Source: Branchiostoma floridae (Eukaryota; Chordata; Leptocardii; Amphioxiformes; Branchiostomatidae). From it: a stretch of DNA of 64,000 nucleotides. The notes under the pieces are model-generated. The model ran no database searches. It saw only the letters and a list, made by a program, of their open reading frames with translations, and was not told the DNA's origin. The stretch spans positions 924,830-988,829 of the forward strand of contig NC_049990.1 of assembly GCF_000003815.2 (NCBI RefSeq), in the 5' to 3' direction. Numbering within the stretch: position 1 is the stretch's first letter; each line of letters starts with the position of its first letter. Below, piece by piece: positions 1 through 64,000 of this stretch. The position numbers and the translations under genes were made by a program.

Positions 1-467
1 AATTTTGAACAGAACAGTCAGCAAAAATGATCCAGGCACTTGACCACAAGTTGAAAAACATTTCCGTTGTCTTTTAATCAAAGTCGGATACCTACGCGTA
101 CGCATATACAATCAAAAATAGGCTTTTTTTAATGTGAACAACAAGCCATCTGGTTATAATGTATGGACATCAATACTTTTTGTACTGTTACTGTCAGAAT
201 GAATACTCAGCCCATCGAGTAAGCTTCTGTACAGCTCTCAGCTGTAAATTAAGCCATCACATCAAAGCAGCCCTGCTTACTATCAAAATTAGCACTATCT
301 ACACCAATTAAGATTATGCAAATATTTAACACCACCCTGCAACGTAACAGATAAACGAAACAGTACTAATCAACTGCGGTAGAAAACATCAAGTCTTCGT
401 CTATTCGATTCAAACATTAGATGGTTGTCTGATCTGCATACCTGGAAGTATGCAGAGAGAACAAAAA
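1..467 (-). other. 3' flank of RTK-A
   Basis: No gene is seen here. The stretch follows the stop codon of RTK-A on the minus strand and resembles the 3' flanks of RTK-C, RTK-E and RTK-G (for example the shared words around 180-330 and 17000-17100). It probably contains the 3' UTR; I could not fix a polyadenylation site. Confidence 0.5.
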
Positions 468-3396
468 CTACACCACAGTCTCCATTTCAATGACGTCGTG
501 TGGAAGCAGTGCATGTCTCAGTTGCAGCAGCCTCTCTTCTATCCCTTCTGGAGTCGGTCTGGTATCTGGAACGTCGCGCCAACACGACCTCATCAGTCGG
601 TACAGGTCCTCTGGACATTCCGGCGGCCTCTCCAACCGTATGCCTTGCCTCAGAATCCCCACCATCTGAAGAAAGCTCAGCTGCATCCTGCCATCGTAGC
701 ACGGATCTTTCCCCAGCGTGGCGATCTCCCACAGCAGCACGCCGAAGGACCAGACGTCACTCTGACAGGTGTACTCGCCGGTCTCGATGGACTCCAGCGC
801 CATCCACTTCAGCGGAAGGAGTTCGTCAACGCCTGGACGATTGCATCGGACATACTGGGTAGTGGCGTAGACATCTCTGGCCAGTCCAAAGTCAGCCAAC
901 TTGGCCACGTCATCAGCAGTGATGAGGACGTTGCGAGCGGCCACGTCACGATGGGCGATTCTCAAGCGTTCCAGCTCTTGTAGAGCTCGTGCTATGTGGA
1001 CTGCGTATCCAAGAAGGTTTCCAAGTAGGTCTTTCTCGTTGATGTTTCCAATTCGGCGTAGGAAGCCCAAGAAATCTCCTTTAGAGGCATATTCCAAAAG
1101 AATGTACTTCTCCGCAGACTTTGTGATGAGCCCCACAAGTCGAACAATGTTGGACACACGACAATCGCCATCTCGTTGTTGGTGCACAGCTACCAAAATG
1201 GCTGCTTCTCTGTAGAAGTCTCGGTAGGACTGTGAGTCCTCGACGCGAACTGTCTTGGCGGCAACGGCGAGCTCTCCCTCAGGTGTGCGCAGTTTTCCTT
1301 TTCTGACTAGTCCAAACATTCCTTCTCCTATCAGTGGACCAGGAGTAAGATGTTTGATCTTCTTCTCCCAAAGTCCCAGCCAGCCCGGTTGTAGGCTCTG
1401 TGCTAGATCGTGCTCCATTCTCCTCAGCTCGAAAAGTATCTTGTCCTCCTCGCCTGTTTTAGGCGTGGAGCAAGCCAGAATGCTCATTTTGTAGAGTATG
1501 GCCATCACTATGGCAACAAATAAGACTAAGGAGCCCAGTGAGACCAGGATTTCGAGCATCGATTGATCGGCGCTTGTCTGCAACTGGTCACAGTTCCGTC
1601 CCGTCCATGGCGTCACACATGTGCAGCTACCGTCCACATTGCTACATGTAGCATTGTTCTTACAGGCACAAACTTGATGACATCTCCAACCGAACCGACC
1701 GTTTACACATGGTTTGCTACAATTCCTTCCGTACCATCCGGTTTCGCATTCACACCTACCGTCACTAGGGCCACAAGTCGCCCCATTTTGACAGCTGCAG
1801 TTATTTGCACAGTCTTTACCGTACTTGCCATGGGGACATTTTGTCTGACACCTGGTTCCTGTCCATCCCAGCGGACAGACACAACCAGTCCAGCGGTCAC
1901 AGCTGGCACCATGTAGGCAACCACACACTTCATCACACCGGGCACCTTTTGTGTCTGGAGCACAGTTGGTAACATTGAGCACAAACGTGGTGTTGAGTGT
2001 GTTTCCCCGGGTGTCTCGGACCTGGCAGGTGTAGGGCCCGTTGTTGGTAGGTTGTATGTTCGGAACTACAAAGCCTGTCTCATTTACACCAAACCNNNNN
2101 NNNNNNNNNNNNNNNNNNNNNNNNNNNNNNNNNNNNNNNNNNNNNNNNNNNNNNNNNNNNNNNNNNNNNNNNNNNNNNNNNNNNNNNNNNNNNNNCTTTC
2201 TCTGCCTTATTTGGAAATGTAACCGAGATGTATTCATCATCGAAATGGTATGCCTTGCAATGAAACGTAGCATTTGCGGAAATGTAGGTATCGCCAGGGT
2301 CGCTAGGTGTCGTCGTGATGGAGACGTCCTGTTTGGGAATGTCACAAGCCACACCTTTCCAGCCGGGCGGACATTTGCAGGCACCGTTAAACCCATGGCA
2401 GCGGGCGCCGTTCTTACAGATGCAGGTTTTGTCACAAACTAAACCGTATTTTCCAACGGGGCATCCTACCGGATTCGTCCGTATCTCAAGATATTCAACA
2501 TTTGCCATTGGCTTTAATGTTCCATCAGTCTCTACGACTGTTGTTAAGCTGATAGGGTAGCTCGGAACTTCGCAGCTGTAGAGCGTATCTTTTGTTGTAG
2601 GATATTCCAAAGAAACCATTATGAAAAATTGGAGATCTTCATTTTTTAGGACAGAGTCGGGAACAAATTTTCCTAAGTAATTAAGTCTTAACGCGTCGTC
2701 ATATTTCCTGTTCCTGTACAAGTGAAAGGAAATATTGGGTAGTTGAGAATTGGAACTAGGAGTGCATGTTAGTTGACGGAAACCTCTGTCCCATAGCTCC
2801 ATTAAATCTGCCAAATGCGGAATGTATCTAGTGTACGAAACTAAGCGAATGTTACAGTCGCTGTTGTCCATGTGTACCATCCATGGAAGAAGGATTGTTG
2901 AGTTTGTCACTTTGCTGTGTGTCCCACTGCTAAAGAAAACATCTCCGGTTGTCGTCACGAGTTCCCCTGATGTAGTTACACTGTGTAGTAAATCTCCCGT
3001 CTGTCCGTCAGTGTTGACCGGAGTTTCACACGTCTCGTTATACACAGGAGGATAGCCCTCAACGTCACTTAACTCTACCTTAACTCTCGTGTTGTGGACT
3101 CCACTGCGGATTGTCAGCAGATATGCCGACTGTACTGACCTGTCCAGTGGGTTGGCGACCACAATAGTGCAGTTCTTCGTCACATTAAAGCGGCCGTACG
3201 GATCTCCCTCCAGTTTGGCACACGGAAGTTCCGCTTTTTCTCCCGCCCGGGTCCTAGGTAGGCTAAAAACGGTCTCCCCAACCGCGACGTTTTCTGGTAC
3301 GGAAACGCTGAACTCCTGGGCCCGAGCAGAACAAAGAAGCTGGACAAGAACACTCCACAAAGCAACAACAAGCAATCCCTGCAAGTTTCCTGACAT
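468..3396 (-). CDS. RTK-A: single-exon receptor tyrosine kinase (cadherin-like/EGF/Ig/EGF/TM/kinase), interrupted by an N gap
   Basis: Predicted single-pass plasma-membrane receptor tyrosine kinase of about 943 residues. The start is the ATG at 3396, followed by a hydrophobic signal peptide ending near ARAQ. Then come a cadherin-like domain (VPENVAVGE near its start, DVEGYPPVY at its end), a variable region of the type shared with RTK-G, an EGF module (CPVGKYGL...), an Ig-like domain, EGF modules, a membrane helix and the kinase. Kinase landmarks are all present: GEGMFG loop, AAKTV lysine, HRDVAARN, DFG, and the C-terminus ETVV. A 100-N gap (2096-2195) falls in the Ig-like domain. The two halves are in different frames across the 100 Ns, but the intact paralogue RTK-G predicts only 3 missing bases, and a multiple of 3 restores the frame. 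There is no sign of an intron. The ligand is unknown. Confidence 0.85.
2096..2195. other. assembly gap (100 N) inside RTK-A
   Basis: This is a placeholder-length gap. The flanks align with 45345-45370 of RTK-G with only about 3 bases missing, so the gap is mostly nominal. Confidence 0.9.
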
Positions 3397-5718
3397 ATTT
3401 TTACCTCACTTGTACCTCTAAAGTTGAAGAAAAATCCCAGAGGTAACGACGCGGGTTCTCACTGCGTTTTCTTGTTTGTTTTTTCCCTGCTAGAAGTTCA
3501 GGGGGCATTACTCTTCAATAGCGCAGTATCGTGTGTCACTTCGTCTGTGTTACACATAATTATGTTTTTGTATTTTTGCCCTTTGTTCAGATAGATGTAT
3601 ATTCTAGGTGTTAAAAGGTACAAGACTGGAGAGGCGTGCAGGCTGTTACCAAACCATACGTAAAAGGCCGAATATGATCCGGATCCTTACACTTGCTTTG
3701 AGATTAGTGTGTCTCCTGCACAAATCGCCTTGTTAGAAGAGGAAGAAGAAAAACATCGGGGATAAAATACGTGGACGGACAGTTCTGCAAAAGGAAAGAG
3801 ACGATGGTAGGGCACGACGGTTGTTGAGTCTGCTTTAGGTAGATTACAAAACGTCACAAAGACACACACGCACGATGACATCGATATGCCTCCCTTTGGA
3901 ACACATAACAAAACGTTGCAGTTTTTAGGCAATATTGGCTTTCACTGGCATCATATCCGCTTTCTCGGGAACCATCAAACGAACAGAACCCTTAGTACCC
4001 GTACCCTACTTAATTGAAGCGAAAGCCATAAAAAGACCAATGGCACGTTTGTAGCTTAGTTTCTGTCAGTACTTTCAAAGACACCAACTATTTTGCAGGA
4101 AATGATTCTGAACCTGTCTATGTTAGCTTATGCTCAGAACTTATACATTTTCATCTAAACTTTCAAAATTCATCATGGGAATTTTAATTCCAATGTTGGA
4201 ATTTGAAAAAGTGGCCAAACAGTCAACACAGAAGATTAAGGCACCAGACTAATCTCCAAGCAGATCTTGCGGTGGCATAATATAGTATCATAAGCTGTGG
4301 AAGGAGTTTAGCCGGCAGAGGTGTTTAATTCCACCAACACCTGCTTTTAGATCTCAATCCTGGTTAAGTTATAACAAAGTGACAGATTTACCTTCAAAGT
4401 TTATCCACCGGCAGAAACATACCTTTCAAACCACTCAGACACGTTCTGGTCTGGAACTCGTGTAGAATGGCTCAGGCTGTTGTTGTGTACATGTAGGGTG
4501 GTAGCTGATCATATTGTTACAGGTTTGCAATAGAAAAACGTGTACGTATTGGTTTCGTTAGCGTCCTTGGGCACCGCCATATTGTCTCAAGGGAGTGTTA
4601 CATTTTGTCTCAAAGGAGCCTTGCCTTGTATGATGGCAAGAGGCGTCGCAATTTCGACGTGTTAACGACTGACTACCTTCAGCACATTCTAATAACTAGA
4701 AAAAAACTTTCACACTCGCAAACCTTGGCAAAAGCCAGCTTTTTTTAAGCAATGGTTTAGGCTGTTGTTGTGTACATGTAGGGTGCATCTTTCAGTACTA
4801 AGAATAGTAATAATTTAGTAGTGCATCTTTCAGACGCTGGTCCGTAATCCCGTGTGGTAAACGACCCAGGATTAGTCTTACCTACAGGGCGGGGCAGATT
4901 GTTTGTTCAAAGCTGGCTATCCAAATTATTTCAACATTAAAAATGATGATGGGAATTTATTTTAACATGGTGCATGTTTCAAAATACACGTCAGGTCAAA
5001 GCGTATTGCACAATAATAAGTTTCAATGTAAGGAAATGCGTTTTATATTGACTACTACCGTAACATTATATGACTAAAGAATTATACTTTAAACGACTTA
5101 CACTTAAAACTAGGGGCATACAAATTGTCAATTTTTCAGCATTTCCGCCACGTGGCGTCAGGGACACGTGACTGCAGGAACGCGTCAGATAGCCTATATG
5201 CCCCCTCCCCCGTCATATGTTCTTACAGCAGTTTTTCTGCTTTAAAGTTTTAGTGTTCGGTAGTTGGCTTGTGAGAATAAGGGTTGACAGGACGCGTCGC
5301 GAAAGGATGTCAGGACATTAAGTTTCTTCCACTTGCAACCGCATAAAATAACTTAAAGACAAACTGTCGAATCTGTACTTTTTCTTGTATTTCATTTTTC
5401 TCAGCTCATTACACAGAAGTCATTGAAGAACATGTAGTTCTTCTAAAACTAATAAAAACGTTCTTTTACTGTCAGTTATGATTAAGCATGTAACGAGTTA
5501 CACCTTTCTGGTATATACCCTTACTATAATGACATATACGTCATCTTTGTATTTGTCTTCAGCTTGTCTTGTGTTTGTCTCTTCAAGTGTCTTATCACTT
5601 TATCGCTTTCATTACCGTTCTTCAAAAAAAGTAAGACCATGTTGATCGGATTATATGGATATTCCTGGCATAAACACCACAAGATTTGATCCATTTCCAC
5701 AGAAACAGCTGCAAGATG

Positions 5719-5764
<46 letters not shown>

Positions 5765-6415
5765 TCCCAACAGTAAATTGCAAACAAAAATATATTTGAA
5801 AACGGATGCTAATGTCAGAGAATTCCAAAGTCATTTCCAAAGTCAAAGAAGACGTAAAAGAACAAAAAGGGACATTTCTTTGTACGGTATGTCATGCACT
5901 GTTCAGTCATTCGTTCAACCTTCCTGACTACTTAGAAGTAATTTTTGTGCTTTCTCTTGAAACTCAGTTTTGGGGTTCCCAGAGGATCGATGTTATCCAA
6001 ACAATCGAGTCAGCATGGCCTAAAGAAACCAAATTTACAGGTTGGTGAAGTTGTCTTGGACTAAAACTATCGTGGTAACAAAATGCTGTTATCATGCTAT
6101 TAGATCACATACTATTAGATCGTTCTATAGACTTGCATGCAATTAAATAATATGCTTAATAGATTACATTTTTGTCATTAAAGAAAGTCGCGAAAGTGGG
6201 ATCTTGCAAACATATTTTGTAACGTCAATTCTACTAATACTTCCTAGGTGTTAACACATCCAAAGCCGGCCACTACAACAAATTGTTTTTGGTTTCTCAT
6301 ATATGCAATCAAAATTCAACTGTACAAAAAGTCATACAATTAAAGTGAATAATACAAGAAATAGGTATGACCACTATCTTTACAATATCACAAAGAAAAC
6401 AAGAACAAAATACTG
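3397..6415. other. spacer between RTK-A and LRR-B
   Basis: No gene is supported. The first 550 bases are nearly identical to the region upstream of RTK-C (20192-20735) and similar to that of RTK-E. At 4391-4500 there is a relic of the minisatellite locus: the same flank that precedes the 51-bp arrays, followed by about one repeat unit. A (TA)n microsatellite sits at 5722-5764. Small open frames rich in alternating Tyr-Ile are translations of that microsatellite. Confidence 0.7.
5722..5764. repeat. (TA)n microsatellite, unit 1
   Basis: Pure alternating TA of about 43 bases. The orthologous positions in unit 2 (22444-22454, about 11 bases) and unit 3 (36584-36641, about 58 bases) differ only in length. 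Confidence 0.95.
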
Positions 6416-6419
6416 CCGG

Positions 6420-8360
6420 TGTGACAGCGATCTCGCCCCGGGGGGGGGGGGGGGGGCGAGATCACTAGCGATCTCGCCCTCCCCGGCTAGTGATCTCGCC
6501 CCCCTACCTCGCCCCCCTTTAGCGATTTCGCCCCCCCCCCAAAAAAAACGGGTTTACATGACATTTTAGAAGGTGATTGGTATAAATCACAAAATGCAGT
6601 TTCAGAATGATATAAGTACACGAGTTTGATACATAACTCAAATCATAGTATCAATATTAACGTAATTACATGGTAATAAGATAGTTGAACTTGTTTCAGA
6701 CAAGGAGGGTTGGGTCCCTTGTATTCCCATTATTGCATATACCTGAGTCTTGACAGAAGATGGTATTTCATTGTATTCACCTGTCCTCAAGCAACCTATA
6801 TATCTCCAATATGAAGTCTCTACCATGAAGTGACCACAAAAGAACTATGTAATGTCTTTATTAATTATGCAAATACTAGGTATTAATTAGAATAACGCAC
6901 ATTTTGGTATATGCACCTGGCCAAGGGATATCTTCACCTCCAACATGACTGTTTTTTCTAGTATTTAGGAACTGATGCATTTACCCGTGATTCTTAAGAC
7001 TGGTACTTTACCAGTGTTTCTGTAGCATTTATCAACAGCTATATCAACTTGCGCGTAGATAGTGTTTATAATGAGAAACTATTATTCACGTGTGTTTTTG
7101 TTAGTGCTTTGGAAATGTTTCCAGCACAAGAAAGAAAACACTGTGACAAATTGAAAACATATAGCTGACCTATTACGGCAACTACAAATACTACAAAACA
7201 GAGCGGCAAGGGTGGTGCTACAACGTAGGCAACGGGACATCAGCATTGTGAACCTCCACCAAACTCTCAACTGGAAATACCTGGCTGATAGGAGATTTGA
7301 GCACACGTGCATTATGGTTTTCAAATGTCTGACAGGCTTGGCACCAACATACCTATCCGCCACATTTCAGCACAACTCTCGTATCCATACTTACAACACT
7401 AGGCAGACCACTAAACTACACCCACCAAGCTACACCACCACATGTGGACAAAAAACATTTGCATACACTGGCACTAGCCAGTACAACAAACTAGCAGATA
7501 ACATAAGAAACAACACAACACTAAAAGGCTTTAAAACAGCTCTGAAGAACACATGTATATCTGACCTCAAGTAATATTGGAACTTAGTATGGAAAAGCAC
7601 CTTTGTCTCTGATGTGCCTTACTGTTTTAATTTTTTTGTTTGTTCAATCTTTACATATGATTTACTATCCATACTTTGTAAATTTCAGTTTCATTAATTT
7701 TCGATTTACACATGATTTGATATATGATTTGACCTCTGACCTCCACTCCATCTCTTGACATATTGATTTTGACCTTGGAACGTTTTCGACATGAGTATGG
7801 ACACTGATTATGTTTTGACGCACCGGTTTTATGTTTTCTGTACTGTATGTTGTCCCTGGATGTTCAAAGTTTGACTGATTGTAACCACGTTTTTTGTCCT
7901 GTATTTATTATTTTACATGTATGTTTGATGGGCCCCCTTGGAAATCAACTATGCACTGTTGTAGGGGCTACCCATCTGTTTTCAAGATGAAATAAATAAA
8001 TAAAAAAGTATTCCGTACCATAGACGGTGTTGATTTATACGTTCGCAGTAGCACTGTTTTTATACCACTTTTATAATACTATATATCAGCTGCAAAAATT
8101 GTCCTTTTCATTTCAATGTCATGTTTGCACCGAACAATATAGTATGGACTTTCGAGGTATGACATCTTACGGTACGGTAATAAGGTGCCATATAGGTATC
8201 AGGTAACACACCATATACGTTACTCCCCAGGTGCAGTATAGTACCAGGTAGCGCACCTGTAATATGTAGTAACCAGCTGCTCTTGGGGTGGGGGGGCGAA
8301 AACGCTAAAGGGGGGCGAAAACGCTAGTGATCTCGCCCCCAGGGCTAGATCGCTGTCACA
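6420..8360. mobile_element. Ginger1-like non-autonomous DNA transposon with CCGG target duplication
   Basis: The left end begins TGTGACAGCGATC and the right end is the near-complement GATCGCTGTCACA. Both are followed inward by GC-rich, self-similar subterminal repeats (CGATCTCGCCCC words and a run of 17 G). CCGG flanks each side (6416-6419 and 8361-8364). The paralogous spacers in units 2 and 3 carry a single uninterrupted CNGG at the same place (near 23483 and 37310), so they are empty sites. CCGG-specific 4-bp duplications and TGT termini are published hallmarks of Ginger1 elements. No transposase frame is present, so the copy is non-autonomous; it has swallowed a LINE 3' end. Confidence 0.75.
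7158..8009 (+). mobile_element. 5'-truncated LINE (non-LTR retrotransposon) 3' end nested in the Ginger-like element
   Basis: The translated frame from about 7158 to 7574 matches the C-terminal end of a non-LTR reverse transcriptase ORF. It has an LQNRAARVV-like start, then LHQTLNWKYLADRRFEHTC, FKCLTGLAPTYLS, and a final KGFKTALKNT. A 3' UTR of about 430 bases follows, ending in an AAATAAATAAATAAAA tail at 7990-8007. A stop lies just upstream, so only the 3' part was inserted. The family is CR1/Jockey-like; I cannot name it more precisely. Confidence 0.75.
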
Positions 8361-8364
8361 CCGG

Positions 8365-8991
8365 CATTACTCAGGTTTAAAGCTCACTTCCAATCAGAAA
8401 CATCCAGCGATGATAACGACCATTAAGATATAGCTGATCGGTAACTTACAACCCCTATAGCTTCTGCAGTACTTTTAAATTTTCAAACTTAAATTGTGAA
8501 TACCTTACACAAAATGACAAAACTCTCTTGATGATGATTAGTCTTAGTTCTCGTCATATAATTGTAAGCCCTCAAACAACAAATTTGCCAAGTAGGCAAG
8601 GCACTGTTGAACTTAACATTTTACATTTGGGGTGTGAATGTTAATCTATTTTTTCTTTAATCACCTAGAGCCCGACTAGCATCCTGCATGCCTACAACCA
8701 GTAGTTATAAACTGAAGTCTCCACAAACCACGGGCTACATTCTAATACACCGATGAAGGTGAAACATCCAGGTAATAAGATAGACAAGGTAACAGTTACT
8801 CTAATCATCTAATGACTCCAGATTTTCGTGAAGTCATTGTCGAAAGACAGCAGTGGATGCTGTCTGAACCGTCTGATCGTTTCCAAATTCATGCTGCTTG
8901 AATAACTGTTAGCTTCGTAAAAGGCACATCGATTGTTTGAGCCTAAAAAGTACTGTTTTTTTTACATTGTAGTTTAAATAATATGCCTGGC
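8365..8991. other. downstream flank of LRR-B
   Basis: No gene is seen. The sequence resumes the unit spacer and matches 23485-24200 and 37312-37990. It probably contains the 3' UTR of LRR-B. Confidence 0.6.
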
Positions 8992-11900
8992 TTATTTAAA
9001 TCCCTGTTTGGTCTCTGTATAGATGTTTGGGTTCGATTCAGTGATGGCCTGAGACTGAACATGATCTTCCTGATTGTTTTGGGGGGTGGGGGCCATATAT
9101 TCACGATGTCTATCATTGCTACCGGTCACTGCAGTAGCTGTGGTGTTTGTGTTAGTCTCAATGACGGCCTGAGACTGGCCCTGCCCTGTCTGATCATGAC
9201 TACTGGTTTCCACAGCAGCTGTGGTGCCCGAGTTGGATTTAATGATGGCCTGAGACTGGCCCTGCCCTGTTTGATCATAACCGCTGGTCACTACAGCAGC
9301 TGTAGTGTTTGTGTTAGTTTCAATGACGGCCTGAGGCTGGCCCTGCTCTGTCTGATCATGACCACTAGTTCCTACAGCAGCTGTGGTGCCCGAGTTGGAT
9401 TTAATGATGGCCTGATACTGGCCCTTAACGTTGTACAAGGAATTCAGCTGTGAGTCAGTCCGCCCTGTGCCATAAGATAGAATACCAGCATCCAAGGATT
9501 CAGTGACAGCTTGAGACTGGCCCTGCCCTGCCTGATCAGAACCACTAGCTTCCACAACAACTGTGGTGTTTGTGTACAAAAAATTAAGCTGCGAGGCAGT
9601 CGGCCCTGAGCCATATGATAGATTTCTAGCATCAAAGGAGTTAGTGATGGCCCCAGGATAACCCTGCCCTGTCTGGCTGTCCATGTTTTTACACTGGTGA
9701 TCATGACCACTGGTCACTACAGTAGCTTTGGTGTTTGTGTTGGATTTAGTAATGGCCTGAGACTGGTCCTGCCCTGTCTGATTGTGTTGAGGGGCCATAT
9801 CTTCATACTCTTGATCTTGGCTACTGGACGGTACAGCATCTGCGGTGTTTGTGTTGGATTGAGTGAAGGACTGAGACTGACCCTGCCCTGTCTGTTTATA
9901 GTCGTGATATTGAATACCGGTCATTTCGGCTTCTTTGGTGTTTGTGTTGGATTCTGTTATGGCCTTAGACTGACCCTGCCCTGTCTGATTGTGTTGTTTG
10001 TCTGCACTAGCTGTTTTGTTTGTGTTCGTTTCAATGACGGCCTGAGACTGGCCCTGCCCTGTCTGATCATGACCACCAGTTCCTACAGTAGCTGCGGTGC
10101 CCGTGTTGGATTTAATGATGGCCTGATACTGGCGCTCAACGTTGTACAAGGAATTAAGCTGTGAGTCAGTCGGCCCTGAGCCATATGATAGATTTCTAGC
10201 ATCAAAGGAGTTAGTGATGGCCCCAGGATAACCCTGCCCTGTCTGGCTGTCCATGTTTTTATACTGGTGATCATGACCACTGGTCACTACTGTAGCTTTG
10301 GGGTTTGTGTTGGATTTATTGATGGACTGAGACTGGCCCTGTCCTGTCTGATTGTGTTGAGGGGCCATATCTTCATACTGTTGATCTTGGCTACTGGCAA
10401 GTACAGCATCTGTGGGGCTTGTGTTGGATTCAGTGATAGCCTGAGACTGGCCCTGTCTTGTCTGATCGCGTTGTTTGTCTACATCTTCATACTGGTGATC
10501 ATCATCCCTGGTCATTAATGCAGCTGTGGTGTTTTTGTTGGATTCTGTGATGGCCTTAGACTGACCCTGCTTTGTATGATTGTGTTGTTTGTCTATATCT
10601 TCATACTGGTGATCATCATCACTGGTCATTAAAGCAGCTGTGGTGTTTGGGTTGGATTGAGTGATGGCCGGAGACTGGCCCTGCCTTTTCTGATTGTGTT
10701 GTTTGTCTATATCTACATACTGGTGATCATGGCCACTGCTTACCACAGCAGATTTGGTGTTTGTGTTTAACTTATTGATGGCCTGAGTCTGGCCCTGCCC
10801 TGTCTGATCGCGTTGTTTGTCAACGTCTTCATACTGGTGATCATGCCCACTGGCCACTACAGCAGCTGTGGTGTGTTTTGTGTTTAACTTAGTGATGGAC
10901 TGAGACTGACCCTGCCTTGTCTGATTGTGTTGTTTGTCTATATCTTCATACTGGTGATCATCATTGGCAACTGCAGTAGCTGTGGTGTTTGTATTGGATT
11001 GAGTGATGGCCTGAGACTGGCCCTGCCTTGTCTGATTGTGTTGTTTGTCTATATCTACATACTGGTGATCATCATCATTGGCAACTACATCAGCTGTATT
11101 GTTTGTGTTTGTGTTTAGCCCTAAAGGAGGATGGCTGGTCCTCCTCTTGCACCAGGTAGTGAGAGTGATGGTGCCAATCAGGACAATGGCAGTTATTGAA
11201 CCACAGATAGTGGCAATGAATACAGCATTGGGTAAATTGGGAGATAATTCATGAGAACTGCGGATATCTGGTTTGTCTGGTGTGATTGCATGGAGGGAAG
11301 GTGGTGTTGCTCTAGCTTGGCTTGTATTGCCTGGAGTTGAACCAGAATCGCCCTTGAAGTACCAGTTACATCGAGAGGTGACAGTGCCATTGGAACTGTT
11401 GTTAGCACTTTGCATTGGACCAATTAGGGACTGTCTGGCAGATGTGGAGTCTTCAGGGCGCGCTGTTGGACCAGCATTGATTAATGTGGTGCCAAACGGA
11501 GAAGATGTTGACCCTGCAGATGACTGGAAGGAAGTTTGGATATCAACAGACAGTGTTGATATGGTTACTCCTTCGCATATCGATCCTTCCAGCATCTGCT
11601 CGTTGTCTACTTTAACCTCTCGTAGCTCGGGGAGATTTACAAATGCACAGGGCTGAATCTCTGTTATCTTATTGGACTCCAGATACAAGTTTCTGAGGCT
11701 GGGTAGGTCTGCAAATGTGCCAGTTCGAATCATTGTTATCTGGTTGCTTATTAGGTTCAACAAATATAGCTGGGACAAATCTGCAAATGTGCTACTTTGA
11801 ATCATTGTTATCTGGTTTGAGGATAGGTCCAGTGTTTCAAGCAGGGGTAACGCTGCAAACAAACCAGGATTGATCTTACTTATCTTGTTGCTGTTCAACA

Positions 11901-12393
11901 ATAAATTTTGGAGTGGGTCTGCAAATGTACCTGCCTGAAGCGTTGTTATTTGATTGAATGACAGGTCGATCTCCCAGAGCTGCGGTAACTCTGCAAACGC
12001 ACCAGGCTCAATCCTTGTAATGTTGTTATGGGACATGATTAACCGTCTTAGCCGGCGTAGACCTGCAAATGTGCCATTCTGAACCATTGTTATCCTGTTT
12101 CGGGCCAAGCACAAAAGTTGGAGATCGTTTAGCTGTACATGTGCAAACGTACCTGCCGGAATATTTGTTATGTTGTTTGAGAACAGGTCCAACCTACTTA
12201 TTCCCCATGTCTTAAGAAATGTGCCTGCCTGAATGTTTGCTATCATGTTATGTAAAGATAAGGGGTTGCCGTATGTGATATTCTGAGGGACGCTGGTGAA
12301 ATCACGCTTGTCTTCACAGAAAGTTTTTGACACGTTGGACTCATTCCAGAGGATGAGAAGAAAGATGAGCACGTGTCGCAGATTTTTCCCCAT
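8992..12393 (-). CDS. LRR-B: single-exon LRR transmembrane receptor with long tyrosine-repeat cytoplasmic tail
   Basis: Predicted type I membrane protein of 1133 residues. It has a hydrophobic leader (about 1-25) and about ten leucine-rich repeats (about 45-262) of the form LxxLxLxxNxIxxIxxGTFAxL. A Cys-containing cap follows, then a Ser/Thr-rich linker (276-388), a membrane helix (about 390-413) with a CKRR stop-transfer, and a cytoplasmic tail of about 718 residues. The tail is made of degenerate units of about 35-40 residues, rich in Gln, Asn and Thr, typically reading HQYEDIDKQHNQT...QGQSQAITESNTN. It carries many tyrosine motifs: YEDI, YVDI, YEDV, YEDM, YKNM, YQAI. YxxM is the known PI3-kinase p85 SH2 motif and YEDI resembles Src-family SH2 ligands. 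One unit has lost its tyrosine (QCKNM). No TIR or kinase domain is present. Function is not established; a receptor or adhesion molecule with a phospho-scaffold tail is inferred. Confidence 0.85.
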   Translation of the reverse strand: MGKNLRHVLIFLLILWNESNVSKTFCEDKRDFTSVPQNITYGNPLSLHNMIANIQAGTFLKTWGISRLDLFSNNITNIPAGTFAHVQLNDLQLLCLARNRITMVQNGTFAGLRRLRRLIMSHNNITRIEPGAFAELPQLWEIDLSFNQITTLQAGTFADPLQNLLLNSNKISKINPGLFAALPLLETLDLSSNQITMIQSSTFADLSQLYLLNLISNQITMIRTGTFADLPSLRNLYLESNKITEIQPCAFVNLPELREVKVDNEQMLEGSICEGVTISTLSVDIQTSFQSSAGSTSSPFGTTLINAGPTARPEDSTSARQSLIGPMQSANNSSNGTVTSRCNWYFKGDSGSTPGNTSQARATPPSLHAITPDKPDIRSSHELSPNLPNAVFIATICGSITAIVLIGTITLTTWCKRRTSHPPLGLNTNTNNTADVVANDDDHQYVDIDKQHNQTRQGQSQAITQSNTNTTATAVANDDHQYEDIDKQHNQTRQGQSQSITKLNTKHTTAAVVASGHDHQYEDVDKQRDQTGQGQTQAINKLNTNTKSAVVSSGHDHQYVDIDKQHNQKRQGQSPAITQSNPNTTAALMTSDDDHQYEDIDKQHNHTKQGQSKAITESNKNTTAALMTRDDDHQYEDVDKQRDQTRQGQSQAITESNTSPTDAVLASSQDQQYEDMAPQHNQTGQGQSQSINKSNTNPKATVVTSGHDHQYKNMDSQTGQGYPGAITNSFDARNLSYGSGPTDSQLNSLYNVERQYQAIIKSNTGTAATVGTGGHDQTGQGQSQAVIETNTNKTASADKQHNQTGQGQSKAITESNTNTKEAEMTGIQYHDYKQTGQGQSQSFTQSNTNTADAVPSSSQDQEYEDMAPQHNQTGQDQSQAITKSNTNTKATVVTSGHDHQCKNMDSQTGQGYPGAITNSFDARNLSYGSGPTASQLNFLYTNTTVVVEASGSDQAGQGQSQAVTESLDAGILSYGTGRTDSQLNSLYNVKGQYQAIIKSNSGTTAAVGTSGHDQTEQGQPQAVIETNTNTTAAVVTSGYDQTGQGQSQAIIKSNSGTTAAVETSSHDQTGQGQSQAVIETNTNTTATAVTGSNDRHREYMAPTPQNNQEDHVQSQAITESNPNIYTETKQGFK

Positions 12394-15098
12394 GGTTGTC
12401 TGTCACCTAAACAGAACAGGAACGTCGTCTGTTAAAGCTAACCTCGTCAATATCTCGCAATTTGATGTTTACTTTAACCCTCAAAGTGCCTGCGCCAACT
12501 TTGACATCGTATAACTGCCGAACGACGTGTGCCAGGACTACAAAACTTGGTGACTTTTCCTGAAATAATGTAGACAACAATTCTGCGAAAAAATTGTGAC
12601 TTTTCGCGTTGCCTTGGCAACAGGTTCCTCACAGGCATATTTTACCAAATTTACTAATTTCAGTTTGAATTATGGGATTTCATGGGGTTAACCGGGTTAA
12701 CTCTCAAGCACCCGACCTTTTTTTGCGACTAAAATGACCAAAATGTTTTGTTCATAAAATCACAGTACCATTTCTTATCGGCGATCATTGTATAAACATT
12801 GCTTCGTCAATGTAAGAGGAAGATTTTGAGATGTTAATGTGTTACTAATTCCAACTCATTATCATAATTTATGCAAAAGTTCAGAAGGACCACGTTTTGC
12901 ACTAAACCTAATCCGACCAGATAGGGGAATTTTGAGGCCCTCAGCAACATTTATGTCGCATAACTCATGAACGGCTAGAGCTAAAGCTACGAAACTTGGT
13001 AATTTATCACAAAATATTGTTCGCAAAAGTTTTTGGTCAAAAAAGTAAGTTTATCATTTTTGGGAGTTGCCATGGCAACCATATTCTAACAGGCATATTT
13101 TTGCCAAATTTTGACAATTTCAATTTAAACAAGGTTTTCTTGGTAAACTACACCTGTTTTCTGACAACAATTAAATTCTATGAATTTCAATGTAATTTTC
13201 ATGACTTGAAATTTATAATTTATGCTAATTTCATGACGTCATTGGTAAAAATTCAAGATGGCTGCCCTGATTAGGCAGATGACATCATAATGTCGTCACA
13301 TTACACGTTGATGACACAGAAATTTTTGTTATGATTGAGGTTTACCTTCCTATTATTATCTGAAAGTTGGGTAGTCATACTATAAGTGGTTAAGGAGTTA
13401 GCCTCCAAAGTTTGTTTTAAAAACTGCACATTTTTACTGGGTTCCGTTTGGACCCCAGAGGGACTGAACACAAACTTTCTTTATAATTTCCACATTATTG
13501 TACCAATCTTTGCGAAAACTTAGGAGAAGGTATAAGACATATTGATTGATTGATTGATCTTTAGGGTAGTCCCTTCAGTAATACTACATATAGTACATAT
13601 TGACTGACAAAGTCACGAAAGGATGTTTTCTTCAGATCAAAAATGTTCAAATGGCACTTCAAAATGTACGCCTGGGGTCCAAATGGACCCCACTCGGGTG
13701 TTTGAGGGTTTTAAAATAAATTTTGACTGGAAAAGTGTGTAACAAGCAGTAAAATTATTGTGGTCTCTGCGAAATGGTTGTGTTGATTGTCTGAAGCTGG
13801 CTGAATGAATATTAATATTGAGGTTGTTTACTCGTTTTGGGGCAGTGCAAAACTTCTTCCAGAAACGTTCATCTGCCTATTGCTGGACTAAACGGTTCTT
13901 TTATACCTATAGTCACTCCCGTCGAAATAATTTTATGATCTTTCTTTGCATGGTCCTACCTTCAGTCGTTCTATTATAGCATCAAGGACTGAAGGCAAAC
14001 TATCAATATATGCAGTGTTAGTAATAAACAAGGGAATCAAAGCAGTCAAAGGAGACCGGCAGACGTATTATAAAAACACGTAAGCCAGACTAAAATGCCT
14101 ATTATAAAAACACGTAATAAAACAGCCGGAGTCGAACCTCTGCTTGGGGAGTACTTCAGCAGTTGTTCCCTTACAGTGCGTAACAAAAACATTTAAATTA
14201 CTGTGATCATGTGATATGGTTAACTTCTGTTGATTGTCTGAAGCTGGCTGTTTGAATGTTCCCTCAAGGATACTAAGTGTAATACGTCTCATGAATATGT
14301 CTCCAAATTTTAACTGAAATTTTCTTGCAAACTATAATTTGTATAGAACTGCATTTCTTAGTAACCCACGTCTAAAAAAAATTGATTATCTACATTTATA
14401 TTCTAACATAGGCTTGATGCTTTAGTTTTACTATTGTATGTTTTACTAAATATAAAATAAGAGACAAAACCTGAAGTGTTGATAGTGAACAGAAGAAAAT
14501 AAAACAATTGATAAAATAATCTAGACTACCACTAAATCTATAGCATACTTGCTATCACTAAATCATAATGAACTTATACAAAAATACATATGTAGACAAA
14601 GACGATTTCAGTTGAGAGTATCCATTTTTGAAGCCTAGAGGGAGGGAATGTTTTTCACAACAGGCCGAAAAACATTTGAACCGGACTGTGGCCTCGAGAG
14701 ATGGCATGATCAATCTGCAGAAATTCCGGTAATGGCAGACCAGTCAGAAAAAGCAACAAACAAACAAACAAACAAACAATCACTGTGCAGCACCCGTTCC
14801 CCACTGCAAGAATAACATAACCTTCAAGCAGATGTTGGGATTTAAAAAAAAACTGTTAGTAAGCATTTTTCACCGTGGCAGCCAACAGTTGGAGGACGTC
14901 ACAATCTTCTGTACAACCTCTGCTTGGAGAATTCAGCACCAGGTAGGCTAAGGCAAATAACAAATGTATGCACAACAAAATTACCTTTAAATGTTTATCC
15001 ACCGGCAGAAACATACCTTTGAAGCCACTGAGAACATCTTCAGGCGGCACCTTGGCCAGGAACTTGAGTAGAATGCCCCAGGCACCAGGTGCTGGTGT
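12394..15098. other. spacer between LRR-B and the minisatellite
   Basis: No gene is supported. Compared with unit 3 (41040-41100), unit 1 carries about 800 extra bases (roughly 12516-13330) containing two diverged copies of one sequence (12520-12680 and 12960-13140, each with a ttgccatggcaacc-like core). The insert type is unknown. A short conserved frame of 64 codons at 14856-15050 recurs at 29860-30057 and 42515-42709. Confidence 0.6.
13546..13594 (-). mobile_element. very short LINE 3'-tail insertion
   Basis: A 49-base insert is flanked by the 9-bp direct repeat ACATATTGA (13537-13545 and 13595-13603). Unit 3 has one copy and no insert (near 41268). On the minus strand it reads GGGACTACCC... 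followed by (ATCA)n, the same layout as the GGGGCTACCC plus A-rich end of the LINE at 7158-8009. Confidence 0.7.
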
Positions 15099-15445
15099 GT
15101 AGGGTGCGGCCGTCGGTAGCTGGTCCGTAATGGCTCAGGCTGTTGTTGTGTAGGGTGCGGCCGTCGGTAGCTGGTCCGTGATGGCTCAGGCTGTTGTTGT
15201 GTAGGGTGCGGCCGTCGGTAGCTGGTCCGTAATGGCTCAGGCTGTTGTTGTGTAGGGTGCGGCCGCCGGTAGCTGGTCCGTGATGGCTCAGGCTGTTGTT
15301 GTGCAGGGTGCGACCGTCGGTAGCTGGTCCGTGATGGCCCAAGCTGTTGTTGTGTAGGGTGCGGCCGTCGGTAGCTGGTCCGTAATGCCCCAGGCTGTTG
15401 TTGTGTAGGGTGCGGCCGCCGGTAGCTGGTCCGTAATGTCGTGTG
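15099..15445. repeat. 51-bp minisatellite, unit 1, about 7 copies
   Basis: Tandem repeat with an exact 51-base period, monomers starting GGTGCGGCCGTCGGTAGCTG at 15103, 15154, 15205, 15256, 15307, 15358 and 15409. Since 51 is 17 codons, the minus strand is open through the array (repeat GPATDGRTLHNNSLSHH). Protein expression is not shown. Sister arrays are at 30105 and 42729. Confidence 0.95.
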
Positions 15446-15732
15446 GTAAACAACTCGTGATTAGTCTTTCTTACAGGGCGGGGCTGATTGTCTGAAGCTG
15501 GATATTTATATTAACATTAATATTAATGTTCATGATGTAAAATGAAATCATGATGCAGGTTTTATAATACACGTCAGATCAAAGTTTATTGCACCCGTCA
15601 CGGGTTTAATGTAAGGAAAGGCGTTGTATACGGTCGACTACTGGCTGCTAAGATTAATCTTGTTCAATACTATTCAAAGCTACATTAAGTATTCAAAGCA
15701 TTTTAACAGAAACTAGAGTTCGGCGACCTCAT

Positions 15733-16767
15733 ACCTCCATGAAAATTTAGAGCTTTCGTAAATTTCATGCAATTGACCAATACATTAACATAATTTATGC
15801 ATGGTGTTGTTCATCATTGACTAACGTACACATGTCACAATTATAAAATTCCCATCATCAATCATAAAGCGGTTTTAATTTTTACATAAATTATGCAAAT
15901 AAGTTCCCAATTACAATATCTGGTATCTGCTTATATTCCACCTATCGTAAGTTACATTTATTGAAGTCCAGTTATTGAAAACAATTGAATTATACAATTT
16001 CCTCATTGATTATGCAAATGAAGTCCTCATTTGCATAACATGCATATCATTATGAACATCTTTGCCCAAGCTACCTGCATGCCTAAAATGATGCCAATCC
16101 GTNNNNNNNNNNNNNNNNNNNNNNNNNNNNNNNNNNNNNNNNNNNNNNNNNNNNNNNNNNNNNNNNNNNNNNNNNNNNNNNNNNNNNNNNNNNNNNNNNN
16201 NNNNNNNNNNNNNNNNNNNNNNNNNNNNNNNNNNNNNNNNNNNNNNNNNNNNNNNNNNNNNNNNNNNTGAAAAAACTGTTATTACAGAATATTCTCATTA
16301 ATTATGCAAATGTACTCCTATTTTGCATAATTAGTATTTTATCGTGTACAACATTGTCTAAGGTACCTACATACAAAAAATCATGAAAATCCGTTGTTCC
16401 CTTCTTGAGTTATCCTCTTCAGAAGTTTTTGACAAAAATGCCCCTGCTATCCCAAAACTAGACGCTAGGGGGCCCAAACTTATGTCATTCCTCTCTGAGC
16501 ACAAGAGCTATCTAACACTCAAAAATCGTGACCATAGCATGTTCAGAACACCGAGATAGCAAAACCGGAAGTTGCGCTGCAGTACCAAGGGGAGCCGCTA
16601 GGGGACCCAAAATCTAATCATTTCCAGCTTTCATCACACACTACCAACACACCAAGTATGAAACCAATCCACTTAGCCATTCTTGAGTTATCTTGTTTAC
16701 ACACACACAAACACACAGACACACAAACGCGGGGTAAAATATAACCTCCATGACATTTCATGGAGGT
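15733..16767. mobile_element. dispersed repeat with ACCTCCATGAAA inverted ends (contains a gap)
   Basis: An insertion present only in unit 1, bounded by ACCTCCATGAAA and its complement TTTCATGGAGGT. The first repeat-like bases may begin some 20 bases earlier. Inside are AT-rich words with ATTTGCATAA, a GCTAGGGGNCCCAAA word and a short CA-rich tract. The copy at 61394-62220 shares these words in the opposite orientation. No coding frame survives; the class is unknown. Confidence 0.6.
16103..16267. other. assembly gap (165 N)
   Basis: Run of N inside the repeat at 15733-16767. Confidence 0.99.
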
Positions 16768-17256
16768 AAAAATAACGAGCGTTCAACGGTCTCATACCTT
16801 CACCGATTAATTACAACATCAATCAAATATAGACACAGCACTGGATTCAAACTGCAAATTGACTTTAAACATAATACGGAAGAAGGAATGATGTGTAAAG
16901 TTATGTATATTTTTTAATTGGGAAATCATGTTGCAAAGCATCTCTAGTACCCTCCACATTTTTATATGCTTGTCATTGACTAAGTAAGCTTGTAACATGT
17001 ACATAGCTACATCTTAATACTCAAGCCATCACAGCAACCCATCAAACTGTTACTGTAGGAATTGGTACACTGCAAAATAAGCAAGATTCTGTACAGCTAG
17101 CTCTCAATTCAAACTTAGTAATGGCCTCAAAACAATGCTCAGTGATTAAAATATCAATACAAGCACTAAACAGACGAAGAAAGATTCTACAAAAATGCTA
17201 AGAATGGCAAACGAAAGCTTCATATTTTCTTTTACAAGTTTCCATAGCGAGAAAAA
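16768..17256. other. 3' flank of RTK-C
   Basis: No gene. It matches 30830-31289 and 43220-43725 closely, so it is part of the duplicated unit and probably holds the 3' UTR of RTK-C. Confidence 0.6.
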
Positions 17257-20191
17257 CTACACCACAGTCTCCATTTCAATGACGTCATGTGGAAGCAGTG
17301 CACGTCTCAAGTGCAGCAGCCTCTCTTCTATCCCTTCCGGAGTCGGTCTGGTATCTGGAACGTCGCGCCAACACGACCTCATCAGTCGGTACAGGTCCTC
17401 TGGACATCCCGGCGGCCTCTCCAACCGTATTCCTTGCCTCAGAATCCCCACCATCTGAAGAAAGCTCAGCTGCATCCTGCCATCGTAGCACGGATCTTTC
17501 CCCAGCGTGGCGATCTCCCACAGCAGCACACCGAAGGACCAGACGTCACTCTGACAGGTGTACTCGCCGTTCTCGATGGACTCCAGCGCCATCCACTTCA
17601 GCGGAAGAAGTTCGTCAACGCCTGGACGGTTGCATCGGACATACTGAGTAGTGGCGTAGACATCTCTGGCCAGTCCAAAGTCAGCCAACTTGGCCACGTC
17701 ATCGGCAGTGATGAGGACGTCGCGAGCAGCCACGTCACGATGGGCGATTCTCAAGCGTTCCAGCTCTTGTAGGGCTCGTGGTATGTGGACTGCGTAGCCA
17801 AGAATGTTTCCAAGTAGGTCTTTCTCGTTGATGTTCCCAAATCGTCGTAGCAAACCCAAGATATCTCCTTTGGAGGCATATTCCAAAAGAATGTACTTAT
17901 CCGCAGACGTGGTGATGAGCCACTACAAGTCGAACAATGTTGGACTCACGGCANNNNNNNNNNNNNNNNNNNNNNNNNNNNNNNNNNNNNNNNNNNNNNN
18001 NNNNNNNNNNNNNNNNNNNNNNNNNNNNNNNNNNNNNNNNNNNNNNNNNNNNNCATCCCGTTGTTGGTGCACAGCTACCAAAATGGCTGCTTCTCTGTAG
18101 AAGTCTCGGTAGGACTGTGAGTCCTCGACGCGAACTGTCTTGGCGGCAACGGCGAGCTCTCCCTCAAATGTGCGCAGTTTTCCTTTTCTGACTAGTCCAA
18201 ACATTCCTTCTCCTATCAGTGGACCAGGAGTAAGATGTTTGATCTTCTTCTCCCAACGTCCCAGCCAGCCCGGCTGTAGGCTCTGTGCTAGATCCTGCTC
18301 CATTTTCCTCAGTTCGAAAAGTATCTTGTCCTCCTCGCCTGTGTCAGGTGCGGAGCAAGCCAGAATGCCCGTTTTGTAGAGTATTGCCATCACTATGGCA
18401 ACAAGGACGACTAAGGAGCCTAGTGAAACCAGGATTTCGAGCAGCGGTTCATCTCTGCTTGTCTGCCATTGGTCACAGTCCGGCCCCGTCCATGGCGTCA
18501 CACATGCGCAGCTGCCATCCACGTTGCTACATGTAGCGTTATTCTTACAGGTACAAATCTGCTGACATCTCCAACCGAACCGACCGTTTTTACACTGTTT
18601 GCTACAATCCTTACCGTACCACCCGTCGGTGCACTCACACGTACCATCGCTAGAGCTACAACTCGCCCCATTTTGACATGTACAGTTCCTTTCACAGTCT
18701 TTACCGTACTTGCCATGGCGACATTTTGTATGACACCTGATTCCTGTCCATCCCGGCGGACAGACACAACCAGCCCAACGGTCACAGCTGGCACCTTGTA
18801 GGCAACCACACACTTCATCACACCGAGCACCTTTTGTGTCAGGAGCACAGTTGGTAACATTGAGCACAAACGTGGTGTTGAGTGTGTTTCCCCGGGTGTC
18901 TCGGACCTGGCAGGTGTAGGGTCCACTGTTGGTTGGTTGTATTTTCGAAACCTCAAAGTCAGTCTCATTTACACCAAATGTAACTTTCGTTGTCACATTT
19001 TGAAAGGTTATTGACACGGACCTAACCTCGATATGGTGTGCCTTGCAATGAAACGTGATATTTGCGGAAATGTAGATATCGCGAGGATCGCTAGGTGTCG
19101 TCGTGACGGAGACGTCCTGTTTGGGAATGTCACAGGCCACACCTTTCCAACCGGGCGGACATTTGCAGGCACCGTTAAACCCGTGGCAGCGGGCGCCGTT
19201 CTTACAGATGCAGGTTTTGTGGCAAAGTAACCCGTATTTTCCAACTGGGCAGCCCACTGGTTTTATTTGTATGTCCAGGTATTCAACATATGATATCTTT
19301 CGGGTGTTCTGATTCTCATAATATATTCGTATTGGAGTGCGAAACTGGGGAATTTCACACTTGTATGACATTGCTTCTCTTGTAGGAATCGTCCCGGAAG
19401 CCAACATTATGAAGTTGAAATGCTTGGCGTTCACGACGGATTCAGGAACATACTTTCTTAAATGTTTAAGAATAGCCTTTCCGCCATATTTAAGATTAAA
19501 CAAGTCCCAAGACCTATTTTGGGCAAGTAAGCCCGCAGTGCAGGTTAGCTGATGAATGCCATTGTGCCAGAGATCTTGCAATAATGTTAAGTCTTCGATA
19601 TTGGCCAATATTTGACGGCCTAAAGCGAATGTTGCAATCACTGTTGTGTGTGTGAAACATCCAAATATTAGTTTTCCAGTCGGTAGGGCGGAGTAATCCA
19701 GTGACTGAATTGAAAATTTGTTTTGCAAACACAATGTCTCCTTCTGTTGTTACTCCTTCCCCAGCGCTAGTTACACTATAAAGGAAATCTCCTGTCTCGC
19801 CGTTCCAGTTGACCGGAGTTTCACACGTCGCGTTATACACAGGAGGATAGCCCTCAACGTCACTTAACTCTACCTTAACTCTCGTGTTGTGGACTCCACT
19901 GCGGATTGTCAGCAGATATGCCGACTGTACTGACCTGTCCAGTGGGTTGGCGACCACAATAGTGCAGTTCTTCGTCACATTAAAACGGCCGTACGGATCT
20001 CCCTCCATTTTGGCACACGAAAGTTCCGCTTTTTCTCCCGCCCGGGTCCTTGGTAGGCTGAAAACGGTCTCCCCAACAGCGACGTTTTCTGGTACGGAAA
20101 CGCTGAACTCCTGGGCCCGAGCAGAACAAAGAAGCTGGACAAGAACACTCCACAAAGCAACAACAAGCAATCCCTGCAAGTTTCCTGACAT
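17257..20191 (-). pseudogene. RTK-C: damaged paralogue of the RTK family
   Basis: The full domain order of RTK-E is recognisable (signal peptide from the ATG at 20191, cadherin-like domain, type-2 variable region, EGF, Ig-like, EGFs, membrane helix, kinase), but the reading frame is broken. Near 19600-19622 a patch differs from RTK-E by a net +4 bases and shifts the frame. Near 17915-17925 an extra A relative to RTK-G shifts it again, just beside the gap at 17954. Near 19500-19535 small indels cancel out, changing a few residues. In addition the catalytic-loop Asn is changed: HRDVAARD here against HRDVAARN in all sisters (AAC to GAC), removing a Mg-binding residue. One lesion sits at a contig end and could be a sequencing error; the internal one and the Asp change are harder to dismiss. 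Confidence 0.65.
17954..18053. other. assembly gap (100 N) in the RTK-C kinase domain
   Basis: Placeholder gap. Comparison with RTK-G (44405-44435) predicts only about 5 missing bases. Confidence 0.85.
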
Positions 20192-22569
20192 ATTTTTACC
20201 TCACTTGTACCTCTAAAGTTGAAGAAAAATCCCAGAGGTAACGACGCGGGTTCTCACTGCGTTTTCTTGTTTGTTTTTTCCCTGCTAGAAGTTCAGGGGG
20301 CATTACTCTTCAATAGCGCAGTATCGTGTGTCACTTCGTCTGTGTTACACATAATTATGTTTTTGTATTTTTGCCCTTTGTTCAGATAGATGTATATTCT
20401 AGGTGTTAAAAGGTACAAGACTGGAGAGGCGTGCAGGCTGTTACCAAACCATACGTAAAAGGCCGAATATGATCCGGATCCTTACACTTGCTTTGAGATT
20501 AGTGTGTCTCCTGCACAAATCGCCTTGTTAGAAGAGGAAGAAGAAAAACATCGGGGATAAAATACACGGACGGACAGTTCTGCAAAAGGAAAGAGACGAT
20601 GGTAGGGCACGACGGTTGTTGAGTCTGCTTTAGGTAGATTACAAAACGTCACAAAGACACACACGCACGATGACATCGATATGCCTCCCTTTGGAACACA
20701 TAACAAAACGTTGCAGTTTTTAGGCAATATTGGCTNNNNNNNNNNNNNNNNNNNNNNNNNNNNNNNNNNNNNNNNNNNNNNNNNNNNNNNNNNNNNNNNN
20801 NNNNNNNNNNNNNNNNNNNNNNNNNNNNNNNNNNNNNNNNNNNNNNNNNNNNNNNNNNNNNNNNNNNNNNNNNNNNNNNNNACTATTTTGCAGGATATGA
20901 TTCTGAACCTGTCTATGTTAGCTTATGCTCAGAACTTATACATTTTCATCTAAACTTTCAAAATTCATCATGGGAATTTTAATTCCAATGTTGGAATTTG
21001 AAAAAGTGGCCAAACAGTCAACACAGAAGATTAAGGCACCAGACTAATCTCCAAGCAGATCTTGCGGTGGCATAAGATAGTATCATAAGCTGTGGAAGGA
21101 GTTTAGCCGGCAGAGGTGTTTAATTCCACCAACACCTGCTTTTAGATCTCAATCCTGGTCAAGTTATAACAAAGTGACAGATTTACCTTCAAAGTTTATC
21201 CACCGGCAGAAACATACCTTTCAAACCACTCAGACACGTTCTGGTCTGGAACTCGTGTAGAATGGCTCAGGCTGTTGTTGTGTACACGTAGGGTGGTAGC
21301 TCATTATATTATTACAGGTTTGCAATAGAAAAACCTGTATTGGCTTCGTTAGCGTCCTTGGGCACCGCCATATTGTCTCAAGGGAGTATTACATTTTGTC
21401 TCAAAGGAGCCTTGTATGATGGCAAGAGGCGTCGCAATTTCGACGTGTTAACGACTGACTACCTTCAGCACATTCTAATAACTAGAAAAAAAAACTTTCA
21501 CGCACGCAAACCTTGGCAAAATGTCAGCTTTTTTAAAAGCACTTGTTTAGGCTGTTGTAGTGTACATGCAGGCTGCATCTTTCAATAGCTTGTTTCGTAA
21601 TGGCGTGTGGTAAACGACCCGGGGTTAGTCTTACCTACTGGGCGGGGCTGATTGTCTGAAGCTGGCCATTCAAATTATATGACCATTAATAATGATGATG
21701 GGAATTTTTTTTTAACATCGTGAATGTTTCAAAATACAAGTCAGGTCAAAGCGTATTGCACAAGAATAAGTTTCAATGTAAGGAAATGTGTTTTATATGA
21801 CTACTACCTTATATGACCAAAGAATTAGACTTCAAATGACACACTTAAAACTAGGGGCATACAAACTGTCAATTATTCAGCATTTCCGCCACATGGCGTC
21901 AGGGACACGTCAGATAGTCTATATGCCCTCCTCCCCCGTCATACTTTTTTTTACAGTTTTTATGCTTTCAAGTTTTAGTGTTTGGTGGTTGGAATAAGGG
22001 TTGACAGGACGCGTTGTTAAAGGATGTCAGGACAATTTAGTTTGTTCCACTTGCAACCTCATCAAATGACTTAAAGACAAACTGTCGAATCTGTACTTTT
22101 TCTTGTATTTTATTTTTCTAAGCCCATTACACAGAAGTCATAGAATAACATGTAGTTCTTCTAAAACTAATAAAAACGTTCTTTTACTGTAAGCTATGAT
22201 AAAGCACTCTCTAATAACGAGTTACACCTTTCTGGTATATACCCTTACTATAATGACATTTACTTCATCTTTGTATTTGTTTCGGATTGTCTTGTGTATG
22301 TCTGTACAATTGTCTTATCACATTATCGCTTTAATTACTGTTCTTAAAATAATAAGACCATGTTGATCGGATTATATGGATATTCATGACATAAACACCA
22401 CAGGATTTGATCCATTTCCACAGAAACAGCTGCAAGATGGGCACATATATATATGCCAACAGTAAATTGCAAACAAAAATATATTTGAAAACGGATGCTA
22501 ATGACATAGAATTCCAAAGTCATTTACAAAGTCAAAGAAGATGTGAAAGAACAAAAAATATTTTTTGTA
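20192..22569. other. spacer upstream of RTK-C
   Basis: No gene is supported. It is homologous to 3397-5880 and 34116-36770. It includes a minisatellite relic (about 21185-21293) and a shortened (TA)n (22444-22454). Confidence 0.65.
20736..20881. other. assembly gap (146 N)
   Basis: Run of N in the spacer. Unit 1 has ordinary non-coding sequence at this place (3939-4090). Confidence 0.99.
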
Positions 22570-22577
22570 CGGTATAC

Positions 22578-22937
22578 CAGGGTTGTAGCCAGCCTGAAAT
22601 CTTTTTCAGCCCCCTTGATTTTGAATAAGAATCCTATCGAGCACTGACGGCATTACGTTGCATGTCATTTCTAGGGGGTCTGGGTCCCAGAAAATTTTTT
22701 ATATCAAGACTCCCTGAAACGCTATTTCCTGCATTTTGAAGTGCAAATTTTGCTTGTAGACTAAGCTGTTCAATGGAATCTGTTTTGGTGAAGAAGAACA
22801 CATGGGTTTCAGTTTTTTTATATCTTTACTTATCAATTTTTGTCTGTCCCAGGGGACGGAATGGGAAAAACTTTTTTCAGTCCCCAGCTGCAAAATTCCT
22901 TCAAAGGACTGAAGGACAGGTGCTGGCTACAACCCTG
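22578..22937. mobile_element. hAT-type MITE, 360 bp, with 8-bp target duplication
   Basis: The ends are CAGGGTTGTAGCCAGC and its exact complement GCTGGCTACAACCCTG. The 8-bp duplication CGGTATAC lies at 22570-22577 and 22938-22945. Units 1 and 3 have the uninterrupted site (near 5884 and 36764). An 8-bp duplication with CAGGG termini fits the hAT superfamily. No transposase is encoded. Confidence 0.9.
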
Positions 22938-22945
22938 CGGTATAC

Positions 22946-24243
22946 CATGCTCTGTTCAGTCATTAGTTGAACCTTCCTGACTACTTAGAAGTAATTTTTT
23001 GTGTTTTCTCTTCAGCTTCAGTTTTGGGGTTCACGGAGGATCGATGCTATCCAAACAATCGAGCCAGCATGGCCTAAAGAAACCAAATTTACAGGTTGGT
23101 GAAGTTGTCTTGGATTAAAACTATCGTGGTAACAAAATGCTGTTATCGTACAATTAGATCACATACTATTAGATCATTCTATAGACTTGCATGCAATTAA
23201 CGTGTAATTAAAACGATAATATGCTTAAAATAATCCAATCTTTTAAAAGAAAGTCTCGATAGTGAGATCTTGCAAACATATTTTGTAACGTCAATTCCAT
23301 TAATACTTCCTAGGTGTTCACATATCCCAAGCCGGCCACTACAATAAATTGTTTCTGGTTTCTCATGTATGAAATCAAAATTCAACTGCACAAACAAGTC
23401 ATGCAATTAAAGTGAATAATACAAGAAATCGGTATGACCACTATCTTAACAATATCACAAAGAAAACAAGAACAAAATACTGTCGGCATTACTCAGGTGT
23501 AAAGCTCACTTCCAATCAGAAAGATCCAGCGGTGATAACGACCGTTAAGATATAGCTGATCAGTAACTTACAACTCCTACAGCTTCTGCAGTACTTTTAA
23601 ATTTTCAAACTTAAATTGTCCATACCTTACACAGAATGACAAAACTATCTTGCTGATGATTAGCGACAGCTATACAGAGAGGTTCGTACGCTAAACTTTT
23701 AGTCTTAGTTCTCGTCATATAATTGTAAGCCCTCAAACAACAAATTCGCCAAGTAGGCAAGTCACTGTTGAAATTTCTGCGAGCTCAACATTTTACCTTT
23801 GTAGGCTGAGAATTCAAATCTACTTTTTCTTTAAGCAGTTTCAAAGTATCACCTAGAGTCCGACTAGCATCCTACATGCCTACAACCAGTAGTTTTAAAC
23901 TGAAGTCTCCACAAACCAAGGACTACTTTCTAATACACCGATGAAGGTAAAACATCCAGGTAGTAAGATAGACAAGGTAACAGTTACTCTAATGATTATA
24001 GATTTTCGTGAAGTCAACGTCGAAAGACAGCAGTGGATGCTGTCAAAACCGTCTGACCGTTTCCAAAATCATGCTGCCTGAATAATTGTTAGCTTCGTAA
24101 TAGGCATATACTAGTAATGGTTAATGATGCCCATCCAGATTGTCTGAGCCTAAAAATGTACAGTTTTTTTTTTACATTCCATTGGAGTTTTAATACTATG
24201 CCAGGCTTATTTGAATCCCTGTTTGGTGTCTGTAGAGATGTTG
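22946..24243. other. spacer between the hAT MITE and the LRR-D 3' region
   Basis: No gene. It is homologous to 5890-6415 plus 8365-9030 of unit 1 and 36775-38040 of unit 3. It ends in what was once the 3' end of the LRR coding region (24195-24240 matches the sequence around the LRR-B stop). Confidence 0.6.
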
Positions 24244-24527
24244 GCCAACCAGTCGTTAATCTCTAGGCAGTGCATTACTAACATTGCAGGATCAGAATTA
24301 AGCCAATGGATCCTTTTAATTTCTGAACCCTGGAATATCAGCTCCGATATTAGAGGCTAAAGGGTATCTCAAAAACATTACTACCACATAAGCAGCACAT
24401 AGTGTCACCTAGCGTTCTCCTGGTGTCCCACAACAACGAATTAGAACTCTTTGAATCCAACCAAACAACCAACTAACAGACTACTTTCTTACTTTCTAAC
24501 AGGATGTAGGAGTTTTCTGTTACACAA

Positions 24528-24685
24528 CCAGTTAATCTAACCTAAGCTGATGTTATACAACTTCCTCAGAGCTTCTAACTGAAGTTCTGCTTCTTTTGGG
24601 GTGGCGAGAAGCAGAACTCCAGGTATTGGCTCTGAGGAAGATGTCTAACAGGCATAGAAACGTCAGCTAAGGTGAGATTAACTGG
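24528..24685. repeat. 158-bp hairpin-forming inverted repeat
   Basis: The outer arms CCAGTTAATCT and AGATTAACTGG pair exactly. Further pairs are AGCTGA/TCAGCT, CTTCCTCAGAGC/GCTCTGAGGAAG and GTTCTGCTTCT/AGAAGCAGAAC, around a loop near 24594-24605 (TTTGGGGTGGCG). Confidence 0.85.
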
Positions 24686-24872
24686 TAGACAATGTGTAAA
24701 AGAAAACTTGCAGGTTGTCTTCCCAGCTGTCTCTTTCCACTTAGATTTCCAATTGAAAGTTTTTAGAAATATATCATCGAGCCAGGAAATTACATTGGTG
24801 TACGTGGCTACTTGCAGTGCCTTCGTGGACGTGCTCCATATGTGGCTCTCTTCAAACACGGGACTTCTCGTC

Positions 24873-25473
24873 CTATTCGAGGGACGAACTAAGACGTAAA
24901 TAGGTACTCATTTTCACATTATTGCATGGAGAGACGTCTTCCAAAGTGCCTTTAGGATTTGAACCCGGGACCTCTGGGTTCTGGGCCAAACCACCTGCCG
25001 TCACGCCACACGATCTGACATCAAATGACTCAGTGAATGGCTGAGACTGGCCCTGCCCTGTCTGACCATGACCACTGGTCACTACAGCAGCTTTAGGGTT
25101 TGGGTTGGATTCAGTGCTGGCCTGAGACTGGCCTTGCTCTGTCTGACCATGACCACTGGTCACTACAGCAGCTGTAGTGTTTGTGTTAGTTTCAATGACG
25201 GCCTGAGGCTGGCCCTGCCCTGTCTGATCATGACCACTGGCCACTACAGCAGCTGTAGTGTTTGTGTTAGTTTCAATGACGGCCTGAGACTGGCCCTGCC
25301 CTGTCTGATCCAGACCACTGGTCACTACAGCAGCAGTGGTGTTTGGGTTGGATTCAGTGATGGCCTGAGACTGAACCCGATCTGCCTGATTGTTTTTGGG
25401 GTGGGGGGCCATATATTCACGATGTCTATCATTTCTCCTGGTCACTGCAGTAGCTATGGTGTTTGTGTTAGTC
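24873..25473 (-). pseudogene. severed distal tail of LRR-D
   Basis: In the frame beginning near 25508 the LRR-tail repeats continue (units with QGQSQAVIETNTNTTAAVV, one REYMAP motif) for about 150 codons beyond the stop of LRR-D. The frame then runs into the tRNA-like insertion and stops at 24873. A 5-base deletion at about 25480-25486 (CGGGACTGG where sister repeats read CGGCCTGAGACTGG) separates it from LRR-D. It would be coding if that deletion were a sequencing error. Confidence 0.65.
24950..25013 (-). repeat. tRNA-like SINE head (A and B boxes)
   Basis: On the minus strand, GGTTCAAATCC (24965-24955) matches the polymerase III B-box consensus. TGGCGTGACGGCAGG (25008-24994) is a weak A box about 28 bases before it. 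The segment does not fold into an obvious complete tRNA, so a tRNA-derived SINE head is the better reading. Confidence 0.5.
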
Positions 25474-28092
25474 TCAATGACGGGACTGGCCCTGCCCTGT
25501 CTGATCATGACTACTGGTTCCTACAGCAGCTGCTGTGCCCGAGTTGGATTTAATAATGGCCTGATATTGGCCCTCAACGTTGTACAAGGAATTAAGCTGT
25601 GAGGCAGTCGGCCCTGTGCCATAAGATAGATTTCTAGCATCAAAGGAGTTAGTGATGGCCACAGGATAACCCTGCCCTGTCTGGCTGTCCATATTCTCAT
25701 ACTGGTGATCATGACCACTGGTCACTACAGTAGCTTTGGTGTTTGTGTTGGATTTAGTGATGGCCTGAGACTGGTCCTGCCCTGTCTGATTATGCTGAGG
25801 GGCCATATCTTCATACTGGTGATCAAGACCACTGGATACTGCAGTAGCTGTGGTGTTTGTGTTAGTTTCAATGATGGCGTGAGACTGAACCTGCCCAGTC
25901 TGATCATGACCACTGGTTCCCACAGCAGCTGTGGTGCCCGAGTTGGATTTAATAATGGGCTGATACTGGCGCTCAACGTTGTACAAGGAATTTAGCTGTG
26001 AGGCAGTCGGCCCTGTGCCATAAGATAGAATACCAGCATCCAAGGATTCAGTGACAGCCTGAGACTGGCCCTGCCCTGCCTGATCAGAACCACTAGCTTC
26101 CTCAGCAGCTGTGGTGTTTGTGTACAAGGAATTAAGCTGTGAGTCAGTCGGCACTGAGTCATATGATAGATTTCTAGCATCAAAGGAGTTAGTGAAGGCC
26201 TGAGGATTATCCTGCCCTGTCTGGCTGTCCATGTTTTTATACTGGTGATCATGACCACTGGTCACTACTGTAGCTTTGGAGTTTGTGTTGGATTCAGTGA
26301 TGGCCTGAGACTGGCCCCGCCCTGTCTGATTGTGTTGAGGGGCCATATATTCATACTGTTGATCTTGGCTACTGGCCGGTACAGCATCTGTGGGGCTTGT
26401 GTTGGATTCAGTGATAGCCTGAGACTGGCCCTGTCTTGTCTGATCGCGTTGTTTGTCTACATCTTCATACTGGTGATCATCATCACTGGTCATTAATGCA
26501 GCTGTGGTGTTTTTGTTGGATTCTGCGATAGCCTTAGACTGACCCTGCTTTGTATGATTGTGTTGTTTGTCTATATCTTCATACTGGTGATCATCATCAC
26601 TGGTCATTAAAGCAGCTGTGGTGTTTGTGTTGGATTCTGTGATGGACTGAGACTGGCCCTGCCTTGTCTGATCATGACCCTTGTTTTCATTCTGGCCACT
26701 TGTCATGACGGAAACTGATGTGTATGTGTTGCTACTAATAGTATTGTGATTTAGCCCTAGAGGAGGATGGCTGGTCCTCCTCTTGCACCAGGTGGTGAGA
26801 GTGATGGTGCCAATCAGGACAATGGCAGTTATTGAACCACAGATAGTGGCAATGAAAACAGCATTGGCTAACTTGGGAGATAATTCATGAGAACTGCGGA
26901 TTTCTGGTTTGTCTGGTGTGATTGCAAGGAGGGAAGGTGGTGTTGCTCTAGCTTGGCTTGTATTGCCTGCAGAACCTGTAGTTGAACCAGAATCGCGCTT
27001 GAAGTACCAGTGATAGCGAGAGGTGACGGTTCCATTGTAACTGTTGTTAGCACTTTTCATTGGGCCAAAAGAGGACTGTGTGGCAAATGTGAAGGCTTCA
27101 GGGCGCGCTGTTGGACCAGCATTGATTAATGTGCTGCCAAACGGAGAAGATGTTGACACTGGAGATGACTGGAAGGGGGTTTGGATATCAACAGACAGTG
27201 TTGATATGGTTCGTTCTTCACATATCGATCCTTCCAGCATCTGCTTGTCGTCTACGTATACGTTAACCTCTCGTAGCTGTGGTAGATTTACAAATGCACA
27301 GGGCTGAATCTCTGTTATCTTATTGGACTCCAGATACAAGTTTCTGAGGCTGGGTAGGTCTGCAAATGTGCCAGTTCGAATCATTGTTATCTGGTTGGAG
27401 TCTAGGTCCAACGTAAAGAGCTCCGGCAACTCTGCAAATGTGCTAGTTCGAATCATTGTTATCTGGTTGGAGGACAGGATTAGTATTTGAAGCCGGGGTA
27501 ACTCTGCAAACACACCAGGATCGATCTTAGCTATCTTGTTGTTGTTCATCGATAACTTTAAGAGACCGGGTGTGTCTGCAAATGTACCTGCCTGAATCGT
27601 TGTTATCTGATTGAATGACAGGTCGATAAAGCCGAGATGGGGTAACTCTGCAAACGCACCCGGCTCAATCCTTGTTATGTTGTTATGGGCCATGTATAAC
27701 CATTCTAGCCGACATAGACCTGCAAATGTGCCATTCTGAATCATTGTTATGCTGTTGCGGGACAAGCACAAAGAAGAGAGATTGTATAGCGGTGCAAATG
27801 TACCTGCAGGTATATTTGTTATGTGGTTGGATAACAGGTCCAACCTATTTATTCTGCTCAGCTTAACAAATGCATCGGGCTGAATCTTTGTCATCAAGTT
27901 ATGTTGCAAAGATAAGAGTTCGCCATGTTCAATATTCTGAGGGATGCTGGTGAAACCACGCTTGCTCCAACACCCCGGTTGGTCTGGTCGGCAAGTATGA
28001 GAGTCTCTACAGAAAGCTTCTGACACGTTGGACTCATTCAGGAGGAGGAGAAGAAAGATCAGCACGTGACGCAGCTTTTTCCACATGGTCAT
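25474..28092 (-). CDS. LRR-D: single-exon LRR transmembrane receptor with tyrosine-repeat tail, truncated by frameshift
   Basis: Predicted membrane receptor of 872 residues with the layout of LRR-B: leader, about ten LRRs, cap, Ser/Thr linker, membrane helix with CKRR, repeat tail. The homologous start in LRR-B and LRR-F corresponds to the second ATG (28086); the first ATG adds two residues. The N-terminus before the LRRs is longer than in its sisters and has four extra Cys (CRDSHTCRPDQPGC region), a fuller LRR N-cap. The LRRs are more diverged from B and F than those two are from each other. The tail carries YEDI, YEDV, YEYM, YKNM, YEDM, YENM and YQAI. It ends early at SRH because of a 5-base deletion. 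Confidence 0.8.
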   Translation of the reverse strand: MTMWKKLRHVLIFLLLLLNESNVSEAFCRDSHTCRPDQPGCWSKRGFTSIPQNIEHGELLSLQHNLMTKIQPDAFVKLSRINRLDLLSNHITNIPAGTFAPLYNLSSLCLSRNSITMIQNGTFAGLCRLEWLYMAHNNITRIEPGAFAELPHLGFIDLSFNQITTIQAGTFADTPGLLKLSMNNNKIAKIDPGVFAELPRLQILILSSNQITMIRTSTFAELPELFTLDLDSNQITMIRTGTFADLPSLRNLYLESNKITEIQPCAFVNLPQLREVNVYVDDKQMLEGSICEERTISTLSVDIQTPFQSSPVSTSSPFGSTLINAGPTARPEAFTFATQSSFGPMKSANNSYNGTVTSRYHWYFKRDSGSTTGSAGNTSQARATPPSLLAITPDKPEIRSSHELSPKLANAVFIATICGSITAIVLIGTITLTTWCKRRTSHPPLGLNHNTISSNTYTSVSVMTSGQNENKGHDQTRQGQSQSITESNTNTTAALMTSDDDHQYEDIDKQHNHTKQGQSKAIAESNKNTTAALMTSDDDHQYEDVDKQRDQTRQGQSQAITESNTSPTDAVPASSQDQQYEYMAPQHNQTGRGQSQAITESNTNSKATVVTSGHDHQYKNMDSQTGQDNPQAFTNSFDARNLSYDSVPTDSQLNSLYTNTTAAEEASGSDQAGQGQSQAVTESLDAGILSYGTGPTASQLNSLYNVERQYQPIIKSNSGTTAAVGTSGHDQTGQVQSHAIIETNTNTTATAVSSGLDHQYEDMAPQHNQTGQDQSQAITKSNTNTKATVVTSGHDHQYENMDSQTGQGYPVAITNSFDARNLSYGTGPTASQLNSLYNVEGQYQAIIKSNSGTAAAVGTSSHDQTGQGQSRH

Positions 28093-28573
28093 CTGTCAAC
28101 TGAACAGAACAGGAAGGTCGTCTGTAAAACCTAATCTAGTCAATATATCGCAATTTGATGTCAATTTTTAAGTAAATCTCGACTGGAAAAGTGTGTAACA
28201 AGCAGTTAATTTACCGTGTTTTGCGAAATGGTTGTGTTGATTGTCTTAAGCTGACTGAATGAATATTAATATTTAGGTTGTTTACTCTTTTTTGCTGACG
28301 TATTTCTGACTTTGTTTGCACATTCTAGATGATGAAATCAACAGATGAATGGACATTGCAAAAACCTCTTCCAGAAACGTTCATCTGCCTATTTCTGGAC
28401 TACACGGTTCGTTTATACCCTATAGTCACTCCCGTCGAAATAATTTGATGATATTTCTTTGCATGTTCCTACATGTAGTCGGTCTACTATAACATGAAGG
28501 GCTAAAGGCAAACTATCAATATATGTAGTGTTAGTAATAAACGGGGAGACAAAGCAGTTATAGGAGACCGGCA
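28093..28573. other. 5' flank of LRR-D
   Basis: No gene. It is homologous to 12394-14050 and 40936-41730 after removal of unit-specific inserts. It probably includes the LRR-D promoter; no clear TATA box was found. Confidence 0.5.
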
Positions 28574-28862
28574 TCTTCTTCGGAGGCATCTTCTCTGGAT
28601 AGTTTTAAAGAACGCTTGCAGATAGACGTGCAAAAGTTAGGTGTGACGGGTCGTTCAGTGTAATATAACCAGCTGCTGCCGCGCCGCGTGCCTGCGAAAC
28701 TGGTGTGTTACGCCGAAGAGTGGTTGTACCGGCTATATAGATACAGATACAGAAGCTGGTGTGTTACGCCGAAGGGCGGTTATACCGGCTATATAGATAC
28801 AGATACAGAAGCTGGTGTGTTACGCCGAAGGGTGGTTATACCAGCTATATAGATAAGGATAC
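28574..28862 (+). mobile_element. truncated retroelement end with 9-bp target duplication and internal tandem repeats
   Basis: Flanked by AGACCGGCA at 28565-28573 and 28863-28871; units 1 and 3 have a single copy. The start encodes a retroelement-like C-terminus (SLDSFKERLQIDVQKLGV, then a stop). The 3' part is three copies of a unit of about 57 bases ending in GATACAGATACAG, a typical LINE 3' microsatellite. Confidence 0.75.
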
Positions 28863-29221
28863 AGACCGGCAGACGTAAAGCCAGACAAAAACGCCGGAGT
28901 CGAACCTCTGCTTTCAGCAGTGCGAAACAAACAGATTTAGATTACTGTGATCATGTGATATGGTTGACTTCTGTTGATTGTCTGATGCTGGCTGTTTGAA
29001 TGTTCATTTTGTGTTTTTTACTCTTTTTGTGTAATAAGTCTCATAAATATGTTTCATATCTCCACATTTTGTAACTGACATTTTCTAACAAACTGTCATT
29101 TGTATAGAAATGAATCACTTAGTAACTCTCATCTGAAATAATTGATGATCTTCATTTATATTCTAACGTAGGCTTAATGCATTAGTTTTACTATTGTTTT
29201 AATAACTAAATGTAAAAGAAC

Positions 29222-29467
29222 CTGCCACATGTGCGTGGGTGCGATGTGTGCGGATCAAACCATTCCGGCCAAAATGGGGTAGGGAATTTCCCGAGCAGCC
29301 TCGTAACCCCTGCTTCGCCTATTGAGTCAGTGAAGTCAAGCTTGCCTAAGCTTGATGTTTCTGACTTAGGGAGAAGAAATGCTGCTACAGTTATCGCTAT
29401 GGGCCGCTCTTCATCTTCATGATGGTAACATCAGGCCCTACGAACCTGATTTAGAAGAAAAAAAGGG
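29222..29467 (+). mobile_element. unclassified insertion with A-rich 3' end, unit 2 only
   Basis: Units 1 and 3 lack this block (compare 14455-14465 and 42115-42125). It ends in GAAGAAAAAAAGG, which suggests retroposition. A frame of 63 codons (29231-29422) resembles nothing I can name. The borders are approximate. Confidence 0.45.
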
Positions 29468-30104
29468 GACAAAACCCTGAAGTGCTAATAGTGAACAGAA
29501 GAAAATAAAACAATTGATCAAAAAATCTAGGATACCACTAAATCTATAGCATACATGCTATCACTAAATCATAATGTGCTTATACAAAAATATAGATGTA
29601 GACAAAAATTTAAGTTGAGAGTATCCATTTTTTGAAGCCTAGAGGGAGGGAATGTTTTTCACAACAGGCGGGAAAACATTTGAACCGGACTGTGGCCTCG
29701 AGAGATGGCATGATCAATCTGCAGAAATTCCGGTTATGGCAGACCATGAAGTCAGAAAAAAGAACAAACAAACAAACAAACAAACAATCACGGCGCAGCA
29801 CCCGTCCCCCACTGTAAGAGTAACATAACCTACAAGCAGATGTCGGGATAAAAAAACTGTCAGTATAAAGCATTTTTCACCGTGGCAGCCAACAGTTGGA
29901 GGACGTCACAATCTTCTGTACAACCTCTGCTTGGAGAATTCAGCACCAGGTAAGCTAAGGCATATAGCAAATGCATGCACAACAGAATTACCTTTAAATG
30001 TTTATCCACCGGCAGAAACATACCTTTGAAGCCACTGAGAACAGCTTCAGGCGGCACCTTGGCCAGGAACTTGAGTAGAATGCCCCAGGCACCAGGTGCT
30101 GGTG
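29468..30104. other. spacer before minisatellite, unit 2
   Basis: No known gene. It includes the conserved 65-codon frame at 29860-30057 (minus), shared with 14856-15050 and 42515-42709. All three copies, and the relic loci, share a donor-like AAAGGTATGT on the minus strand (30022-30032 here). Confidence 0.5.
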
Positions 30105-30550
30105 TGTAGGGTGCGGCCGTCGGTAGCTGGTCCGTAATGGCTCAGGCTGTTGTTGTGGAGGGTGCGGCCGTCGGTAGCTGGTCCGTGATGGCTCAGGCTG
30201 TTGTTGTGAAGCGTGCGGCCGTCGGTAGCTGGTCCGTAATGGCGTAAGGCTGTTGTTGTGTAGGGTGCGGCCGTCGGTAGCTGGTCCGTGATGGCTCAGG
30301 CTGTTGTTGTGGGGGGTGTGGCCGTCGGTAGCTGGTCCGTGATGGCTCAGGCTGTTGTTGTGTAGGGTGCGGCCGTCGGTAGCTGGTCCGTGATGGCTCA
30401 GGCTGTTGTTGTGTAGGGTGCGGCCGTCGGTAGCTGGTCCGTGATGGCTCAGGCTGTTGTTGTGTAGGGTGCGGCCGTCGGTAGCTGGTCCGTGATGGCT
30501 CAGGCTGTTGTTGTGTAGGGTGCGGCCGTCGGTAGCTGGTCCGTGATGTC
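30105..30550. repeat. 51-bp minisatellite, unit 2, about 9 copies
   Basis: Same 51-base monomer as at 15099, longest of the three arrays. One monomer is altered (GGCGTAAGGC near 30240), which shifts the otherwise open minus-strand frame. Confidence 0.95.
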
Positions 30551-31289
30551 GTGTGGTAAACAACCTGGAATTAGTCTTCCCTACAGGTCTGGGCTGATTG
30601 TCTGAAGCAGGCTATTTATATTAACATTAATATTCATGATGTAAAATGAAATCATGATGCAGGTTTTATAATACACGTCAGATCAAAGTTTATTGCACCC
30701 GTCACAGGTTTAATGTAAGGAAAGGCGTTGTATACGGTCGACTACTGGCTGCTAAGATTAATCTTGTTCAGTACTACTATTCAAAGCTACATTAAGTATT
30801 CAAAGCATTTTAATAGAAGAAATAACGAGAGTTCAACGGTCTCATACCTTCACCGATTAATTACAACATCAGTGAAATATAGACACAGCACTGGATTCAA
30901 ACTGCAAATTGACTTTAGACATAATACGGAAGAAGGAATGATGTGTTAAGTTATATATATATTTTTTAATTGGGAAATCATGTTGCAAAGCATCTCTAGT
31001 ACCCTCCACATTTTTGTATGCTTATCATTGACTAAGTAAGCTTGTAACATGTACATAGCTACATCTTAATACTCAAGCCATCACAGCAACCCATCAAACT
31101 GTTACTGTAGGAATTGGTACACTGCAAAGCTAGCTCTCAATTCAAACTTAGTAATGGCCTCAAAACAATGCTCAGTGATTGAAATATCAACACAAGCACA
31201 AAACACACGAAGTAAGATTCTACAAAAATGCTAAGAATGGCAAACAAAAGCTTCATATTTTCTTTTACAAGATTCCACACCGAGAAAAA
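30551..31289. other. 3' flank of RTK-E
   Basis: No gene. It is nearly identical to 42967-43725 and to 15446-15709 joined with 16768-17256. Confidence 0.6.
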
Positions 31290-34115
31290 CTACACCACGG
31301 TCTCCATTTCAATGACGTCATGTGGGAGCAGTGCACGTCTCAGTTGCAGCAGCCTCTCTTCTATCCCTTCTGGAGTCGGTCTGGTATCTGGAACGTCGCG
31401 CCAACACGACCTCATCAGTCCGTACAGGTCCTCTGGACATCCCGGCGGCCTCTCCAACCGTATTCCTTGCCTCAGAATCCCCACCATCTGAAGAAAGCTC
31501 AGCTGCATCCTGCCATCGTAGCACGGATCTTTCCCCAGCGTGGCGATCTCCCACAGCAGCACACCGAAGGACCAGACGTCACTCTGACAGGTGTACTCGC
31601 CGTTCTCGATGGACTCCAGCGCCATCCACTTCAGCGGAAGAAGTTCGTCAACGCCTGGACGGTTGCATCGGACATACTGAGTAGTGGCGTAGACATCTCT
31701 GGCCAGTCCAAAGTCAGCCAACTTGGCCACGTCATCGGCAGTGATGAGGACGTTGCGAGCAGCCACGTCACGATGGGCGATTCTCAAGCGTTCCAGCTCT
31801 TGTAGAGCTCGTGCTATGTGGACTGCGTATCCAAGAAGGTTTCCAAGTTTGTCTTCTTCAGTAGTGATTCTTATTCGGCATAGAACACTCAAGAGGTCAC
31901 CTTTGGGTGCATATTCCAGAAGAATGTACTTCTCCGCAGACTTGGTGATGAGCCCCACGAGTCGAACAATGTTGGACTCACGATAATCGCCATCTCGTTC
32001 TTTGTGCACAGCTACCAAAATGGCTGCTTCTCTGTAGAAGTCTCGGTAGGACTGTGAGTCCTCGACGCGAACTGTCTTAGCGGTAACGGCAAGCTCTCCC
32101 TCAGGTGTGCGCAGTTTTCCTTTTCTGACTAGTCCAAACATTCCTTCTCCTATCAGTGGACCAGGAGTAAGATGTTTGATCTTCTTCTCCCAACGTCCCA
32201 GCCAGCCCGGCTTTAGGCTCTGTGCTAGATCCTGCTCCATTCTCCTCAGCTCGAAAAGTATCTTGTCTTCCTCGTCTGTGTCGGGCGCGGAGCAAGCCAG
32301 AATACCTGTTTTGTAGAGTATTGCCATCACTATGGCAACAAGTAAAACTAAGGAGCCCAGTGAAACCAGGATTTCGAGCAATGCCAGTGGTTCATCTCTG
32401 CTCGTCTGCCATTGGTCACAGTTCTGTCCCGTCCATGGCGTCACACATGCGCAGATACCGTCCACGTTGCTACATGTAGCGTTATTCTTACAGGTACAAA
32501 CCTGCTGACATCTCCAACCGAACCGACCGTTTTTACACGGTTTGCTACAATCCTTACCGTACCACCCGTCGGTGCAGTCACACGTACCATCGCTAGGGCT
32601 ACAGCTCGCCCCATTTAGACAGGTACAATTCCTTGCACAGTCTTGACCGTACGTGCCATTGGGACATTTTTTCTGACACCATCCCGGTGGACAGACACAA
32701 CCAGCCCAGCGGTCACAGCTGGCACCTTGTAGGCAACCACACACTTCATCACACCGAGCACCTTTTGTGTCTGGAGCACAGTTGGTAACATTGAGCACAA
32801 ACGTGGTGTTGAGTGTGTTTCCCCGGGTGTCTCGGACCTGGCAAGTGTACGGTCCGCTGTTGGTTGGTTGTATGTTCGAAACCTCAAAGTCAGTCTCATT
32901 TACACCAAATGTAACTTTCGTTGTCACATTTTGAAATGTTATTGACATGGACCTAACCTCGACATGGTGTGCCTTGCAATGAAACGTGATATTTGCGGAA
33001 ATGTAGATATCGCGAGGATCGCTAGGTGTCGTCGTGATGGAGACGTCCTGTTTGGGAATGTCACAGGCCACACCTTTCCAGCCGGGCGGACATTTGCAGG
33101 CACCGTTAAACCCGTGGCAGCGGGCGCCGTTCTTACAGATGCAGGTTTTGTGGCAAAGTAACCCGTATTTTCCAACGGGGCAGCCCACTGGTTTTATTTG
33201 TATGTCCAGGCCAATGGCCAATGATATCTTTCGGGTGTTCTGATTCTCATAATATATTCGTATTGGAGTGCGAAACTGGGGAATTTCACACTTGTATGAC
33301 ATTGGTTCTCTTGTAGGAATCGTCCCGTAAGCCAACATTATGAAGTTGAAATGCTTGGCGTTCACGACGGATTCAGGAACATACTTTCTTAACTGTTCAA
33401 GACTAGCCTTTCCGCCATATTTAAGATTAAACAAGTCCGAGACTATTTTGGGCAAGTAAGCCGCAGTGCAGGTTAGCTGATGAATGCCATTGTGCCAGAG
33501 ATCTTGCAATAATGTTAAGTCTTCGATATTGTCAGTTTTGATGGCTATGCGAATGTTGCAATCACTGTTGTGTGTGTGAAACATCCAAATATTAGTTTTC
33601 CAGTCGGTAGGGCGGAATAATCCAGTGACTGAATTGAAAATTTGTTTTGCAAACACAATGTCTCCTTCTGTTGTTACTCCTTCCCCAGCGCTAGTTACAC
33701 TATAAAGGAAATCTCCTGTCTCACCGTTCCAGTTGACCGGAGTTTCACACGTCGCATTATACACAGGAGGATAGCCCTCAACGTCACTTAACTCTACCTT
33801 AACTCTCGTGTTGTGGACTCCACTGCGGATTGTCAGCAGATATGCCGACTGTACTGACCTGTCCAGTGGGTTGGCGACCACAATAGTGAAGTTCTTGGTC
33901 ACATTAAAGCGGCCGTACGGATCTCCCTCCATTTTGGCACACGGAAGTTCCGCTTTTTCTCCAGCCCGGGTCCTTGGTAGGCTGAAAACGGTCTCCCCAA
34001 CAGCGACGTTTTCTGGTACGGAAACGCTGAACTCCTGGGCCCGAGCAGAACAAAGAAGCTGGACAAGAACACACCACAAAGCAACAACACGCAATCCCTG
34101 CAAGTTTCCTGACAT
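31290..34115 (-). CDS. RTK-E: intact single-exon receptor tyrosine kinase (reference copy)
   Basis: 941-residue receptor with no gap or break. Order: signal peptide 1-27; cadherin-like domain 28-120 (VPENVAVGE at 33-41, ANPLDRS at 81-87, DVEGYPPVY at 111-119); variable region 121-309; EGF 312-351; Ig-like 355-444 (Cys380, Cys425); EGF-like modules 446-566; membrane helix about 579-601; kinase about 648-927. Kinase landmarks are GEGMFG 656-661, Lys680, HRD 781-783, Asn788, DFG 801-803 and activation-loop Tyr809 and Tyr814. The C-terminus ETVV fits a class I PDZ ligand. All catalytic residues are present, so it is predicted active at the plasma membrane. Relative to its sisters, one EGF lacks four residues (12-base in-frame deletion near 32680). 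The variable region matches RTK-C, not A or G. I recognise no vertebrate orthologue; the cadherin-like domain recalls RET, but EGF plus Ig recalls Tie. Confidence 0.9.
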   Translation of the reverse strand: MSGNLQGLRVVALWCVLVQLLCSARAQEFSVSVPENVAVGETVFSLPRTRAGEKAELPCAKMEGDPYGRFNVTKNFTIVVANPLDRSVQSAYLLTIRSGVHNTRVKVELSDVEGYPPVYNATCETPVNWNGETGDFLYSVTSAGEGVTTEGDIVFAKQIFNSVTGLFRPTDWKTNIWMFHTHNSDCNIRIAIKTDNIEDLTLLQDLWHNGIHQLTCTAAYLPKIVSDLFNLKYGGKASLEQLRKYVPESVVNAKHFNFIMLAYGTIPTREPMSYKCEIPQFRTPIRIYYENQNTRKISLAIGLDIQIKPVGCPVGKYGLLCHKTCICKNGARCHGFNGACKCPPGWKGVACDIPKQDVSITTTPSDPRDIYISANITFHCKAHHVEVRSMSITFQNVTTKVTFGVNETDFEVSNIQPTNSGPYTCQVRDTRGNTLNTTFVLNVTNCAPDTKGARCDEVCGCLQGASCDRWAGCVCPPGWCQKKCPNGTYGQDCARNCTCLNGASCSPSDGTCDCTDGWYGKDCSKPCKNGRFGWRCQQVCTCKNNATCSNVDGICACVTPWTGQNCDQWQTSRDEPLALLEILVSLGSLVLLVAIVMAILYKTGILACSAPDTDEEDKILFELRRMEQDLAQSLKPGWLGRWEKKIKHLTPGPLIGEGMFGLVRKGKLRTPEGELAVTAKTVRVEDSQSYRDFYREAAILVAVHKERDGDYRESNIVRLVGLITKSAEKYILLEYAPKGDLLSVLCRIRITTEEDKLGNLLGYAVHIARALQELERLRIAHRDVAARNVLITADDVAKLADFGLARDVYATTQYVRCNRPGVDELLPLKWMALESIENGEYTCQSDVWSFGVLLWEIATLGKDPCYDGRMQLSFLQMVGILRQGIRLERPPGCPEDLYGLMRSCWRDVPDTRPTPEGIEERLLQLRRALLPHDVIEMETVV

Positions 34116-35537
34116 ATTTTTACCTCACTTGTACCTCTAAAGTTGAAGAAAGATCCCAGAAGTAACGACGCGGGTTCTCACTCCGCTTCCTCGTTCCTTT
34201 CCCTTCTAGAAGTTCAGGGGTCATTACTCTTCAATAGCGCAGTATCGTGTGTCACTTCGTCTGTGTTACACATAATTATGTTTTTGTATGTTTGCCCTTT
34301 GTTCAGATAGATGTATTTTCTAGATCCGGATCCTTACATCTGCTTTGAGATTAGTGTGTCACCTGCACAAATAGCTTTGTAAGAAGAGGAAGAAGAAAAA
34401 CATATTGGATAAGATACGCGGATGGACAGTTCTGCAAAAGGAAATAGACGATGGTAGGGCACGACGATGGTTGAGTCTGCTTTAGGTAGATTACAAAACG
34501 TCACAAAAGCACACACACACACTGTGACATCGATATGCCTTTCTTTGGAACACATAACAAAACGTTTTTTTTTTAAGCAATATTAGCTTCCATTGTCATC
34601 ATATCCGCTTTCTCGATCGGGAATTATCAAACGAACAGAACCCTTAGTGTCCGTACCCTACTTAATTGAAGCGAAAGCCATAAAAATATCAAAGGCACGT
34701 TTGTAGCTTAGTTCCTATCAGTACTTTCAAAGACACCAACTATTTTGCAGGAAATGATTCTGAACCTGTCTATGTTAGCTTATGCTCAGAACTTATACAT
34801 TTTCATCTAAACTTTCAAAATTCATCATGGGAATTTTAATTCCAATGTTGGAATTTCAAAAAGATGCCAAACAGTCAACAAAGATGATTAAGGCACCAAA
34901 CCAATCTCCAAGCAGATCTTGCGGTGGCATAAGATAGTATCATAAGCTGTGGAAGGAGTTTAGCCGACAGAGGAGTTTTATTTCACCAACACTTGCTTTT
35001 AGATCTCAATCCTGGTTAAGTTATAACAAAGTGACAGATTTACCTTCAAAGCTTATCCACCGGCAGAAACTTACCTTTCAAACCACTCAGACACGTTCTG
35101 GTCTGGAGCTCGTGTAGAATGGCTCAGGCTGTTGTTGTGTACATGTAGGGTGGTAGCTGATCATATTGTTACAGGTTTGCAATAGAAAAACGTGTACGTA
35201 TTGGTTTCGTTAGCGTCCTTGGGCACCGCCATATTGTCTCAAGGGAGTGTTACATTTTGTCTCAAAGGAGCCTTGTATGATGGCAAGAGGCGTCGCAATT
35301 TCGACGTGTTAACGACTGACTACCTTCAGCACATTCTAATAACTAGAAAAAAACTTTCACACTCGCAAACCTTGGCAAAATGTCAGCTTTTTTAAAAGCA
35401 CTTGTTTAGGCTGTTCTAGTGTACATGTAGGGTGCATCTTTCAGTGGCTTGTTTCGTAATGCCGTGTGGTAAACAACCCGGGATTAGCTTTACCTACAGA
35501 CACATTGAGGTACATCACTATGGCGTAATGGCAGTAA

Positions 35538-35763
35538 TACCCCTGTCACATTATCCCCGATCTTCTGGCGTATCGATGGAAGATCGGCCATATTTAAGAT
35601 CGACAGAGGGTTGCGCGTATTTTCCACCTGAAAACCGTCCCTGTCACATATAAGCCTTACTTTGTACCTTGTACAACCGTTGTGCAATAAACTTATAATT
35701 ATAAGCGAGGCGACTGCCGCAGAATCGTCGTCCGATCGATTTTCGCCAAATGTGACTGGGGTA
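35538..35763. mobile_element. 226-bp MITE, candidate PIF/Harbinger type
   Basis: The ends are TACCCCTGTCACATT and AATGTGACTGGGGTA (imperfect inverted repeats), flanked by TAA at 35535-35537 and 35764-35766. A 3-bp TWA duplication is typical of PIF/Harbinger. The host sequence around it is unusual: about 30 bases (35470-35499) are repeated right after the element (35764-35793). Confidence 0.6.
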
Positions 35764-36581
35764 TAAACAACCCGGGATTAGTCTTACCTACAGGGCGGGG
35801 CTGATTGTCTGAAGCTGGCCATTCAAATAATATGACCATTAATAATGATGATGGGAATCTTTTTAACATCGTGATTGTTTAAAAATACAAGTCAGGTCAA
35901 AGCGTATTGCACAAGAATAAGTTTCAATGTAAGGAAAGGCGTTTTATATGACTACTACCTTATATGACTAAAGAATTAAAGTTCAAACGACTTACACGTA
36001 AAACTAGGGGCATAAAATTGTCAATTATTCAGCATTTCCGCCACATGGCGTCAGGGACACATGACTGCAAGGCCTCCTCCCCCGTCATCATTTTTTTACA
36101 GCTGTTTTATGCTTTCAAGCTTTAGTGTTCGGTAGTTGGCTTGTGAAAATAAGGGTGGACAGGACGCATTGTGAAAGGATGTCAGGACAATTAAGTTTTT
36201 TCCACTTGCAACCTCATAAAATGACTTTAAGACAAACTGTCGTATCTGTACTCTTTCTTGTATTTTATTTTTCTCAGCTCATTACACAGAAGTCATAGAA
36301 TAACATGTAGTTCTTCTAAAACTAATAAAAACGTTCTTTTACTGTCAGTTATGATTAAGCACTCTCTAATAACGAGTTTCACTTTTCTGGTGTATACCCT
36401 TACTACAATGCCATTTACTTCATCTTTGTATTTGTCTTCAGGTTGTCTTGTGTATGTCTCTTTATCGCTTTAATTACCGTTCTTCAAAAAAGTAAGACCA
36501 TGTTGATCAGATTATATGGATATTCATGACATAAACACCACAAGATTTGATCCATTTCCACAGAAACAGCTGCAAGATGGG

Positions 36582-36583
<2 letters not shown>

Positions 36584-36641
<58 letters not shown>
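36584..36641. repeat. (TA)n microsatellite, unit 3
   Basis: About 58 bases of alternating TA, the longest of the three orthologous tracts. Confidence 0.95.
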
Positions 36642-38049
36642 GATGCCAACAGTAAATTGCAAACAAAAATACATTTGAAAACGGATGCTAATGTCAGAGA
36701 ATTCCAAAGTCATTTCCAAAGTCAAAGAAGACGTAAAAGAACAAAAAAGGAGATTTCTTTGTACGGTATATCATGCACTGTTCAGTCATTCGTTCAACCT
36801 TCCTGACTACCTAGAAGTAATTTTTGTGCTTTCTCTTCAAACTCAGTTTTGGGGTTCCCAGAGGATCGATGCTATCCAAACAATCGAGTCAGCATGGCCT
36901 AAAGAAACCAAATTTACAGGCTGGTGAAGTTGTCTTGGACTAAAACTATCGTGGTAACAAAATGCTGTTATCATACTATTAGATCACATACTGTCAGATC
37001 ATTCTATAGAATTGCATGCAATTAACATGCAATTAAATAATATGCTTAATAGATTTCATTTTTTTTGTCATTTTAGAAAGTCGCGATAGTGGGATCTTGC
37101 AAACATATTTGTAACGGTAATTTTATCAATACTTCCTAGGTGTTAACACATCCAAAGCTGGCCACTACAACAAAATTGCTTTTGGTTTCTCATATATGAA
37201 ATCAAAATTCAACTGTACAAAAAGTCATACAATTAAAATGAATAATACAAGAAATAGTTATGAGCACTATCTTTACAATACCACAAAGAAAATAAGAACA
37301 AAACACTGCCGGTATTACTCAGGTGTAAAGCTCACATCCAATCAGCAACATCCAGCGGTGATAGCGACCATTAAGATATAGTTGATCGGTAACTTACAAC
37401 TCCTACAGCTTCTGTAGTACTTTGAGATTTTCAAACTTAAATTGCCCAAACTTGAATTGTCCGTACCTTACACAGAATGACAAAACTATCTTGGTGATGA
37501 TTAGCGTCATCTACACAGAGAGGTTCGTACGCTAAACTTTTAGTCGCAGTTATCGCGCCATAATTGTAAGCCCTCAAACAACAAATTTGCCAAGTAGGCA
37601 AGGCACTGTGGAAATTTCTCCGAACGTAACATTTTACATTTGGGGTGTGAATGTTAATCTATTTTTTCTTTAATCACCTAGAGTCCGACTAGCATCCTAC
37701 ATGCCTACAACCAGTAGTTCTCAGCAGAAGTCTCCACAAACCACGGGCTACATTCTAATACACCGATGAAGGTAAAACATCCAGGTAATAAGATAGACAA
37801 GGTAACAGTTACTCTAATCATCTAATGACTCCAGATTTTAGTGAAGTCATTGTCGAAAGACAGCAGTGGATGCTGTCTGAATCGTCTGATCGTTTCCAAA
37901 ATCATTCTGCTTAAAAAGCTGTTTGCTTCGTAAAAGGCACATCGATTGTCTGAGCCTAAAAAGTACTTTTTTTTTACATTGTAGTTTAAATAATATGCCT
38001 GGCTTATTTAAATCCCTGTTTGGTCTCTGTATAGATGTTTGGGTTCGAT

Positions 38050-40935
38050 TCAGTGATGGCCTGAGACTGAAACTGATCTGCCTGATTGTTTTGGGGGTGG
38101 GGTGGGGGGCATATATTCATGATGTCTATCATTGCTACTGGTCACTGCAGTAGCTATGGTGTTTGTGTTAGTTTCAATGACGGCCTGATACTGGTACTGC
38201 CCAGTCTGATCATGACCACTGGTTCCTACAGCAGCTGCTGTGCCCGAGTTGGATTTAATAATGGCCTGATACTGGCCCTCAACGTTGTACAAGGAATTAA
38301 GCTGTGAGTCAGTCGGCCCTGTGTCATATGATAGATTTCTAGCATCAAATGAGTTAGTGTTGGCCTGAGGATGATCCTGCCATGTCTGGCCGTCCATATT
38401 CTCATATTGGTTATAATGACCACTGGCCACTACTGTAGCTGTTGGGTTTGTATTGGATTTAGTGATGGCCTGAGACTGACCCTGCCCTGTCTGATTGTGT
38501 TGAGGGGCCATATATTCATACTGTTGATCTTGGCTACTGGCCGGTACAACATCTGTGGTGTTTGCGTTGGATTCAGTGACGGCGTGAGACTGGCCCTGCC
38601 TTGTCTGATTGTGTTGTTTGTCTACATCTTCATACTGGTGATCATTACCACTCAATACTGCAGTAGCTGTGGTGTTTGTGTTAGTTTCATTAGACCGAAC
38701 CTGCCCAGTCTGGTCATGACCACTAGTTCCCACCGCAGCTGTGGTGCCCGAGTTGGATTTAATAATGGGCTGATACTGGCCCTCAACGTTGTACAAGGAA
38801 TTCAACAGTGAGGCAGTCGGCCCTAAGCCATATGATAGATTTCTAGCATCAAAGGATTTAGTGACAGCCTGAGACTGGCCCTGCCCTGCCTGATCAGAAC
38901 CACTAGCTTCCACAGCAGCTGTGGTGTTTGTGTACAAAGAATTAAGCTGCGAGGCAGTCGGCCCTGAGCCATATGATAGATTTCTAGCATCAAAGGAGTT
39001 AGTGAAGGCCTGAGGATTATCCTGCCCTGTCTGGCTGTCCATGTTTTTATACTGGTGATCATGACCACTGGTCACTACTGTAGCTTTTGGGTTTGTGTTG
39101 GATTTATTGATGGCCTGAGACTGGCCCCGCCCTGTCTGATTGTGTTGAGGGGCCATATCTTTATACTGGTGATCATGACCACTGGCCACTACTGTAGCTT
39201 TTGGGTTTGTGTTGGATTCAGTGATGGCCTGAGACTGGCCCTGCCCTGTCTGATTGTGTTGAGGGGCCATATATTCATACTGTTGATCTTGGCTACTGGC
39301 CGGTACAGCATCTGTGGGGCTTGTGTTGGATTCAGTGATAGCCTGAGACTGGCCCTGTCTTGTCTGATCGCGTTGTTTGTCTACATCTTCATACTGGTGA
39401 TCATCATCACTGGTCATTAATGCAGCTGCGGTGTTTTTGTTGGATTCTGTGATGGCCTTAGACTGACCCTGCTTTGTATGATTGTGTTGTTTGTCTATAT
39501 CTTCATACTGGTGATCATCATCACTGGTCATTAAAGCAGCTGTGGTGTTTGGGTTGGATTCTGTGATGGCCTGAGACTGGCCCTGCCTTGTCTGATCATG
39601 ACCCTTGTTTTCATTCTGGCCACTTGTCATGACGGAAACTGATGTGTATGTGTTGCTACTAACAGTATTGTGATGTAGCCCTAGAGGAGGATGGCTGGTC
39701 CTCCTCTTGCACCAGGTAGTGAGAATGATGGTGCCAATCAGGACAATGGCAGTTATTGAACCACAGATAGTGGCAATGAAAACAGCATTGGCTAACTTGG
39801 GAGATAATTCATGAGAACTGCGGATATCTGGTTTGTCTAGTGTGATTGCAAGGAGGGAAGGTGGTGTTGCTCTAGCTTGGCTTGTATTGCCTGTAGTTGA
39901 ACCAGAATCGCGCTTGAAGTACCAGTTACATCGAGAGGTGACAGTGCCATTGGAACTGTTGTTAGCACTTTGCATTGGACCAATTAGGGACTGTGTGGCA
40001 GATGTGGAGGCTTCAGCATTGATTAATGTGGTGCCAAACGGAGAAGATGTTGACCCTACAGATGACTGGAAGGAAGTTTGGATATCAACAGACAGTGTTG
40101 ATATGGTTACTCCTTCGCATATCGATCCTTCCAGCATCTGCTTTTTGTCTACTTTAACCTCTCGTACCTCGGGTAGATTTACAAATGCACAGGTCTGAAT
40201 CTCTGTTATCTGATTGGACTTCAGATACAAGGTTTGGAGGCTGGGAAGGTCTGCAAATGTGCCAGTTCGAATCATTGTTATCTGGTTGCTTATTAGGTTC
40301 AACAAATATAGCTGGGGCAAATCTGCAAATGTGCTAGTTTGAATCATTGTTATCTGGTTTGAGGATAGGTCCAGTGTTTCTAGCAGGGGTAACGCTGCAA
40401 ACAAACCAGGATTGATCTTACTTATCTTGTTGCTGTTCAACAATAAATTTTGGAGTGGGTCTGCAAATGTACCTGCCTGAAGCGTTGTTATTTGATTGAA
40501 TGACAGGTCGATCTCCCAGAGCTGCGGTAACTCTGCAAACGCACCAGGCTCGATCCTTGTAATCTTGTTATGGGACATGATTAGCCTTCTTAGCCGGCGT
40601 AGACCTGCAAATGTGCCATTCTGAATCATTGTTATTCTGTTGCGGGCCAAGCACAAAAGTTGGAGATCGTATAGCTGTACATGTGCAAATGTACCTGCCG
40701 GAATATTTGTTATGTTGTTTGAGAACAGGTCCAACCTACTTATTCCCCATGTCTTAAGAAATGTGCCTGCCTGAATGTTTGCTATCAAGTTATGTAAAGA
40801 TAAGGGGTTGCCGTATGTGATATTCTGAGGGACGCTGGTGAAATCACGCTTGTCTTCACAGAAAGTTTCTGACACGTTGGACTCATTCCAGAGGATGAGA
40901 AGAAAGATGAGCACGTGTCGCAGCTTTTTCCCCAT
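38050..40935 (-). CDS. LRR-F: single-exon LRR transmembrane receptor with tyrosine-repeat tail
   Basis: Predicted 961-residue receptor, closest to LRR-B over the leader and LRRs (most repeats differ by only a few residues). It has a leader, about ten LRRs, a cap, a Ser/Thr linker somewhat shorter than in B, a membrane helix with CKRR, then the repeat tail. Just after the helix it shares with LRR-D, not B, the segment HHNTVSSNTYTSVSVMTSGQ, so the copy is a B/D mosaic. Tail motifs include YEDI, YEDV, YEYM, YKDM, YKNM and YENM. The end differs from B: a G/C-rich run at 38091-38109 has a different length, so F reads KQSGRSVSVSGHH and stops where B continues about 20 residues in another frame. Confidence 0.85.
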   Translation of the reverse strand: MGKKLRHVLIFLLILWNESNVSETFCEDKRDFTSVPQNITYGNPLSLHNLIANIQAGTFLKTWGISRLDLFSNNITNIPAGTFAHVQLYDLQLLCLARNRITMIQNGTFAGLRRLRRLIMSHNKITRIEPGAFAELPQLWEIDLSFNQITTLQAGTFADPLQNLLLNSNKISKINPGLFAALPLLETLDLSSNQITMIQTSTFADLPQLYLLNLISNQITMIRTGTFADLPSLQTLYLKSNQITEIQTCAFVNLPEVREVKVDKKQMLEGSICEGVTISTLSVDIQTSFQSSVGSTSSPFGTTLINAEASTSATQSLIGPMQSANNSSNGTVTSRCNWYFKRDSGSTTGNTSQARATPPSLLAITLDKPDIRSSHELSPKLANAVFIATICGSITAIVLIGTIILTTWCKRRTSHPPLGLHHNTVSSNTYTSVSVMTSGQNENKGHDQTRQGQSQAITESNPNTTAALMTSDDDHQYEDIDKQHNHTKQGQSKAITESNKNTAAALMTSDDDHQYEDVDKQRDQTRQGQSQAITESNTSPTDAVPASSQDQQYEYMAPQHNQTGQGQSQAITESNTNPKATVVASGHDHQYKDMAPQHNQTGRGQSQAINKSNTNPKATVVTSGHDHQYKNMDSQTGQDNPQAFTNSFDARNLSYGSGPTASQLNSLYTNTTAAVEASGSDQAGQGQSQAVTKSFDARNLSYGLGPTASLLNSLYNVEGQYQPIIKSNSGTTAAVGTSGHDQTGQVRSNETNTNTTATAVLSGNDHQYEDVDKQHNQTRQGQSHAVTESNANTTDVVPASSQDQQYEYMAPQHNQTGQGQSQAITKSNTNPTATVVASGHYNQYENMDGQTWQDHPQANTNSFDARNLSYDTGPTDSQLNSLYNVEGQYQAIIKSNSGTAAAVGTSGHDQTGQYQYQAVIETNTNTIATAVTSSNDRHHEYMPPTPPPKQSGRSVSVSGHH

Positions 40936-42728
40936 GGTGTTCTGTCACCTAAACAGAACAGGAACGTCGTCTGTTAAAGCTAACCTCGTCAATATCTCGC
41001 AATTTGATGTTTACTTTAACCCTCAAAGTGCCTGCGCCAACTTTGACATCGTATAACATCATACAACGTTAGGATTGAGGTTTACCTTCCTGTTATTATC
41101 TGAAAGTTTGGTATTCATATTATAAGTGGTTAGCCTCCAAAGTTTGCTTTAAAAACCGCACATTTTTGCTGGGGTCAGTTTGGACCCCAGAGGGACTGAA
41201 CACAAACTTTCTTTATAATTTCCACATTATTGTACCAATCTTTGCGAAAACTTAGGAGAAGGTATAAGACATATTGACTGACAAAGTCACGGAAGGATGT
41301 TTTCTTCAGATCAAAAATGTTCAAATGGCACTTCAAAATGTACGCCTGGGGTCCAAATGGAACCCACTCGGGTGTTTGAGGGTTTTAAAATAAATCTTAA
41401 CTGGAAAAGTGTGTAACAAGCAGTAAAATTACTGTGGTCTCTGCGAAATGGTTGTGTTGATTGTCTGAAGCTGGCTGAATGAATATTAATATTGAGGTCG
41501 TTTACTCGTTTTGGGGCAGTGCAAAACTTCTTCCAGAAACGTTCATCTTTCTATTTCTGAACTAAACGGTTCTTTTGTGCCCTATAGTCACTCCCATCGA
41601 AAAAAAGTCATGATCTTTCTTTACATGGTCCTACCTTCAGTCGTTCTATTATAACATCAAGGACTGAAGGCAAACTATCAATATATGCAGTGTTAGTAAT
41701 AAACAAGGGGAGTCAAAGCAGTCAAAGGAGACCGGCAGACGTATTATAAAAACACGTAAGCCAGACAAAAACGCCTATTATAAAAACACGTAATAAAACA
41801 GCCGGAGCCGAACCTCTGCTTGGGGAGTACTTCAGCAGTGCGTAACAAAAATATTTAAATTACTGTGATAATGTGATATGGTTAACATCTGTTGATTGTC
41901 TGAAGCTGGCTGTTTGAATGTTCCCTCAAGGATACAAAGTGTAATACGTCTCATAAATATGTCTCCAGATTTTTAACTGAAATTTTCTTGCAAACTGTGA
42001 TTTGTATAGAACTGCATTTCTTAGTAACCCTAGTCTAAATAGATTGATCTACATTTATATTCTAAAATAGTCTTAATGCATCAGTTTTACTATTATATTA
42101 AGTTAAGAACTAAATCTAAAATAAGAGACAAAACCTGTGTTAATAGTGATGAGCAAAAATCTAAACAATTGATCATAAAATCTAGGATACCACAAAATCT
42201 ATAACATACATGCTAAATCATAATGTGCTTATACAAAAATATAGATGTAGACAAATACGATTAAAGTTGAGAGTATCCATTTTTGAAGCCTAGAGGGAGG
42301 GAATGTTTTTCACAACAGGCCGGAAAACATTTAAACCGGACTGTGGCCTCGAGCGATGGCATGATCAATCTGCAGAAATTCCGGTTATGGCAGACCATGA
42401 AGTCAGAAAAAACAACAAACAAACAAACAAACAAACAATCACTGTGCAGCACCCGTTCCCCACTGCAAGAGTAACAAAATCTTCAAGCAGATGTCGGGAT
42501 TAAAAAAAAAACTGTTAGTAAGCATTTTTCACCGTGACAGCCAACAGCTGGAGGACGTCACAATCTTCTGTACAACCTCTGCTTGGAGAATTCAGCACCA
42601 GGTAAGCTAAGGCATATAACAAATGTATGCACAACAGAATTACCTTTAAATGTTTATCCACCGGCAGAAACATACCTTTGAAGCCACTGAGAACATCTTC
42701 AGGCGGCACCTTGGCCAGGAACTGGTGT
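40936..42728. other. spacer upstream of LRR-F and before minisatellite
   Basis: No gene is supported. It is homologous to 12394-15098 without the 800-base insert or the LINE tail. It includes the third copy of the conserved 64-codon minus-strand frame (42515-42709). Confidence 0.6.
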
Positions 42729-42966
42729 GTAGGGTGCGGCCGTCGGTAGCTGGTCCGTGATGGCTCAGGCTGTTGTTGTGTAGGGTGCGGCCGTCGGTAG
42801 CTGGTCCGTAATGGCTCAGGCTGTTGTTGTGTAGGGTGCGGCCGTCGGTAGCTGGTCCGTGATGGCTCAGGCTGTTGTTGTGTAGGGTGCGGCCGTCGGT
42901 AGCTGGTCCGTGATGGCTCAGGCTGTTGTTGTGCAGGCTGCGGCCGTCGGTAGCTGGTCCGTAATG
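42729..42966. repeat. 51-bp minisatellite, unit 3, 5 copies
   Basis: Same monomer as at 15099 and 30105, starting at 42733, 42784, 42835, 42886 and 42937. It is the shortest array. Confidence 0.95.
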
Positions 42967-43725
42967 CCGTGTGGTAAACAACTCGTGATTAGTCTTTCTT
43001 ACAGGGCGGGGCTGATTGTCTGAAGCTGGATATTTATATTAAGATTAATGTTCATGATGTAAAATGAAATCATGATGCAGGTTTTATAATACACGTCAGA
43101 TCAAAGTTTATTGCACCCGTCACGGGTTTAATGTAAGGAAAGGCGTTGTATACGGTCGACTACTGGCTGCTAAGATTAATCTTGTTCAGTACTACTATTC
43201 AAAGCTACATTAAGTATTCAAAGCATTTTAATAGAAGAAATAACGAGAGTTCAACGGTCTCATACCTTCACCGATTAATTACAACATCAGTGAAAAATAG
43301 ACACAGCACTGGATTCAAACTGCAAATTGACTTTAGACATAATACGGAAGAAGGAATGATGTGTTAAGTTATATATTTTTTTTTAAATTGGGAAATCATG
43401 TTGCAAAGCATCTCTAGTACCCTCCACATTTTTGTATGCTTATCATTGACTAATTAAGCTTGTAACATGTACATAGCTACATCTTAATACTCAAGCCATC
43501 ACAGCGACCCATCAAACTGTTACTGTAGGAATTAGTAGATTGCAAAGTAAGCAAGATTCTGTACAGCTAGCTCTCAATTCAAACTTAGTAATGGCCTCAA
43601 AACAATGCTCAGTGATTAAAATATCAACACAAGCACTAAACACACGACTAAGATTCTACAAAAATACTAAGAATAGCAAACAAAAGCTTCATATTTTCTT
43701 TTACAAGATTCCACACCGAGAAAAA
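42967..43725. other. 3' flank of RTK-G
   Basis: No gene. It is nearly identical to 30551-31289 and probably contains the 3' UTR. Confidence 0.6.
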
Positions 43726-46700
43726 CTACACCACGGTCTCCATTTCAATGACGTCATGTGGAAGCAGTGCACGTCTCAGTTGCAGCAGCCTCTCTACTAT
43801 CTCTTCCGGAGTCGGTCTGGAATCTGCAACGTCGCGCCAACACGACCTCATCAGTCGGTACAGGTCCTCTGGACATCCTGGCGGCTTCTCCAAGCGTATT
43901 CCTTGCCTCAGAATCCCCACCATCTGAAGAAAGCTCAGCTGCATCCTGCCATCGTAGCACGGATCTTTCCCCAGCGTGGTGATCTCCCACAGCAGCACGC
44001 CGAAGGACCAGACGTCACTCTGACAGGTGTACTCGCCGGTCTCGATGGACTCCAGCGCCATCCACTTCAGCGGAAGGAGTTCGTCAACGCCTGGACGGTT
44101 GCATCGGACATACTGATTAGCGGCGTAGACATCTCTGGCCAGTCCAAAGTCAGCCAACTTGGCCACGTCATCGGCAGTGATGAGGACGTTGCGAGCGGCC
44201 ACGTCACGATGGGCGATTCTCAAGCGTTCCAGTTCTTGTAGAGCTCGTGCTATGTGGACTGCGTATCCAAGAAGGCTGCCCAGTAGACCATCCTCGTTGA
44301 CGTTTATTATTCGTCGTAGGAAACCCAAGAGATCACCTTTTGGGGCATATTCCAGAAGAATGTACTTCTCTGCAGACTTGGTGATGAGCCCTACAAGTCG
44401 AACAATGTTGGACTCACGACAATCGCCATCTCGTTGTTGGTGCACAGCTACCAAAATGGCGGCTTCTCTGTAGAAGTCTCGGTAGGACTGTGAGTCCTCG
44501 ACGCGAGCTGTCTTGGCGGCAACGGCGAGCTCTCCCTCAGGTGTGCGCAGATTTCCTTTTCTGACCAGTCCAAACATTCCTTCTCCTATCAGTGGACCAG
44601 GAGTAAGATGGCGGATCTTCTTCTCCCAACGTCCCAGCCAGCCCGGCTGTAGGCTCTGTGCTAGATCCTGCTCCATTCTCCTCAGCTCGAAAAGTATCTT
44701 GTCCTCGTCACCTGTGTCAGGTGCGGAGCAAGCCAGAATGCCTGTTTTATAGAGTATGGTCATCACTATGGCAACAAGTAAGACTAAGGAGCCCAGTGGA
44801 ACTAAACTTTCGAGCAGCGGTTCATCTCTGCTTGTTTGCCATTGGTCACAGTCCCGTCCCGTCCATGGCGTCACACATGCGCAGCTGCCGTCCACGTTGC
44901 TACATGTGGCATTGTTCTTACAGGCACAAATCTGCCGACATCTCCAACCGAACCGACCGTTATTACACGGTTTGCTACAATCCATTCCGTACCATCCGGC
45001 TTCGCATTCACACCTGCCATCGTTTTTGTCACAGGTCGCCCCATTTTGACAGGCACAGTTCATTGCACAGTCTTGACCGTATGTGCCATGGGGACATTTT
45101 GTCTGACACCTGGTTCCTGTCCATCCCGGCGGACAGACACAACCAGCCCAGCGGTCACAGCTGGCACCTTGTAGACAACCACACACTTCATCACACCGGG
45201 CACCTTTTGTGTCTGGAGCACAGTTGGTAACTTTTAGCACAAACGTGGTATTGAGTGTGTTTCCCCGGGTGTCTCGGACCTGGCAGGTGTATGGTCCGTT
45301 GTTGGTTGGTTGTATGTTCGGAACCACAAAGCCTGTCTCATTTACACCAAACCCAACTTTCTCTGCCTTATTTGGAAGTATAACTGACAGGTATACAACA
45401 TCGACATGGTGTGTCTTGCAATGAAACGTGACATTTGCGGAAATGTAGATATCGCGAGGGTCGCTAGGTGTCGTCGTGATGGAGACGTCCTGTTTGGGAA
45501 TGTCACAGGCCACACCATTCCAGCCGGGCGGACATTTGCAGGCACCGTTAAACCCGTGGCAGCGGGCGCCGTTCTTGCAGATGCAGGTTTTGTGGCAAAG
45601 TAAACCGTATTTTCCAACTGGGCAGCCCACTGGGTTTATTTGCAGGTCCAGATATTCAATATTTGCCATTGGCTTTAATTTTGCATCAGCCTCTACGATT
45701 GTTGTTAATCTGATTGGTGCAGTTGGAACTTCGCAGCTGTAGAGCGTTTCTTTTGTTGTAGGATATTCCCAAGAAACCATTATGAAAAATTGGAGATCTT
45801 TATTATCTAGGACAGAGTCTGGAACAAATTTTCCTAAGTAATTAAGTCTTGACTCGTCGTCGTGATCCCTGTTCCTGTACAAGTGAAAGGAAATGTTTGG
45901 NNNNNNNNNNNNNNNNNNNNNNNNNNNNNNNNNNNNNNNNNNNNNNNNNNNNNNNNNNNNNNNNNNNNNNNNNNNNNNNNNNNNNNNNNNNNNNNNNNNN
46001 NNNNNNNNNNNNNNNNNNNNNNNNNNNNNNNNNNNNNNNNNNNNNNNNNNNNNNNNNNNNNNNNNNNNNNNNNNNNNNNNNNNNNNNNNNNNNNNNNNNN
46101 NNNNNNNNNNNNNNNNNNNNNNNNNNNNNNNNNNNTAGTCTTGACTCGTCGTCGTGATCCCTGTTCCTGTACAAGTGAAAGGAAATGTTTGGTAGTTCAG
46201 AATTCGAACGTGCAGTGCATGTAACTTGACGGAATCCTCTGTCCCATATCTCTATTAAATCTGCCAAATGAGGAATGTATCTAGTGTACGAAACTAAGCG
46301 AATGTTACAGTCGCTGTTGTCCATGTGCACCATCCACGGAAGATAATTTGTTGCGTCGACGTCGGTCACTTTGCTGTGTGTCCCACTGCTAAAGAAAACA
46401 TCTCCGATTGTCGTCACGAATTCCCCTGATACAGTTACACTGTATAGTAAATCTTCTGTGTCACCGTTCCGGTTGACCGGAGTTTCACACGTCTCGTTAT
46501 ACACAGGAGGATAGCCCGAGACGTCACTCAACTCTACCTTAACTCTCGTGTTGTGGACTCCACTGCGGATTGTCAGCAGATATGTCGACTGTACTGACCA
46601 GTCCAGCGGGTTGGCGACCACGATAGTGCAGTTCTTCGTCACATTAAAGCGGCCGTACGGATCTCCCTCCATTTTGGCACACGGAAGTTCCGCTTTTTCT

Positions 46701-46855
46701 CCGGCCTGGGTCCCTTGTAGGCTGAAAATGGTCTCCCCAACAGCGACGTTTTCTGGTACGGAAACGCTGAACTCCTGGGCCCCAGCAGAACAAAGAAGGT
46801 TGACAGAAACAACCAAGAAACATACAGCAAGTATTCCCTTCATGTTTACTGCCAT
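43726..46855 (-). CDS. RTK-G: single-exon receptor tyrosine kinase, split only by an assembly artefact
   Basis: The same receptor architecture as RTK-E, with the variable region of the RTK-A type. The two halves are interrupted by 235 N, but the 56 bases left of the gap (45845-45900) are repeated exactly right of it (46137-46192). Overlapping contig ends were therefore left unmerged. Joining 45900 to 46193 keeps one frame and gives 945 residues from the ATG at 46855, or 941 from the ATG at 46843, equal to RTK-E. I prefer these starts over the upstream ATG at 47008 because the signal peptide (KGILAVCFLVVSVNLL) begins right after 46843 and the upstream stretch is charged. The kinase is complete: GEGMFG, Lys, HRDVAARN, DFG, C-terminal ETVV. 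The signal-peptide region and 5' flank differ from A, C and E. Confidence 0.85.
45901..46135. other. spurious assembly gap (235 N) in RTK-G
   Basis: Flanked by an exact 56-base direct repeat, which fits a contig overlap that was scaffolded rather than joined. No sequence needs to be missing. Confidence 0.85.
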
Positions 46856-48831
46856 AATTCCCCGTCCACTTGTATATCTTTGGCGTTGAAAACAGACCCC
46901 AGAGTTAATGGACGGGTTCTCACTCCACTTCCTCGTTCCTGTTGTTGCTTGAAGTTTCGGGTCAGTGCGTGCAAAATCACGATCTCGGGTGTCACCTATC
47001 TCTGACAAATGTAAAGAATTAGCTCATTATCTTGTTTGTTTGAACCTTTATTTTTTCATAAAAGCTCAAATCGGCCTGCAGGCCTTGGTCTTCGCATCTA
47101 AAGCAACATAACTTCGCATTCCTTCTGGAGCTGCACTTTTTTTAAAGTGTCATTGTGTGGTTTAAAATAGGTGCAATACTGGAAAGGCGTGCCAAATATC
47201 TTGCAAAAGTATACATATATAACGCTGAGAATAGGCCTGATCCTAACCTCTGCTTGGAGATGGTCGAAATTTATCAGTAGGTAGACAAAGGTTGTCTGAG
47301 TGTTTAAGACTATCTTTTAGCGTATCACATTGAAAACATGGGAAACTAAAACCCATATTATGACAATTTATGACAGTCGTTTGATATCATGATACGCAAA
47401 AAAATCAGCAACGATGTTTCCTCTTCCGCCCATTGTGACACTGGATAAAACCCCTGACGTCACAGTTATTTCTGTTGCTGCCTTTTGAGGGGATCTCCGG
47501 AACAGTGTTGGAAAGGGGATCTCCCGTGTAATGTTGGGAGTGTACATTTCCTGCACAGTGTCACGCTCTGAAGGATAACCGCGTCGAATCTCAATTCGAT
47601 TAATTCAATCTCAAAAGTCCCTTTGTAATATCTGTGACTGAACAAATAACTGTACGTGGCCTTGCGTAGTTCCTCTCCTGTATAGCAGAATTATTTAAAT
47701 GTTTCACAAACAGCACTTCAGTACTGCCGCGGGGTTATGTGCAATTTCTCAGAACCTCTTGATGAGGAAGTGCACCGTGAATCCCTTCGTATTGTTAGTA
47801 TGCATCTATTGATGATTATACAAACAAGTGTGTACGGGTTGTGACGGAACAAGCAGTATGCAGTGTCACGTAGTTCCTCTTTTGTAGAGCAGAAGTTGTT
47901 TAAAGTTTCGAAAAGAACTTAAGTGTTAGCTACGTTAACAGTACTTCAGGGTACTAGTATACAAACAAGTGTGTACGGGTTGTGACGGAACAAGCAGTAT
48001 GCAGTGTCACGTAGTTCCTCTTTTGTAGAGCAGAAGTTGTTTAAAGTTTCGAAAAGAACTTAAGTGTTAGCTACGTTAACAGTACTTCAGGGTACTAGTA
48101 TACAAACAAGTGTGTACGGGTTGTGACGGAACAAGCAGTATGTAGTGTCACGTAGTTCCTCTTTTGTAGAGCAGAAGTCGTTTAAAGTTTCGAAAAGAAC
48201 TCAAGTGTTAGCTATAGCTACGTTAACAGTAATTCAGGGTAATTCAAACATTATACAGGAACCCCTGATGAGGAACTTTATTTGTTATAAAACTCTTGCA
48301 GACATTCTTCTATTAGGTATTACCTACACTTTAATAGTGCGCCCAAAAGCAGTTACTCAAGCAAAAGCATATGGTTTTGGAAACTGTCGGACGTTTCAGA
48401 CAGCCTTCCGGTGTCATTCTTCATAGGATATAAAAGCTCTCTTAAACAAAGATCTCTCCAGTATGGCAGGCGAAAGACACCGGATGGTTGTCTGAAAGGT
48501 CTGATCCTAATAATCAGTAACTGCTTTCTGGCATATCGTTTTACCTGGATGTCTCACCTTTATCGGCGTACTTTAATACTGGTCCTGCTCTCGACTTGTT
48601 AGATAACTAAAGCAAACTGGTCGAGACAGGTAGTCCATTTACTTTAGGTCAGAAGTTGTTAAAAGAACTTATTTCAGTTTTTTGGAAACTGCACTTTAGT
48701 ACAGCCAAGGGATAATTTGTGATTCATACAGGATCTTCTGAAGAGGAAGTGAATTGTAAATCTCTTTGTACTATGGACAGACAGACATCTATTAATGATT
48801 AAAAACTTAATTGCAGGTTCCTCATTCCAGG
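46856..48831. promoter_or_regulatory. shared intergenic region between divergent RTK-G and RTK-H
   Basis: About 2 kb separates the two starts in head-to-head orientation. The first 100 bases upstream of RTK-G retain the family 5' flank (GACGGGTTCTCACTCC). The rest is unlike the other RTK upstream regions. It contains three tandem 141-bp repeats and an older duplication: 47690-47820 resembles 48650-48800. A bidirectional promoter is possible but not shown. Confidence 0.5.
47818..48245. repeat. 141-bp tandem repeat, three copies
   Basis: Copies begin at 47818, 47959 and 48100 with ATACAAACAAGTGTGTACGG. The first two are almost identical and the third has a few changes and a small insertion. 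A more diverged partial copy lies just upstream near 47655. Confidence 0.95.
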
Positions 48832-48838
48832 TGTATAA
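48832..48838 (+). promoter_or_regulatory. TATA box candidate for RTK-H
   Basis: TATAAAA lies 90 bases before the chosen ATG (48922), leaving room for a transcription start about 30 bases downstream and a 5' UTR of about 60 bases. No promoter assay exists here. Confidence 0.5.
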
Positions 48839-48921
48839 AAACACGACCATATAAGGAAGTTAGTCAGATCTTCAGGCAGGCAAACTTCTGGCGAGTACAT
48901 AGGAAAAACGTCCAACAAAAC

Positions 48922-51615
48922 ATGGCGACTAGTTTTCAGGCATTACTTGTTGCAACATGCTGCTTTCAATTGTACTTTTGCGTCTCAACTGGAATACCCG
49001 GCTTTGCCGTTTCCATTCCTAACTTTAACGTTTCCGTACCAGAAAACGTCGCTGTTGGGGAGACCATTTTCAGCCTACCAGGGACCCGGGCTGGAGAAAA
49101 AGCGGAACTTCCGTGTGCCAAAATGGAGGGAGATCCGTACGGCCGCTTTAATGTGACGAAGAACTGCACTATTGTGGTCGCCAACCCGCTGGACTGGTCA
49201 GTACAGTCGGCATATCTGCTGACAATCCGCAGTGGAGTCCACAACACGAGAGTTAAGGTAGAGTTGAGTGACGTTGAGGACTATCCTCCTGTGTATAACG
49301 AGACGTGTGAGACTCCGGTCAGACCTGAAAGTGAAATGGGAGATTTACTATATCGATTACAGATGAGTTTAGAGGTAGTGACGACAGATGGAGACATAAT
49401 ATCTGGTAGTCAGGTGTATAGCAACACCTCTGACCTCTGGAAGGTCAAACCTCCTGCTGAATGGCAGGTTCAAACAGACAACGACCATTGTAAAGTCCGT
49501 ATCATTTCGTATGACACTAACGCGGATATTCAGGACTCATTGGACGACCTGTGGAACAAAGATATATTCCAGTTGATGTGTACCTCTGATTCTGAGCTAT
49601 CGAGTATTTTCATTGATTTGTATGATCTCAAAAATTGGGAACCCGGGCTTGGCCCATTGAGAAAATATGTTCCCGAATCCTGGACAGATGACAACAGAAA
49701 TCTCGGCATCGTCCTAATGTGGTCCTGGTCATTTCCTACAACAAGAACAAAATCATTTTCTTGCGACGTGCCACAAGACATAAAATTTACGATCAGGAAT
49801 CGCCCAATATTAATGGCAATCGAGGCATATATCCAATATCTGGAGATAGACCTAGAGCCAATGGGCTGTCCACTTGGAAAATATGGTTTTCGTTGTCACA
49901 AAACCTGCATCGNNNNNNNNNNNNNNNNNNNNNNNNNNNNNNNNNNNNNNNNNNNNNNNNNNNNNNNNNNNNNNNNNNNNNNNNNNNNNNNNNNNNNNNN
50001 NNNNNNNNNNNNTCCAAACATACAACCAACCAACAACGGACCATACACCTGCCAGGTCCGAGACACCCGGAGAAACACACTCAACACCACGTTTGTGCTC
50101 AATGTTACCAACTGTGCCACGGCTCCAGGCACAAAAGGTGCCCGGTGTGATGAAGTGTGTGGTTGCCTACAAGGTGCCAGCTGTGACCGCTGGGCTGGTT
50201 GTGTCTGTCCGCCGGGATGGACAGGAACCAGGTGTCAGACCAAATGTCTGGAGGGCACGTACGGTCAAGACTGTGCAAGGAACTGTACCTGTCAAAATGA
50301 GGCGAGCTGTAGCTCTAGCGACGGCATCTGTGACTGCACTGCTGGATGGTACGGAAGGAATTGTAGCAAACCCTGTAAAGATGGTCGCTTCGGTTTGCAA
50401 TGTCAGCAGGTTTGTACATGTAAGAACAGTGCTGTGTGTAGCAACGTGGACGGCAGCTGTGAATGTGTGACGCCATGGACGGGACAGGACTGTGACCAAT
50501 TGGAGACAAGCAGAGATGAAGCGCTGCTCGAAAGCCTGGTCCCACTGGGCTCCTTAGTCTTACTTGTTGCCATAGTGATGGCCATACTCTACAAAATGCG
50601 AGTTCTGGCTTGCTCCGTGCCCGACATAAGCGAGGAAGACAAGATACTTTTCGAGCTGAGGAGAATGGAGCAGGATCTAGCACAGAGTCTACAGCCGGGC
50701 TGGCTGGGACGTTGGGAGAAGAAGATCAAACATCTTACTCCTGGTCCACTGATAGGAGAAGGAATGTTTGGACTAATCAGAAAAGGAAAACTGCGCACAC
50801 CTAAGGGAGAGCTCACCATTGCCGCCAAGACAGTTCGCGTCGAGGATTCACAGTCTTATCGAGACTTCTACAGAGAAGCAGCCATTTTGGTAGCTGTGCA
50901 CCAACAGCGAGATGGCGATTGTCGTGAGTCCAACATTGTTCGACTTTTCGGGCTCATCACCAAGTCTGCGGAGAAGTACATTCTTCTGGAATATGCCCCC
51001 AAAGGTGACCTCTTAGGTTTCCTACGACGATCTGGGAACATCAATGAGGAAGGCCTACTTGGAAACCTTCTTGGATACGCAGTCCACGTAGCACGAGCTC
51101 TACAAGAGCTGGAACGCTTGAGAATCGCCCATCGTGACGTGGCCGCTCGCAACGTCCTCATCAATGCCGATGACGTGGCCAAGTTGGCTGACTTTGGATT
51201 GGCTAGAGATGTCTACGCCACTACTCAGTATGTTCGATGCAACCGGCCAGGCGTTGACGAACTCCTTCCGCTGAAGTGGATGGCGCTGGAGTCCATCGAG
51301 ACCGGCGAGTACACCTGTCAGAGTGACGTCTGGTCCTTCGGCGTGCTGCTGTGGGAGATCGCCACGCTGGGGAAAGATCCGTGCTACGACGGCAGGATGC
51401 AGCTGAGCTTTCTTCAGATGGTGGGGATTCTGAGGCAAGGAATACGGTTGGAGAGGCCGCCGGGATGTCCAGAGGACCTGTACCGACTGATGAGGTCGTG
51501 TTGGCGCGACGTTCCAGATACCAGACCGACTCCGGAAGGGATAGAAGAGAGGCTGCTGCAACTGGGACGTGCCCTGCTTCCATATGACGTCATTGAAATG
51601 GAGACTGTTTTGTGA
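48922..51615 (+). CDS. RTK-H: single-exon receptor tyrosine kinase on the opposite strand
   Basis: Fifth member of the family. The start is the ATG at 48922 (MATSFQALLVATC...), which begins a signal peptide; the in-frame ATG at 48811 would put 37 charged residues before it. Cadherin-like domain, a private (third) type of variable region, the first EGF up to a 100-N gap, the end of the Ig-like domain, EGFs, membrane helix and kinase follow. By comparison with RTK-G about 75 residues are missing at the gap. The frame happens to stay open across 100 N, but the true gap must be nearer 230 bases. Kinase motifs are intact (GEGMFG, AAKTV, HRDVAARN, DFG) and the end is ETVL, still a class I PDZ-type end. 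It probably arose by inverted duplication. Confidence 0.85.
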   Translation: MATSFQALLVATCCFQLYFCVSTGIPGFAVSIPNFNVSVPENVAVGETIFSLPGTRAGEKAELPCAKMEGDPYGRFNVTKNCTIVVANPLDWSVQSAYLLTIRSGVHNTRVKVELSDVEDYPPVYNETCETPVRPESEMGDLLYRLQMSLEVVTTDGDIISGSQVYSNTSDLWKVKPPAEWQVQTDNDHCKVRIISYDTNADIQDSLDDLWNKDIFQLMCTSDSELSSIFIDLYDLKNWEPGLGPLRKYVPESWTDDNRNLGIVLMWSWSFPTTRTKSFSCDVPQDIKFTIRNRPILMAIEAYIQYLEIDLEPMGCPLGKYGFRCHKTCIXXXXXXXXXXXXXXXXXXXXXXXXXXXXXXXXXXPNIQPTNNGPYTCQVRDTRRNTLNTTFVLNVTNCATAPGTKGARCDEVCGCLQGASCDRWAGCVCPPGWTGTRCQTKCLEGTYGQDCARNCTCQNEASCSSSDGICDCTAGWYGRNCSKPCKDGRFGLQCQQVCTCKNSAVCSNVDGSCECVTPWTGQDCDQLETSRDEALLESLVPLGSLVLLVAIVMAILYKMRVLACSVPDISEEDKILFELRRMEQDLAQSLQPGWLGRWEKKIKHLTPGPLIGEGMFGLIRKGKLRTPKGELTIAAKTVRVEDSQSYRDFYREAAILVAVHQQRDGDCRESNIVRLFGLITKSAEKYILLEYAPKGDLLGFLRRSGNINEEGLLGNLLGYAVHVARALQELERLRIAHRDVAARNVLINADDVAKLADFGLARDVYATTQYVRCNRPGVDELLPLKWMALESIETGEYTCQSDVWSFGVLLWEIATLGKDPCYDGRMQLSFLQMVGILRQGIRLERPPGCPEDLYRLMRSCWRDVPDTRPTPEGIEERLLQLGRALLPYDVIEMETVL
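49913..50012. other. assembly gap (100 N) in RTK-H
   Basis: Hides the rest of the first EGF and most of the Ig-like domain; about 230 bases are expected from RTK-G. Confidence 0.85.
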
Positions 51616-52066
51616 CGTCAAACAATATTTAAAAATACTTTAGTAAATATTTAGAGGCACTGAATTCTTTGAAGTCAATTTTTCTGTTGTATGAAAGAAT
51701 CATTTTGTCTTGTGTTAGGATTAGAATTTATCTAAGTAGTTTCTTTAGTTTTAATATTTTATTTTACACTGTAAATTGTACCATAAGGAACGGATTGTGC
51801 TTTATGAATATATCAGAAAAGAGTTTCCATATTTTGAACATCTTATTGTAACGGATAAATTTCTATTTTTGATGCGCCTAGATAAACCCTGTATATTAAA
51901 CATTATTTGTTCCTATATCTACACCTGTACAAAGCAGCGAGAAGATGTCGACCATAATGTTAGCTTAGTACCTTCAATTAGTTAAATTGAATCTTGTTGT
52001 CCCTGCATATGTCTGTTATGTCTGTTATCTGTGACCTGTACCTAGCCCGTCGAGGCATGAATTTAC

Positions 52067-52072
52067 AATAAA
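52067..52072 (+). terminator. polyadenylation signal candidate for RTK-H
   Basis: AATAAA about 450 bases after the stop codon, followed by a T-rich stretch (TGTCTTTCATTATT). It is the first good hexamer downstream on this strand. Confidence 0.55.
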
Positions 52073-55000
52073 TGTCTTTCATTATTAATATTAATAAACA
52101 ATAAGAACGAAGTAGGTAAATAGACAATATGGTATAATTAATCAGCTTTATTTCCTTTTAATCTGTACTGATTCATTCTTGCTCAAAAATAACCTCACGT
52201 ATCAACGTAAGCCTAGCAATGACACGAAAACTTTAATTTGCCAAAGTTGACATTCAAATACTCTACGAGAAAATAAAACCAAAAGTAATAATTACATCAC
52301 GGTCGACACTAAGTGCATATTTCACGTTGAATAGGGATGATAACTTTAATAGCGATTCTATCATATCAGTAAGTTAATTCTTCTAACAAAAACGCACTAA
52401 AATTGCATCAATCCGCATAACATTCATCTTTACACGCATTAGAAGGAAAAAAGTAGCATCTTTCAGATTAATGGTTCATTACACAAGAAATGCTACAAAA
52501 TTATCTCTCATACTTTTGTCTACAAGCGTTTCCTATGCTGTACAGATGAGAAAAATGATATGTTAAAACAAAGAGCTTTGAATGGTAATTAGACAAACAC
52601 TGAATAAAATCATTTACATACACAACGTTTGGTCGTATCCTCTAAATATTCATACATTTGCAAGATTTACAAAAAAGGCTAACAATTAATTGCACATACT
52701 TCTTATTCTCGTACCAGCAGATTGTCTTGCAGTTCATTTTAGTTCATTACGGTTCATTACTAATTCAACGGAAGTTTGCACAGCGTAACTAGAAGATACA
52801 GAAAGTCAAACACATAGGTATGAAGTTCCTTGGAACACATTTTTGGACTGAGAGCATCCACTGTAACACAGATGTGTCATAAAAACTTAAACAAAGATTA
52901 CATGATTGTGGTCCAATAAACCAGCATTGATGGCGGTTTTCTCAGTAGAACTTATAAATGTTTAACAACATCAGTGAAATATGGAAACTGCACGGAATCC
53001 AATCTTTAAGCATGCATTTAAGCATGCGTAAATATGACTTTAAAAAATGAAAGCAGTGCTTTACGTAATCTTTACGAATTACGAATTACAGAGCTGATTT
53101 ACCTGGTTGCTCTGACTTTTAGCTGATTAAGACTGCCATCTTTTGTTGTAAATTTGGGAGAACGATTAGCTTTTGCTGAATTTCCTATTGATAATTAGAA
53201 TCAGAAATGGACTAAAATCATTTCCAATTTGAAACTTTATCTCCATGCAATGTCGCTACAATCTATCAAAGTACTAAGCACTCATTAGTGGGAATCGAAT
53301 TGTTATAAATTATTTCCAANNNNNNNNNNNNNNNNNNNNNNNNNNNNNNNNNNNNNNNNNNNNNNNNNNNNNNNNNNNNNNNNNNNNNNNNNNNNNNNNN
53401 NNNNNNNNNNNNNNNNNNNNNNNNNNNNNNNNNNNNNNNNNNNNNNNNNNNNNNNNNNNNNNNNNNNNNNNNNNNNNNNNNNNNNNNNNNNNNNNNNNNN
53501 NNNNNNNNNNNNNNNNNNNNNNNNNNNNNNNNNNNNNNNNNNNNNNNNNNNNNNNNNNNNNNNNNNNNNNNNNNNNNNNNNNNNNNNNNNNNNNNNNNNN
53601 NNNNNNNNNNNNNNNNNNNNNNNNNNNNNNNNNNNNNNNNNNNNNNNNNNNNNNNNNNNNNNNNNNNNNNNNNNNNNNNNNNNNNNNNNNNNNNNNNNNN
53701 NNNNNNNNNNNNNNNAATGTAAAGAGTGTTTGCACACACGTGACACAACATAGTTCGCCATGATGGATGGCTAAATCTGGAGGTTAAATTTGAATGTATT
53801 AACTAATCACACCAGCGTTTACGTATGCAAATTTAAAGGTATGACTCTTCTTGGTTTAACCAACCAGTATGGTGTCTGTAACGTACAAACACGTGATTTA
53901 TCAAAAGTCATGATATGTTTTTAATCTGACCTAATCTGAGGTCAAGTTCAACAGCTTTTGCATCCTGATATGTCAAAGGTCAGGCATTCGGCCAATCGCA
54001 ACGTAACGATAAACTTAGTTTTGACCGGACGCTTAGGTCGCGTAATTGTGACATTCACGTAACAGCGTTTGATTTGCTCCTCAATCTTTTATAACAGACA
54101 ACCACCATAGGAGAAAATTTGGCAACAATTGATCAGAAACTGTGCCCGTCAATTGTAGAGAGTTATTGCCGAACAACATGAATATTCGTAGTTTTTTTCT
54201 TATTATCAGATCTTAAACGTTTGGAGGATGCCACACTTGCAATCAGAATTGATGCTACAGCCGTCGTTTCAACGTGGAACTAAATCTTCTTGGAAAATCT
54301 TGCATTGCAGCATACTCTATTGAGGCACGATCGGGTCCATATATCAGAACAGGCGGCACTTAGAAGGTTTTGTAGAAATCTCTGAAGATTGCACCATAAA
54401 TTTCCTCTGTACGAAATATTTACATTATCTTCTTACCTGATTCCTTCTCTAAAACATTAAGACTCTCAATCCGTTATTCTTTGTCATATTGACACGTAAC
54501 TGCGGTTTGATACGATGGTAATTCAATTGGTCCCCTTAATATTTCATCAATAAAATTTTCTACAGCAAAAGAAAGAACCTGCAACAACAGTACCTACTGT
54601 ACATCTTGAAACTTTTGCGGTGGTTTCATTTTCGCGATGACATGACCGTCGCGAAGTCATTACACAACAAATATACAACTGCAATGTTTACAGCGAATAT
54701 TCTACTATAACCAGTGATCACGGCGAATGTACAATTTACATGTCTCAACCGCGAATAATGGAAAACATCGCGAAAATTAAAACCTGATTTTTCCCTTCAA
54801 CGCGAAAAAGAACCACCGCGAAAGTCAATGGTAATAACCACTACGTCATCGTCAGCTAATCAGAAAGACGACTAAAAATAGACAATAAGGTTGCACTTCT
54901 GGTGGCGATTTTGACCTTACAATTTCAATACAGTTATTCACTACTACTAACATCTACGAATCGGACATTGCAAGAGGTGCCATGCACTCCACTATAAGTT

Positions 55001-55358
55001 ACTTGGCCATGCTCACCTGCTAATTTCACTGCAACAGGTTGTCCATGGCAACCCACGGGTAAGATATCATGATTGTAAAATTAATACAGGCTATAACCGT
55101 GGTCTGTGACACTTTCTTAGAAATTTAAATTTAATCTCATACAGATTTTACCTACTAGTTTTCCAGAAAGTCTGGGTACTGTTGCAAGCGTATCTGATTG
55201 TGGGAAGATGATACACATACAATCAATGCCAAATGACTTTTGAGGAGGCCCTTGCACCTTCCGGCACCATGTGGTCAATTTTCTTTTAGAATGAAGCATT
55301 TCTGCAGGTTACGCATAAACTTTATGTGTTTCTTCCACAACAAAAACACCCTTATCTT
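52073..55358. other. gene-free intergenic region
   Basis: Mostly AT-rich unique-looking sequence with no convincing frame on either strand and no RNA gene that I can see. It separates the receptor array from the GALNT gene. Confidence 0.6.
53320..53715. other. assembly gap (396 N)
   Basis: Run of N in intergenic sequence; open frames drawn through it are meaningless. Confidence 0.99.
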
Positions 55359-55476
55359 CTCCAGTCTTCTTCAGTACGACTGCCCAAGTGATCACGTGAC
55401 CTAATTCAAGCTTAACGTAAGCGATGGTATCACGTGATTAATGCTATACGTTCAGTCTTCCTGAAGAAGACTGGAG
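55359..55476. repeat. 118-bp foldback element
   Basis: CTCCAGTCTTCTTCAG at 55359-55374 and its exact complement CTGAAGAAGACTGGAG at 55461-55476, with two ATCACGTGA words inside. It could be a tiny MITE downstream of GALNT; no target duplication was identified. Confidence 0.75.
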
Positions 55477-55655
55477 ACCTAGTCACAAATTTGGTATTCC
55501 GATTGTTCGTGTTGAAAACAGTCAAATTCTGCCGTATGGTAGTTTGATTTAATCTAGATTGGAGCCGCAAAGTTACAAAATGTTCTAAAGGTTTCATGTC
55601 ACCATTAGGAATTGCTGCTTCATATTTTTAGACACAGAGAAAGATGGAGTTTTTC

Positions 55656-55787
55656 TTAGGCGTCGAACCTCCACCGCTGCGAGTCCTGCCCTGTGCAGCG
55701 GACGGCCTTGACCTCTTTCTTCTCCTGTCGCTCCTCGGGGTCAAAGTGCAGGCACTTGCCGTGGTAGGCATTGTAAACGGAGCCGTC
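55656..55787 (-). CDS. GALNT terminal exon (lectin gamma repeat, stop)
   Basis: Begins after a ctgtgcag acceptor with [15 protein letters not shown] and ends RWRFDA, stop TAA at 55658-55656. 132 bases, entered in phase 0. Confidence 0.9.
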   Translation of the reverse strand, partial: DGSVYNAYHGKCLHFDPEERQEKKEVKAVRCTGQDSQRWRFDA

Positions 55788-58700
55788 CTGCACAGAGGTC
55801 AATGTCAGAGGTCAGATAAGTACAACTGCCGTGCGTTGCATCTTATTCGCGAGTTAGAACCATTCGTTACTTCAGGAAATTCGCATAGAACATTTTGAAT
55901 CATTATCATAGGATAAAATCTCTCCTCAAGATAAAGTAACAAAAGCTTGGGTGCCATCCGATTTCTACCGGGGCTCCTTACACTCGATATATTTTTTTAG
56001 GGTAAATAAACAAAAATGCCAAAGCCACAAACTGAGAACCATTACATGTTTGATCCATGGACCACGCCTCTTAACTTGTCTGCTCTCCCTTTATTTTCTG
56101 AACGAACTCTGAACCATGACCCTTTGGAACCCGTACCTCTGAACCATGACCCCTCACCTCTCTGATCTGCCATTTTTGCTGTGCGGGTACGTTATTACCC
56201 GAGGTGCAGTGCATCAGCACCACGAACTCCCCTCCTTGCGCCTCCACACACATCTCCTTCCCTCCTGTGTTGTGCCGGAACTCCTCGCGGCTGTTCAGCT
56301 CAAAATACTGGATAGGAAACAAAATAGCATTTTTCAACACACTCGTTTTTTTTCTTTACACGCGTTTTTCTCCCCCCTCTCCTATGCTATTATTTGAAGC
56401 ATAGAAATGTCGACACGACGCTGCGAACGTTAGATGCAAAATTATATTTTTCTACCGACGTTTCTTCAGATTCTCTGATGGTTTTATCAGCCTGAGGACA
56501 AAGCAAACATTAAAATACCTGACACGCCTTGTCGCATTGGAAACTTCACTTTGCCTTGACGAAGACAGCAATGTCGGTAAAGACAAATATGTGTAACAAG
56601 GAAAAATAGCTTAAGTTGAACATTTAATTGATGGAATTCGATCGAACTTAATGGAATTAGTTACGGGTGTTGGAAAGACATCTTGTTATTTGGCCTTAAC
56701 TAGGCAATCATGCTGAATTAAGTTGTCCTCACCTGATTCCCGCCCATGCCGTGACATCCCCACATGGTGGGTCTTTTCCCGGCATTCTCTGCACCCTCAG
56801 AGTCGAAGCAGAGGTTTGAGGCACTGTTTCGTAACTGCAGAAAATATTCACATTTTAGGAGAGCTGGTATCACCCGAACAAATGACGATTGCGACTGATT
56901 CAAAATACCTCATGATGAAAACACCTGTCACATAACACAGGTTTGACATACCAGGGCCTACAGTGCAGTTAATGTTTCTCACTGCACCCAGGTAACAGAC
57001 ATTACAATGGCGAAAAACTAACCGAGAGTGTCTTGAAGCTTTCAGTCATTGTAGTAATATTAGGAAACCGAGTCCTATCGGTATATAAGGTATTTGGAAT
57101 ATTTCTAACTCCTCTTAGATGGCAGCTAGCTTTGAAGGAAGTTTTTCCATTCTATACTCAATTCTCGGGTCTTTGAGAATGGAACATGTTAAACGGTCTA
57201 TTGGTTTACTCCCCCAAGCAGAGGTTCGGCTCCGGTTGTTTTTTAAATGTGTATTTAGACATAAAGAAAACGGTACAAAATAGAAAGACCGATAAAAAGG
57301 TAAACAAAAGTAAAAAAAACAGCCTGAACCTCTGCTTGGATAAGGTATTGTTTCTTTCTTGTAATCTCAACATAATATAATATGCTAATTCCCTACTCAC
57401 CGCGCCCGAGCGGCCAGGCCTGTCCTCGGGAACGTACATGTCCGGCATGATGGTCTGCATGAACCACTTGAAGGGTTTACAGTGAAGCTTGTCCTTCAGG
57501 TCTAGTCGTGCAGAGACGTCACCGTACCTCTCCTGAAACGAAACGGAAATGACGTCAGGGATACCGGAAATGACGCACAAACGGTTTGCAGTGAAGCTTG
57601 TCCTTTAGGTCTAACCTGGCAGACACGTCTCCGTACCTCTCCTGTAACGAAACGGAATTGACGTAAGGGATATCGCAAATGACGGCATCCGTACTGACCA
57701 TTTTGGTGCGTGGGTTCTTCCTGTAGAACATCTTTTTCTAATAGTCCATCCGGAGAAAAACAACAGCAGCAGCAGAATACTAGTACCATCTGTACTGACA
57801 CACCAGCCAACCAGCAGGCCTTGGACATTTTTCTTGATCAGCTACCACACATACAAATTGCGAAAAGGAAGCACTGTAAGAACCTGATAGGCTTACTGGG
57901 NNNNNNNNNNNNNNNNNNNNNNNNNNNNNNNNNNNNNNNNNNNNNNNNNNNNNNNNNNNNNNNNNNNNNNNNNNNNNNNNNNNNNNNNNNNNNNNNNNNN
58001 TTGGGAACGAGTGAGGGGAACGAGGCCTGAACACGTGACCCACCCTGGAGCAGGGCATGATCTCCAGGTTCCCGCCACATTGCCAGATCTGCAGAAGGAC
58101 AAGAAAAATACAACATGAATGGTAATAAAAAATCGAACTTCCTGGCACGTTTGAACGATTGTCGAAGTCACGTATACACAAGATCACTTGTCAATAAGAT
58201 CACATGGCTGTAACTCTCGCGAGTGTAAGCTCGGAAATGACTGGTCCTGATGATCATTGATCCTGAAGAAGGCGACAGTGGTCGTTGAAAAGTTGCTCCA
58301 TGTATGACTTCAAGTTAAAGTTAGTATATTTTTCAATGTTTCAACTTTTCATCAGCAATTTTGGCTGAAAACAATTTTCATCCAAAACGTTCTAACGGAT
58401 CTGTTCCATGCAAGGCAATTTGACCACTTCTAGGCAATGAAAACTAAGTTGTAAAGGTATAAACACTAGTACTAGTGCTACACTGAAGAATACTGTAAAG
58501 GATCTAAGACGTATTGGAAGAAAGTTCAGCATTGCACTAAGAGTTGGTAAAGTTCAAAAGTAGATATGTTCTTGAATGATGCAAGTTTTCATTAGCCATT
58601 GTGTGTTTGATTCGGGACAGGACAACTTAAGACTACCGTTAACGATTACAGTGGTGTTGCACGTATGTATTGGTTTTTCCACCGGGATCTTTGAAAAAGG

Positions 58701-60176
58701 CCAGCCAGGCAACATGTATACGCAACACTGGCTAAATGAAAACATGTAAACAAACAAACAAACAAACAAACAAGACGTACCCTGAAGGACATCTCTAGGT
58801 TCTCCCCTCCCCATACGTCCATCCCGGCGTCGTACGTGCCGATGTGCTCGAAGTACCACTTGTCGATGGCGAACAGACCCCCCGCCATGGTCGGCGACCT
58901 GCAGGGCAGACAGGGTTTACACTCACGTGATCGTAACGCAACTATTGTCCGCCATGTTGGATAGTTAAACCTAGGTGTACCTGATGATTAGCATGGATTA
59001 CCTGCGCCTAAAAGGTTATGTTTTCATCGACGAATCTTTATTGTATAATATGATTGAAAATTGATCATTTTACTCAGATTCAACGTTAACGTTGTAACGA
59101 TCATGATCACCAAAATGCACGACTCAGGTGAACTTCCATTAGATGACGCAGACTGACGTTACCAGTTTGTGCTTAAAGACGCCATCAGTCCGTTCGTACC
59201 TGACGGGGTCCACAGGAGACTTCCTCCTGCTGCGCTCGTAGTCAGGGATGAGGCCCCAGGTGAAGGTCAGCCTCCAGTCGAAGATACCCCGCTGCACCTG
59301 TGCAAGTATGTTTATCAATATATTTCTGCACATTTAGTTGGACTATCTATTTAGTCTGTGCTCCTCTTATAGGACAGGTTCTATGGGTAGAAGCTATCCT
59401 GCGAGTCGAAGATGCATCTGTGAGATGAGTGTGTTAAATTATCCATCAGTTTCTGCACATTCAGTTGGACTATCTAGTTAGTCTGTGCTTCAACCAATGG
59501 AACCTCTTGAGTCAAATATGCCTCACTGTGCGGCCACTCGAATCCTAACCCTAACCCTAACTACAACCCTAACCCTAACCCCTAAAAACATGGCATGGTG
59601 TGTTAGCCTAACCTTAAGCCTAAACCTAAGCCTAACCCTTACCCCTAGCCCTAGCCCTAGCACTAGCCCTAGCCCTAGCCCTAGCCCTAACCCTAGCCCT
59701 AGCCCTCACTCCTTACCCCTAACCCAAACAAGTATACCTCCATGGTGTGTTGGTACTCGAACGTCTTCCAGTCGAGCACGTCAATCACTGGTGTCACGAC
59801 ATTGGACCGGTTTTCGGCAATCCGGGCCAGCAATGGTTCCAGCCACTGAAAATAGAGAAGCCAAGCGTTTCGACATTGCACCAATTTTCGGCAGTAGAGA
59901 ACCTAGGCTTAACTTAACAGCTAATGCCGCCTGCCTGTGTATTTTTTATTTTTTTGCAATTTCAGTAAAGAAATGACTAAGCAATCACAAATCCTTAAAA
60001 CCAGCCAACCTGCTCATGACATTCACAGTGCGAGTCCAGGAACGTGAGAACCTCTCCTCGCGCATGCGCAGCCCCCAGCAGCCTCGCTCGGATGAGGCCC
60101 TCCCTGCGAGTCGTCCGGACCAACCTCACGGCCCTGAGCTGCGACAGGTACATCTCTAGTGGCTCTTTCAGGTGGT
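55656..60176 (-). CDS. polypeptide N-acetylgalactosaminyltransferase (GALNT), 3' part of gene, 9 exons seen
   Basis: Golgi type II membrane enzyme family that transfers GalNAc from UDP-GalNAc to Ser/Thr and starts mucin-type O-glycans. Exons, minus strand, in coding order: 60010-60176, 59738-59845, 59200-59297, 58781-58898, 58001-58088 (runs into a gap), 57401-57532, 56733-56834, 56158-56307, 55656-55787. All have AG/GT borders and compatible phases. Seen in the product are the metal-binding DSH (FLDSHCECH), WLEPLLARI, the SPTMAGGLF segment, the WGGEN motif, WQCGGNLEI and VGHVF. A C-terminal ricin-type lectin domain has CFD, CVEA...QQKWQI and CLHF...QRWRF repeats. An exon linking [14 protein letters not shown] to ERYGDV is missing, probably in the gap at 57901-58000. 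The stem, membrane anchor and first catalytic exons lie beyond 60176, probably outside the window. It looks closest to GALNT4/GALNT12-type enzymes, by memory only. Confidence 0.9.
56158..56307 (-). CDS. GALNT exon (lectin beta repeat)
   Basis: 150 bases, phase 0 to 0, acceptor tatccag, donor GTGAGG. Encodes [13 protein letters not shown] to QQKWQIRE with the CVEA motif. Confidence 0.9.
56733..56834 (-). CDS. GALNT exon (lectin alpha repeat)
   Basis: 102 bases, phase 0 to 0, acceptor ttctgcag, donor GTGAGG. Encodes [12 protein letters not shown] to CHGMGGNQ. Confidence 0.9.
57214..57339. mobile_element. 126-bp MITE-like inverted repeat in a GALNT intron
   Basis: CCAAGCAGAGGTT and its complement AACCTCTGCTTGG bound the segment. 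The same terminal word with flanking CCGGAGNCGAACC recurs in the receptor spacers (14130, 28900, 41810) and near 14920, so this is a dispersed family. Confidence 0.65.
57401..57532 (-). CDS. GALNT exon (end of catalytic domain, linker)
   Basis: 132 bases, phase 0 to 0, acceptor cgtttcag, donor GTGAGT. Encodes [14 protein letters not shown] to EDRPGRSGA. Confidence 0.9.
57579..57641 (-). other. partial tandem duplicate of the preceding GALNT exon (possible cassette exon)
   Basis: 63 bases encoding [21 protein letters not shown], with its own acceptor (gttacag) and a donor-like GTGCGT. It lies 109 bases before the full exon and the repeat unit includes the intron end. Phase 0 to 0, so inclusion would add 21 residues without a frameshift. 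Use is not shown. Confidence 0.65.
57901..58000. other. assembly gap (100 N) in GALNT
   Basis: Interrupts the exon at 58001-58088 and probably hides one further exon of roughly 40-50 residues expected from family structure. Confidence 0.8.
58001..58088 (-). CDS. GALNT exon (partial, cut by gap)
   Basis: Starts after cttctgcag in phase 0 with [20 protein letters not shown] and runs into the gap after HSFP. Confidence 0.85.
58781..58898 (-). CDS. GALNT exon (WGGEN motif)
   Basis: 118 bases; completes an Arg codon begun in the previous exon, then [16 protein letters not shown] to [11 protein letters not shown]. Donor GTACGT, followed by a (CAAA)n tract in the intron. Confidence 0.9.
59200..59297 (-). 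CDS. GALNT exon ([10 protein letters not shown])
   Basis: 98 bases, [10 protein letters not shown] to SPVDPVR, leaving phase 2. Two in-frame acceptors lie six bases apart (gcacag then gtgcag), so the exon may start at 59297 or 59291, with or without VQ. Confidence 0.85.
59542..59727. repeat. telomere-like CCCTAA and CCCTAG repeats in a GALNT intron
   Basis: CCCTAA hexamers at 59542-59582 are followed, after an interruption, by CCCTAG-type hexamers at 59645-59705. The hexamer matches the animal telomere repeat; the copies are mixed with variants, so it is an interstitial tract rather than a chromosome end. Confidence 0.85.
59738..59845 (-). CDS. GALNT exon (WLEPLLARI)
   Basis: 108 bases, phase 0 to 0, acceptor ttttcag, donor GTATAC. 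Encodes [14 protein letters not shown] to EYQHTME. Confidence 0.9.
60010..60176 (-). CDS. GALNT exon (DSH metal site), most 5' exon seen
   Basis: 167 bases; the first two bases complete an Asp-type codon, then [16 protein letters not shown] to [11 protein letters not shown]. Acceptor gttccag, donor GTTGGC. DSH is the family's metal-coordinating DxH. Confidence 0.9.
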
Positions 60177-60350
60177 CTGGAACAGGTAACGACAGGTATG
60201 AAGCATATATAAAACTGTACATGACACAGGTACATCTCTTAAGGCTCTTTCAGGTGGTCTGCAAAAGGTAAGAACAGGTGTGAAACACACTCAATACAGG
60301 TACATCTCTAAAGGTTCCTTCAGGTGGTCTGCAAAAGGTAATTAAGGACA
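60145..60350 (-). repeat. three tandem partial copies of the GALNT exon acceptor region
   Basis: The exon start (acceptor plus [11 protein letters not shown]) recurs at about 60228-60270 and 60298-60341 as cttttgcag followed by ACCACCTGAA and about 30 further coding-like bases. Spacings are 82 and 70 bases. The extra copies lack the rest of the exon. Confidence 0.8.
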
Positions 60351-60479
60351 GGTATAAGGTACACCTTAAACAGGCCATTCTACCTATTGCTTTGAGTGAT
60401 CTGGTTAGGACAGGTGGCTACTACTTCGGCGTGCCACATTGGAGGCTCCGCCTCTGAGGCGGTACCAAAAATAAAGCCG

Positions 60480-60850
60480 TCCATCAAACACGCTCGACTA
60501 CAGGCTTCACTTTTTAACATTTCCGCCAGGGGGTGTTGGTGCCTTTGTCACTCCATCCCCACGACGACACTATTACAATCGGTACCGTTTAAAGCCGGAT
60601 ACGGGGATCGCTTTAGCCTGTTTGATGACACCAAGGATGGCATGTATCAAACAAGCTCGACTACAGGCCTCACTTATTAAAGTTTCCGCCAGGGGGCGTT
60701 GGTGCCTTTGTCACTCCATCCTCTCGACGACACTAGTATTTACAATCGCTACCGCTCAAAGCGCGGATACGGGGATCGCCTCAGCCTGTTTGATGACACC
60801 AAGGATGGCATGTATCAAACAAGCTCGACTACAGGCTTCACTTTTTAGCG
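60480..60850. repeat. satellite array 1 (monomer about 163 bp) with CTCF-like motifs
   Basis: Monomers contain CCGCCAGGGGG(C/T)G at 60523 and 60686, then ATCCCCACGACGACACTA, GGTACCGTTTAAAGCC and GGCATGTATCAAAC(A)AGC. Confidence 0.85.
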
Positions 60851-61393
60851 ACGCCTGATGGGCGAGCTTAATAGTATAGTGTGGAACCGTTTCGAAAGTA
60901 TTCTAAAAACTGTACAGGAATGTCAGGAATGTCAAAAGTCCGCGCGTGCGTAGTTGCATCATGCCGGACTGTACCATTACCTCCACGGGTAAGCTTTCCA
61001 GTCGCAGGACACATACCGCGGTACCGATATACGTGTGCACAGCAGTGTTTTCCGTATTCGCGCAAGGCGATTTTTGACTGATAGCCGTGCAAAATTGAGA
61101 AAAGCCTAGGACTTCAGACGTACCCGAATTGTAGTATGTAGTATGGTGGTCATGGAAATGTAAACATTTGAAATAGGGGGTAAAAGATTGTTGAAATATG
61201 TTTCTCGAAAAATGACCTGTGAGTCGTGGAAATCACTTCCGGGTTCGTTCGTGGTTTATGTGTCCAGGAGTTTGGAAAGTTTGGTGGCCTTCTTCACCCT
61301 TAATATCTTTGCTTCAAAAATACAAACTGATGTGTGAAACAGGCATTGTTTGAGCTTAAAACATGTGGGGGTTGTGAGATAGCGATGTGATAG

Positions 61394-62220
61394 TTACCTT
61401 CGCCAAGAAAGTTATATTTTGGCTAGCGTTTGTAGGTGTGTGCCGGTTGTACAAGACCACCATAGCTTAAGAACGCCTGGATGGATTGTATTGATATTCG
61501 GTATGTGGGTAGGTCTTGTTGAGACCTGGAAACGATAAGATTTTTGGCTTCCTATTAGCCTGCTACGGTACTGCAGCAAAACTTCCTGGTTTGATACCTC
61601 GAGTTCTGGACATGCTGCGGCTATGAATCTTAAGTGGTTGACAGCTCTTGATGCTGTAAGTAAGTGGTATAGGTTTGGGCCCCCTAGCGGCTTATTTTGG
61701 AACTGCAGGACAGGTGACTTAGGTGTCAGACTATTAAAGGGAATAGCCAAAGAAGGGGTAGACGGATTGTTATGGTTTTTGATATGTGGATAGGTTACGT
61801 GATGGTTAATATAATTGCATATTAATTATGAAGAATTATGCAGAGTGGAAGCTAATTTGCATAATAAATTGGGAAATTGTCTAAACATGCTCAGCTCAAT
61901 TAAAGGACCATTACAACATGTGACCTTTGTAACTGAGAAAGAGAAGGATATTGATAGATAAATACCTTATTTGCATAATTAATGAGAAAATGCTAACATA
62001 TATTGCGCATGTCTGTTGGAGATGATCAAGTTATATAGTTTATGCAAATGAGGGCCTTATTTGCATAATTCATGACAAACACAATTAATTCAGTAGAAAA
62101 ATATTTTTATCTATCTATATATCTATATGATATCGATACTGGCCGAAACCCTTTTTTAGCATATTGTTATTTAGCTAGAGTAAAATGAGGCCCTGATTTG
62201 TAAAATCGAAGCAATAACAT
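61394..62220. mobile_element. dispersed repeat copy, same family as 15733-16767
   Basis: Reverse complement shares words with the unit-1 insertion, such as CCGCTAGGGG-CCC and an AAAATATAAC-like terminal region, and it has the same ATTTGCATAATTAATGAG-rich interior. No coding frame; borders approximate. Confidence 0.5.
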
Positions 62221-62382
62221 TAGTTCACCCTTCACTCACAAGGGACCCCCTTTGACAGCAATGCTCTATGAACATCCATCGCCAGACGAATGGAATACGA
62301 CTATTAAAACCCATTAACAACAACAATCTATAAAACTTATAAACATTAAAACCGTCGCTATGGCAATAATTTTAATTGCCAC

Positions 62383-62990
62383 ACTTTTAAAAGTTTCCGC
62401 CAGGGGGCGTCGTTACCTTTGCCACTCCATCCCCACGACGACGTTGTTTACAATCGGTACCGTTTAAAGCCGGATACGGGGATCGCCTCAGCCTATTTGA
62501 TAATGTATCAAACAAGCTCGACTGCAGGACTCACTTATTAAAGTTTCCGCCAGGGGGCGTCGTTACCTTTGCCACTCCATCCTCACGACGACACTAGTAT
62601 TTACAATCGGTACCGTTTTAAGCCGGATACGGGGATCGCTCCAGCCTGTTTGATGACATCAAGGATGGCATGTATCAAACAAGCTCGACTACAGGCTTCA
62701 CTTTTGAACAATTCCGCCAGGGGGCGTTGTTGCCTGTCACTCCATCCCCACGACGACGTTGTTTACAATCGGTACCGTTTAAAGCCGGATACGGGGATCG
62801 CTCCAGCCTGTTTGATGACATGAAGGATGGCATGTATCAAACAAGCTCGACTACAGGCTTCACTTTTTAAAGTGTCCGCCAGGGGGCGTCGTTGCATTTG
62901 CCACTCCATCCTCACGACGACACTATTTACAATCGCTACCGCTCAAAGCCCGGATACGGGGATCGCTCCAGCCTATTTGATGACAAACAG
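62383..62990. repeat. satellite array 2, same monomer as array 1
   Basis: Four monomers with CCGCCAGGGGGCG at 62397, 62547, 62714 and 62876 (spacings 150, 167, 162), all in the same orientation as array 1. The two arrays are separated by about 1.5 kb of unrelated sequence. Confidence 0.85.
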
Positions 62991-64000
62991 CGGAACTCAT
63001 GTACAGCGTGATGATGGCTTTCCGCTACATTAAGCGGCAGTAAAACCCCTTTATGAGTTTGGCGCCGTAAAAATGAGGCTATGTGGGCGCGAAAATTGCA
63101 AATATTGAGCCACGGGATCATACCAAATAAACGAGACTTCTGGGGGGACACACATAAGGCATCGATTTTAGCTTGCTCTCTTGCTAAAGGTTGGTGATAT
63201 TGCCCCAATTTTCAAAGCACGAAGTGCGATTGTCTCTCTTTTTGAATGGCGGAACGAATCGAGATAAGAAAAGAACACCGTAAGAAAGACGTGCACAAAG
63301 CTACATGGTGATAAAACCGTGAAAATTCAACAAAGCAATCGGTGATAGCATGGCCTTGACGTCATACTAGCTATTAAGTTCAACGAGGCGTTTATAGTCG
63401 TTCCCTTAAACTCGTTTAGGGTGGAAGTATGGTAGCCCAATAAACTAAATAAGATGGGACCCAAGTGTTACAAACCAAATAAAGCTACACCTGTGCTTGC
63501 AGGTTATTCTGATCCTTTCTCAAGAAAGACCTGTGTGTCTGGAGAAGTAATTTAAAATATTAGTTTACACTGTCCAAATAGGAAGTGATAACAGCAACCA
63601 ATTGTGGTTCATTTTACTGGTAAATTCTCATCATTTTCTGCCTTCTTGCTCAACTCTACAAGTACCAGGCGATGTTGTAGTTGGCTTATGAATGGTAGAA
63701 TTAGACACAAATATTTCATCAGTTTAATTCGCCTGTCGTGTCCAAATTGTCCACAGTATCTTTCGGGAAACTTCTATTTTCGTAGCAACCCGCGAAGTCC
63801 CGTAAGAGATTACACTTCTACAGTGTTATTATCTATATCATAACGAGTTTAATGAAAGATCAGCCATATGTAAGATAAGAACAAGCGCACATCCGTTAGA
63901 AATACAAAGGGGGCACTATAAACAGCTCCCTGTCCACGAGAGATTGTGTACATATTGTCTAATGAATGCAGTGGAAAACGAAACACATTTTATCAGTCAG

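Follow-up and report, generated by a model that had tools for sequence, protein, structure and literature searches.

Tandem arrays of putative phosphotyrosine docking sites in the tails of diversifying single-pass LRR receptors of Branchiostoma floridae

Background

Amphioxus stands beside the vertebrates without possessing their lymphocyte receptors, and for this reason the way in which its many recognition receptors signal is a question. A window of 64,000 nucleotides (C12:924830-988829), the whole stretch of DNA analysed here, gives this question a concrete form as it holds LRR receptor genes whose tails are built of repeated units carrying tyrosine motifs. Are these motifs working sites or relics of the repeat? 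YxxM is the docking motif of PI3-kinase p85 and YEDI lies near the preference of Src-family SH2 domains, and a preliminary description of the locus had accordingly proposed that the tails behave like a docking scaffold. NPxY, for its part, is a PTB-type docking motif. Our analysis leads us to favour, with reasonable though not firm confidence, the reading that the tails are tandem arrays of putative phosphotyrosine docking sites on diversifying single-pass LRR receptors, the long tails probably acting as phosphorylation-controlled docking strips.

Results

Organisation of the locus and topology of the receptors

Three intact LRR genes (LRR-B, LRR-D and LRR-F) alternate on the minus strand with receptor tyrosine kinase (RTK) genes (Table 1). 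This LRR/RTK array spans positions 8992-45900 of the window and is found also at C12:633-728 kb, C12:898-976 kb and C15:4105-4114 kb, its genes reading as uninterrupted ORFs where intact and alternating as a segmental array. The same 51-bp minisatellite occurs once per duplicated segment (15096-15438, 30103-30548 and 42726-42966). Past the end of the LRR-D ORF unit-like sequence continues in another frame at 25014-25373 (-) and past that of LRR-F similarity to the end of LRR-B continues in another frame at 38007-38102 (-), each change of frame being either a real shortening or an assembly error. The window also contains a CCTAAC/CCTAGC tract, a telomere-like interstitial repeat, at 59544-59729 and, at about 7140-7570 (+), what looks by eye like a remnant of a non-LTR retrotransposon, namely the C-terminal part of its reverse transcriptase.

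Table 1 Features of the window, in window positions
Feature	Position	Strand	Remarks	Basis
RTK copy 1	468..3396	-	assembly gap inside	
LRR-B ORF	8992-12393	-	1133 aa; gene intact	
LRR-B cytoplasmic tail	8992..11151	-	719 residues, 24 Tyr, 11 YxxPhi	topology and unit profile
LRR-B 27-residue units without Tyr block	9157..9399	-	residues 999-1079	unit profile and TRF
LRR-B eight contiguous Tyr-bearing units	10210..11112	-	residues 428-728	motif-masked profile
LRR-B TM segment	11152..11235	-	residues 387 to 414/415, then CKRR stop-transfer	Kyte-Doolittle
LRR-B LRR ectodomain	11539..12315	-	residues ~27-285	Pfam LRR_8 and others
LRR-B putative signal peptide	12316..12393	-	residues ~1-26, MGKNLRHVLIFLLILW...	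read from translation
RTK copy 2	17257..20191	-	assembly gap, change of frame	
LRR-D gene	25474-28092	-	intact	
LRR-D cytoplasmic tail	25474..26787	-	437 residues, 10 YxxPhi	
RTK	31290..34115	-	Ig domain, EGF-like cysteine repeats (by eye), kinase	Pfam
LRR-F gene	38050-40935	-	intact	
LRR-F cytoplasmic tail	38050..39711	-	553 residues, 12 YxxPhi	
RTK copy 4	43726..46855	-	assembly gap	
RTK copy 5	48811..51615	+	opposite strand; one Tyr in C-tail	

The LRR proteins of the window share a hydrophobic start, LRRs (Pfam LRR_8 on the LRR-B ORF, E 3.4e-45), a Ser/Thr-rich stalk, a single TM segment and CKRR, and the hydrophobic start of LRR-B is also present in the nine paralogs compared. The TM segment of LRR-B has a Kyte-Doolittle peak of 2.34 and no other stretch of the protein exceeds 1.6. 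Because a hydrophobic start is followed by one TM segment and then by CKRR, the genes fit type I single-pass LRR receptors with the tail predicted to lie inside the cell, and the cytoplasmic topology claimed for LRR-B thus holds; an extracellular tail was rejected on the same grounds. N-glycosylation sequons in the tails (17 in LRR-B, 9 in LRR-D and 14 in LRR-F against 13, 8 and 10 expected from composition) occur at a density like that of the ectodomain and therefore favour neither side of the membrane.

The tails are of low complexity and rich in Q, N, S and T. No Pfam family matched them above its cut-off, with Metallophos_2 (20.2 bits against a cut-off of 27) and Phage_DNA_bind (16.4 bits against 25) judged to be chance matches, and no solved structure matched them at E 0.1. 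The preliminary description had placed the LRR-B tail and its repeated units correctly: its 719 residues consist mostly of 38-residue units typified by SNTNTTAALMTSDDDHQYEDIDKQHNQTRQGQSQAITE, seen by TRF as a period of 114 bp at 10261-11109, and in the eight contiguous units the motifs run YVDI, YEDI, YEDV, YVDI, YEDI, YEDV, YEDM, YKNM. In a second, 27-residue type (TRF period 81 bp at 9160-9425) the HQYEDIDKQHN block is absent, and a third type of 33 residues carries SYGSG, LYNVE and QYQAI. All six motifs previously named in LRR-B were found (YVDI, YEDI, YEDV, YEDM and YQAI twice each, YKNM once), and in one unit Cys replaces Tyr.

Tyrosines with a hydrophobic +3 residue are enriched in the tails genome-wide

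In the window tails the residue three positions after tyrosine is I, L, V or M at 11 of 24 tyrosines in LRR-B, 10 of 17 in LRR-D and 12 of 23 in LRR-F, against a background of about 0.12 for these residues (binomial P 4e-5, 8e-6 and 3e-6, values that are inflated because the units are copies of each other). The earlier statement that in LRR-D and LRR-F the tyrosine motifs persist amid drift of the remaining residues was too strong, since Asp-3, Gln-1, Gln+6 and Thr+10 are as conserved as the tyrosine among the window units and many units are without the motif.

The same LRR proteins recur across the genome (513 Mb in 431 contigs searched), with at least 184 matches to the proteins and at least 144 when the tail alone served as query. 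From 36 fetched loci and the three window genes we obtained 36 readable tails of more than 50 residues, so that at least 36 such tails exist in the genome. This set includes two ORFs covering part of a gene (L011 and L016); outside it are L018 and L029, without a usable ORF (more than 100 X or fewer than 400 aa), L026, whose tail has 15 aa, and L045-L048, which were read and left uncounted. Four further tail matches were fetched and all four were LRR proteins, none of them placing the tail on a non-LRR ectodomain.

Across the 36 tails 316 of the 519 tyrosines with full +3 context are followed by I, L, V or M (61%; background 14.4%) while shuffled tails gave 75.2 such sites (SD 8.1, maximum 97). 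Every tail has at least one YxxPhi site (range 1 to 17, median 9), with L040 and L042 having one apiece. YxxM, present 3, 4 and 5 times in LRR-B, LRR-D and LRR-F, totals 69 across 25 of the 36 tails as against 9.5 in shuffles, and YxxP lies below chance (8 against 18). The hydrophobic +3 recurs in contexts as unlike as QYEDI, QYQAI, PLYKVV, NPMYAGV and EYMSL, and the paralogs add the motifs NPMY, YMSL and YKVV. NPxY occurs 57 times in 23 of the 36 tails, all of them paralogs, and 0 times in the three window tails. In the tail of L036 (C18:13298500-13304500) we observed 11 NPxY, about nine of them in a near-identical tandem array NPMYAAVGSPSHDQTSTVMTGGHDQTGKGQSQTTIQSLNVENLSHNEVLAALKP, a PTB/endocytosis-type motif standing in place of YEDI.

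Classical immunoreceptor motifs are scarce in these 36 tails, with 0 ITAMs (YxxL/I x6-12 YxxL/I; the median spacing is 38), 0 ITSMs and strict ITIMs ([IVL]xYxx[LV]) at chance level, 5 against 5.7 in shuffles, the one match in the window being in LRR-D. The broad ITIM shows a modest excess (24 against 14.1 shuffled, maximum 22) outside the main unit of the window, and in all of the 226 main units aligned below the -2 residue is H, Q, N, R or Y and never I, V, L or S. The same units surround the tyrosine with acidic residues (Asp-3 in 199, Glu+1 in 196, Asp+2 in 178), a context that is typical of Src-family substrates.

A codon-level test of constraint on the array

A rival explanation of this enrichment is that the tail is a disordered spacer grown by tandem duplication, with non-working tyrosine motifs inherited from the ancestral unit. 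The motifs are indeed copies of a few ancestral units, Tyr-less 27-residue units have been amplified too, for example in L040, and the window data taken alone are compatible with neutrality: total pN/pS among window units is 0.90, 26 units show 3 non-synonymous changes at the Tyr column where the mean per column is 3.5, and the codon test on these 26 units, two C-terminal ones aligned by hand, gave no significant constraint, having too few changes. A first +3 result from the window was circular because the unit pattern itself fixed Tyr/Cys and I/V/M at +3. Since the changes were too few the window-only test was replaced by a genome-wide one, using a unit profile in which the seven motif columns were masked so that units were found independently of the motif. 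This profile yielded 371 matches, the Tyr column being gapped in 92 and the block present in 247, of which 226 from 34 tails were retained after curation; the 21 dropped comprised the first, membrane-proximal unit of a tail in 10 cases, 8 rows belonging to another repeat type, 1 gapped row and 2 in which a one-residue gap displaced the tyrosine from its column. Changes were counted by parsimony on a tree and compared with mutational opportunity, a count that is noisy on short repeats, between units that are not independent and have likely undergone gene conversion.

Tyrosine is retained in 195 of the 226 units and the +3 residue is I, M, V or L in 217 (188 of the 195 with Tyr), being Ile, Met or Val in 214 and Leu in 3. 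At the Tyr column 0.62 of the expected non-synonymous changes were found, which ranks it 8-9 of 38 columns (P 0.046-0.056 depending on the tree), and a similarly mild constraint is seen at Gln-1, Glu+1 and Asp-3; several non-Tyr columns are equally slow or slower, as the neutral account would have it. A unit anchored by its tyrosine alone, as the preliminary description had implied, is therefore not supported. Nor is the +3 codon slow, as it ranks 36 or 20 of 38, a rate that would count as a refutation under the literal criterion of the preliminary description; what is held at this position is the chemical class only. Changes from a hydrophobic +3 residue ended in another hydrophobic residue in 44 of 50 cases against 64% expected (P 1.7e-4), whereas the control hydrophobic columns -9, -8 and +18 behaved neutrally with 47 of 82 staying hydrophobic (Fisher P 1.4e-4 against +3).

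This excess persisted, if more weakly, on other trees (P 0.002-0.04). On the whole-unit tree +3 stayed hydrophobic in 23 of 29 changes (P 0.016; Fisher 0.018), and on a tree built without the tested and control columns in 32 of 38 as against 75 of 119 in the controls (P 0.010), with 6 second-base changes at +3 and 17, 14 and 20 at the controls. With the uncurated 247 rows the outcome was unchanged (P 0.002). When each of the 34 genes was omitted in turn P ranged over 0.002-0.037, and when every gene was limited to three units (97 in all) it ranged over 0.0003-0.106, with 7 of the 10 draws below 0.05.

Because the hydrophobic class of +3 is held while the control columns drift, the array appears to be under weak selection for Y-x-x-hydrophobic, a selection that would be spread over the array and not act on every unit. 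Many single tyrosine sites are dispensable: Tyr is lost in 31 of the 226 units, 21 of these being without Tyr at +2, and L025 has His or Asn at the Tyr position in seven of 14 units. In the sister genes L019 and L043 His replaces Tyr in all nine units that carry the block (6 and 3), and another Tyr follows two positions later with Leu at +3 from it (EYMSL), a motif that was re-registered, probably in one event. Together with the recurrence of YxxPhi in several unlike contexts and with tails in the C12 cluster whose paralogs average a dN/dS of 0.61 and keep open frames over hundreds of codons, the fate of the +3 class argues against the neutral account, which we consider unlikely.

The ectodomains diversify and have histories apart from those of the tails

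We compared nine C12 paralogs, comprising LRR-B, LRR-D, LRR-F and six more. Concave positions of the LRRs are changed in 33 of 40 codons as against 88 of 210 other codons of the LRR region (P 1.8e-6), and the concave face has undergone 58 non-synonymous and 8 synonymous events (omega ~2.4, P 0.008 for the excess over neutral, an estimate open to inflation by gene conversion) where the LRR core positions have 3 and 10 (omega 0.13). The concave face is hypervariable and the core constrained, as expected of diversifying recognition, and the outward recognition surface thus diversifies as immune receptors do. Over the LRR region as a whole dN/dS is near 1 in most cross-lineage pairs and 0.44-0.58 in the closest pairs. 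LRR-B and LRR-F have their ectodomain in common (dS 0.05) and differ in the tail (0.28), LRR-D and LRR-F have the tail in common (0.095) and differ in the ectodomain (0.185), and the halves have therefore been exchanged.

A sorting array and other readings of the motif

YxxPhi is also the consensus of the AP-2/AP-3 adaptors, which favour Leu at +3, and the tails might accordingly bind AP-2/AP-3 mu or, through NPxY, endocytic PTB adaptors independently of phosphotyrosine. That they do so we regard as improbable, and equally that the array would drive internalisation or lysosomal targeting. The NPxY sites of the paralogs suit this reading and the acidic x residues recall AP-3 signals, but acidic residues at +1 and +2 are atypical for AP-2, the window tails have no NPxY, Leu is all but missing at +3 beside Ile, Met and Val, and 10-17 copies are left unexplained because one sorting signal normally suffices. 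The LC3-interacting motif, Y-x-x-[ILV] near acids, is disfavoured with Met at +3 in 74 of the 226 units.

The neighbouring receptor tyrosine kinases

The RTK at 31290..34115 matched Pfam PK_Tyr_Ser-Thr (E 2.1e-63) with Ig_3 just under the cut-off, and it has no tyrosine in its juxtamembrane region or C-tail. The same is true of the juxtamembrane region in five of five RTKs of the window and of the C-tail in three of the four that are readable. The C-tail of copy 5 reads LPYDVIEM (51568-51615 +) where the other three have LPHDVIEM, a possible gained tyrosine site.

Kinase-substrate pairing of adjoining RTK and LRR genes is possible. It would take its strongest form if the interleaved RTKs were dedicated to phosphorylating the adjoining LRR receptors, which would supply in trans the docking sites that the kinases lack; the alternation of the genes, the tyrosine-free kinase regions and the presence of an RTK copy within 6 kb of 10 of the 11 LRR loci in the C12/C15 group are in keeping with such a pair. 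Against it, none of the 28 other fetched LRR loci has an RTK within 15 kb among the at least 52 RTK matches listed, and the RTK clusters on C7, C8, C1 and C17 have no LRR neighbour among these matches. As tandem duplication of one ancestral pair suffices for the alternation, we think a dedicated pair very unlikely. RTK matches number dozens in the genome (at least 52), many of them full-length open frames.

A broader reading joins the two halves of the receptor in a germline-diversified system in which they vary independently, with the LRR face under diversifying selection and the tail an evolvable docking barcode, written in the number and kind of YEDI, YEDM, YKNM, NPMY and YMSL sites, that is swapped from receptor to receptor close to the membrane. 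In one cluster the RTKs, amplified along with the receptors and devoid of docking sites, would serve as dedicated kinases. In this full form we offer it as speculation with the odds well against it.

Discussion

The docking-array reading draws on the topology, the YxxPhi enrichment, the hydrophobicity held at +3 and the precedent of BbLcLRR, an inhibitory amphioxus LRR receptor, and the scaffold first proposed for LRR-B is partly supported on these points, though without the tyrosine as the fixed point of the unit. The receptor would become clustered when its diversifying LRR surface binds a ligand, and a Src-family or receptor tyrosine kinase might then phosphorylate the DHQ-Y-[EVK]-[DN]-[IVM] sites, in the way that Lck phosphorylates BbLcLRR. 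Several copies of SH2 proteins could then gather, the candidates being Src-family and p85-like, with PTB proteins as candidate partners at the NPxY sites of paralogs. Selection on the array would keep up a supply of YxxPhi sites and not each unit, so that tandem duplication may add, remove and re-register units. The putative signal may be activating, through p85- and Src-like sites, or inhibitory.

If the tails are docking arrays, a single genome provides dozens of naturally varying tails, differing in valency, spacing and type of motif beneath related ectodomains, with which the workings of multivalent phosphotyrosine scaffolds could readily be tested, together with a hint that the ITIM-like LRR signalling of BbLcLRR is part of a much larger system. 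Testing YxxPhi for constraint is a cheap and general means of separating sites that work from relics of the repeat.

Comparison with known systems

A search of the open-access literature found no description of these tandem tyrosine-motif arrays. Multi-site docking proteins such as p130Cas (YxxP), IRS-1 (YxxM) and the Gab family carry numerous repeated SH2 sites along a disordered region, as the tails here would; they are cytosolic adaptors, however, whereas the array here forms the tail of an LRR receptor that spans the membrane, and YxxP, the motif of p130Cas, is depleted in it. The ITIM, ITSM and ITAM immunoreceptors resemble the window proteins in joining a recognition ectodomain to tyrosine motifs with an aliphatic +3, but differ in the motifs themselves, given the lack of ITAMs and ITSMs and the chance-level strict ITIMs in the 36 tails. 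CD28-type tails carry YMNM, in which Asn+2 is Grb2-like and Met+3 p85-like, and YKNM and YENM combine the same two residues, though here in some units only and beneath an LRR ectodomain instead of an Ig one.

PMC10199209 deals with Grb2 and an LRR protein that is GPI-anchored. Closer is BbLcLRR of Branchiostoma belcheri, a Lck-associated inhibitory LRR receptor of 699 aa with three mapped tyrosines and a WSC domain, whose tail tyrosines, according to the accessible part of its report, are phosphorylated by Lck, with SHIP1 and SHP1/2 associating after TCR stimulation in Jurkat cells (PMC8211107). Like the window proteins it is an amphioxus single-pass LRR receptor with no kinase of its own and with cytoplasmic tyrosines followed by a hydrophobic +3 (DDYATV, HDYSEV), the LRR ectodomain, single TM segment and such tail tyrosines all being present in the window. 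The two are set apart by their descriptions, as the part of the report available describes no tandem array for BbLcLRR while the window tails have 10-12 sites in 38-residue repeats, and by the WSC domain, for which LRR-B, LRR-D and LRR-F have no Pfam match at E 0.001. The closest published system is thus an amphioxus LRR receptor with a Lck-phosphorylated tail, of which the receptors described here present a large multi-site form.
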